A stretch of DNA of 42,136 nt from Candidatus Caenarcanales bacterium (GCA_947459525.1 CANHDW010000005.1:1-42136); one strand, 5' to 3'. Shown: positions 1 through 42,136, numbered from the stretch's first letter. Notes: generated by a model from the letters alone, not told the origin. A program made the numbers and translations.

Positions 1-1536
1 AAAAAGCTCACTGTGAGTCTGCGAGATTTGTACCTTATATTCTTCAGCTAAGGATTGATTATCTAAAAACTTTATTAATCTAGCTTCAGATTCTGTAAAC
101 TTACCGATCATAAATTCTGCTACAGCTAAAAGCCTTTCTGCGTCAGGAAATAATTTTAAGTCCAGTTTAGAAGCTACTTCATAAGCTGTTCTATATTCCT
201 GTAAATCTAAATATATTTTTACTTTTGTATGATTAAAGTAAAAGGCTGCGTATGAACTTGGTAAGCACTTTTCTAAACCATCATCACAAAGGCTAAGAAT
301 AGATTTTAATTCTTCATTAAACTCTTCTTCCTCTGAGCTTCTTTTTAGTAGTAGAATTCTTGCATCTATTTCTGGTAAAAGAATATGCGTGAAATATTTA
401 GAGATCTCTTTATCTTTAATGGTTCTCCAGAGATTTTGAATTTTGGGAATTAAAGATTTTAGATTACTAATGAGCTTTTCAGAAGTATATTTCTCAATTC
501 CTAGAGGCTCACTGAAAAAGATACATTCATGAAGTAGTTCTCTCAAACCTAATTTTTGTAAATTTTTAAGCTCATCAGATGATTGAAGAATAGCTTCTAA
601 TAATTCTTTTGCTTTATTATAATTTTTATTTTTGTAATAAAACACTGCTAAAGATGCTTTATAAATAGGTTTTACTTTAAATAAAGGGTCTATTTCTTGA
701 AGAAAAATCTCAAGATCCTTTTTTCTACTTAGGTTCATTATTTTCAAATTAATAGCTTGTTCATTTTCAGGGTCTATACTTAAAACTTCTTCTAATTCAT
801 CTAAGCCTTTTTCAGATTCATTTATGGTGAAATAAGCTTTAGCTTTATTTAAATGTTCTTCACTAGAGTCTTTCTCGCAGTGCGTGCTTACTTTTAAATA
901 GTGGTTTGATATTTCATCTTTGATAGAAGTGTCAGCAAAGGAAGAATATTTAGTTTCAAAAATTTTTGCCTTCAATAGGGAAATCTGATACTTAAACTCT
1001 TTTGATAATCTATCGAAATTATTATCAGTTTTTTTTAATAGATCTAGTGAAGAGTCTAGCTTTAGGTCATCATAGTAATCGTTTGCTAGGCTGATTATAG
1101 TCGATATATTAAAATATTTTTCCTGCTCATCATTGGTAAAATAACGATGAAAAATATCTAGATTTGTATCTAGTAACTCAAGTAAATTCTCCCAGCCATA
1201 AATCTGAGTATTAAGTTTTAAACATTCATCTTGTAAATTTTTATCTCTATCAGCAGTAGTGGCGAAGCATATTTCGTAATTTTCATGGGGAAAGCTTTTA
1301 AATTTTTCTATATCCTCTTTAACTTCTGTTAGAGTCAGCTTATCGCTACGTACTTTACACTGAATTACTTTTTTCGCTTGAGGAAAATAAAGATCTATTC
1401 CGTGCTGTGCCTGCCCTTTTCTGCCATATTTATCTCCAGATGAATCTTTAAAAACAGCTTTAAATAGATCTAAACAAAAAGTCTCAAAATCTGATTCATT
1501 TTTAAATTTAGGTAATTGATATTGAGAGGGTTTCAT
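1..1536 (-). CDS. Mrr-like PD-(D/E)XK nuclease fused to TPR-like repeats (C-terminus cut by window edge)
   Basis: An open frame runs from ATG (complement of 1534-1536) to the window edge without a stop, giving 512 codons of an incomplete protein. Residues about 10-85 look like a restriction-endonuclease fold of the Mrr type: a GRKGQAQHGIDL segment (Asp as metal ligand) followed by VIQCK (a Q-x-K variant of the E-x-K motif). The rest is helical with repeated units such as NKAKELLEAI and the A-Y-F patterns of TPR-like solenoids. Nucleases of this type are known from defence proteins that cut invading DNA; here that role is inferred from the motif and from the restriction-like neighbours. It is divergent from the ATPase at 1679. 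No Shine-Dalgarno precedes the ATG. I cannot see the C-terminus, so another domain may follow. Nuclease call fairly sure, biological role not. Confidence 0.75.
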   Translation of the reverse strand, partial: MKPSQYQLPKFKNESDFETFCLDLFKAVFKDSSGDKYGRKGQAQHGIDLYFPQAKKVIQCKVRSDKLTLTEVKEDIEKFKSFPHENYEICFATTADRDKNLQDECLKLNTQIYGWENLLELLDTNLDIFHRYFTNDEQEKYFNISTIISLANDYYDDLKLDSSLDLLKKTDNNFDRLSKEFKYQISLLKAKIFETKYSSFADTSIKDEISNHYLKVSTHCEKDSSEEHLNKAKAYFTINESEKGLDELEEVLSIDPENEQAINLKIMNLSRKKDLEIFLQEIDPLFKVKPIYKASLAVFYYKNKNYNKAKELLEAILQSSDELKNLQKLGLRELLHECIFFSEPLGIEKYTSEKLISNLKSLIPKIQNLWRTIKDKEISKYFTHILLPEIDARILLLKRSSEEEEFNEELKSILSLCDDGLEKCLPSSYAAFYFNHTKVKIYLDLQEYRTAYEVASKLDLKLFPDAERLLAVAEFMIGKFTESEARLIKFLDNQSLAEEYKVQISQTHSELF

Positions 1537-1623
1537 TAAAATCTGATTTAATTAAAATATCTATTAACTAATATTCTATCCCAAAATTTTCACTTGAATT
1601 ATTTACTTGGCTCCTGAGAGATA

Positions 1624-1653
1624 AAGTCTAAAATAACGGGTTATTTTAGACTT
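1624..1653. repeat. perfect 13-bp inverted repeat in divergent promoter region
   Basis: Arms 1624-1636 (AAGTCTAAAATAA) and 1641-1653 are perfect reverse complements around the loop CGGG. It lies between two divergent genes, so it is not a terminator of either. It ends 8 bases before the TATAAT of the 1679 gene, where an operator would lie. Confidence 0.75.
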
Positions 1654-1661
1654 ACCAAGGG

Positions 1662-1667
1662 TATAAT
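1662..1667 (+). promoter_or_regulatory. -10 box TATAAT of the AAA/DUF4143 gene
   Basis: A perfect TATAAT lies 11 bases before the ATG at 1679, predicting a start of transcription around 1674 and a leader of only about five bases. No Shine-Dalgarno sequence can fit. A good -35 box is not visible; its position is occupied by the inverted repeat. Confidence 0.55.
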
Positions 1668-1678
1668 TATGGGATAAT

Positions 1679-3016
1679 ATGTATCGTTTTGTCGAAGAGG
1701 ATTTAAAGCTTTGGAAAAAAAAGAAAAAGCCCTTACCTATACTTTTGCGTGGTGCTAGGCAGGTCGGTAAATCCTTTACAGTAAGGGAGTTTGCTAAAAA
1801 TAACTTTGATAATTTTTGTGAAATTAATTTTGAGAGAGATGAAAAGGCAAAATTATATTTCGAGAATTTAGATGTCAAGAACATAATTTTAAAACTCAGC
1901 TCTTTTACAAATACTAAAATCAGTAAAGGAAAGACGCTACTTTTTTTAGATGAGATACAGCAATGTCCCAAAGCCATTTTAGCTTTGAGATATTTTTATG
2001 AAGATATGCCAGGCTTGCATGTAATAGGGGCTGGCTCTTTAGTAGATTTTGCCTTGAAATCTGGTGAATATGCTGTACCAGTGGGCAGGGTGCAGTATTT
2101 TTTTATGGCACCCATGTCTTTTTCAGAGTTTTTATTAGCAGCGAATAAAAAGGCTTATCTCGATTATATTAATAATCTTTCTTTTGAGCAAAAAGATGAT
2201 TCTGTGATGCATGAAAGGCTTTTAGAAGAATTTCGCATGTATATGTTATTAGGTGGTATGCCAGCGGTGCTAGAGGATTATTTTACTAATCAAGATTTAC
2301 TAGAAGCTTTTAATAGACAGAGTTCTATACTTCTTTCTTATAAAGATGATTTTTCTAAATATTCTAAACACCATCAGTATAAGTATTTGCAGAGCGTTTT
2401 ATTAAAAACTCCTCGGCTGATTGGTTCGAAGCTTAAATATTCACAGATTGATTCTGATTATAAGTCTGCTGATATTAAGGAGGCTCTGATTTTATTGAGT
2501 AGAGCTAATTTGATTCATTTGGTTCCTAGAACTAGTGGGGCTGGTTTACCACTTGGAGCAGAAGCTTCAGATAAGCATTTTAAAGCGATTTTTTTAGATA
2601 TTGGGTTAATTCAAAAGCTACTCGGTCTTAATAATGAAATTATTAATGCTAGTGATTTTCACTCTATTGCCACTGGGGCTTTAACTGAGCAGTTTGTAGG
2701 TCAGGAGCTGCTGAGTTATATAAACCCTTACGATGAAAAAAAATTATATTTTTGGGAAAGGGAAGATAAATCTAATGCTGCTGAGATCGATTATTTACAT
2801 GTCTGTGACGGTAAAATTTATCCGATAGAAGTAAAAGCAGCGAAGGCTGGGCGTTTGAAGAGTTTACGTATATTTATGGAAACTTTTAAAAGTCCTTTTG
2901 GGCTTAGGATTTCACAAAGAGAGCTTTCATTTGAAGATGGTATACTCTCTGTGCCACTTTATGCTGTATCGAATTTAGATCGCTTGATTAGGGAAGCTAC
3001 CCGAAAAAAAGTCTAG
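1679..3016 (+). CDS. AAA_14 ATPase with C-terminal DUF4143 nuclease-like domain
   Basis: A 445-residue P-loop ATPase. Walker A is GARQVGKS (Lys31), Walker B is LLFLDEIQ (Asp91-Glu92), and a sensor-like HVIGAGS follows. The C-terminal half is the DUF4143 domain and carries AAEIDYL (Asp371) and IEVKAAK (Glu384, Lys386), the D-x(n)-E-x-K spacing of the PD-(D/E)XK nuclease fold. The family is widespread and of unknown cellular function; it is often patchily distributed, as expected for accessory genes. The gene is convergent with the methyltransferase, and the two stop codons share the palindrome CTAG at 3013-3016. It resembles the ATPase at 9856 in architecture but is clearly diverged from it. 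Family sure; function unknown. Confidence 0.88.
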   Translation: MYRFVEEDLKLWKKKKKPLPILLRGARQVGKSFTVREFAKNNFDNFCEINFERDEKAKLYFENLDVKNIILKLSSFTNTKISKGKTLLFLDEIQQCPKAILALRYFYEDMPGLHVIGAGSLVDFALKSGEYAVPVGRVQYFFMAPMSFSEFLLAANKKAYLDYINNLSFEQKDDSVMHERLLEEFRMYMLLGGMPAVLEDYFTNQDLLEAFNRQSSILLSYKDDFSKYSKHHQYKYLQSVLLKTPRLIGSKLKYSQIDSDYKSADIKEALILLSRANLIHLVPRTSGAGLPLGAEASDKHFKAIFLDIGLIQKLLGLNNEIINASDFHSIATGALTEQFVGQELLSYINPYDEKKLYFWEREDKSNAAEIDYLHVCDGKIYPIEVKAAKAGRLKSLRIFMETFKSPFGLRISQRELSFEDGILSVPLYAVSNLDRLIREATRKKV

Positions 3017-6000
3017 GAAGCCTGTTCAATAAGCTTGATTTCTTCAGAATTTAATTCATAGAGTTTATAAATTAACTTATCTATCTCTGACTCGATTTCG
3101 TGAATTTCTGATTGTAATTTTTTGTCTTCATGATAACCCTCTTTTTCTGTTCTCAATAAGATTTTATCGACTAGTGTTTCGATGTTTTTAATTGTGCTTT
3201 GATTTATTTTATTGATTAAAGGTATTGGAATGGCTTCGACAAAGACTTTGAAATATCTACAGCTTTTATCTCCTAGTCCAGATGCAATTAGCGGAAAGTA
3301 CCACTTATTAAGTCGGGAGTTAAGGACAGCTATTAAATATTTAATTTCATCGCCAAGAATCATGTAGACAGTGTTATTAAAATATAAATTTTCATTTAAG
3401 AAGACAAAAGACGGTTCTTTTGCAATATCACTCCAAATTATTTTTTCTTTTTCAAAATCATCATAATAACTGCATGCTCGCAAATTCCACCAATTCGCTC
3501 CTTGATCATCTCTAATAACAGCTTTTGTTTGGAATTTAAGCAGGTGATTATAAACAGCTGGAAAGAGTTTAGGAATATCAAGATCAAAACCAGTATTAAT
3601 AAGCCAATTATCCACCCAAGTATAAGAATATTTACTGATATTCTTTCCTTTCAGTAGGGGTCTTATAATTTCTATACTCTTAGGATCTGCTTTACATAAG
3701 CTTTCTTTGGTAGCAGTATCTATGATGAATGCTTCATTTAAGCCAGTTAATAAACCTCTTTGCATTCGTATATTCCAATTCCGAAGAGGTTTACCCAATT
3801 TTTCTATTTTCTGTTTCAGCTTATACTCTGCATCATTCCCAATAAACCATGCTTCAGCATTGGGTTTATTTAAAATTATCGAATTTTGATTAATAAAATC
3901 TATTAAGGGTAAATCTGACTTTTTATACTGAGTAGCATTAAGAGCAATAGAAGTGTTAGGTTTCTTTTGTAGAAAAAGTATATTAGTATCTACTGTCGCA
4001 GACTCGAATACAGCTGGTCCTAAATCAATTAATTTTAAAGGATTATATTTAATAAAGAAATTTCTGAGCTTATGACCATAATTAGCTCTCATCCATTTAT
4101 TACTAGTGATATAAGATAAATGACCATTGCTTTTCAGCATATTTACAGCATGTTCATAAAATAGACAATATAGATCACCGCTAGAATCATAAGTTTGATA
4201 AGAAGCTTTTTTATAAAGCTCCTGCAAAGGATTTTTCTTTAATTTCTGCAATTGCACATACGGCGGATTCCCAATCACTATATCAAAGCCATCTAAAGTA
4301 AACATAAAATGGGTATCAAAAAAACCGCAAACACTCTCAGAATCAAAGGGCTGATAGCTCTCTAGCTGCTGCTGCCTCTCTGAAATACCTGTACGATTAT
4401 TATTAAAAATATTTTTACCAAGTAACTTCTGGAATTCTCCCTGTAATTTTTTCTTTTCAGAAGGTTTACTAGTAAAATACTGCTCCTGAAGAGATTTTAA
4501 TGATTTTTCAAATCCTGCATTGTCAAAAAGACTAAGCTGAGAGTTCTCTTTAAGAGGAATTAAACTATTAGCACAGATAAATTTAAAATCTAAATTAGGT
4601 AAAGGTTCTATACCAGAATTATCAGCTGAGTTTTTTAATTCTATATCTACGACTAGGCTTAGCCATACTCTTAGCCTAGATATCTCTATAGCAGTGGGTT
4701 CTATATCTACACCATAGATATTTTCAGATATTATCCCTTTTTTAGTTTTATAGCTATCTAATCTGCCATCTAATCTAGCATAGGTACTGACTAAAATCTG
4801 TAAAATCCCCATCGGGAAGGCTCCAGAGCCGCAAGCTGGGTCGATGATTTTTAAATTATCTAAAGCCTCAATTAGACGAGCTTTATAAGGATTTAACTCA
4901 GCTCTATCATTCTTATAATCAAACTCATGTTCTTTTTTATCTAATAGTAAATTTAAAATCTTCTCTTTTCTGCTATCTTCTCCGAGTTTTTCAGCAAGAT
5001 AAAGTCTAAGACTCTCTCTGCACATATAGTCTACGATTTCACGAGGTGTATAGAAAGCACCTTTAGCTTTTCTAGCCTGCTCTCCCGTCTCATTAGACTG
5101 CTCAGCGAGAAGATTTTCGAAGATACGCCCTAACATCTCTGGATCTATAGCTACCTGCTGGAAATCACTACTACTCTCATCAGTAGTGAAATTATACTTA
5201 TCTAAAAAATCATAGAAAAAGTCTATAAAATAATCATCAGGAAAAGATACTTTTTTCTCCCTGTAGTAATCATGCTTTCTCGGCTCGAATAAGCCACCAT
5301 TTAAAAATGGGGTCTTACGGTCTAGATTATTTCTCTCATTCTGTGGGGTATTTAGTACATCGAAAAAAAGAATTTCTAATTTTTTATGATAAAACTCTGT
5401 AGCTGTAAGGCTTTTAGCCTCAAAGTAATTAAATTCTTCTGCGATGATATTTTTTTTTCTTAAAAACCAACAAAAAATAATTCGCCCTATTAATCTTGTA
5501 GTGAATTGTTTTGCGGTATATTCATCTAAAATCTTATTAGTGACTAAATGCTGTACCTCTCTAGTAAAGAGTTCTGCGATATTACGGTAAAACTCTTTAT
5601 TTAAAGGATGTATATCGAAGCTATCCCAGAGTATTTGATGTAAAGTCTTTTTATGAGTGTCTTCTGGGCTGTTATACCATTTTTCAAAGATTTGCTTCTG
5701 AGTATTAGTAAGAGCTTTATGTAATTCTAAAGTCCTGATTTTATAATTACTGCTAAGTGCGATAATAAGCCGATCAGCTTTATCTGGCACTATAAAATCT
5801 ATACCTAAGTTCTCATCAGCGTATAAAAGCTCATCATCTTCATAATTAGAGGTAACACGATGCACTAGATTAGAAATAGTTCTACGATTAGTTTTCTTAG
5901 CCCAGAAAAGTTTAAAATCTATATTACGCTGGTTTTTACTAGCTAATTGATAGTAGGCTTTTCTATCGCTGTATTTAGGTGCTTTATGCGTCCAAGTGTT

Positions 6001-6204
6001 ATTTACTGGTTTTTGTAAAACATCATTTGAGAAAAGTAATTCTGTTTTATTTATCTCTTCTGGTATTTTTAATAAGGCTACTAATCTTTCTGCGATTAAA
6101 TGACAGCTTTCAAAGCTTTTAATCTCAGCAGCCTCTTTCAGGCTAATATCTATACTCGCAAATATTTCTTGAATGCTGATATTGTTACTTGTTTTGCTTA
6201 GCAT
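3013..6204 (-). CDS. Eco57I/type IIG-like N6-adenine DNA methyltransferase
   Basis: A 1063-residue class I DNA methyltransferase. Motif I is DPACGSGAF (456-463, binds S-adenosylmethionine), followed by NIYGVDIEPTAIEISRLR, and the catalytic motif IV is IGNPPYVQL (Asn646-Pro-Pro-Tyr649) of the adenine-N6 class. The C-terminal third resembles a target-recognition domain (PLLKGKNISKY region) and ends in a helical segment. I cannot see a clear PD-(D/E)XK motif in the N-terminus, so cleavage activity is not supported in this chain. The start codon lies inside the end of the helicase gene (20-base overlap), so translation is probably coupled. Together the two genes look like a restriction-modification type module in which this protein marks self DNA and the helicase/PLD protein acts on unmodified DNA; the division of labour is inferred. 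Confidence 0.87.
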   Translation of the reverse strand: MLSKTSNNISIQEIFASIDISLKEAAEIKSFESCHLIAERLVALLKIPEEINKTELLFSNDVLQKPVNNTWTHKAPKYSDRKAYYQLASKNQRNIDFKLFWAKKTNRRTISNLVHRVTSNYEDDELLYADENLGIDFIVPDKADRLIIALSSNYKIRTLELHKALTNTQKQIFEKWYNSPEDTHKKTLHQILWDSFDIHPLNKEFYRNIAELFTREVQHLVTNKILDEYTAKQFTTRLIGRIIFCWFLRKKNIIAEEFNYFEAKSLTATEFYHKKLEILFFDVLNTPQNERNNLDRKTPFLNGGLFEPRKHDYYREKKVSFPDDYFIDFFYDFLDKYNFTTDESSSDFQQVAIDPEMLGRIFENLLAEQSNETGEQARKAKGAFYTPREIVDYMCRESLRLYLAEKLGEDSRKEKILNLLLDKKEHEFDYKNDRAELNPYKARLIEALDNLKIIDPACGSGAFPMGILQILVSTYARLDGRLDSYKTKKGIISENIYGVDIEPTAIEISRLRVWLSLVVDIELKNSADNSGIEPLPNLDFKFICANSLIPLKENSQLSLFDNAGFEKSLKSLQEQYFTSKPSEKKKLQGEFQKLLGKNIFNNNRTGISERQQQLESYQPFDSESVCGFFDTHFMFTLDGFDIVIGNPPYVQLQKLKKNPLQELYKKASYQTYDSSGDLYCLFYEHAVNMLKSNGHLSYITSNKWMRANYGHKLRNFFIKYNPLKLIDLGPAVFESATVDTNILFLQKKPNTSIALNATQYKKSDLPLIDFINQNSIILNKPNAEAWFIGNDAEYKLKQKIEKLGKPLRNWNIRMQRGLLTGLNEAFIIDTATKESLCKADPKSIEIIRPLLKGKNISKYSYTWVDNWLINTGFDLDIPKLFPAVYNHLLKFQTKAVIRDDQGANWWNLRACSYYDDFEKEKIIWSDIAKEPSFVFLNENLYFNNTVYMILGDEIKYLIAVLNSRLNKWYFPLIASGLGDKSCRYFKVFVEAIPIPLINKINQSTIKNIETLVDKILLRTEKEGYHEDKKLQSEIHEIESEIDKLIYKLYELNSEEIKLIEQAS

Positions 6205-9200
6205 AGAAAAGGATAGGAATTATTTTATCGGGTTGAATAGTCTCTCTTTTATCATAGCTTGATTCACGAGCTATTTTAAGCAGTTTATCTAGCTCATTAT
6301 AAAAAGCTTTATTATCTCGCTGTAATTTAAGAACCAGCCTTAATAAACTAGACAGCTCTTTTTTAATCAAATGATTAGTAGTTTTAAAAGCTTCTTTTAC
6401 TGTCTTTAAGTCTTCCTCACTATAATGCAGCCTAATCATTAATTTTAAAATCTCCTGCTCTTGACCTCTAAATGGCAGGCTCTCCGTCTCTGAGCTTAAG
6501 AGATAGTGTTTTCGCTCGCTGGCTATGTCCTTCAGCTCTTTTCGATTAAGGCTTATTTTATCTAAATCTCTCTCTGATTCTTCTTTAGTCGTCCTTAAAT
6601 AGTGCAGTGCCTCAAGATTATTCATTAATCCAATTTCTTCATAATTTCTATTCATCTTTAGAAAGCCTTTACTAATCAGCTTATCCTTGTGTAGCAGTTT
6701 ACTAAAAACTATTAGTTCTGCTGTTTTATTAATCTCCTTCTTAGGCATTAAGCCCCACTTACCATTAGCTATGCCATAAATAAGTTTTTTATACTCTTCA
6801 TCTTCCTCTTTATGAAAGCGTTTTAGATCTATAATAAATTCATCCTCAGCTAAAAGAAAGTCAGCAGCTTTTTCACTCTGTAGCATCGCCTCTATTCTTG
6901 CTTTCTCATCACTACTGTAAATGTTTTCTAGTGTCTCAGTGTATTCTACAGGATTCGCCACTTCACCTAATACAGACTGGTCATTGCCAATGGTTTGATT
7001 GATAATATTAATTTTACCTTCTAAGCGTTTTACTAATTTCAGGTAAGATTCTATGTTCTTCTCTGGGTGCATATTATAGATGAAAACCTCATCATATTTA
7101 GAGCCTAAGCGATTTATTCTACCGTTACGCTGAATCATCCTTACAGGGTTCCAGTGTAGATCATAGTTAATAATAATTCCCGCATCCTGTAAATTCTGCC
7201 CCTCTGAAAGAATGTCAGTAGAAAATAGATATTTTAATTCACTATCCTCATCTTTAAAGACATGATTTTTAGACTGGGGCGAGAATCGACTAGCGAGTGA
7301 CTCCGCTTCACTTCGATTACGAGAGGAGAGGAAAGCTATTTCAGCAGGCTTAATATTAGTGAGTTCCTCTTGATTTACTTTATTTTCCACTACTTCTCGA
7401 AGATATTCTATGGTATCTGCGAAATATGAAAAGATCAAAACCTTTTCAGAGCCTAGTTCTTGGAACTTTTTAATTAAGGCTGTGATTTTAGAATCATCTT
7501 TTTCTAAAATATCTAGGATTTTAGATATTACTCCTATTAATTCTAATTCCTTGTCTATATCCTCTTTTAAAGCATTGACCCTGTATCTATGAGGATCTAT
7601 ATTATCTAAGACACTTTCAGAAATTTCATAATCTTCATAAGTACTTTCATCACTGTTATTTAGAAGATCGAAATAGAGATCAGAATTTTTCAGTGAAACT
7701 ATATGATTATTATCAATTCCTTCTTTGAATATTAATAACTTTTCTTTATAGTGCTTGATAGAGTTTTTAATTGCTCTTATTGAAGATTCTAAACGCTTTA
7801 AAAACATGGTTCTAAATATTCCATAGATTCCCCTCTGTTGCTGCAATTCACGACTTTCATCACCATTGAGTTTCATTTCTTTGATTTGTGCTGGGGTTTT
7901 ACCATAGTATTTGGTTTGGTAAATTTTCCATCTGTATGGTACAAAGCCTAAAAGTAAAATCAATTGAAAAATAAAATGCGTAGGCGCTAAATCCTGTAAG
8001 CTTTCTAGACTTTTTTCTCGAATTAAAAGATCTAATTGATCTAAAGGGTGTTTTAAGAGTTCACATTTTTCTATAATTTCATCTGTATCTTTTCTATAAA
8101 TATCACTCAATGCTATTCTCTGACTCGTTATTTCAAGTATCTGCTTATTTAATTCTAGGGGTGTTTTATAAGCAAGATTTGCTGGTAAAGATTTAGGGAA
8201 ACCTTTTAATTCACCATTAATCATTAATTTCCCGTATTCTTTTTCAATTCCCTGCCTAGTTCTTCTTACGACCACTTCCCTGATTACTTTACTCATAACG
8301 CTTTTAATTTCTGAGTAGTCTATTTTTTCGGGTTCATCTTTATTAATGCACTTCTTTATTTTCTTCTGTAAGTCTTCAACTGCTGATACGAAATCTTTAG
8401 TAATGCTATTTCCAGTCTCACTATCTATAATATTTATATAAATAGAGCTGGTATCCCCTCGAGTCCCTAAAAGGATTTGGTTAGTAATATCCTGTAATTC
8501 ATTATTAATAGGAGTAGCTGTAAGTAAAAGTACATGTGCTTTTTTATTATTTCTAATCCATTCAAGTAATTTCTGATACCTCGCTCCATTAGTCTTTCTA
8601 AGATTATGAGACTCATCTATGACGAATAAAGAGACTTCGGCGATATTATCTAAACGCATCTCTGCTTCTATTTCATTTAAATTCTGAAGAGTAATAATGC
8701 TCTGTATTTGCAGACCTTGTTTAAGAGTTTCTTTGCCCCATTGTTCTTTTAAAGATTTCGGTGCGACTATTACTACTCTTTTACGTCCATCGGGGCTATT
8801 AATATATTCTTGAATAACACCTATCGCAGTGATGGTTTTACCTAAACCTACTGAGTCTGATAGCATAGTAGTTCGATGTTTTTTTAATTTTCTAAGAAGC
8901 TGCTGTATATTTTTTTTCTGAAACTCAAGAAGCTCATAAGCAGCATTTTTAGAATCTGAAATCGGCTCATCTTCTAGCTCTTCTTGATACAGTTCATAGA
9001 GTGTTTTAATATAAGTCTCATAGGGACTGAAAAGTACATCACCGACGGGAGACTGTTCTAGAAGCTCAGTGAAGCGTCCAGTCCAATTCTCTGTTTTTTC
9101 ATCTTCCCATAATTCATTAAACCAGAATAGATGACCTGTTTCCTGTGCTTGGTTTTTCGGTGCGTATAGCACTACTCGCTCATCTGCTTCTAGCGCGTTT

Positions 9201-9661
9201 AATTCTGTATTAGAGTTCAAGCCATTACCTGTAAAGTTAGATGAACCTATAATACCTATGGCTTTCGAGGATTCAAAATTACCGAATATATAAGATTTAG
9301 CATGTAGAAAAGACTGCCTATAAACTCTTACTTCTAAGATATCTTTTTCAATCAATTCTTTAATAGCCTTAATACTGCTTATGAGTTCTTTGTCGGGACT
9401 TAAGGCTTCAAGATCCTGAAAAATGTCTCTATCAGGGTAATCTGGCTCAGGTCTATTTAACTTATGCCTAGGAATCAATAACTCACGTCCTATTAAGAGT
9501 CGTATTTTTTTATAAGTTTTAAAACTATCTAAGAACTCTTTAATACCGTGTATATCCCAGTAGCCAGTCGCTATGGATATTTCATCATATTCACTTACTA
9601 ACTGCTTTAAAACATCAGCTAGAATTTTTCTTTTATTATCAATAATTTTAGGTAGGCTCAT
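6185..9661 (-). CDS. SNF2/DEAD-like helicase with N-terminal phospholipase-D-like nuclease domain
   Basis: A 1158-residue protein. Residues 1-200 form a PLD-like domain with one H-x-K motif (SFLHAKSYIFG, His120/Lys122) and the downstream GSSNFTG (139-145), the arrangement of PLD-type nucleases that dimerise to build an active site. The SNF2 motor follows: Walker A SVGLGKT (Lys275), DESH box (349-352), LLLTATPINN, and in the second lobe LSEGQNLQDAG and the motif VI QRNGRINRLGS (from Gln844). A large helical insert lies between the lobes. A Shine-Dalgarno GGTGGAG (within 9668-9675) precedes the ATG, unlike most genes here. PLD-helicase plus methyltransferase pairs recall DISARM and related restriction systems, but DrmA and DrmB are not seen in this window. 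Domain calls are sure, system type is not. Confidence 0.88.
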   Translation of the reverse strand: MSLPKIIDNKRKILADVLKQLVSEYDEISIATGYWDIHGIKEFLDSFKTYKKIRLLIGRELLIPRHKLNRPEPDYPDRDIFQDLEALSPDKELISSIKAIKELIEKDILEVRVYRQSFLHAKSYIFGNFESSKAIGIIGSSNFTGNGLNSNTELNALEADERVVLYAPKNQAQETGHLFWFNELWEDEKTENWTGRFTELLEQSPVGDVLFSPYETYIKTLYELYQEELEDEPISDSKNAAYELLEFQKKNIQQLLRKLKKHRTTMLSDSVGLGKTITAIGVIQEYINSPDGRKRVVIVAPKSLKEQWGKETLKQGLQIQSIITLQNLNEIEAEMRLDNIAEVSLFVIDESHNLRKTNGARYQKLLEWIRNNKKAHVLLLTATPINNELQDITNQILLGTRGDTSSIYINIIDSETGNSITKDFVSAVEDLQKKIKKCINKDEPEKIDYSEIKSVMSKVIREVVVRRTRQGIEKEYGKLMINGELKGFPKSLPANLAYKTPLELNKQILEITSQRIALSDIYRKDTDEIIEKCELLKHPLDQLDLLIREKSLESLQDLAPTHFIFQLILLLGFVPYRWKIYQTKYYGKTPAQIKEMKLNGDESRELQQQRGIYGIFRTMFLKRLESSIRAIKNSIKHYKEKLLIFKEGIDNNHIVSLKNSDLYFDLLNNSDESTYEDYEISESVLDNIDPHRYRVNALKEDIDKELELIGVISKILDILEKDDSKITALIKKFQELGSEKVLIFSYFADTIEYLREVVENKVNQEELTNIKPAEIAFLSSRNRSEAESLASRFSPQSKNHVFKDEDSELKYLFSTDILSEGQNLQDAGIIINYDLHWNPVRMIQRNGRINRLGSKYDEVFIYNMHPEKNIESYLKLVKRLEGKINIINQTIGNDQSVLGEVANPVEYTETLENIYSSDEKARIEAMLQSEKAADFLLAEDEFIIDLKRFHKEEDEEYKKLIYGIANGKWGLMPKKEINKTAELIVFSKLLHKDKLISKGFLKMNRNYEEIGLMNNLEALHYLRTTKEESERDLDKISLNRKELKDIASERKHYLLSSETESLPFRGQEQEILKLMIRLHYSEEDLKTVKEAFKTTNHLIKKELSSLLRLVLKLQRDNKAFYNELDKLLKIARESSYDKRETIQPDKIIPILFYAKQNK

Positions 9662-9710
9662 AAATTAGCTCCACCAAAAATCATAATCTAAATTAGACTG
9701 AGAGGATTTT

Positions 9711-9716
9711 AATATA
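9711..9716 (-). promoter_or_regulatory. possible -10 box of the helicase-methyltransferase operon
   Basis: On the minus strand the hexamer TATATT lies about 50 bases before the helicase start and would give a leader that carries the GGTGGAG ribosome site. No clear -35 box is seen. Confidence 0.35.
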
Positions 9717-9780
9717 GTGTTTTACGCTGTAGAAATTTAGAAATCTTAATAATGCTATTACTTCTATATTTCATCTCCGA

Positions 9781-9823
9781 ATTTTTACTAAATTTCAAGT
9801 TTGACTTGAGATTTAGTAAAAAT
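9781..9823. repeat. 20-bp inverted repeat (one mismatch) in divergent promoter region
   Basis: Arms 9781-9800 and 9804-9823 pair over 20 positions with one mismatch (9794/9810) around the loop TTG. It lies between the divergent helicase and second ATPase genes, just upstream of the extended -10 box of the latter. Position and form repeat what is seen before the first ATPase (1624-1653), but the sequences differ. Operator or structured site; not a terminator by position. Confidence 0.75.
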
Positions 9824-9827
9824 AATG

Positions 9828-9836
9828 TGGCATAAT
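9828..9836 (+). promoter_or_regulatory. extended -10 box TGGCATAAT of second ATPase gene
   Basis: TGG followed by CATAAT fits an extended -10 element, which can work without a -35 box. It lies 19 bases before the ATG at 9856. No Shine-Dalgarno is present. Confidence 0.5.
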
Positions 9837-9855
9837 TTAAATATTCAGATGATTT

Positions 9856-11064
9856 ATGCTAAAACGCAGCATTAGTAAAAGTATTTTAAAACTAGCTAAG
9901 AAGTATCCAGTACTTACGCTAACTGGTCCTAGGCAGTCTGGTAAGACTACTTTACTTAGAAATTTATTTCCAGATTATACTTACGTAAATTTAGAAAATC
10001 TTAGAGAATTAAATTTCGCAAATAAAGATCCAGAAGGCTTCTTAGCGAGATATTTCGATGGAGTGATTATTGATGAAATTCAAAACGCTCCTCATTTAAC
10101 ATCATATATTCAAGTCATAGTCGATGAGAGAAAAAAAGATGCGATGTTTATACTTACTGGCAGCCAGAATTTTTCTTTAATAGAGTCAGTGAATCAATCT
10201 TTAGCTGGTAGGACAGCTATTTTTGAGCTATTACCTTTTAGTTATGAGGAAATAAAAGATTCTAAATATCATAAAGAATTTAAAGCTAAGACTAGTAAAA
10301 AGCAAATAGCCTCTGTAAATGAGAAATTAAATATTGATAAGCTGATGTTTAAAGGCTTTTATCCGAGAATCTACGATAAAAATATCCCAGCTTCTGATTT
10401 TTATGCAGACTATATAAAGACTTATGTAGAAAGGGATTTAAGACAGCTTAAAGCTATTCATAATCTTAGTAGTTTTAAAAAATTTCTAGGACTCTGTGCA
10501 GCTAGAATAGGACAGCCTTTAAATTTAACTAATATCTCTTCTGATTTAGGAGTATCATCTACGACTTTAAAAGAGTGGTTGAGTGTCTTAGAGGCGAGCT
10601 ACATTATTTATCTCTTGCAGCCTTTTAGTTTGAATATTAATAAACAACTCACTAAATCACCGAAGCTTTATTTTATTGATACGGGTTTACTGATTTATCT
10701 TTTAAATATTAATAGACCAGAAGATTTATTCATGCACAGTTTAAGGGGTAATATTTTTGAGAATTTGATAGTTATAGAAATTTTAAAAAGGAATCTGAAT
10801 CAGCATTTGAGACCAAATATTTTTTTCTATAAAGATCGCCAACATGAAGTAGATCTGATTTATAAAACGAAAAAAGAGGGCTATGCTGCTCTGGAAATTA
10901 AGTCAGCGAGTACCTACATTAGTGAGTTTCAGCATAGTCTTCAGTATCTAAAAAAGATTTTAGGCGAGGAACTCACTAGAGAAGAGCTGATCTATACTGG
11001 TACAGAGACTTATCAGTTAAAGGAATTAAGGATTAATAATATAGAGAGCCTAGAAATTGTCTAA
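9856..11064 (+). CDS. AAA_14 ATPase with C-terminal DUF4143 domain (second, diverged)
   Basis: A 402-residue ATPase of the same architecture as the 1679 gene. Walker A is GPRQSGKT (Lys30), Walker B VIIDEIQ (Asp73-Glu74), then the sensor FILTGSQNF. A helix-turn-helix-like linker (ISSDLGVSSTTLKEWLSVLE) separates the ATPase from the DUF4143 domain, whose HEVDLIY (Asp333) and LEIKSAS (Glu347, Lys349) motifs fit a PD-(D/E)XK fold. Function of the family is unknown. The two ATPases bracket the methyltransferase-helicase operon, both transcribed on the opposite strand to it. They may be part of the same island or simply accessory genes that collect there. Confidence 0.88.
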   Translation: MLKRSISKSILKLAKKYPVLTLTGPRQSGKTTLLRNLFPDYTYVNLENLRELNFANKDPEGFLARYFDGVIIDEIQNAPHLTSYIQVIVDERKKDAMFILTGSQNFSLIESVNQSLAGRTAIFELLPFSYEEIKDSKYHKEFKAKTSKKQIASVNEKLNIDKLMFKGFYPRIYDKNIPASDFYADYIKTYVERDLRQLKAIHNLSSFKKFLGLCAARIGQPLNLTNISSDLGVSSTTLKEWLSVLEASYIIYLLQPFSLNINKQLTKSPKLYFIDTGLLIYLLNINRPEDLFMHSLRGNIFENLIVIEILKRNLNQHLRPNIFFYKDRQHEVDLIYKTKKEGYAALEIKSASTYISEFQHSLQYLKKILGEELTREELIYTGTETYQLKELRINNIESLEIV

Positions 11065-11159
11065 ATAAATGCAAGAAAATCATGTGTTTTATAGTTCTGA
11101 CGAAGCACCACTTATAATAAATTTGACTAAAATGTGAATTTTACTATTTTACTGTAATA

Positions 11160-11165
11160 TATAAT
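11160..11165 (+). promoter_or_regulatory. -10 box TATAAT of murC
   Basis: A perfect TATAAT lies 10 bases before the first ATG of murC, predicting a start of transcription only a few bases upstream of it. No Shine-Dalgarno is seen before either this ATG or the in-frame ATG at 11194, which favours the 11176 start on a nearly leaderless mRNA. Confidence 0.5.
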
Positions 11166-11175
11166 AACCACTTCC

Positions 11176-12690
11176 ATGAATTTCACTAAAACCATGAACC
11201 TAACAGACTTTAAACACATTCGCTTTCTAGGAGCCGAAGGCATAGGCATGCGAGCTTTAATCGCTATTCTTGAAGATAAAATTTCACAAGGTGAATTAAA
11301 CTCTGATTTTAAAATTTCCAAAAGCGATCTTTCTTATAAAACTAATGATCCTTTAGATGAAAGCATAGACCTAGTAGTTCGCAGTACCGCAGTGAGAGCA
11401 GATGACCCCGATATGCTGTTTATGCAGAAGCATAATATTCGAGTGATACACCGCTCTGAAATGTTAAACCTGCTCAGCGAGAACGCTAAACAGATAGTTA
11501 TTTCAGGCACTCATGGTAAAACTAGTACCTCAGCTCTGACCACGCACCTTCTAACTAAATTAGGCTTAGAGCTAGGCTTTGCAGTAGGTGGCGTACTAAA
11601 AGATTATAAAGCTAATGGTAAAGCTGCTCCTAAAAGCTCTTCTTTGAATGATGGTCCATCAGGCTATTTCGTGATGGAGGGTGATGAATCTGATAAAAGC
11701 TTTATGCGAACCACACCATATATAGCGGTGGTGACTGACGTAGAGGCTGATCATTTAGAGAACTATCCTGGTGGGCTAGCTGAGATACAGGCTTGTTTTA
11801 AGGATTTTTTAGATAGGGCTGAATATAAAATAGTCTGCATTAATAATCCTTTTTTAAAGGCTTATGCAGAAAATATTCTAAAAGAAAGACCAGATTTAAA
11901 AGGAAAAATCTTTAGTTATAGCAGCACCGATGAATCAGCTGATTTATTTATTAATCTAGAAAACAGTTCGCTACATTTTCAGTCTTTAGATGCTGGTCAT
12001 TTAGATTTAGCTATCTCCGGAAAATTTAATTTATTAAACGCCTGCGCAAGCCTTCTAGCAGCGCATGTTTTAGGTTTTAAAATTATAGAAGCTAAATCTC
12101 TATTTAAAGATTTCCATGGTACGCAGCGCCGCATGGAGCTTATAAACTCAGATTACAGATCAGTAGGCGATAACAACGTAGAGCATGGAGTTTGTGAGCA
12201 GTCTTTTAAAATAGAAATTTATGATGATTATGCTCATCACCCAAGTGAAATTAAGGCTTTGCTTGATTCTGTAAAAGCCATGCTGAAAACGAGTACTGAT
12301 AAGGCTCTCTTTATATATCAGCCACATCATCCTGAAAGAACACAGCAGTTTTGGGCTGATTTCGTAAAAGTCTTTAAGGAATTTCCAGAAAATATAGATG
12401 TACTACTTTTAGATATTTATGTAGCTCGTAGTCAGCATATAGAGGGCGTTAATAGTAAAAAGATGGCTGAAGAAATAGCTTTAAATAATGTTAAATACCT
12501 AGACCCTAATGGAAATCTCTCCGCAAGCGAAGCTAAAGAAGCTGATGTGCAAGGGAATTTTAAAGATATAGCGATGACTTTGAAACCACTTATTGATAAA
12601 CGTATTCAGGGGCGGGAGTATAAAAAAATATTTTTTGTAGGGGCGGGAAATATTTCTAAAATTGCGGAGAAGTATAGGGTTAGTACATAA
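11176..12690 (+). CDS. murC: UDP-N-acetylmuramate-L-alanine ligase
   Basis: A 504-residue Mur ligase that uses ATP to add L-alanine to UDP-N-acetylmuramate in the cytoplasm, the first amino acid of the peptidoglycan stem. The N-terminal Rossmann-like part has FLGAEGIGMRAL, the ATP loop is GTHGKTSTS (111-119), then MEGDESDKSF and VEADHLENYPGG, and the C-terminal domain has YDDYAHHPSEIKA, typical of MurC and of its recycling relative Mpl. Length is slightly above the usual MurC. The VEADHL stretch favours MurC, but Mpl is the main alternative. No other cell-wall gene is next to it; it is followed by tmRNA on the same strand. Confidence 0.85.
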   Translation: MNFTKTMNLTDFKHIRFLGAEGIGMRALIAILEDKISQGELNSDFKISKSDLSYKTNDPLDESIDLVVRSTAVRADDPDMLFMQKHNIRVIHRSEMLNLLSENAKQIVISGTHGKTSTSALTTHLLTKLGLELGFAVGGVLKDYKANGKAAPKSSSLNDGPSGYFVMEGDESDKSFMRTTPYIAVVTDVEADHLENYPGGLAEIQACFKDFLDRAEYKIVCINNPFLKAYAENILKERPDLKGKIFSYSSTDESADLFINLENSSLHFQSLDAGHLDLAISGKFNLLNACASLLAAHVLGFKIIEAKSLFKDFHGTQRRMELINSDYRSVGDNNVEHGVCEQSFKIEIYDDYAHHPSEIKALLDSVKAMLKTSTDKALFIYQPHHPERTQQFWADFVKVFKEFPENIDVLLLDIYVARSQHIEGVNSKKMAEEIALNNVKYLDPNGNLSASEAKEADVQGNFKDIAMTLKPLIDKRIQGREYKKIFFVGAGNISKIAEKYRVST

Positions 12691-12799
12691 ATTACATCTG
12701 CCATAATTCTGACGCACTAAAATGTGGAATGATAGAATTACTAATCCAGTAAACTGAAAACTAGAATTCTCGTGAAATCACTAAAATATTCTCATTTTT

Positions 12800-12816
12800 C
12801 TTGTGCCTCGCACAAG
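12800..12816. repeat. 7-bp inverted repeat just before tmRNA
   Basis: CTTGTGC (12800-12806) and GCACAAG (12810-12816) pair perfectly around CTC, ending 8 bases before the tmRNA 5' end. It could be part of the precursor leader removed by RNase P, or an operator. There is no T-run, so it is a poor murC terminator. Confidence 0.5.
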
Positions 12817-12824
12817 ACCATTAT

Positions 12825-13243
12825 GGGGGCGTATTAGCTTTGACGGAGAAACAGAATTTTGAAGTGCAGGTCAAGGATGCAGAGGACCTTGTCAAAACCA
12901 ATGCAAAAAATAAGTGCTAACGAATTCGAAGTAACTGTTTGTGAGACGACTAAGTCTCACAACACCGTAGCTGTTCGAGCTGCGTAATAACCCGACAAAC
13001 TGTGGTTAACTTCCCTACTCAGGTATTGGCTTACCGAGTTATCTGAGTGGGGCACAAGACTTGGTAAGTGCATCTTTCTGAATTTTATTGAATTTGGCAG
13101 GAAGATAAAGATTAAGTTCAAGAACCCGTTGAGTGTCTGTGATCACAGGAACGGCATAAACCTAGACTCATAGACTAAACTTGTAGTATCTTCATCAGGA
13201 CGGATTTTCGGACGAGGGGGGCAGTTCCCCTCCGCCTCCACCA
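12825..13243 (+). ncRNA. ssrA: transfer-messenger RNA (one-piece)
   Basis: A 419-base one-piece tmRNA that rescues stalled ribosomes and tags their products for proteolysis. The 5' end GGGGGCG pairs with CGCCTCC before an encoded ACCA 3' end, and the third pair is G-U, the identity mark read by alanyl-tRNA synthetase. The 5' TAGCTTTGACGG and 3' GTTCAAGAACCC T-arm region match tmRNA consensus. A tag frame with tandem stop codons follows (12916-12990). The T-run right after ACCA (13244-13248) may end transcription. This is not a permuted two-piece form, unlike alphaproteobacterial and some cyanobacterial tmRNAs. Confidence 0.95.
12916..12987 (+). other. tmRNA tag reading frame (23 codons plus stop)
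   Basis: The resume codon is most likely GCT at 12916, preceded by ATAAGT and followed by AAC GAA, as in the usual Ala-Asn-acidic start of tags. The frame ends ...NTVAVRAA before TAA TAA. The tag is long, contains one Cys, and ends Arg-Ala-Ala instead of the more usual Leu-Ala-Ala or Val-Ala-Ala. A perfect 7-bp hairpin (12941-12947 with 12954-12960) lies inside the coding stretch. The resume codon is inferred. Confidence 0.75.
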
Positions 13244-13269
13244 TTTTTATAAGCTTCCCAGAAACCCAC

Positions 13270-13275
13270 TATAAT
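13270..13275 (+). promoter_or_regulatory. -10 box TATAAT of the methyltransferase gene
   Basis: TATAAT lies 14 bases before the ATG at 13290, predicting a leader of about eight bases and leaving no room for a Shine-Dalgarno sequence. Confidence 0.45.
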
Positions 13276-13289
13276 ACTACAATCCTCTT

Positions 13290-14615
13290 ATGAGCAAAGT
13301 CGCTGAAAATAGCTATTTAATCGAAGACTGGACTGATTATGATAAGTCTTCACTGTATAATTTATCGACTAAATATTACTCGGAAAGAGCCTGCGACTCG
13401 TTTCTAAATCAAGCAGATACAATAGTCCTGCCGAACGTCGTTACTAGCACCTATGTTCACGCTCATATTTTAGCTAAATTCCTTGCAGCTAATCTAAGTC
13501 GAATCCCTGCTGATAAAAAATTACGTGTCCTTGAATTCGGCTCAGGCTCTGGCTTATTTGCGAGGCACTTTCTTTTAGCTGCTGCTGAAATGAATTACTT
13601 AGATAGATTAGAGTTTTTGGTAAGTGATATATCTGATCTCTTCTTAATTCAGATGAAGGAACGGGGCGTCTTTGAAGGATTTACAGAAGGAAAACATTAT
13701 CAGTTAGTTAATTTAAATCTTTTAGATCTAGATTCTGCTAAAACCGTTACTGGAGAACATATTGATCTGAATGATTTAGATTTAGTCGTCTCTAATTATG
13801 TTTTAAATGCACTGCCGATGATACCCATAAGGCATGCTTCTGAGGGTGGTTTTGAGAAGTTACAGGTTAAAATTACTGGTCCAGAACTACCAAAGGAAGT
13901 AGACTTAGTCAGTAATTTGAATTTCTTTTCCTCACTTAAGATCGAAGAGAGGTGGGTTAATTATGATATCGAATCAGTGAGCGATATTGAGAAAAAATAC
14001 TTCGAAATTTTCAAAAAACACCTAAATACTTTAGCACCTGCTATGGCTGGACGCTTTAGCTATAAGGCTTTAGAGGCGATGGATAAAATCCACTCTAAGC
14101 TTAGTGCATTCGGGATGTTCTATTTAGCTGATATTCCTTCATGGGGGACTAATGCCTTTAAATTTTACAGCTTCTACACGAATGCTTTAGCTAATTTAAT
14201 CAGTGAGAATCTAGTAATAGATTTCGCAAGCTCTTTAGGTATGGAGATTCTGAAACAGAAAGACCAAAACCTCTTCAGAATTCTTTTTTATAAAAGTGAA
14301 AATGCTTTCGAGCCTCTAAAAACCTCTTTTAATAAGGATTTAGTCTTTTCTAATAAAGTAAATCTATTTAAAAAGATTACTGATCTTCTAAAAAATATCG
14401 ACGACGTGGCTTTATTAGACGTGTATAAAACACTTCTAGACAAGCTTCTAGCTTTAGACAATAAATCTGTGACTAGTTTAGTTTTTCAAGGTGATTATTA
14501 TTACTTAGCTGGGGATTCTAAAACTGCTTTAGATTTTTACCAAAAAGCTCAAGCTATAGACTTCTGTAATCATCACCCAGATTTGGATAGTAAAATAAGA
14601 ATGATCTTTATTTAA
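13290..14615 (+). CDS. class I SAM-dependent methyltransferase with TPR-like C-terminus
   Basis: A 441-residue protein. The S-adenosylmethionine loop is LEFGSGSGLFARHF (Glu82, Gly84-x-Gly86-x-Gly88), then FLVSDISD with the acidic residue that binds the ribose, and DLVVSNYVLNALP in the place of motif IV. The layout is distantly like the MidA/NDUFAF7 group, but I do not recognise a substrate. Near the C-terminus the segment FQGDYYYLAGDSKTALDFYQKAQAI reads as a single TPR unit. The gene follows tmRNA on the same strand and is convergent with the gene at 14630; a short palindrome (14626-14638) lies between. Methyltransferase call is good, role unknown. Confidence 0.72.
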   Translation: MSKVAENSYLIEDWTDYDKSSLYNLSTKYYSERACDSFLNQADTIVLPNVVTSTYVHAHILAKFLAANLSRIPADKKLRVLEFGSGSGLFARHFLLAAAEMNYLDRLEFLVSDISDLFLIQMKERGVFEGFTEGKHYQLVNLNLLDLDSAKTVTGEHIDLNDLDLVVSNYVLNALPMIPIRHASEGGFEKLQVKITGPELPKEVDLVSNLNFFSSLKIEERWVNYDIESVSDIEKKYFEIFKKHLNTLAPAMAGRFSYKALEAMDKIHSKLSAFGMFYLADIPSWGTNAFKFYSFYTNALANLISENLVIDFASSLGMEILKQKDQNLFRILFYKSENAFEPLKTSFNKDLVFSNKVNLFKKITDLLKNIDDVALLDVYKTLLDKLLALDNKSVTSLVFQGDYYYLAGDSKTALDFYQKAQAIDFCNHHPDLDSKIRMIFI

Positions 14616-14629
14616 AATCTATAGCGTAA

Positions 14630-15256
14630 CTAAGTTACTAAAATCTTATTCTTAGCCTTCTTTAATTCATCTAACTTACCATTCAGCGAGCTAAGCTGCC
14701 CCATATCTAATTTACCAAGCTCACCTGGTGTATTAAATAAATCTGGATGAAATCCAGCAGCGACTAAAATTTCTTTTACTTCTTGTCGATAAAACTGGGC
14801 TGGATTGTCTAAAACCTGCTTCTGAGCAGCTTTTATCTGTCTTAATTTATCTTGATAAGCAGAGCTACGTCCCATAGTATCCTTCAGAGCACCATTAAGA
14901 TCATGTTCTGTTAATTTATTATCAGCTGCCATCGCAGTAGCGATACTACTTTCTATCTCGGGAGGTAAACTAATATTTCCAGATTGATCTTTATTCTCGC
15001 CCCAAATACTTTTCGCAATCTCTCCATAAGAAGCCGCGGAACAAGTCGATAAAACTCGATCATAATATTCAGCTATTTTAGCTTCCTTGCGAAGCTGCTC
15101 AGCTTCCTCTTCGCTATCAGCATATGCTGTATAGGCTGGAAACCTAACCTCTATCTTTTTCAGAAAATCTAAAAGCCCCTTTGCTTTAAACAAAGTAAAG
15201 AGATTCTTACTTGTTTTAGTTTGAGTTTTTTCTATAGCTGGCGAAATGATTTCCAT
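14630..15256 (-). CDS. unrecognised 208-residue helical protein
   Basis: I do not recognise this protein. It starts at the ATG at 15254-15256 (MEIISPAIEKTQ); an upstream in-frame TTG at 15268 is less likely. No signal peptide or membrane segment is seen. It is mostly charged and helical, with an acidic/basic stretch SEEEAEQLRKEAKIAEYYDR, a Gln/Lys-rich middle, a possible J-domain-like or short globular tail (EVKEILVAAGFHPDLFN) and a helical end. It is divergent from the giant gene at 15519 across 262 bases, so the two might share control, though nothing else links them. Confidence 0.6.
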   Translation of the reverse strand: MEIISPAIEKTQTKTSKNLFTLFKAKGLLDFLKKIEVRFPAYTAYADSEEEAEQLRKEAKIAEYYDRVLSTCSAASYGEIAKSIWGENKDQSGNISLPPEIESSIATAMAADNKLTEHDLNGALKDTMGRSSAYQDKLRQIKAAQKQVLDNPAQFYRQEVKEILVAAGFHPDLFNTPGELGKLDMGQLSSLNGKLDELKKAKNKILVT

Positions 15257-15356
15257 TGTTAATAACAAATATGCAGCAGTCTCTCAAAAGAAGAGGACTT
15301 GCAATATGTAAAGCGGATTAAAAGCCTTCTTTGATATTGAAATTAAAGATACTGCC

Positions 15357-15429
15357 ATCCTAGTTAAATACTGATTTTCGCGATTAATGGTGAGCATGGC
15401 ATCCACAGCGTGGCATATAAAACTAGGAT
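15357..15429. repeat. widely spaced 9-bp inverted repeat in the 15257-15518 gap
   Basis: ATCCTAGTT (15357-15365) and AACTAGGAT (15421-15429) are perfect reverse complements 55 bases apart. Between them are two near-copies of TGGCAT. This may be a leader structure or two binding half-sites for the divergent genes. The rest of the gap shows nothing clear. Confidence 0.35.
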
Positions 15430-15518
15430 AAGTAATAAATTATTTAATCTCTTCTTAGGAAAAGTTTACTGTATCTTAACCTTTATTGAGTATTTAAAAG
15501 TATCAGGAGCGTGTTTGC

Positions 15519-18500
15519 ATGGAAATTAATGATTTAAATTATTACAAGATTCTTCTTCAGAATATTAATAAAACTTACGAGAAAAATATTCTTGGTGATC
15601 AGAATTATTCTTACACTGTAGCTGGTGAAGTGACACCTATTACAGGTAACGAAATCATTAAGGGCGTAGACCCGATTAAAGGGCACAACCACATTACCAA
15701 TGCAGACGTCAATTACAGTAATATTTCTGAACTATCTCAGTTCCAAAACACTTTTCTCAGCACTTCTAAAGCTAACTTAACAGAGACGAATAAACAAATC
15801 GATAATTTCATGCTTAACGTTTTTGGGATCCCTGCTGGTGAGGGTGTCATCAATAGGATCAATGATCTAAATTATAATTCTAGTAGCGAGATGCTTAGAT
15901 ATCTTGGTGAATACTCTCCTGAAGTAAAAGCCGACCTAGAAAAATTAAACTTAGAATATAATCAAAATCAAATCTCCATCGCAATTTTTAATAAAGAGCA
16001 GAGTTTTATAAATGGCTTAAACGTCGAAGCCACTTTCTCTAAACTCGGCACAGCGGAAAAAGAGATTTTCTTAGATGTTCTTAATAGTTATGATGAGCTC
16101 GTCACTAATTACGAATCTGAAGTTCAAAATTCAGTAATAAGACATCTTGCTGGAAATATTCCCGAGGATGGAATGATCGGCGATGCTTTCTCTGAAGTGA
16201 ATGTAGCTGCCATGAAATTAAATAAAGCAAAAGATATGCTAAAAATGCTTTCAGAAGGCATGAAAGCTGATGACATAGAAGTATATGAAAAAACTTATGA
16301 TTATGAAATAGAGTTTAATGAAAAGCTAGTAAGCGCCGTAAAAGAACACGGAATAGGCTCTCCTCAAGCAAATCTCTTAAGTGCTCAAGCTGAAGCTTCA
16401 AGAAAAACCAGACTATATGTAGAGTCTGTTCATACTATGCAAACATCTACGAATGCTTTAGATATAGCTGTCGTAAATCAATGGAAAGCTGATGGCTACA
16501 AGCCCCTAGATACTAATATCATCAAGGACATGCAAACTGACATTATTAATCAAAGCAGCATTGCGGGGATTCAAGCACTCTATAAAGGTGATCAGTCAAA
16601 ATATGCATTAGCAATGGACAGTGTAACTTCCATGAAACAAAAAGCTCTAGCATTAACAAACGTTAATCGTGACGGAGCTGTTAGCACCACCGAAATCGCG
16701 ACATTATTAGTCGACGCTGCTGCAAATGGCAATAAAGTTGATGGAATAAATCTTGATGTAATTAAAGCAGCTTTAGCCACTAATGGAGTAAATAGCACTC
16801 AGATTACAAGGGTAGAAACTTTAATCGATCAAATCGATACGAATAATGATGGTCAGATGAGCTTCGATGAGTCACTGGCTAAATTCAATTCCTTTAATGC
16901 TTCTCAAGGCTATGCTGCATTCAACGATATGATGAATATCATTGCAGCTACTAAAGTAGATCAAGCTACTAATCCAAGTGCTTTTACCACTATCGGTAAA
17001 GAGAGCTTCTTTACTGGAGATTACAGTACTCAAGATAAAGCCGTCTTGTCAACCTTCCTTGCTAGTAGTGGTAGATATGTTCATACCACTGAAGAAAAAT
17101 TTGAAGCTTTAGATGCTTTTCACGATAACGCTGGTAATACTGTTCAACAGAGAAGTGACTGGAGAGATTATGCATATGCAAATTGGGCTCAAGGTGAATC
17201 TGCGGGGGATGTTTGGCAAGACAATTCACTAGCTTGGTCATTTAAGAATGGTACTAATGTGAGTGGCTTTTTAACGCAAATGCAGGAAATGACTAGCAGT
17301 AGAACACAGTTGATGATGGATATACTTGAATACGGCAATGCCACAAAAGGTTCTGAGTGGTGGAATGACATGTCTTTATCTTATTTTGAGGTTATTCGTG
17401 ATGAAAGTAATGTACTTTTAGTCGGGCAGAGAGGTGGAACTCAACAGGATGGTCGCCTTATGGATATGATCGGCGAAGCTTTACAGATATCGTATGCTGA
17501 TATAGGGAATTATCATACTGGTATAAATGTAAACCTAGATGGAGTGAAAGACAATGTCAGCGATGCGGATAAAGTAGAGTTAAAATACTTTGCTGACAAT
17601 ATGGATAGTTTTGGTGCTACAGATATAACCTATGATGCGAATTTAGTGAATCAGTCCTTACAGCAATATTACGCTATGTGGGGTCTTAGAGCTGGTCTTT
17701 ATGAAAATATCAACAAAATCTCTGAGCCAGAAGCTAAGTTAATTGAAAATAAATTTGGAGCTTTAATGGATGTAGGCGATCAAATGGAAGCTTATTTACT
17801 TCAAAATAAAACTTTAGGAAAGGGTGCTAAAGAGACTGATCAATACAGGGCTTTAGAAGAGCAATGGTTCAATAACTATGACCTGATCAATGGTATTATT
17901 CGTGGTGATACATCAATTGATAAAGCTGTCGCGGCATTAGGTGGTATTAAGGCAGATGGTTCTATAACACAAGCAAACGTACAGAGCGTAGTTAACAATT
18001 TACAATCAGCTATTATCAATGGCACTGATGATGTAGCGTTAGATTTCAATAGTGACGGTAACGTAGATTCTGCTGATTATGATGCTTTAAGAATGGTGAT
18101 AGGAGACAGGCGTAATGAAAGTGCTTTTGATGCTCTTATGACTCAGGATTCACTTAACTTAAGTAAGCTAGCTATGTACAGTGGTCTAGCTAAAAATACT
18201 ACTAACGTTAATGCGTATGATAAAGCTATATACTCACAATTAGAAAATTATTATGCTGACCAAAGTGAGGTCAATAATTACATCGCTACGAATACAGCAG
18301 ATTCATCCTTCGCTTCAGCAGCTGAAAAGCAAAGATTTACTGAATTAGCAAATCAGTTAGATGAATTAAATGAAGCAGTTGAATTCGATCTCCGAGATAA
18401 ACTTTTTAAAAATACTCCCGCTACAATTAACACTGATTTAAAAGCAAAAGCTGATAAGGCTAGTAATGAAATGGTACTCTTGTCTCTTGGTTTAAGTAAA

Positions 18501-20879
18501 GATGACAGTGCTGCAGTGGTAGCCAGCTTTGCACCAGGCTTCAAAATTACTGAAGCTTTAGACAGTGAAGTAGAAACAATGCTTCAGTTAGCAGTAGAAC
18601 TAAAAAAAGAAAATAGAATCAATCTAGAACAATTCACTTTAATCACCAAATCGATAATTGAAGATGTAGATATTGATGCAGGTATCGGCGATTCAGCTAA
18701 ACTTAAAAAGCTAATTGAATATATGGCTATTGGTGCAAATACCAATGAGCTGGCGACCTACATACAACTAGCTGGAAATAATGCTCCACAAGAGAGCCTT
18801 GACCTACTAGATAACTACATTCGTAACGAAGCTCTTGCAGATCCAATACAAGAAAATAAATTCCTAGGTTATTTAAGCAATGAAACTAATACTGATATAG
18901 CCAAAACCTATCTCTCTTTAGTCACGGGAAATGACCCAAATAAAACAGCGAAACTCGCTGCTCTAGAAGCTCTTGCTGCAAATAATGCAACGGATAAACT
19001 AAGCGACACTCAAGAAGACACATTCCTTAACTACTTAAAAACCGAAGGGAATGTCAAGATCGCTCAAATTTATGCAGACATCCTTAACGGTAACGAAACC
19101 GATGCTGTTAAAAATGCCAAGGTAGTGGCACTTGAGGCGTTTGCTCTAGATAATGGACCTATCTCCCCAGACCAAGAAAATAAATTCCTTAATTATCTTA
19201 AATTATCAACTGTCAGAATCGCTAGCACTTATTTAACATTAGTTAAAAATACTGCTTCTTCTGAAAAATTACAGGCTCTTGATAAATTAGCAACAGGAGA
19301 TTATTCATTAAATGAAACTCAAGAAAATACTTTCTTTAATTTCTTAGCTAATTTCCAGAATGCTAAATTAGCAGAAACTTACGCTGGAATTATAAAACAA
19401 GGTGGAAATCAAAGCAGCATAACATACCTTGAAGACTATGCCAAAGGAGATATTGGTATAACTTTAAGTATTAATCAGGAAAATCAAATGCTTGATTACT
19501 TAGGAGGGAGTGAAAATAGCAATATTGCAAAAACATATGTGAATTTTATTAAGGAAGGTGCTAATGCAGGAAAATTAACAACACTTAATGATATTTTTGA
19601 AGGTTCTGGTTCTACTATTAGGGTATTAAAACAAGAAGATCTTCGATTTAAGGAAAGTTTAGATACTTTAAAAAATAGCTATGGAGTTCGTAATCCTTCC
19701 TACTATTCACAAATTGTTGATAACTTCTCTAATGCCAATCCTGATGAAGTAAATGAAATACTCGCAGCTACTATAAAGCTTAATCAAGACACTTCAATAA
19801 CTGTTAAGTCTAGGCTAGTATTATCTTCAGAAAGTGCTATTGAAGGCATGATTTCTGTAATGAAAGATCCATTAAAGCAGATAGCCTCAAATAAGAATGA
19901 GCTTTCCTCGGCATATCCTGATGGATTAGAGTTAGCAGCAAAGGTTTTATCGATGCAACTAAATCTTTTGAGTTCTATGGATCAAAGCACTGAAGCTGTC
20001 ATAGCAGCAAAAAATCAAGCCAATACTTTACTAAGTTATATTCCAGATTATTTAAAAAATCCAGATGCTTCTTTGAGTGGCTTAAATAGTAAAGATAGAA
20101 AAGATTATCAAGTATTTCTTAGTGCCTTTCCTGTAGGAAGCAAACCAACAGAGCAGCAAAAGAAAGATGCTTTGGCATTGATTCAGGGCAATATGATACT
20201 TGCTGATAATCAAGCATTTTTACAAAGCTATGGTACATTGGTTGCTACTGGTGATACTGCCTCTGCAAGCAAATTAGCTCAAATTGCGAATTTTATAGGA
20301 ACAGATAATAACTACACTTATCAGGCTAGAGGATTCAATAATACAAACTTATCAGCACGAAACATAGAAGTAGCGTATAACATCTTAGAATTCAGTCAGA
20401 ATTTAAAAGAGCAGAATTATTCTAATTATGCTGCAAATAACTTTATGCTTGAAACTGTTTTAAACAATGCAAGGGGATTTAACACTAGTATAGAATCAGA
20501 CTTAACCATAGCCTTCTTTGATTCTCTAGAGGACACACTAGAAGATAAACCAGCGACACTTAGTGCTGCAGCCTACGACAAGTTCATAACAGGAGCAATT
20601 GGAGGATTTGGAAATGATTTATACTACAATGGGTCAGTAGGTACGAAGAGCAGTAGTGAGCAGGTTAAAAATAATTCTAGTTACAGGAATCAATTAGGAT
20701 TAAATAATGTCAGTGTCGCTAACCTGCAAATAGAGCAATTTGAATCTATGATTGATTTCTTTAATCTTCAAATAGCTCAGGAAAGTGCAAAAGAACAGCC
20801 AAATACAGGTAAAATTGATAACTATAGATCTCAAATAAATTCACATCAAGCTGCCATTAATAGTTTGCGAAATCGCTAA
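15519..20879 (+). CDS. giant 1786-residue protein with EF-hand loops and five ~50-residue tandem repeats
   Basis: I do not recognise this protein as a whole. It is rich in Asn, Ala, Ser and Asp, has no visible Cys, no N-terminal signal peptide and no membrane segment. Two canonical EF-hand loops occur close together (NVNRDGAVSTTE from residue 381 and DTNNDGQMSFDE from 440), and a dockerin-like calcium loop DFNSDGNVDSAD from 842. Residues about 1095-1345 hold five tandem units marked by Q-E-N-x-F-L-x-Y-L followed by I-A-x-T-Y. A GGAG ribosome site nine bases before ATG supports the start. Such composition is typical of secreted or surface proteins that bind calcium; export by a signal-less route (type I or a pilus-type system) is possible but not shown. 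Helix-rich C-terminus ends with a Gln/Asn-rich tail. Confidence 0.85.
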   Translation: MEINDLNYYKILLQNINKTYEKNILGDQNYSYTVAGEVTPITGNEIIKGVDPIKGHNHITNADVNYSNISELSQFQNTFLSTSKANLTETNKQIDNFMLNVFGIPAGEGVINRINDLNYNSSSEMLRYLGEYSPEVKADLEKLNLEYNQNQISIAIFNKEQSFINGLNVEATFSKLGTAEKEIFLDVLNSYDELVTNYESEVQNSVIRHLAGNIPEDGMIGDAFSEVNVAAMKLNKAKDMLKMLSEGMKADDIEVYEKTYDYEIEFNEKLVSAVKEHGIGSPQANLLSAQAEASRKTRLYVESVHTMQTSTNALDIAVVNQWKADGYKPLDTNIIKDMQTDIINQSSIAGIQALYKGDQSKYALAMDSVTSMKQKALALTNVNRDGAVSTTEIATLLVDAAANGNKVDGINLDVIKAALATNGVNSTQITRVETLIDQIDTNNDGQMSFDESLAKFNSFNASQGYAAFNDMMNIIAATKVDQATNPSAFTTIGKESFFTGDYSTQDKAVLSTFLASSGRYVHTTEEKFEALDAFHDNAGNTVQQRSDWRDYAYANWAQGESAGDVWQDNSLAWSFKNGTNVSGFLTQMQEMTSSRTQLMMDILEYGNATKGSEWWNDMSLSYFEVIRDESNVLLVGQRGGTQQDGRLMDMIGEALQISYADIGNYHTGINVNLDGVKDNVSDADKVELKYFADNMDSFGATDITYDANLVNQSLQQYYAMWGLRAGLYENINKISEPEAKLIENKFGALMDVGDQMEAYLLQNKTLGKGAKETDQYRALEEQWFNNYDLINGIIRGDTSIDKAVAALGGIKADGSITQANVQSVVNNLQSAIINGTDDVALDFNSDGNVDSADYDALRMVIGDRRNESAFDALMTQDSLNLSKLAMYSGLAKNTTNVNAYDKAIYSQLENYYADQSEVNNYIATNTADSSFASAAEKQRFTELANQLDELNEAVEFDLRDKLFKNTPATINTDLKAKADKASNEMVLLSLGLSKDDSAAVVASFAPGFKITEALDSEVETMLQLAVELKKENRINLEQFTLITKSIIEDVDIDAGIGDSAKLKKLIEYMAIGANTNELATYIQLAGNNAPQESLDLLDNYIRNEALADPIQENKFLGYLSNETNTDIAKTYLSLVTGNDPNKTAKLAALEALAANNATDKLSDTQEDTFLNYLKTEGNVKIAQIYADILNGNETDAVKNAKVVALEAFALDNGPISPDQENKFLNYLKLSTVRIASTYLTLVKNTASSEKLQALDKLATGDYSLNETQENTFFNFLANFQNAKLAETYAGIIKQGGNQSSITYLEDYAKGDIGITLSINQENQMLDYLGGSENSNIAKTYVNFIKEGANAGKLTTLNDIFEGSGSTIRVLKQEDLRFKESLDTLKNSYGVRNPSYYSQIVDNFSNANPDEVNEILAATIKLNQDTSITVKSRLVLSSESAIEGMISVMKDPLKQIASNKNELSSAYPDGLELAAKVLSMQLNLLSSMDQSTEAVIAAKNQANTLLSYIPDYLKNPDASLSGLNSKDRKDYQVFLSAFPVGSKPTEQQKKDALALIQGNMILADNQAFLQSYGTLVATGDTASASKLAQIANFIGTDNNYTYQARGFNNTNLSARNIEVAYNILEFSQNLKEQNYSNYAANNFMLETVLNNARGFNTSIESDLTIAFFDSLEDTLEDKPATLSAAAYDKFITGAIGGFGNDLYYNGSVGTKSSSEQVKNNSSYRNQLGLNNVSVANLQIEQFESMIDFFNLQIAQESAKEQPNTGKIDNYRSQINSHQAAINSLRNR
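18780..19620 (+). repeat. five tandem repeat units inside the giant gene
   Basis: The marker Q-E-[ND]-x-x-[FM]-L-x-Y/F-L begins at residues 1111, 1165, 1219, 1268 and 1320, giving periods of 54, 54, 49 and 52 residues. Each unit continues with N-x-x-[IL]-A-x-T-Y and then a K-[LV]-x-x-L-[ED] stretch. The units differ strongly at DNA level, so the duplication is old and kept at protein level; an alpha-solenoid is likely. Confidence 0.75.
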
Positions 20880-20901
20880 TATTTGGTGAGGAGATATTTT
20901 T

Positions 20902-20947
20902 ACTTTCAACGATTATAAACAAAAAATAAGTTATAATCGTTGAAAGT
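20902..20947. repeat. perfect 17-bp inverted repeat overlapping a promoter
   Basis: Arms 20902-20918 and 20931-20947 are perfect reverse complements around a 12-base A-rich loop. The right arm contains TATAAT (20932-20937), a plausible -10 box for the antiporter gene 35 bases further on. It could be an operator covering the promoter, or an AT-rich terminator of the giant gene; no T-run follows. Confidence 0.7.
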
Positions 20948-20971
20948 CAGTTCATAGTTAATTGGAGAAAT

Positions 20972-23152
20972 GTGAATATAATAAGCTCAGCTTCTCACGC
21001 TGATGTTTTAGCTCTTGTGATACAAATCACTGTTTTGCTCTTAGTTGCAAGAGTGTTTGGGGAGCTTTTGCGACGCTGGGGACAACCATCTGTAATAGGT
21101 GAAATATTTGCAGGTGTGGTTTTAGGACCATCATTTCTAGGTCGATTAATTCCTTGCTTCTCTGGGACTATAATTCCTTCGACACCGATACAAGGTTATT
21201 TATTAGAAACTATTAGCTTAATTGGTGCAGTTCTATTGCTCTTAATTACTGGTTTTGAGACTGATTTAAATTTCATTGCACGTCGAGGACGCACAGCTGC
21301 TTTAATTTCTCTTGGTGGAATATGTTTACCATTTATTACAGGCTTCTATTTAGGTCAATTTTTGCCAGATGATCTTCTCACTGATCCAAATAATCGCCAC
21401 GTCTTTGCTTTATTCATTGCGACAGCGATGTCAATTTCAGCCATTCCGGTTATAGCTAAAGTTTTAATCGATCTAAAATTAATTCGCAGAAACATAGGTC
21501 AAATCATTATCGCATCGGGAATGATAGACGATGCTGTTGGTTGGACTTTACTTTCGGTAGTAGTGGGTATGGTGGCTGCAAATGGCTTCACTTGGATAAA
21601 TTTATTTTCATCAGTTTCTAAAGTCCTGCTCTTTATTGTTCTGAGTTTTACCGTGGGTTTTTATATAGTCAAAAAAAGTCTCTCCTTTATTCAAGATAAA
21701 TATAATGATAACGATAAAATTTTAAGCTTAGTTTTGGTTCTAACCTTTGCATGGGGTGCGCTTGCACAAGCACTTCATCTCGAAGTGGTTTTTGGTGCTT
21801 TCGCTATCGGAATTATATTCGGGCAAATGCAAAGACTACCGCATAACGTTATAGAAAAAATTCGTAGCTTTGCGATGAGTGTTTTTACACCAATCTTCTT
21901 TGCTGTAGTAGGTCTTAAGATGAATATATCTGCTCTAGTAGATACTAGGCTCTTTTTAATTGCCTTATTAATTATTTTTATAGCTAGCTTCGGTAAAATC
22001 GTCGGAGTCTATATGGTGAGTCGCTACATAGCTAAGCATGATCATTGGACTGCACTTAGTTATGGTGCTGCATTAAATGCAAGAGGTGGCATGGAAATCA
22101 TAGTCGCTTCTATTGGACTCTCCATAGGTATTTTAACGAATGAAGTATTTTCTATGATAGTTTTAATGGCGATAGTAACTTCTGTTATGGCTCCCATATT
22201 ACTAAGATACACTCTGAAGCATATAGAAAGTGATGATGATGAAATCGCAAGGCTAAAAGAAGAGGCTGTGACTAAATTAAGCACAATTAAAAATATTAAT
22301 CGTGTTTTAATGCCGATCAGATTTGACCCGCAGCAAACTAATTACAATAATCTAATTATTCAAATCGTTAAATTCTCTCTTCTTTCCAAAATAGCCGACA
22401 AAAACTCTCTGTCCATAACACTCTTAAGCATAGTCAATAAAGATCAGAAAGAAGAAGCACGTATTATGCTAAATGATCTGAGTAAAGATCTAAAAGCTTC
22501 TGAATTAGTAAAAAAAGTTCTTGATAGAGAAGGGGACATCGCTAATCAGATTTTAAGCGAAGCTCAAAAAGATTATGACATGCTTATTTTAGGTACTGTG
22601 AATAATCATAAAGATTCAGAATCACTCTTCTCGCCTTTAATGGATACTTTAGTCAGGCTGTCGCCAACTATGGTAACAGCGGTAGTTTATGCTAAAAACA
22701 TAGCTGAAGATTGGCAGTTAAAGAGTTTTCTCGTCCCTACTAACGGCTCAATATCCTCTAGAAACGCAGCTGAATTAGCTTATTTCACAGCAGCCCCAGA
22801 AGACTCAGTCACTATACTAAATGTCATCGCAAGGGATAAAAATTATTGGGGGAATTTCATTTATAATAAAGCTCATAATATTCAAGCAATAATCGCTCGC
22901 TCGCTTGTAGACGAGTTAGTGGATTTAGGAAAATTTTATAAAATTAAAGCTGAAGGTAAAGTGAAAATAGCGAATGATGTAGATGCTGAAATCCTGAAAA
23001 CCTCTACTGATGAGAAAGTAGACCTTTTAATTCTTGGTACTGAAATAAAACCAGCATCAGAAAGATTATTCCTTGGACCAAGTGTAGAGAGAATCTTACA
23101 TGAAGCGACATGTCCTGTAGTGATTATAAATGCGCATAACATCTCTGCTTAA
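20972..23152 (+). CDS. CPA2-family Na+(K+)/H+ antiporter with two C-terminal USP domains
   Basis: A 726-residue inner-membrane protein. Residues 1-410 form about 12 membrane segments of the KefB/NhaP type, with RWGQPSVIGEIFAGVVLGP, the ITGFETDL segment, MIDDAVGWTLL (Asp-Asp pair of the transport site) and ALNARGGMEII. Two universal-stress-like domains follow (about 430-560 and 580-722); the second keeps the nucleotide motif LGTEIKPASERLFLGPS. The protein exchanges a monovalent cation for protons, with the cytoplasmic domains probably sensing nucleotide. The GTG start has GGAG six bases upstream. No TrkA-N domain is present, unlike KefB. DedA lies behind it. Confidence 0.85.
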   Translation: MNIISSASHADVLALVIQITVLLLVARVFGELLRRWGQPSVIGEIFAGVVLGPSFLGRLIPCFSGTIIPSTPIQGYLLETISLIGAVLLLLITGFETDLNFIARRGRTAALISLGGICLPFITGFYLGQFLPDDLLTDPNNRHVFALFIATAMSISAIPVIAKVLIDLKLIRRNIGQIIIASGMIDDAVGWTLLSVVVGMVAANGFTWINLFSSVSKVLLFIVLSFTVGFYIVKKSLSFIQDKYNDNDKILSLVLVLTFAWGALAQALHLEVVFGAFAIGIIFGQMQRLPHNVIEKIRSFAMSVFTPIFFAVVGLKMNISALVDTRLFLIALLIIFIASFGKIVGVYMVSRYIAKHDHWTALSYGAALNARGGMEIIVASIGLSIGILTNEVFSMIVLMAIVTSVMAPILLRYTLKHIESDDDEIARLKEEAVTKLSTIKNINRVLMPIRFDPQQTNYNNLIIQIVKFSLLSKIADKNSLSITLLSIVNKDQKEEARIMLNDLSKDLKASELVKKVLDREGDIANQILSEAQKDYDMLILGTVNNHKDSESLFSPLMDTLVRLSPTMVTAVVYAKNIAEDWQLKSFLVPTNGSISSRNAAELAYFTAAPEDSVTILNVIARDKNYWGNFIYNKAHNIQAIIARSLVDELVDLGKFYKIKAEGKVKIANDVDAEILKTSTDEKVDLLILGTEIKPASERLFLGPSVERILHEATCPVVIINAHNISA

Positions 23153-23199
23153 CACTTCTAGAGATATGAAAAACTTTTTTCCAGACTAAAATGGTATTT

Positions 23200-23208
23200 T
23201 GATATTAG
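23200..23208 (+). promoter_or_regulatory. extended -10 box TGATATTAG before the DedA gene
   Basis: TGA then TATTAG fits an extended -10 element 10 bases before the ATG at 23219, predicting a nearly leaderless message. No Shine-Dalgarno is present. Confidence 0.4.
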
Positions 23209-23218
23209 ATAAAAAATT

Positions 23219-23818
23219 ATGGAAATAGATTTAAAAGTTTTAATTCAAAACATCGGCTATGCTGGGATTTTTGGGATAGTTTTCGCAGAGTCTGGTTTAT
23301 TCTTTGGCTGCTTCTTGCCTGGTGACAGCCTTTTATTTATGGCGGGCTTCTTAGCCTCTCAGGGATTCTTTTCTATGCCTATTCTATTAATAGGTTGTTT
23401 TCTTGCAGCAGTTCTTGGTGATAATGTGGGTTATGCTTTTGGGCATAAATTTGGTAGAAAGCTTTTCCAGAAAGAAGATTCTTTTTTCTTTCGTAAAGAA
23501 AATCTTTTAAAGACAGAGGATTTTTATAAAAAACACGGTGCGAAAACTATAGTAATAGCAAGATTTATACCAATCATCCGCACCTTTGCGCCAATAGTAG
23601 CTGGCCTTGCAGCAATGGAATATAAAACATTCTTGCGCTATAACTTAATCGGTGGCGTGCTTTGGGGAGTGGGAGTTACTTCTGCAGGATATTTCCTAGG
23701 TAAAATTATTCCAAATGCTGAACACTATTTACTGCCTATAGTAATAGGCATAGTAATAGTTTCAGTAATTCCAGCGATAATACATTATTGTCAAGAAAAG
23801 CTAGCAGCTAAGTCATGA
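23219..23818 (+). CDS. DedA-family membrane protein
   Basis: A 199-residue polytopic membrane protein of the DedA/VTT family, which flips undecaprenyl phosphate or phospholipids across the inner membrane. It shows FAESGLFFGCFLPGDSLLF near the N-terminus, GDNVGYAFGHKFGRKLF, and the characteristic ARFIPIIRTFAPIVAGLAAM with the conserved Arg residues and Pro, followed by two membrane helices. Length is normal. Its tail is convergent with the gene ending at 23846, and a copy of the dispersed repeat lies between. Lipid substrate not decidable from sequence. Confidence 0.9.
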   Translation: MEIDLKVLIQNIGYAGIFGIVFAESGLFFGCFLPGDSLLFMAGFLASQGFFSMPILLIGCFLAAVLGDNVGYAFGHKFGRKLFQKEDSFFFRKENLLKTEDFYKKHGAKTIVIARFIPIIRTFAPIVAGLAAMEYKTFLRYNLIGGVLWGVGVTSAGYFLGKIIPNAEHYLLPIVIGIVIVSVIPAIIHYCQEKLAAKS

Positions 23819-23821
23819 CAA

Positions 23822-23852
23822 GGGACTACTTGCAAACTTGCAAGTTCAACGC
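23822..23852. repeat. partial copy of the dispersed palindromic repeat
   Basis: GGGACTACTTGCAAACTTGC and on through 23852 matches the left end of the element at 29519 in 25 of 31 positions, including 11 in a row. It sits between two converging genes and contains the stop codon of the minus-strand one (23846-23848). ACTTGCAAGT inside it is a perfect palindrome. Confidence 0.55.
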
Positions 23853-24259
23853 AATATAGAATTTACTGCCTGAGATATAGGCGGAAGATAAGTATACTTT
23901 CCTCTCAGCGTCCAGATAATCGCATAAGCTGAAACGAACTGAATAAACAAATGATAAGTAGCTAATATCCAGGCTTTTAATGAAGTTATCATCGCTATAG
24001 TGCCGTCAAACACCACCATTAAACTGAGTAGATTACTAAAGAAATTCGTAAGTAAATTAAAAAGATCTGGTAAAAAATAGGCAAGCATATTAAATAAAAT
24101 CGCTTGGTAACAGTGATAGCGGACGAACTCTTTAATATAAACCTTTCTGAGATTACTAATTATTAACCACAAAAGTGGAAACCAAGCAATAATGCTCAAG
24201 AATGCTCCCATGTAACAGAAAGCACATAATAATTTTTCTCTAAAACTAACCTTATACAT
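23846..24259 (-). CDS. small membrane protein, Tic20/DUF4870-like
   Basis: A 137-residue protein with about four hydrophobic helices. The core YIKEFVRYHCYQAILFNML and the ending TYLPPISQAV resemble the V-R-F/Y-x-x-x-Q-A-I-L and P-I/L-I-S patterns of Tic20-like proteins of cyanobacteria and of DUF4870 proteins. Tic20 is part of chloroplast protein import; bacterial relatives have no settled role. Similarity is by eye and limited. The last codons and the stop lie in the dispersed repeat. Confidence 0.55.
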   Translation of the reverse strand: MYKVSFREKLLCAFCYMGAFLSIIAWFPLLWLIISNLRKVYIKEFVRYHCYQAILFNMLAYFLPDLFNLLTNFFSNLLSLMVVFDGTIAMITSLKAWILATYHLFIQFVSAYAIIWTLRGKYTYLPPISQAVNSILR

Positions 24260-24344
24260 TAACTTTTCCGATAAGGTACGCTATTGATTTTAGACAACAG
24301 CACTACTCTAATATTATTACCCAATTTAAGAGTAAATTTCCTAA

Positions 24345-25601
24345 TTAAAGTGAATCTTGCGCAAAAAAACTAAGCAATTCAGTATATGAAGTTAAGCTGA
24401 ACTCAGTCTTAGCTTGAAAATCTTTAACTAGATATTTCCCAGCTTTACGCTCATCTTCAAGATAAAAAATGCCATGGCTAGCATTGCGCTTAAGTGCTTT
24501 ATTCATCTGCTTCGCCACTTTAGCCTCTTCAAAATCATACTCCACTAAAATTTTCGCATCAGAGCGTAATCGGTGAGCTAATTTTGAGGCTTCTAGTACT
24601 GAATCTGAAATTATATAAATTCTTTTAGTGGGCGGAAATGTCTTAGCTTCTAAAAGATAGGCGATGCGCTCCATTCCTAACGCCCAGCCTACGGCTGGGC
24701 TACTAAGCCCTCCAAGCTCTGAAATGAGATTATCATAACGTCCACCAGCGAGCACTGTGCTTTGCTGCCCTAAACCCTTATCATCTGTCTTAAATTCAAA
24801 AACACAGTGACTATAATAATCTAGACCACGAACTAAACTTGAATCTATCGTGTAATTAATCTCTAAAGCCTCCAGCCCTGCTTTCATCTGCATAAAAATC
24901 TGCTTCGATTCTTCATCAAAATAATCCTGAATCAGAGGTGCATTTTTATATAGCGCTTGATCTTCAGGCACCTTACAATCTAGCACCCTAAGTGGGTTCT
25001 GTTGCATACGCCTTTTACAGTCATCACAGACATCTTCCTGATATTCAGAAAGAAAAGCTAAAAGCTGCTGACGATAAGCTTCTCTAGATGCCGCACTGCC
25101 AATCGAATTAATAGCTAAGGTAAGATTCTCTATACCCAGCTCCTGAAGAAAATTATAAGCAAGTTTAATGACTTCTAAATCAATAAAAGGTGCCTCTAAT
25201 CCGATGGCTTCCATCCCGATCTGATAAAACTGTCTGTATCTACCTGTCTGCGGGCGTTCATAGCGAAACATAGGGCCTCTGTACCATAGCTTCTGCGGGC
25301 GAGAACCACGATCTAAGCTATGCTCAATAAATGCACGAGCCACGCCAGCAGTGCCTTCTGGTCTTAGAGTTATAGATCTATCACTGCGATCAGTAAAGGT
25401 GTACATTTCTTTATTTACTATGTCGCTAGATTCACCTACCGCACGAGAAAATAGCTGAGTATGTTCAAATATCGGAGTGCGTATCTCTTCAAAACCCGCA
25501 AGGGAAAAGGTCTCTATAGCCTTCGCTTCAATAAACTGCCAAAGTGAAGACTCTGACGGGAGTATATCTTTAGTGCCACGTGGGGAGATTATTTTTTCCA
25601 T
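24345..25601 (-). CDS. hisS: histidyl-tRNA synthetase
   Basis: A 418-residue class II aminoacyl-tRNA synthetase that charges tRNA-His. The catalytic core shows RGTKDILP at the N-terminus, motif 2 TLRPEGTAGVARAF and QFYQIGMEAIG, the histidine-specific LVRGLDYYSHCVFEF, and motif 3 GGRYDNLISELGG followed by GWALGMERIA. The C-terminal anticodon-binding domain starts near residue 325. Length is that of a normal bacterial enzyme. It begins 8 bases behind the pilO-like gene and is probably cotranscribed with it. Confidence 0.96.
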   Translation of the reverse strand: MEKIISPRGTKDILPSESSLWQFIEAKAIETFSLAGFEEIRTPIFEHTQLFSRAVGESSDIVNKEMYTFTDRSDRSITLRPEGTAGVARAFIEHSLDRGSRPQKLWYRGPMFRYERPQTGRYRQFYQIGMEAIGLEAPFIDLEVIKLAYNFLQELGIENLTLAINSIGSAASREAYRQQLLAFLSEYQEDVCDDCKRRMQQNPLRVLDCKVPEDQALYKNAPLIQDYFDEESKQIFMQMKAGLEALEINYTIDSSLVRGLDYYSHCVFEFKTDDKGLGQQSTVLAGGRYDNLISELGGLSSPAVGWALGMERIAYLLEAKTFPPTKRIYIISDSVLEASKLAHRLRSDAKILVEYDFEEAKVAKQMNKALKRNASHGIFYLEDERKAGKYLVKDFQAKTEFSLTSYTELLSFFAQDSL

Positions 25602-25609
25602 ATTAAATA

Positions 25610-26326
25610 TTAAAAACCACTCTCGGCTTGCATTAGCAATCTGTCATCAGCTGAAATAGAAGTATAAGACTGAAGTGTAAAAGCCACATTTAAAAGTGGT
25701 GATTTCTTCTCTTTTAAACTAGTCGTGCGTGAACGCTTAACTGAAAAGCGCGGGTCTTCTCCCATACCAGCTTTCTCACCACTTCTACTTATAACTAAGT
25801 CACTGACTTCGACAGCACGATAAGACTGATTTAATTCAGAGAAAAAGGCTAAATACTTTTCAAATGAGCCTTTAGAATCTATGCTAACAGAGGTTTTTAA
25901 AACTTTCGGCTCAAAAAAACTATCATTAATAAGAGTCTTTCCTTTAGCCTTACTTTTTAATCTCTTGTCTATTTCGAAACCATCATAATTTACGGGTATA
26001 GCGTTTTTAGGTAAAAAATTAATCAAATCTATCTCATGCTTTAAAGCTAAATCCTCAAGATCCTTGACCAAAAAACCTCTTTCCTCTGACATCGGTATCT
26101 GATCTTCTAAAATGACTATCTCATCGACTATAGATTTTAATTCTGCTTTTAACTTAGCAAGCTCCAGCTTAGTGGCTTTTGGCTCACTTAAAACTTCACG
26201 AAACTTCTTAATTTCCTCATTTTTAGTTAAATAATTCTCAAAGCTAGGTTTAGTCCATAAAAAAAACGTCGCAATGGCTAATGCGAAAATTATTAAAGCT
26301 GATTGAAGCTTTTGGCTGGAAAACAT
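25610..26326 (-). CDS. PilO-like type IV pilus inner-membrane protein
   Basis: A 238-residue bitopic protein: one N-terminal membrane helix (LIIFALAIATFFLW), a coiled coil (about 35-85, LKAELKSIVDEIVILEDQIP) and a periplasmic ferredoxin-like domain with SIDSKGSFEKYLAFFSELNQ. This is the layout of PilO, the PilN partner that aligns the pilus motor with the secretin. No other pil gene is nearby, so the call rests on fold-like features and is moderate. It leads an operon with hisS. Confidence 0.6.
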   Translation of the reverse strand: MFSSQKLQSALIIFALAIATFFLWTKPSFENYLTKNEEIKKFREVLSEPKATKLELAKLKAELKSIVDEIVILEDQIPMSEERGFLVKDLEDLALKHEIDLINFLPKNAIPVNYDGFEIDKRLKSKAKGKTLINDSFFEPKVLKTSVSIDSKGSFEKYLAFFSELNQSYRAVEVSDLVISRSGEKAGMGEDPRFSVKRSRTTSLKEKKSPLLNVAFTLQSYTSISADDRLLMQAESGF

Positions 26327-26337
26327 GGACTTATATT

Positions 26338-26343
26338 ATTGTA
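26338..26343 (-). promoter_or_regulatory. -10 box TACAAT of pilO-like/hisS operon
   Basis: On the minus strand TACAAT lies 11 bases before the ATG, so the message would start within a few bases of the start codon. No Shine-Dalgarno is seen. Confidence 0.45.
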
Positions 26344-26364
26344 GATTAAAAATCGATTAAGGAA

Positions 26365-26392
26365 GTGATGAAAAAATTTCATTTTTCATCAC
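26365..26392. repeat. perfect 11-bp hairpin
   Basis: GTGATGAAAAA (26365-26375) and TTTTTCATCAC (26382-26392) pair perfectly around six bases. First of three large hairpins in the gap 26327-26598, between divergent transcription units. Confidence 0.7.
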
Positions 26393-26411
26393 GGACTGTC
26401 AGGTAAAGAGA

Positions 26412-26496
26412 TTAAGGATCCACTCCCCGAGCTAGGCTTTATGCCTCGGTCGGGGTCGAAAAATGCTAAAAGCAGCATTTTTCAGTGGATCCTTAA
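26412..26496. repeat. 85-base three-way-junction palindrome
   Basis: An outer stem of 13 perfect pairs (26412-26424 with 26484-26496, containing GGATCC) encloses two hairpins: CCCCGA/TCGGGG with AGGC/GCCT (26425-26455) and AAAAATGCT/AGCATTTTT (26459-26482). All three stems are perfect over their cores, and the GC-rich hairpin stands out in this AT-rich DNA. It may be a mobile palindromic element, a recombination site or a structured RNA. It does not show integron attC core sites. Confidence 0.75.
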
Positions 26497-26528
26497 ATTT
26501 AAAATTTTGTGAATGATAATATGTTATT

Positions 26529-26563
26529 TTAAGTTATTACATATTAAATGTGTAATAACTTAA
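26529..26563. repeat. perfect 13-bp inverted repeat
   Basis: TTAAGTTATTACA (26529-26541) and TGTAATAACTTAA (26551-26563) pair perfectly around nine bases, just upstream of the start of the broken gene at 26599. Position recalls the promoter palindromes at 1624 and 9781. Confidence 0.65.
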
Positions 26564-26598
26564 GGTAATTTAAAACTCAGTTTTATCTACAAAATGCC

Positions 26599-28129
26599 AT
26601 GAATTTAGAGTCAGACAATTTTGTAACACCCATTAACCTGATCACAAGAAGCTAAAATTCATTCTTGCTGAAATCTCATATAAAAATCCAGAGATCGACA
26701 CCTAGTATTAACCCAATATCTTCTACAATTCACCGTCCAAATATTCCACCATGCAAAAAACCAAAAACCAAACCCCATCCCCTAGAAAGGACATATAAAG
26801 GAAAACTAGATTTTAATTTTTTCAAGCCATTCTCAGAATCCTTTAACCTTATGGAAAGCTTTATCAAAGCTCAATCTCCAAATGATTTAGTTATAGCTCT
26901 TAGTAATTTAAACAAAAACCTCGAAGCTAATTTTCAGAAAGAACGATCAGCAGAAATGCTTAAACACCTTAACTCAGATGCAGGTCGAATATTTTTAAAG
27001 CATAAAATTGATCAAATAATAAACTACGCTCAATGAATCAGAAGCTCAGCCTGCAGAAACCAATCAAAGATATGATGCAAATAGCAGTGATGAAAAACTC
27101 TCCTTTGTAATTAAACTCTTCGACGCTTTTATTGCTGCTGGGCTAAAACACTCTGCCCGTGACCTATACAAAAAATTATATCGTTCAAAAAAAATAAACC
27201 CAAAGCCAGTAGATAAAGAAATTCAGCCATATTTAAACAATGTCATTAGGGAGTTTGACGATCAGCAGGTAGACTCAGACTCTGCGACACATTTCTATTT
27301 AAAAGCCGTTCAGAAAGGCTATGTAGAAGAAGCTAATGATTTCCTGACTCGTGCCATCCAAAATAGATTTAGTGATGTTTACCTCCAAGGTAATGCTGAG
27401 CAAGGAGAATTTGACGAATTTACCGATCTTCTGAAATGGGCTGTAGATAAGAAATTCTTTCCTGAAAAAAATCTTAAAGAAATACTTCTATCTTTAATCA
27501 CTGAAACAAAGAAGCTAAAAGATGATCCAGAAAAACTTAGTGCTAAGTATAAATCACTAGAATCTTTATTTGATAAACTAAAGGGACTATATAACGGTAA
27601 CAATACTGTAGGTGACTTAACTATTCATAGTGCTTATGAAATCGCAAGGCGCTTTAATAATCAGCTCAAGGGGCTAAAAAGATCGCTTACTACATTTAAA
27701 AGTCTTGCAGAAATGACAGTTACTGAATTTTTAGAGACACTAAGTATATCCCCAGAAGCGGCCCCCGAAATCACCCAAGCTTCATCAAGCTCAAAACTTA
27801 ATTCACAAAACAAAACAGAACCAAGCAAAGAAGATGTTTTAAAGGTATTAAAACAAATATATATTGATTATATTCTTGATGAGAACAATTGGGATGATGT
27901 ATTAGACGATCCTCTTGACGATGGTGACTCCGATGCGGAGAGTGATGTAGAAGACCCTCGGTCAAATTACATTGATCTATTAGAAGAAATACCTTCTCTC
28001 CTTGAGAAGATTAATGAGGCTTTAAGTTCTTCATTGGATATACAGGAAATTAATAAACTAGGAATAGATATAGCCCGAATGACGATACTAATTTTGATCG
28101 TTTTAATAATATTCTTCTATAAAAGCTGA
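26599..28129 (+). pseudogene. broken gene: in-frame stop and frameshift, helical protein with C-terminal membrane anchor
   Basis: An ATG at 26599 opens a frame that stops at TAA 26653, reopens in the same frame and runs to TGA 27034. A second frame, open from 27023 with no usable start codon, continues to 28129. Joined, these read as one protein of about 500 residues: a Pro/Lys-rich N-terminus, helical middle (LIKLFDAFIAAGL-like segments), an acidic stretch DDPLDDGDSDAESDVED, and a hydrophobic tail (ILILIVLIIFFYKS) suited to a C-terminal membrane anchor. I do not recognise the family. Two lesions argue for decay; programmed recoding is the less likely alternative. A shorter TTG start at 26665 is possible for the first part. 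Confidence 0.65.
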
Positions 28130-28140
28130 TTACTATCTAA

Positions 28141-28874
28141 GAACAAGAAGGTCACAAGAGCTTGAGATTCACACTAGGAAGTCAATACGTTGCCCTAAGA
28201 GATGATTTAAAAGATCAAGAACCAGACATATTGCAGATGCCTTAAGGCTTCTAGAAATTTTTGTAAATAGAGAAACAGAATTTTATAAAAAAGCACCTAA
28301 TAAAGAGCTAGATGGTTCCTTTAAATTTATAATTGATGAAAGAGTTAGAAACCATAGTGATAATTTTAAAATCTTTAAAAACCATTTCCAAGCAGAAGAT
28401 TTAGTAAGACTAACACCCGCAGAACCGGTTAAAGATTTTTTCAAGAGTAGTTCTAATTTAAGAAATGCCCTAGAATCCAGTATTGAAAACAGTTTCAAAG
28501 CAATTCAAATTCAATTAAATCTAAGATATCAGCTCGCTGATCATCCTTCTTGGATAGAGATACTAAACTCAAACACATATCTCATAAACAACCTAGAATC
28601 TATTGTCGATAAGGCTTTCACTTTAGAGAATCAAAACCTCACTGACAAACTGACTGTAAAACTCAGAGAAGAAATTTCATCTCTAGAAATTAATCCAGAC
28701 AATGCAGTTGCTCATCTTTCTTTATTGAACTGTATTTTTGATCATATCCATGACCTTGGGAACAAAGATGGTAACAAAAACCTGAAAGCTGAATATAATA
28801 ACTACCTAGATTTTCCTCAAAGCTACGAGTCTGAGGGCATTTTAGATAGCATCGGTCTACCACTTTATTCTTGA
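28141..28874 (+). pseudogene. remnant of a second helical-protein gene
   Basis: From 28206 a frame of 222 codons runs to TGA 28872 without any ATG or GTG; just upstream the same frame has TGA at 28203. The preceding protein-like text lies in another frame (28141-28240, GSQYVALRDDLKDQEPD) and would join it by a -1 shift near 28220-28240 to give ...IADALRLLEIFVNRETEF. The product would be a charged helical protein of about 245 residues of unknown family. Start codon and promoter are not visible. It follows the other broken gene directly, so the two were perhaps one unit. Confidence 0.6.
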
Positions 28875-28919
28875 TGAGAGCTTAACCCAGCTTTAACTAA
28901 AACTACCTATACATCTGAT

Positions 28920-29468
28920 ATGACGGATTTCGGTAACTTCGGCGGTAGTGGATACGGTATGAATAGTGCCGAGAGCAGAATAAATAGCCTGAGCACGAGA
29001 ATAGATAAGTTGGAAACTATGTCTAGTTCTGGTGTACCCTATGACCCAGCTGTCGCTCAAGCGAATCCAGTAGCGAATCCTAATGCTGGTGGTGTAAATC
29101 CACAGCAAGGTGAAAATTTTCAAGCCATGATGCAGCTTATGCAATCACAAATGCTCGCTGGAGGCTTAGGAAATAATAATGATGATAAGGATAAAGCCTC
29201 TGGTATAGAAAATATAATGAATAACCCGATGTTCAACATGATACTCGGAGGAGGCGGAATAAATGCTGTGCAAGGCAACATGGGTGCAGCTAATATGAAT
29301 GGCATGCAAGGCATGGGTGGCATGAATGGAATGCCCAATATGAACGCTATGCAAGGAATGAATGGTATACCGATGATGAATGGCATGCAGGGTAACACAG
29401 GGATGGGAAGTATAGACCCAGCTATGCTACAACAGATGTCACAAACGCAAATGTTTGACAGTTTTTAA
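28920..29468 (+). CDS. Met/Asn/Gly-rich low-complexity protein
   Basis: A 182-residue protein I do not recognise. It starts with a Gly-rich stretch, then a short coiled coil (SRINSLSTRIDKLETM), a Pro/Asn/Ala segment, and a second half built of short M-N-G-M-Q-G units (about residues 118-160). Such Met-rich runs can bind copper or act as flexible polymers, but there is no evidence for either here. TATACA ends six bases before the ATG, so the message is probably leaderless. Met codons in the repeat are real coding bias, with no matching signal in the other frames. Confidence 0.6.
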   Translation: MTDFGNFGGSGYGMNSAESRINSLSTRIDKLETMSSSGVPYDPAVAQANPVANPNAGGVNPQQGENFQAMMQLMQSQMLAGGLGNNNDDKDKASGIENIMNNPMFNMILGGGGINAVQGNMGAANMNGMQGMGGMNGMPNMNAMQGMNGIPMMNGMQGNTGMGSIDPAMLQQMSQTQMFDSF

Positions 29469-29518
29469 GTGCTAAGATTGAGTTTTTAAAATGTTTTATT
29501 TCACTTTAATTTTAAGAT

Positions 29519-29639
29519 GGGACTGCTCACAAGCGTGCAAGTTCAAGGCTGAGGAGGACGAATGACCGCAGTGTATCAAGCATACATGAGGATCATGAGG
29601 ACGACGAAAACGCAGAAATTTGAGTTTGCGAGCAGTCTC
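29519..29639. repeat. dispersed palindromic element, long copy (121 bp)
   Basis: The ends GGGACTGCTC and GAGCAGTCTC form imperfect terminal inverted repeats (13 of 16). Inside, 29542-29570 is identical over 29 bases, in opposite orientation, to 37252-37280. It lies between the Met-rich gene and mgtE and is GC-richer than its surroundings. Looks like a MITE or REP-type element; no target duplication is obvious. Confidence 0.75.
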
Positions 29640-29657
29640 TAGATTGAGCTTAGAAAG

Positions 29658-31019
29658 ATGATTCATAGTCCTAATTTAAAAAATATCATCTCTCAGATTG
29701 ACGATACTCCAGTCGAAGAATTGCGCATGGTGCTTGATGAGTATTATCCGCAGGATATAGCTGAGGAATATAAAAAATTAGATACCGCCGAGCAAAGATT
29801 ACTCTTTGATGTTCTGTCTTATGAACAAGGCGCATTCGTCTTTGCAGAATTAGAGCCGCGAGAAATTAAAGAACTCTTCGAAGATTTATCGGATGAAAAA
29901 ATAGTTAAATTTACTAATGAGCTTGAACTTGATGATGCTGCTGATATCATTGGACTGCTTGATGATGAGCGAATGCTACGCATTCTAGATAAGCTCCAGA
30001 GACCCTTTGAGATTAAAGAGCTTTTAAGTTATGAACCAGACACCTGTGGTGGTATTATGAACCCTGATTTTATTAGCGTGAGAGCAGACTTGAAAGTCAG
30101 TGCGGCACTGCGTTTCGTGAGATTAAAAGCGAAGGAATTTAACAGCCAAATAGTCTATATCTATGTTACGCAGAAATTCGGTGAATTAGCAGGAGTCTTA
30201 AGTTTAAAAAATCTATTTCTCGCGAAGGATGAGGATTTAGTCAAAGATTACATGGATACAGATATTATTTCTGTTGAAATTAATGATGATAGAGAAAAAG
30301 CTGCTGAATTAATTTCTAAATATAGGTTCTTAGCGATTCCTGTTATTAATAGTAGCTCTCAGTTAGTCGGAATTATAGCGATAGACGATGTAGTCGAAAT
30401 CTTAGAAGATGAAGCGACTCAGGATATTTATCAGTCTAGCGGTATTAATTTAGAAGGTGACACGGTCTCTGCCTTTACTGATATTCGTGAATATTTCACT
30501 GCCTATAAAGCTCGCACGCCTTGGCTAGTAATAACTTTACTCGGTCAAGTTCTCTCTGCTTCTTGCATCATCCGCTTTAGCGATGTTATTTCAGCTCTGC
30601 CGCTAGCGATATCCTTTATGCCATTACTAGCAGGGCTTTCAGGTAATATCGGTAATCAATCAGCCACCATTATCGTTAGAGGTATCTCTACGGGTGAAGT
30701 TAATACAGAAAAAAGCCTAGGTCTTTTAATCCATGAACTTAGCCTCAGTCTTGGCATCGGTATTACCTGTTCTTTAATTACAGCTGTTATCTGTTATGCG
30801 ATGACTGGGAATATATTACTAGCTGGCTTAATCGCAAGCTCACTTACAGTTACTATGTTTAGTGCTGTGCTAGTAGGAACTGTTACGCCGCTTGCCTTTA
30901 AAAAGCTAAATATAGATCCAGCTGTGGCAAGCAGCCCACTGATTACGACGATGATAGATTTATCATCATCTTTTGTCTATTTAAGCCTAATTAAAGGTTT
31001 TATTAGTAAACTTATCTAA
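29658..31019 (+). CDS. mgtE: MgtE-type magnesium channel
   Basis: A 453-residue dimeric inner-membrane Mg2+ channel. The N-domain of helical repeats is residues 1-130, with acidic Mg-binding positions; a CBS pair follows (about 137-255) from EPDTCGGIMNPDFISV to GIIAIDDVVEILEDEATQD; and about five membrane helices fill 285-450, including MPLLAGLSGNIGNQSATIIVRG, which lines the pore. Length matches the family. No M-box or other Mg riboswitch is seen upstream; instead the dispersed repeat ends 18 bases before the start. The 31022 gene follows after two bases. Confidence 0.93.
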   Translation: MIHSPNLKNIISQIDDTPVEELRMVLDEYYPQDIAEEYKKLDTAEQRLLFDVLSYEQGAFVFAELEPREIKELFEDLSDEKIVKFTNELELDDAADIIGLLDDERMLRILDKLQRPFEIKELLSYEPDTCGGIMNPDFISVRADLKVSAALRFVRLKAKEFNSQIVYIYVTQKFGELAGVLSLKNLFLAKDEDLVKDYMDTDIISVEINDDREKAAELISKYRFLAIPVINSSSQLVGIIAIDDVVEILEDEATQDIYQSSGINLEGDTVSAFTDIREYFTAYKARTPWLVITLLGQVLSASCIIRFSDVISALPLAISFMPLLAGLSGNIGNQSATIIVRGISTGEVNTEKSLGLLIHELSLSLGIGITCSLITAVICYAMTGNILLAGLIASSLTVTMFSAVLVGTVTPLAFKKLNIDPAVASSPLITTMIDLSSSFVYLSLIKGFISKLI

Positions 31020-31021
31020 GT

Positions 31022-32134
31022 ATGCCAAGAAAATTCATACCTTTAATAGCCATTTCTCTAATTCTTGTGAGCTTAGAGGGTGCTTTTTTAAATATATCTG
31101 CTTTTAAAATAGAGAATAGTAGGACAGAAACCATTTTTAATGAAGAGACTTTAAGCATAGAAAGCAAAGATAAAACTAATCATAAAGACAAGGATAAAGA
31201 AAAATTAAAAGATGAAAAATCTTCTGATAAATTCCTTGATCTAGAAGCAGGTTTTACAGATGATGATGATTTAGAAAGATTTGGTGGATTAGAGTTCAAT
31301 TTTAAAAAATCTAAACATTTAAGAACATTTAGAAATTTTGATCTTAATAATACGGATAAACAAGTATTAAAATCAGTAAAAGCTAATAAAAATGCGATTA
31401 CCTCTGGGAAAGGTATTTGGGTAAATATCTGGAATTATCCTAAAAACGTAGATGCTTTTATTGACAGGCTTACAGATTATCACATTGATACAGTTTATTT
31501 ACAGGTAAATCGCTCTACTACAGAGGTTTTCAGACACCAAGTTCAAATAGATGAAATTTTAAAAGCCTGCAAAAAAGCTGATATTAAAATCATCGGCTGG
31601 TCTTACGCCTATCTTCATGATGTAAAAGCAGATGCTGATAAATTTATCAAACCCGCTCTGTATGTAAGTCCTGAAGGCTATAGTTTCGATGCTATGGCAG
31701 CGGATATAGAAGAAAATTATAAAGTAGAATCAGTAAAAAGATATACGGAACTGATTAAAGCAGCTGTACCAGAAGATTATCCTTTAATCGCTATAGTATT
31801 TTCACCACAGATTAAACCCGTCTACCCATGGGAGTATATCGCTGGAAACTGGGACATATTAATGCCGATGGTTTACTGGCACGGTATCAAACAGCGTGAC
31901 TCTCAGCGTGTAGCGACTTTCGTCGCTGATAGTATTCATAACTTAAGAAAATATACGAAGAAAGATGATTTAAATATTCATATGATTACTGATGGCGAAA
32001 GAACCACTCCAGATGAAGTAGCCATAAGCCTAGAAGTCGCACATAAGCTTAAAGTTAACTCTGGAATTAGTGTTTATCCAGAGCATTTAGTGCCTAATTC
32101 TATACTAGAGGTCATTAAGGAATTTAAAGCTTAA
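31022..32134 (+). CDS. secreted or membrane-anchored TIM-barrel protein, glycosyl-hydrolase-like
   Basis: A 370-residue protein with an N-terminal hydrophobic segment (FIPLIAISLILVSLEGAFL) serving as signal peptide or anchor, a Lys/Asp/Glu-rich linker (about 35-90) and a barrel-like domain: GIWVNIWNYPKNVDAFIDRL, TVYLQVN, IIGWSYAYLHD, IAIVFSPQ and DILMPMVYWHG. The order of strands and the W-Y-W residues resemble putative glycoside hydrolases of GH13-unrelated TIM-barrel families, but I cannot name one. It starts two bases after mgtE without a ribosome site and is convergent with pdxJ at a gap of one base. Confidence 0.6.
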   Translation: MPRKFIPLIAISLILVSLEGAFLNISAFKIENSRTETIFNEETLSIESKDKTNHKDKDKEKLKDEKSSDKFLDLEAGFTDDDDLERFGGLEFNFKKSKHLRTFRNFDLNNTDKQVLKSVKANKNAITSGKGIWVNIWNYPKNVDAFIDRLTDYHIDTVYLQVNRSTTEVFRHQVQIDEILKACKKADIKIIGWSYAYLHDVKADADKFIKPALYVSPEGYSFDAMAADIEENYKVESVKRYTELIKAAVPEDYPLIAIVFSPQIKPVYPWEYIAGNWDILMPMVYWHGIKQRDSQRVATFVADSIHNLRKYTKKDDLNIHMITDGERTTPDEVAISLEVAHKLKVNSGISVYPEHLVPNSILEVIKEFKA

Positions 32135-32135
32135 A

Positions 32136-32918
32136 TCAGTGATGGAAAACTTCGTTATTCAAAGTGTTAATAAATTCAGCAGAAGCGTTTTTTATTCCAT
32201 GTATTAAAGCGGAGCTAATAATCGAGTGGCCGATATGATATTGATCTACATTATCTATATTAACTATATCGGGAAGGTTCTCCAGCGTGAGACCATGCCC
32301 CATATTGACCTTCAGGTGATGCCCGCGAGCATAAATAACCGCTTGCTTAATATGCTCATATTCTATCTTTAAAAGATTCGCTGCTGCATCTCTTTCAAAA
32401 TCAGATGTTCTTAAAGAATGGAATTTATGTAGATTAGTAAATTTACCCGTATGAATCTCTATATAATTAGCTCCGACAGATTGTGCCATCGCAATCTGAT
32501 CTAAAGCAGGCTCAATAAAAAAACTTACTTTTTTCCCGCTATCTAAAATAGGTTTAATAAATTCCTTTAAATATTCCGCCTGAGCAATAACGTCTAAACC
32601 GCCTTCAGTCGTAATCTCTGTACGATTCTCTGGCACTATAGTGCAGATATTAGCAGATGTCCTTAAAGCTATATCTCGAATCTCTTTACTTGCCGCCATC
32701 TCAAAAGCAAAGCCTAAGCGAGAATCACCCAAATATTGGGAAAGTTCGTAAATATCAGAATCTTGGATGTGCCTTCTATCTTCACGAAGATGAGTTGTGA
32801 TACCTGCGACAGCAGTATCTTCTAATAATTTAACCAAAGCAAGTGGACTTGGTTCAAAAGTTTTTCTAGCCTCTCTTAATGTGGCAATATGATCTACATT
32901 GACATAAAGTTCTTTCAT
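32136..32918 (-). CDS. pdxJ: pyridoxine 5'-phosphate synthase
   Basis: A 260-residue TIM-barrel enzyme that condenses 1-deoxy-D-xylulose 5-phosphate with 3-amino-2-oxopropyl phosphate in the DXP-dependent vitamin B6 pathway. It shows VNVDHIATLREAR, ITTHLREDRRHIQD, FFIEPALDQI, YIEIHTGKF and VNMGHGLTLENL, all diagnostic. Length slightly above the usual 240. A TATAAT (complement of 32943-32948) lies 24 bases before the ATG, giving a leader of about 17 bases. Confidence 0.96.
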   Translation of the reverse strand: MKELYVNVDHIATLREARKTFEPSPLALVKLLEDTAVAGITTHLREDRRHIQDSDIYELSQYLGDSRLGFAFEMAASKEIRDIALRTSANICTIVPENRTEITTEGGLDVIAQAEYLKEFIKPILDSGKKVSFFIEPALDQIAMAQSVGANYIEIHTGKFTNLHKFHSLRTSDFERDAAANLLKIEYEHIKQAVIYARGHHLKVNMGHGLTLENLPDIVNIDNVDQYHIGHSIISSALIHGIKNASAEFINTLNNEVFHH

Positions 32919-33018
32919 ATTCTTTTAATTCCCCATATCGACATTATATCTACATATTAGGAATTATTAAAAAATTAAATTAAGTATGTTTTGAAATTAA
33001 TACGCAAGTTCATTTGGA

Positions 33019-34074
33019 TTATAGAATAGTTACATAGCCAAGTTGTTGCTGCATTGGCTCAATGTAGTCTTTTATAGTCTCTAAATCAGCCTGATTTTTC
33101 CTGGATTTTCGCTTACTCGCTGGAGTAAACGTATTAACTAAAGGCATTTCACTAACTATTTTCTGCATATTCCAAGTAAATTCTATCTCAAGAAAAGAAC
33201 AAAGCTTTTCTATACTGGGATGTGGCTCTGCCATTAAATCCTCGAATTTAAATCTTATAACCCTTTCTGGGGCAAGCTTAGATAAAGAATTCAAAGCATA
33301 TTCATGAGTCTTAAGCCATTGAAAAGCACAGACTTCAGCCAGAGTCTTATCACGATAGGCTTCCCAGTCTGGAGGCATAGCGAATTTCCAGACATCAGAT
33401 TGATAGCCATCTATATCGAAATATTTAGGAATCTGCATAGACTCTTTTCGAACTCCAATTTCTGCGTTTTCAATTTCTTGATTCGCTTTTAAAGGACTTA
33501 AATATTCTTCAAGATATTTCCTATAGCGAAACTGAAACTTCTGCTTAGATCGCCAAGCATTCATGAGAGAGCTGGTATTATCTAAGCCATCACGAGTGAT
33601 ATAAATAAATTTAGCGTCAGGGTAAAGCTTCGCTAAATACTCTACTCTAAAGCAATTCGGTGGAGTCTTATCTATAATTCGATAGGCTATCGACTTCTTA
33701 TCATTACTCTGTCTTTTGAATATACAGAGTTTTAAGCATTTATATAAGTAATTAAAAAGATTTATAAGGTTAAATAAGAGGCTCAGCCTATTTCTCAGAA
33801 AGCGAATGCGGCTTAATTCACCCATCAAGTGATTATCATAAGCACTAAAATGATAATGTTTATCAAAATGCTCTCTATCACCCTCTTTTACATCTTCTGC
33901 TTTAAGAACGACTGTATCAGCTGTTTCGCGCGGATCTCTATGCCACGGCTGCCACATATGATTTGACTCTCGATAAAGCGACCAAAGCTCGTCACTTTCA
34001 CTAAGTAAACGGAACAGCAGACTAGTCCCACCTCTAAAAGATCCGATTATAAAAACTGGTTTGTGGATTTGCAA
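33019..34074 (-). CDS. sulfotransferase-family protein
   Basis: A 351-residue protein with the two PAPS-binding motifs of sulfotransferases: the 5'-phosphosulfate loop VFIIGSFRGGTSLLF (about 7-21) and the 3'-phosphate motif YITRDGLDNTSSLMNAW (about 157-173), then the C-terminal FKFEDLMAEPHPSIEKLCSFL typical of Sulfotransfer_1/3. It would transfer sulfate from PAPS to a hydroxyl of a glycan, lipid or peptide; the acceptor is unknown. The start here is TTG (MQIHKP); no in-frame ATG lies near and no good ribosome site is seen, so the start is less sure. It lies 27 bases behind mqnE. Confidence 0.75.
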   Translation of the reverse strand: MQIHKPVFIIGSFRGGTSLLFRLLSESDELWSLYRESNHMWQPWHRDPRETADTVVLKAEDVKEGDREHFDKHYHFSAYDNHLMGELSRIRFLRNRLSLLFNLINLFNYLYKCLKLCIFKRQSNDKKSIAYRIIDKTPPNCFRVEYLAKLYPDAKFIYITRDGLDNTSSLMNAWRSKQKFQFRYRKYLEEYLSPLKANQEIENAEIGVRKESMQIPKYFDIDGYQSDVWKFAMPPDWEAYRDKTLAEVCAFQWLKTHEYALNSLSKLAPERVIRFKFEDLMAEPHPSIEKLCSFLEIEFTWNMQKIVSEMPLVNTFTPASKRKSRKNQADLETIKDYIEPMQQQLGYVTIL

Positions 34075-34101
34075 AGTAATATACTCATTTTAAACAACTG
34101 A

Positions 34102-35337
34102 TCATACCCTATGCAAACTCAATTCTATTGGGTTATATAGGGTATCCCTTTCTCTTGGAATCAGGCGAGCGCCTTCAATAATATTTACTAAAGTAGTCTC
34201 TGCCATGGAACGCTGCTTCGCTCCAGCAGCGAAGGTTATACGTTCAGCTTTCACTGTGCCATCTAAGTCATTAGCCCCCATAGAAAGAGCTACCTGTGCC
34301 GTCTTCTCACCTAGCTGAATCCAGTAAGCTTTAATATGATCGAAATTATCTAAGATAAGCCTAGAGGCGATTATATTTTTAATCTGATCTTGACCAGTAA
34401 TAGGCTTTACACCACGCTCCAGAAGATCGTTTCCTTCATAATGACAGCTCAGGGGAATAAAAGTCTGAAAAGAACCTTCCTGAGGGTTTTTCGCAGCTAG
34501 GCTAATATCCTGAGCCTTTCTTAATATATCTAAATGATCTATTCTTTCTTCAGGCTCCTCACCTATACCAGCAAGCATAGTAGCGTTAGTCTTAAGACCC
34601 TTACTGTGAGCTAGCTGATGAATCTCCACCCATTTATCAGCAGAAATTTTATCTGGGCACATTTCGTCTCTAACAGCTCTAGAGAATATCTCCGCACCGC
34701 CACCCGGCATACTGTCTAAACCAGCTTCAATAAGCCTATTAAAGATATCTTCATAGCTCATATCCTTTTCAAATTTTTTAAAGAAATCTATTTCAACTGC
34801 CGTAAAAGCTTTTACATGAATCGCTGGCACAGCCTGCTTTATCGCACGGATAAGCTCTGAATAATACTCTATAAGGCACTTAGGATTTAAACCACCTACT
34901 ATATGAACTTCAGTAGCGCCTTCTTCTCTTGCCATGACGACACGATGGACTGCTTCATCTATGCTCATCGTATAAGCCCCTTCTTCTTTAGGTTTGCGAG
35001 CGAAAGAACAGAAATCACAGCTAGCGATACAGATATTCGTAGGATTTAAATGTAGATTAGTATTCCACCAAACGGTTTTCGTTTGCTCTAAAGCTGTATT
35101 TTCATTAAAACCTTTTCTTAAAGCGACTTCATGTGCTTTACGCTGACGCACGAAATTAGCCAACTGGCCTAAAACTACAATGTCGTTAGATCTAATGATT
35201 TTATAACCATCCTCTAGACTTAAACGCTCGGCAGCGATTAACTTTTCAGCGATCTCGCTAAATTTCGAGGATTTATCTAAAGCCACCTGCTCAATAAAAA
35301 AAGCAGCGCTTGAATTAAATAAAGGCTTATCAGGCAT
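34102..35337 (-). CDS. mqnE: aminofutalosine synthase (radical SAM)
   Basis: A 411-residue radical SAM enzyme of the futalosine route to menaquinone; it joins the chorismate-derived enolpyruvyl compound to the adenosyl radical. NICIASCDFCSFARK holds the Cys103-x3-Cys107-x2-Cys110 iron-sulfur site, followed by EGAY, VHIVGGLNP, KAFTAVEID, GLDSMPGGGAEIFS and the end RLIPRERDTLY, all typical of MqnE. The related MqnC shares the fold, but the N-terminal part and ending favour MqnE. Chorismate for this pathway would come from aroC in this window. No other mqn gene is close by. Confidence 0.9.
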   Translation of the reverse strand: MPDKPLFNSSAAFFIEQVALDKSSKFSEIAEKLIAAERLSLEDGYKIIRSNDIVVLGQLANFVRQRKAHEVALRKGFNENTALEQTKTVWWNTNLHLNPTNICIASCDFCSFARKPKEEGAYTMSIDEAVHRVVMAREEGATEVHIVGGLNPKCLIEYYSELIRAIKQAVPAIHVKAFTAVEIDFFKKFEKDMSYEDIFNRLIEAGLDSMPGGGAEIFSRAVRDEMCPDKISADKWVEIHQLAHSKGLKTNATMLAGIGEEPEERIDHLDILRKAQDISLAAKNPQEGSFQTFIPLSCHYEGNDLLERGVKPITGQDQIKNIIASRLILDNFDHIKAYWIQLGEKTAQVALSMGANDLDGTVKAERITFAAGAKQRSMAETTLVNIIEGARLIPRERDTLYNPIELSLHRV

Positions 35338-35345
35338 TAATAATC

Positions 35346-35351
35346 ATTATA
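35346..35351 (-). promoter_or_regulatory. -10 box TATAAT of mqnE
   Basis: On the minus strand TATAAT ends 8 bases before the ATG, so transcription should start at or one base before the start codon: a leaderless message. The -35 region is poor. Confidence 0.5.
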
Positions 35352-35490
35352 AACTTATCATTAGTAGCTGTACCTAGAAGTACACTAGGGTTATTCATTC
35401 TTCTCAGCGTGCAACTGCACATCCTTGCAAAGATCTCTCTGGAAATATTAGTAAATTAAAATTTCTCTCAAAATTAATTATTAAAACATA

Positions 35491-35520
35491 TTGAATTATT
35501 TATTAAAGAGTGTTTATAAT
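35491..35520 (+). promoter_or_regulatory. promoter TTGAAT-18-TATAAT of the small membrane protein
   Basis: TTGAAT (35491-35496) and TATAAT (35515-35520) are 18 bases apart, a good vegetative promoter. It overlaps the first possible start (TTG at 35491), so translation should begin downstream, at the ATG at 35596. Confidence 0.5.
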
Positions 35521-35595
35521 GTTGTTAATTGCAAAGAAGCATTTGGTCCGAAGACGACTAAAAACGGGTTTAAATGTTTCTCACTAGTAACCAAT

Positions 35596-36108
35596 ATGAA
35601 AAACGAGAATGATTTATCCTCTACGCCCTTTACTGCTGAGACCCAGTCTTACAGGGATGCTTTATCTAAAATAGATGTGTTTTTTCAATCCAGCAGTGAC
35701 AATATTTCTCAGCTATGGGAAAAATACTCACCTATATCAGCTATCTCATCTGGATTCAGATCACTTGAAGATACTTTAATTAAGACCTTTCCCATAGAAA
35801 AATCTTTTAGAAATTTTGGGATTTTATCTCTACTAGCTTTAATAAGTAATCCAGCCTTCGGTGGTTCACCTTTCCTACAAGGAAATATTTTCAGAATTTT
35901 AATAGATCTAGTTTTTCTTGTAGCAGTAGTAGCGGCTTTCGTCTGCCTCTGTAATTATTCACACCGTGAATATACCGCTTATCAAGCTCGCCTCCTGCAA
36001 GAAAGAAGACGCAAGTATTTATCAAGAGAGAGAGCCTGTAGGAGAGATAAACCCGTAAAACATCTTCATAAACTTGATGGTGAGAAGATACTCACTAAGC
36101 AGTCTTAA
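35596..36108 (+). CDS. small membrane protein of unknown function
   Basis: From the ATG at 35596 (MKNENDLSSTPF) the protein has 170 residues; a TTG start at 35491 would add 35 residues but lies on the promoter. After a polar N-terminus there are two hydrophobic helices (FGILSLLALISNPAFGG and ILIDLVFLVAVVAAFVCLCNY), then a strongly basic tail (QERRRKYLSRERACRRDKPVKH) that would stay in the cytoplasm. I do not recognise it. The zinc dehydrogenase-like gene follows after 43 bases. Confidence 0.6.
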   Translation: MKNENDLSSTPFTAETQSYRDALSKIDVFFQSSSDNISQLWEKYSPISAISSGFRSLEDTLIKTFPIEKSFRNFGILSLLALISNPAFGGSPFLQGNIFRILIDLVFLVAVVAAFVCLCNYSHREYTAYQARLLQERRRKYLSRERACRRDKPVKHLHKLDGEKILTKQS

Positions 36109-36137
36109 ATATGCAGGGATTAATGCGAGAATTAAGA

Positions 36138-36153
36138 TTGTGAGCAGTCCCAT
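36138..36153. repeat. 16-base end of the dispersed repeat at a gene start
   Basis: The 16 bases TTGTGAGCAGTCCCAT are identical to the reverse complement of 29517-29532, the left terminus of the long element. The last two are the first bases of the ATG of the next gene. Chance cannot be fully excluded for a 16-mer in this window, but the match falls exactly on the element end. Confidence 0.45.
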
Positions 36154-37279
36154 GAAAGCTTTAGTTTATTCCCCCGAAGCAGTAGCTAAGGCTTTTTTAG
36201 ATTTAGTAGATTATGAAACACCTCAAGATACTGAATATTCTTGCTTGATAAAGGTATTAGGCTGTGGGGTCTGCGGCTCTGATTTACTTAAATTAGAAAG
36301 AGCTTTAGTGAAACCTGATACTGTCTTAGGTCATGAAATGGTTGGAGAGGTATTCGAAATAAATGAAGCTTTAAGTAAAAAATATAATTTAAAAAAAGGG
36401 GACAGAATAGTATCTTCGCATCACGTACCTTGCGGGAAATGTAATTACTGTCTCAATGATAAAGAAAGCCTCTGCTCACAGTTTAAATCAACGAATTTCA
36501 ATCCAGGAGCCTTTTGTGAATATTTAGAACTCAGTGAAGACCATTTAAAACATACTGTAATAAAATTGAATAAAGAAACCTCTAACCTCTCTGCAAGCTT
36601 CACAGAGCCAGTAGCTTGCTGCATTAAAGCGATAAAAAAATCTGGATTACTGTCGCATAAAGGCTCTGCTAATGTCTTAATTTTGGGACTTGGTTCTATC
36701 GGTCTAATTATCGGTAGACTTATTAATTATTATCGCAAGCATAAATATCTTTTACATTCCTCCGTCTCAGAGCTGCATACCCAGCAAAACTGCGATAAAA
36801 AATTAGAAATTAATCTCTACGGCTGCGACCCTATAGAAACTAAAAGAAAACTCGCAGAAGAAAGTGGTTTTGATAAAGTCTTTAATGATATAGCTTTCAT
36901 AAGTGATCCTGAAAGACCAGACTACATCTTTCTTTCAGCAGGTGCAAATATATGTATCGATTTAGCCATCAGCTATATCCGTGATGGCGGCACTATAATA
37001 GTCTTTTCTAGTGTTCCTGATAATGCTAAAGCCTTTACTAATAATGAGATTTACTATAAAGAGTTAAGCATAATTAGCAGCTATTCACCAAATCTGAGTG
37101 ATCTTAAAGAAAGCTATCAGCTTATCTCAGAGAATAAAATCCGAGTCTCTGACCTGATTTCACACACCGCTAATTTATCAAATCTTGGTGAGACTATTAT
37201 GAAAGCTCGTAAAGAGAACGGTCTTAAAGTTTATTTAGACCTTGGAGACCGTGCGGTCATTCGTCCTCCTCAGCCTTGA
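36152..37279 (+). CDS. zinc-dependent medium-chain dehydrogenase (alcohol/sugar/threonine type)
   Basis: A 375-residue MDR-family enzyme from ATG 36152 (MKALVYSPEAVAK); a longer frame from 36074 overlaps the previous gene and is less likely. Catalytic zinc ligands are in GCGVCGSD, VLGHEMVGEV and FTEPVACC; the structural zinc Cys set is CGKCNYCLNDKESLC. The NAD(P) loop is LGLGSIGLIIGRL. An unusual insertion with His and Cys (about 198-215) interrupts the Rossmann fold after its first helix. Members oxidise sugars, polyols or threonine; the substrate is not decidable. The last nine residues (RAVIRPPQP) are encoded by the dispersed repeat. Confidence 0.82.
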   Translation: MKALVYSPEAVAKAFLDLVDYETPQDTEYSCLIKVLGCGVCGSDLLKLERALVKPDTVLGHEMVGEVFEINEALSKKYNLKKGDRIVSSHHVPCGKCNYCLNDKESLCSQFKSTNFNPGAFCEYLELSEDHLKHTVIKLNKETSNLSASFTEPVACCIKAIKKSGLLSHKGSANVLILGLGSIGLIIGRLINYYRKHKYLLHSSVSELHTQQNCDKKLEINLYGCDPIETKRKLAEESGFDKVFNDIAFISDPERPDYIFLSAGANICIDLAISYIRDGGTIIVFSSVPDNAKAFTNNEIYYKELSIISSYSPNLSDLKESYQLISENKIRVSDLISHTANLSNLGETIMKARKENGLKVYLDLGDRAVIRPPQP

Positions 37280-37304
37280 AACTACACGTTGTGCAGCGGT
37301 CTCC
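37244..37304. repeat. dispersed palindromic element, short copy (61 bp)
   Basis: GGAGACCG (37244-37251) and CGGTCTCC (37297-37304) are perfect terminal inverted repeats, and 37252-37280 matches the 29519 element over 29 bases in opposite orientation. It covers the last codons and the stop of the dehydrogenase gene and ends five bases before the aroC stop. Between converging genes it could act as a two-way terminator. Confidence 0.75.
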
Positions 37305-37309
37305 CTTAG

Positions 37310-38536
37310 TTAACGCGTTAAGCAGTACTCTTGATAACTACGATAATTTCGCTGAATCTCTTCCATGCTATCAGCACCAAACTTCTCAAGAAAAGCTCTT
37401 GCGATAGTAAAAGCTAACATCGCTTCTAAAACCACTCCAGCAGCAGGCACCACACAAACATCTGACCTTTCAAAATGAGATTTAGAATCATTTTGGGTTT
37501 CTAAATCAATAGAATCTAAAGTGGAAACCAATGTAGGAATAGGTTTTACGCCAACTTTACAAACTATCGGCTCACCATTACTCATACCACCCTCTATACC
37601 ACCAAGGTTATTAGACTTACGAGAATAACGAAATTCTTTATCTATCTTCTCTTTAGCAAGGAAAATTTGATCTTGAACTACAGAACCTGGATGTTCTCCT
37701 ACTGCTTTTCCCATCCCGATTTCTACTGATTTAACAGTATGGACACTCATTAAAGCTTGTGCGATAAGACCATCTAATCTTCTGTCCCACTGGACATGGC
37801 TACCTAAACCGACTGGCACGCCCACAGCAAAAACTTCTACGGTACCACCTACAGTATCACCACTTTTGCGGATTCGGTTTATATATTCTTTCATCCGTGT
37901 CTCTGTTTCAGAAGTATCGCAGATACGTAATTCTGAAGCCTCGACTTTATCTTTAAAGCTCTGATAATCAAGACTCTCTCTTAAAGCTTCTGCAGATTCA
38001 CTCAGACCTATCTCACCGATATTTAGTACATGAGAAAATATATCTATTCCAAAATTCGCTAAAAATTTTCTGCAAATAGCCCCGACTACCACTCTAGAAG
38101 TAGTTTCTCTTGCAGATGACCTCTCTAAAATGTCTCTAACATCGGTGGCATGATATTTCACAGCACCAGCTAAATCTGCATGCCCTGGTCTTACCTTAGA
38201 AATAAATCTAGCAGCTAACTGCTCACTTACCTCTGCGATAGATTCATCTACCGGAGCGGGGTTCATAGCATAAAGCCATTTTTCATGATCTTTATTAATA
38301 ATCTTTATGCTTACAGGTGCTCCACCAAAGCTTCTTCCATGTCTCACACCACCAGTAAAGAAAGCCTGATCTTTTTCTATCTTCATGCGGGCGCCTCTAC
38401 CGTAACCGCCTTGGCGTCGCTTTAAATCTAAATCGATGTCTTCTTTTAAAAGTGACATATTCGAGGGAATCCCCTCTAGGATTATGTTTAATTCCGGTCC
38501 ATGGGACTCCCCAGCTGTAAGGAATCTAAGAGTCAT
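37310..38536 (-). CDS. aroC: chorismate synthase
   Basis: A 408-residue FMN-dependent enzyme that makes chorismate from 5-enolpyruvylshikimate 3-phosphate, the last shikimate step. Signatures are RFLTAGESHGPELN, RRQGGYGRGARMKIE, GGVRHGRSFGGAP, RPGHADLAGA, ERSSARETTSRV and GGIEGGMSNGEPIV. Length is normal for the longer bacterial form. Its ATG overlaps the TAA of the preceding MerR-like gene by one base (TAATG), so it is translated by coupling. Chorismate also feeds the MqnE pathway. Confidence 0.96.
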   Translation of the reverse strand: MTLRFLTAGESHGPELNIILEGIPSNMSLLKEDIDLDLKRRQGGYGRGARMKIEKDQAFFTGGVRHGRSFGGAPVSIKIINKDHEKWLYAMNPAPVDESIAEVSEQLAARFISKVRPGHADLAGAVKYHATDVRDILERSSARETTSRVVVGAICRKFLANFGIDIFSHVLNIGEIGLSESAEALRESLDYQSFKDKVEASELRICDTSETETRMKEYINRIRKSGDTVGGTVEVFAVGVPVGLGSHVQWDRRLDGLIAQALMSVHTVKSVEIGMGKAVGEHPGSVVQDQIFLAKEKIDKEFRYSRKSNNLGGIEGGMSNGEPIVCKVGVKPIPTLVSTLDSIDLETQNDSKSHFERSDVCVVPAAGVVLEAMLAFTIARAFLEKFGADSMEEIQRNYRSYQEYCLTR

Positions 38537-39408
38537 TAGCTTTTAACCCAACGCAGAATCTGAATCCAGCTATTTAACATCTTAGCTCTACGGTCAAGAG
38601 AATCTAATAGATTAAGTCTCTCAACATGGGTCAGTTTACCCTTTTTCAATTTATTTTTAAGAAAATTAAGTGATTTAGTGTCATTAGCAATTTCACGCTG
38701 TATATATCTAAAGCTAAAAGCCTTATGACGAATCTTACGTGGACGAAGACTATCTTTAGTAGTCGCCTCTGTCTCTTCTGTAACTTCTATTTCATCTAAA
38801 TCCCCGCCTTCTTCTTCAGCTAGAGCATCTAATTCAAGTGCGTCTGCCTGAACATCCTGCTGCTCTACGTCAAATTTAGCTTCGATTTCTTCACTTTCAA
38901 TAAAATCCTGAATATAAGAAGGTTCCCTCTTAGCTTTCTTAATAAATGGCTCTCCCTCAGCATCTTTAGCTGAAAGTATAATCCCAGACTCAGAGACGGT
39001 TTCCTCGCTTAAATGTTCAGAACTAATTAGTGAATCATCTGCCTTATCGGAATTAAAAGAATCAGACTCCTCTACAGATGTATCCGATTTATCTTCTGCG
39101 ATACTTAGAATAGCCTGAGCTGCATCAGACGAGTTCGTTTCCTCTGATTTTTTATTTCCCTCTAGAGCTTTCTTTTCTTTTTTACGCTCATCATCGAAAA
39201 GCTGTTTTATATCTTTATTACGCTTCCCTTCGGCTTTAAGAGCCATGACTCTACGCACGACAGCGACTACATCACCCGTAAGATGAATATTCCTTTTCAC
39301 CTTTAAATTAGGAAGCTCAAAAAACTTCAGAAGCTTCTTCAGAACTAGATCCGTAATCTCTAATTCCGCAGCTAACTCTTTTACTGTTATTAAATCACTT
39401 TCTGACAA
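38536..39408 (-). CDS. MerR-like DNA-binding protein with acidic linker and basic C-terminus
   Basis: A 290-residue protein. Residues 7-75 fit a MerR-type winged helix (ITVKELAAELEITDLVLKKLL, then HLTGDVVAVVRRVMALKAEGKRNKDIKQLF). A long acidic, Ser-rich, probably disordered linker (about 85-220) follows. The last 65 residues are a basic helical domain (KAFSFRYIQREIANDTKSL...LNLLDSLDRRAKMLNSW). I do not recognise the whole. It lies 11 bases behind rpmB and overlaps aroC, so it is cotranscribed with ribosomal proteins; a role in controlling the operon is a guess. Confidence 0.6.
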   Translation of the reverse strand: MSESDLITVKELAAELEITDLVLKKLLKFFELPNLKVKRNIHLTGDVVAVVRRVMALKAEGKRNKDIKQLFDDERKKEKKALEGNKKSEETNSSDAAQAILSIAEDKSDTSVEESDSFNSDKADDSLISSEHLSEETVSESGIILSAKDAEGEPFIKKAKREPSYIQDFIESEEIEAKFDVEQQDVQADALELDALAEEEGGDLDEIEVTEETEATTKDSLRPRKIRHKAFSFRYIQREIANDTKSLNFLKNKLKKGKLTHVERLNLLDSLDRRAKMLNSWIQILRWVKS

Positions 39409-39419
39409 GATGTTTTATA

Positions 39420-39680
39420 TTATGCAACGTTTCTAATACGCTTGTGTGCTCTTCCTTTTTTAAGCTCAGCACTAGTGATGCCAGACTTAAGATGAGGGAA
39501 GGTTTTAATAGCTTTAGTAGAAACTTTTATTTTCTGTTTTTTACCATCGATGATGGCCACGATAGTCTGAAGATTAGGCTCAAATCTTCTTTTAGCAGTA
39601 GGGTTATAGTGAGATCTTAAGAAAGCATATCTCCAGCCTTTACCTGCTTTTTTACCTGTTATCGCACACACTTTTGACAT
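39420..39680 (-). CDS. rpmB: ribosomal protein bL28
   Basis: An 86-residue large-subunit protein with MSKVCAITGKKAGKGWRYAF, KRRFEPNLQTI and the basic KGRAHKRIRNVA end, all of bL28. The two Cys of zinc-type L28 are not paired as C-x-x-C. It is second in the rpsR operon, which places bL28 beside bS18. Confidence 0.95.
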   Translation of the reverse strand: MSKVCAITGKKAGKGWRYAFLRSHYNPTAKRRFEPNLQTIVAIIDGKKQKIKVSTKAIKTFPHLKSGITSAELKKGRAHKRIRNVA

Positions 39681-39715
39681 AATATTTTTTCCTAAATTTC
39701 TTCTCTTAAAAACTC

Positions 39716-39961
39716 TTAGTGATTTACTGTAGTCGTGAAAGGCATTAAACCTACAGCTCTAGATCTTTTTATAGCTCTTTTAACTTTTCTAATTACCTTA
39801 GCTTTAAGACCAGCTTGGCGAAGGTTAAGTATTTTACCAGTGTTATAGTCGATAAAATTCTTAAGCACGTCAGTGTTTTTATAATCAACCTCTCTTTCAT
39901 CTACCACGATGATTTTAGGGGTTTTCTTAAAGTTCTTAAATGGTTTTTTAGTGAAGGCCAT
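39716..39961 (-). CDS. rpsR: ribosomal protein bS18
   Basis: An 81-residue small-subunit protein with VDYKNTDVLKNFIDYNTGKI and RAIKRSRAVGLMPF, the conserved core of bS18. It leads the operon rpsR-rpmB-MerR-like-aroC. In most bacteria rpsR sits with rpsF and ssb; neither is here. Confidence 0.96.
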   Translation of the reverse strand: MAFTKKPFKNFKKTPKIIVVDEREVDYKNTDVLKNFIDYNTGKILNLRQAGLKAKVIRKVKRAIKRSRAVGLMPFTTTVNH

Positions 39962-39971
39962 GAGAGTGAAA

Positions 39972-40000
39972 ATTATAGCATTAGTTTTTAGTAGTGTTAA
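39972..40000 (-). promoter_or_regulatory. promoter TTAACA-17-TATAAT of rpsR operon
   Basis: On the minus strand TTAACA (40000-39995) and TATAAT (39977-39972) are 17 bases apart, close to consensus. TATAAT ends 10 bases before the rpsR ATG, predicting a leader of about four bases and no ribosome site. Confidence 0.6.
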
Positions 40001-40027
40001 GGATTCAGAAGATCTTTTATTTTGAGT

Positions 40028-41428
40028 TTATTTTTCACTATGTACCTTGGCCTTGTTACCGTTTGCATTTGCCTCTGCGGCAGTGGTATTAGGATTCTTG
40101 GCTTTCACTACTGAACCTACGTGAACGAACCTAGAAACATCCTCTCCATGCTCCTTAGGATTATATTTTTCTCCCTTCCTGCCAGAATAAAGAGAAACTT
40201 CTGTAGGTTGTTTCCCTTGCATTAACTCACCTACTGATTTCTTATAATCAGGGTGCATTATTTTTCTGCCATCTTGACGCAAAATTACAGCAACTTTTAT
40301 TGGTGTTTCGGACTCAGGAACAGCTACTTCCTTAGCACCATTATTACTTGCTGCAGCAAACTCATCACCAACTGTTACCCTGCGAGCTCCACCAGATAAA
40401 GCACTTAATTGTTTATTAGTAACAAATTCTCCAAGTGAACTTGCATGAGAAGTAACAATACCAGCGACTCCTTTATTCAGTGCAGCAGCAATGGCTTGCT
40501 GTACATTAGAATTCACCTCATCAAAAACAATTACCTGGGCTCCATGATTTTCAACAGCTTGCTTGACTACAGTTTCGTAGTCTCCACCTGGCGGAACAGA
40601 CATTCTAATTACACTATCACCCAACACTGAATGAGGTTTAGGCAAAGCACCACCTACTTCATTTGCCCCTCCTTCAATGAGAACAACTCTTTTTTTCTGA
40701 GAAACAGTCTCTATAAGTGTTCGAAGTAAAGAGGTTTTACCTGTGCCCGGAGGCCCTAGAAGAATGATTGACTTGCCATTCTCTGCATAATCTCGCAAAT
40801 CATTTACGAGACTCAAATCTTGCTGAGTGAAAGCTCTTCCAGGGCGAAGAGTAAGCAATAAATTCTTAACTGAAGCATATGCCCTCTCTAAAGGGTTCTT
40901 AGCCTTTGCAGCCTTATCGTCAGCTGGTAAATCACCCGTAGAGGCCCAAGACACTCTGTGTAAATCTTCTATCTCACCACTAGTATCTGTAGATGGCTTA
41001 AGGTTAATCCTCCCTGTCTCAAGGTTTTGTGGGGTACCTAATTTACTCTTAATATTAACCATATCCTCCTCAGAGATTGGATCGTTAGGCAATATTATTT
41101 TAGGTTCACGATTAATGACAGTTAATAATGGTCTGCCTACTTGTACGGTAATTTCCGTTATCCCAGATTCATGTTCTTTAAGTGCTTGCTTATGTCTTTC
41201 TGGCAAGACATCGATAAGCTTACGGAGTTCGCGAGCATTGAGAGTAGCTATATCTTGAGGAGAGCGACCTGCGAGAAATTCTGCTGTGGTTCTACCACTT
41301 TCGCGAGCTTCTTTTAATTGCCTATGCAATTGCTGAGATGCCTCATCAGGCTCAGGTAATGCTTGTTGCAATGGTGTATTCTCACTTGAAGAAGGTGTTG
41401 TTGCTGTTTTTTGAATATTCAAATTCAT
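40028..41428 (-). CDS. SpoIIIAA/Ycf45-like P-loop ATPase
   Basis: A 466-residue protein. An N-terminal helical part (1-170) contains ITEITVQVGRPLLTV, like the first strands of SpoIIIAA and Ycf45. The ATPase core has the arginine-rich LLTLRPGRAF, Walker A LLGPPGTGKTSLLRTL (Lys231), VVLIEGGANEVGG, and Walker B VIVFDEVNS, followed by GIVTSHASSLGEFVTNKQLSALSGGARRVTVG, matching the A-H/T-A-H-G-x-x-L region of that family. The C-terminus is polar and lacks a recognisable R3H domain. Sporulation and chloroplast relatives have no firmly known reaction. Role here unknown. Confidence 0.7.
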   Translation of the reverse strand: MNLNIQKTATTPSSSENTPLQQALPEPDEASQQLHRQLKEARESGRTTAEFLAGRSPQDIATLNARELRKLIDVLPERHKQALKEHESGITEITVQVGRPLLTVINREPKIILPNDPISEEDMVNIKSKLGTPQNLETGRINLKPSTDTSGEIEDLHRVSWASTGDLPADDKAAKAKNPLERAYASVKNLLLTLRPGRAFTQQDLSLVNDLRDYAENGKSIILLGPPGTGKTSLLRTLIETVSQKKRVVLIEGGANEVGGALPKPHSVLGDSVIRMSVPPGGDYETVVKQAVENHGAQVIVFDEVNSNVQQAIAAALNKGVAGIVTSHASSLGEFVTNKQLSALSGGARRVTVGDEFAAASNNGAKEVAVPESETPIKVAVILRQDGRKIMHPDYKKSVGELMQGKQPTEVSLYSGRKGEKYNPKEHGEDVSRFVHVGSVVKAKNPNTTAAEANANGNKAKVHSEK

Positions 41429-41435
41429 CCACCCA

Positions 41436-41441
41436 ATTCTA
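41436..41441 (-). promoter_or_regulatory. -10 box TAGAAT before the SpoIIIAA-like gene
   Basis: On the minus strand TAGAAT lies 7 bases before the ATG, so the message could start on the ATG itself. The bases between, TGGGTGG, could also be read as a weak ribosome site if transcription starts further upstream. Confidence 0.35.
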
Positions 41442-41574
41442 TGTCAAGTAAGACATATTTTTCAAGAGAAAAAATATAATATTATTTAGAGCTTTATGAT
41501 AATAATTTAACCTTCAATTTCTTAATCACAAAAATGAAGCTGTAAACTAACCTCTAAAAGCTAAACTTCTATTT

Positions 41575-42136
41575 ATGCCTCTATATTTAATCGCCACTCC
41601 TATCGGGAATTTAGAAGACATCACCCTGCGTGCTTTAAGGCATCTTCGAGAGGCGGATTTAATTTACAGTGAAGATACGCGCGTCAGTATAAAGCTTTTA
41701 AATCATTTTGAAATTACTGGTAAAAAACTTATTAGCTGTAATAAAGAAAATGAATTTAGGCGCATAGCCGAGATAAAATCCTCTTTAGCAGAAGATAAAA
41801 ATATAGTTCTTATCTCAGATGCGGGGACGCCACTGATCTCAGATCCCGGTTCACTTATACTTCAAGAACTTTGGGGATTATCTGAAGAGAGTTTTATTCA
41901 TGAAAATCGAGCACCGCATGTAATCCCGATAGGTGGCATTTCTTCTTTAACCTCCGCGCTGAGTGTATGTCCATTAGACACTTCTCGTTTCGTCTTTGAA
42001 GGCTTTTTACCACACGGCGGGAAACAGCGTCGCAGAGTTTTAAAGAAACTCTTAAATGAAGAGAGACCTATAGTTTTCTTTGAAAGCCCTCACCGAGTGA
42101 TAGATACGCTAGAGGATTTAGAAAAGCTTTTTAACG
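41575..42136 (+). CDS. rsmI: 16S rRNA C1402 ribose 2'-O-methyltransferase (C-terminus cut by window edge)
   Basis: The frame opens at ATG 41575 and runs to the window edge without a stop, 187 codons seen of a protein that usually has about 280. It methylates the ribose of C1402 in 16S rRNA using S-adenosylmethionine. IATPIGNLEDITLRAL, YSEDTRVSIKLLNHF, SDAGTPLISDPGSL, GGISSLTSALSV and IVFFESPHRVIDTL are the family signatures. It is divergent from the ATPase gene at 41428. No ribosome site is visible. Confidence 0.93.
   Translation, partial: MPLYLIATPIGNLEDITLRALRHLREADLIYSEDTRVSIKLLNHFEITGKKLISCNKENEFRRIAEIKSSLAEDKNIVLISDAGTPLISDPGSLILQELWGLSEESFIHENRAPHVIPIGGISSLTSALSVCPLDTSRFVFEGFLPHGGKQRRRVLKKLLNEERPIVFFESPHRVIDTLEDLEKLFN

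Follow-up and report, generated by a model that had tools for sequence, protein, structure and literature searches.

A PLD-SNF2 helicase/adenine methyltransferase pair, a probable restriction-modification-type module, between bystander DUF4143 ATPases in a Candidatus Caenarcanales genome

The window analysed here is a 42,136-nucleotide stretch (C5:1-42136) of a partial Candidatus Caenarcanales genome (G000; 1.02 Mb, 54.5% complete). Its first 11,064 nucleotides carry five genes (Table 1), and all coordinates and domains recorded in the first-pass annotation were confirmed: an adenine methyltransferase and a PLD-SNF2 helicase on the minus strand stand between two plus-strand AAA_14/DUF4143 ATPases, with an Mrr-type gene beside ATPase 1. 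The Mrr-like part of the latter, at the N-terminus and followed by TPRs, was detected through a weak LmuA match (E 2e-5), and no Pfam Mrr match was obtained for the 1-1536 product. A full-length relative (686 aa; L009 10522-12582) is followed by a HEPN gene, and the Mrr-TPR gene is considered a separate accessory gene. Screening of the island genes with PADLOC matched the helicase to C3a139 HKD+Snf2 (E 2e-47), the methyltransferase to REase_MTase_IIG (E 3e-210) and both ATPases strongly to PDC-S01 (E 2e-144 and 4e-99), whose AAA_14 plus DUF4143 architecture they share. Beyond 11 kb, the genes scanned, including murC, a Na/H antiporter, a HisRS-type synthetase, MgtE and chorismate synthase, were chromosomal housekeeping genes or unassigned.

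Table 1. Genes and sequence features in the first 11,064 nucleotides of the window
Feature	Position	Strand	Remarks
Mrr-like nuclease + TPR gene	1-1536	-	512 aa, cut by contig start
Palindrome, 14-bp perfect arms, loop 2	1624-1653	+	25 bp upstream of ATPase 1
AAA_14-DUF4143 ATPase 1, bystander	1679-3016	+	PADLOC PDC-S01, other subfamily than ATPase 2
N6-adenine DNA methyltransferase + TaqI-like recognition domain, predicted modification/specificity subunit	3013-6204	-	1063 aa
TaqI_C target recognition domain, residues 849-994	3223-3660	-	Pfam
Methyltransferase NPPY, residues 646-649	4258-4269	-	Kept across homologues
Methyltransferase motif I DPACGSG, residues 455-461	4822-4842	-	Kept across homologues
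Overlap of helicase end and methyltransferase start, 20 bp	6185-6204	-	Similar overlaps in Lactococcus and L. plantarum
PLD (HKD) nuclease + SNF2/RapA-like translocase, predicted restriction subunit	6185-9661	-	1158 aa; PLDc_2, RE_NgoFVII, SNF2, Helicase_C
DESH box, residues 349-352	8606-8617	-	D-E-x-H invariant in alignments
SNF2 motor Walker A, D269-x-VGLGK275	8837-8857	-	D and V-G-L-G-K invariant in alignments
HKD active-site stretch H120-x-K122, S140-S141-N142, E153	9203-9304	-	Alignment of homologues
Palindrome, 20-bp arms, loop 3	9781-9823	+	32 bp upstream of ATPase 2; identical in G001
AAA_14-DUF4143 ATPase 2, bystander	9856-11064	+	PADLOC PDC-S01; without pair in G001 (L111 9888-11096)

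The methyltransferase combines an Eco57I/N6_Mtase region (Eco57I E 5e-39) with the TaqI_C domain (E 1.5e-13). In the alignment of 19 homologues, all columns conserved at 90% or more were located at residue 205 or beyond, and narrower alignments added only M1, L91 and residues from 195 onwards. No conserved nuclease motif (PD-D/ExK) was therefore found in the N-terminal 195 residues in either kind of alignment, and the assignment to the classical type IIG enzymes was rejected for this reason. The AlphaFold model of the protein was too poor (pLDDT 51) to judge its fold; for both pair proteins, the alignments used in structure prediction contained rows from the window and whole-genome loci only.

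In the helicase, H120, K122, N142 and E153 were invariant or kept in 19 of 20 homologues, with a spacing that we take to be close to that of the BfiI active site. Motif VI of the motor is kept across homologues, as are the Walker A and DEXH motifs. The structure model was moderate (pLDDT 58), and its best Foldseek matches were to the SNF2/RapA motor only. Because residues 1-195 of the methyltransferase contain no conserved nuclease motif, the PLD domain is the sole nuclease candidate of the pair, and the conserved residues indicate that this N-terminal, BfiI-type domain is most likely its nuclease.

The 20-bp overlap of the two genes suggests translational coupling. Plasmids and 386 genomes of the phylum were searched and the DNA around the matches was then scanned with profiles, which identified 27 further loci with both genes, counted as 26 distinct loci since two of them (L073 and L108) are apparently one plasmid. 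The hosts span lactic acid bacteria, cyanobacteria, melainabacteria, Deinococcus and Prevotella (genera found: Lactococcus, Lactiplantibacillus, Nostoc, Calothrix, Microcystis, Planktothrix, Deinococcus and Prevotella, in addition to genomes of the same phylum and class). At the 26 loci, the two genes were adjacent or nearly so. The Firmicutes pairs have the helicase-methyltransferase order and overlap of the window; many cyanobacteria have the methyltransferase ahead of the helicase, with other genes in between. As genes also separate the pair members in Deinococcus, extra subunits may exist in these two groups. Four methyltransferase relatives (L099, L102, L103 and L106) had no helicase partner in the stretch examined. 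The pair is often plasmid-borne, and it occurs on an 11.8-kb L. plantarum plasmid whose other genes are limited to replication, toxin-antitoxin, regulator, integrase and hypothetical ones. Given the features observed directly, namely the domains, the conserved catalytic residues, the gene overlap, the conservation of the pair across phyla and its independence from flanking genes, the helicase and methyltransferase very probably constitute a self-contained restriction-modification-type module.

In some relatives, the recognition domain occurs in an inverted arrangement. Two loci (L092 and L095) contain a second, opposite recognition-domain cassette within inverted repeats (308 bp at 91% and 313 bp at 99%), and the cassette of L095 adjoins a serine recombinase gene. 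A Lactococcus locus (L071) has a weaker inverted repeat (71%) beside a serine recombinase, and in all three the part equivalent to TaqI_C sits in the inverted cassette. No such cassette was seen in the window. The arrangement suggests that specificity may be switched in part of the pair family, and the cassettes with serine recombinases at L095 and L071 are consistent with selection acting on the specificity of the methyltransferase.

When genome contigs were searched with the helicase, the sole match was Cyanobacteria bacterium REEB446, a near-identical genome placed in Cyanobacteriota by NCBI. The lineage is probably melainabacterial. The gene order of its island is that of the window. Its helicase gene is without the first 282 codons, so that the PLD domain and Walker A are gone, and its methyltransferase gene is frameshifted and has lost motif I to a 132-bp deletion. 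These lesions could possibly reflect assembly error. As both pair genes are damaged in so close a relative, the module does not appear to be indispensable.

The two flanking ATPases share approximately 20% identity and belong to different parts of the family tree. The nuclease-like signature that the first-pass annotation had read in DUF4143 is real: each residue of E-x-D...E-x-K is kept in 26-27 of 28 aligned ATPases. A PDB sequence search with ATPase 2 returned no relative. The family is strongly expanded in this lineage, with 19 DUF4143 matches in the window's partial genome, 32 in G001 and 42 in G002 (the three sequenced members of the genus) and 9-23 per genome in other family members; half of 60 relatives had none. 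The neighbours of these ATPases are mostly housekeeping genes (murC, folD, fusA, plsX, metH and others, the names being partly read from sequence), and the relatives of ATPase 1 (47-53% identity) in G001, G002 and G003 are likewise mostly beside housekeeping genes. PADLOC gave a handful of matches in each of two gene sets, 84 neighbours of 57 ATPases and 78 random genes; because its output was pooled, no formal difference between the two sets is claimed. Given a family of up to 42 copies in relatives, mostly among housekeeping genes, the two ATPases are neighbours of the pair rather than its partners: they are unrelated single-gene residents of a lineage-expanded family, that is, bystanders. 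Two ATPases flanking the pair would be unlikely under uniform scatter (approximately 1 in 1000, a rough estimate); DUF4143 genes do cluster, with four on a single contig (C32).

Both ATPase genes are preceded by a palindrome, and such elements recur in the family. Across loci from the genus and from a few relatives in the family, a stem score of at least 9 in the 80 bp upstream was found for 20 of 61 ATPase genes versus 18 of 458 other genes. Within single genomes, where the other genes were those with an upstream gap of at least 60 bp, the corresponding ratios were 7/19 versus 5/78, 6/23 versus 7/154 and 7/16 versus 4/32. The matching one-sided Fisher P values (0.0017, 0.0024 and 0.021) are descriptive: the score and span were chosen once the first two palindromes, which stay in the counts, had been seen; the first count used a span of 120 bp and the second one of 80 bp; several thresholds were applied; and each gene was taken to start at its first possible codon. 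The palindromes are gene-specific, differing in sequence between ATPase genes, and between two orthologues (L174 and L189) the changes keep both arms complementary. Outside the genus they are present and rarer, and their presence changes approximately 20 times on the ATPase tree. Most simply, each palindrome would be a site through which the ATPase regulates its own gene by way of its DNA-binding part. PDC-S01 (AAA_14-DUF4143) reportedly ranks fourth in frequency among the ‘defence’ genes of prokaryotes (PMC12988326); its high copy number here, mostly beside housekeeping genes, is a caution against counting every copy as defence. It is conceivable, although we regard it as rather unlikely, that in this lineage PDC-S01 genes are not ordinary defence-island genes but single-gene, self-regulating or self-targeting AAA-nuclease elements, many of which recognise a private upstream palindrome. 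With a gene-specific palindrome enriched at gene starts, the function of PDC-S01 becomes testable.

The first-pass annotation had proposed that the ATPases and the Mrr-TPR gene may be regular partners of the pair, so that all five genes would act as one combined defence system. All five do occur together in two of the genus's genomes (the window and L009), DUF4143 has its nuclease signature, and restriction genes (a C5 methylase, an N6/N4 methylase and an Mrr_N-AAA_5/McrC pair) are found close to a small number of other ATPases in the genus. However, when co-occurrence was examined at the 26 other distinct pair loci, a DUF4143 ATPase was present at only one, on a Prevotella plasmid, and an Mrr-TPR gene at none, within stretches of about 12-23 kb. 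The same separation is seen from the side of the ATPases. G001 is 93% identical to the window over 9775-15347 and has ATPase 2 next to murC, but beyond ATPase 2 it has folD directly where the pair would be; the pair, ATPase 1 and Mrr-TPR are all absent from this empty site. In REEB446 the pair is disrupted, yet ATPase 2 is undamaged and ATPase 1 almost entirely intact, with one stop near its end. Together with the 9-42 DUF4143 copies per genome in the family and the distant relationship of the two ATPases, these results make a combined system extremely improbable, and a false five-gene system is thus removed.

Two further explanations concern the pair itself. It might be a degraded or minimal member of the Hma/BR type 2 systems, or of DISARM class 1/ARMADA, with missing core genes elsewhere in the genome. 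These systems contain the same kinds of helicase and methyltransferase, type-2 BR shares the N-terminal HKD-Swi2/Snf2 fusion (PMC12839542), and the helicase matches the NCBIfam DrmD model at 139.7 bits. This score is far below the cut-off of 610, however, and no DUF499 match was found in G000, G001 or G002, with G000 being 54.5% complete; in other pair-bearing genomes with DUF499, it was on a different contig or distant from the pair. As the pair also occurs without further defence genes on the 11.8-kb L. plantarum plasmid, we consider this origin very unlikely. Alternatively, the methyltransferase could be an orphan regulatory (epigenetic) enzyme accompanied by a helicase, with no role in defence. 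The inverted specificity cassettes of relatives resemble those of phase-variable regulators, and a damaged copy is tolerated in REEB446, but the residues of the PLD active site and motor are nearly invariant, which would not be expected if methylation alone were needed, and the frequent plasmid location also speaks against a purely regulatory role. This explanation therefore appears highly improbable.

For the restriction-modification-type module, a working model can be proposed from the domain content. The methyltransferase, through its TaqI-like recognition domain, would methylate adenine in a specific site of host DNA and so provide both specificity and self-marking. The SNF2 motor of its partner may engage foreign DNA that is unmethylated, either at the methyltransferase or aided by it, and would spend ATP to translocate along or remodel it, and the N-terminal BfiI-type PLD domain, probably dimeric, would cut the unmarked DNA. 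Such a pair might act against phages; no demonstrated activity was found in the literature on its homologues.

Comparison with known systems places the pair close to several of them. It shares the Eco57I-type methyltransferase and TaqI_C recognition domain with type IIG enzymes, but cutting is assigned to a separate ATP-driven protein instead of a conserved N-terminal nuclease motif. With DISARM class 1 (DrmD + DrmMI) and ARMADA (ArmA + ArmB, plus the YprA-like ArmC; PMC12458937) it has a RapA/SNF2-type helicase and a PglX-like methyltransferase in common. However, DISARM and ARMADA are defined by a YprA-family helicase, and DISARM also by DrmB, whereas the window pair is without the YprA-like DrmA/ArmC and without DrmB, and its nuclease is fused to the helicase N-terminus. 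The first-pass annotation had regarded the pair as of a restriction type other than DISARM and had found neither DrmA nor DrmB. Both points hold, as the coupled pair was confirmed and the two genes were absent among the island genes and the further window genes scanned with Pfam; this absence and the sub-threshold DrmD score led us to reject membership in DISARM. Membership in ARMADA was rejected because no further helicase gene (YprA-like, ArmC) lies beside the pair. In type-2 BREX-related (BR/Hma) systems, a Swi2/Snf2 helicase carries a fused HKD nuclease at its N-terminus and is accompanied by an N6-methyltransferase (PMC12839542). The window pair has the same fusion and the same methyltransferase type, but it is without the DUF499 ATPase that Hma/BR require, and DUF3780 was not seen in the genes scanned. 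It would thus work like the effector and methyltransferase half of type-2 BR, while membership in the DUF499-centred systems was rejected on the defining ATPase. The closest precedent is orf33/orf34 of the Lactococcus plasmid pLd8, where a PLD-SNF2-helicase gene precedes that of a ‘type IIG’ adenine methyltransferase lacking a restriction domain; PLD was proposed as the nuclease of this pair in 2018 (PMC6098607). The pair is therefore not undescribed, as had been supposed in the first-pass annotation, and the ATPases are likewise already catalogued, as PADLOC PDC-S01. The window proteins are 36% (helicase) and 41-42% (methyltransferase) identical to Lactococcus homologues, the likeness to pLd8 being by description; some Lactococcus loci have a recombinase and an inverted recognition-domain cassette, whereas the window has neither. 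The module is widespread, and no system name for it was found in the literature. With an adjacent PLD-SNF2 helicase and Eco57I/TaqI_C methyltransferase, and with nuclease residues in PLD and none in the methyltransferase, the pair adds a new member, from a relative of REEB446, to this previously described two-gene kind (Lactococcus pLd8 type).

In relatives of the methyltransferase at three loci (L095, L092 and L071), a second recognition-domain cassette lies in the opposite orientation and is flanked by inverted repeats, and a serine recombinase adjoins the cassette in L095 and L071. Judging from this arrangement, the specificity of these enzymes is probably switched by cassette inversion. 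In the REEB446 version of the island, the Mrr-TPR gene is directly followed by a gene with a HEPN domain; the window does not include this region, as its contig stops short of it. In REEB446 both genes of the pair are damaged: 863 bp are missing from the helicase, among them its start and PLD domain; the methyltransferase is frameshifted and has lost motif I through a 132-bp deletion. These lesions could reflect either decay or assembly error. Each of the genus's three genomes also encodes another PLD-SNF2 helicase; in L115 it is followed by a DUF4391 gene, and the stretch examined contained no related methyltransferase.

Coordinates of the features described in the text
Feature	Locus	Positions
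Inverted repeat arms	L095	10105-10417 / 11614-11926
Inverted repeat arms	L092	9614-9921 / 11044-11351
Inverted repeat arms	L071	7794-8114 / 9259-9579
HEPN-domain gene	L009 (REEB446)	12584-12856
Damaged helicase and methyltransferase	L009 (REEB446)	3379-9045
Second PLD-SNF2 helicase	G000:C18 (window's genome)	16852-19659 (L115 6853-10122)
Second PLD-SNF2 helicase	L114, L113	
Palindromes before DUF4143 ATPase starts	Window	1624-1653 and 9781-9823
Palindromes upstream of DUF4143 genes	L148, L174, L180, L189, L192, L203, L208, L209	
Open frame	Window	15519-20879
Dispersed repeat	Window	~12165-12210 (related stretch inside murC), ~29590-29645
Dispersed repeat	L111 (ATPase 2 without the pair)	15390 and 18542-18558
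Dispersed repeat	L156	
Dispersed repeat	L159	7298-8947 (DUF4143 protein with similar in-frame repeats)
Dispersed repeat	L161	6928-8310 (DUF4143 protein with similar in-frame repeats)

Gene-specific palindromes precede the starts of DUF4143 ATPases at a distance of ~45 bp or less, and were commoner there than at other genes in each of three genomes, counted separately. Between the orthologous loci L174 and L189, sequence changes in the palindrome preserve its arms. The window also contains an open frame of 1786 aa, for which a Pfam scan returned no match.

Across the genus's three genomes, a dispersed repeat with the core GAAGTTTGCGAGCAGTC occurs in ~12, ~25 and ~30 copies; it is absent from the four family relatives searched. 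Related stretches lie in frame within murC, a dehydroquinase-like gene and further genes, and the DUF4143 proteins of L159 and L161 contain in-frame repeats whose peptides are similar. Such in-frame stretches appear to resemble the Rickettsia palindromic elements.
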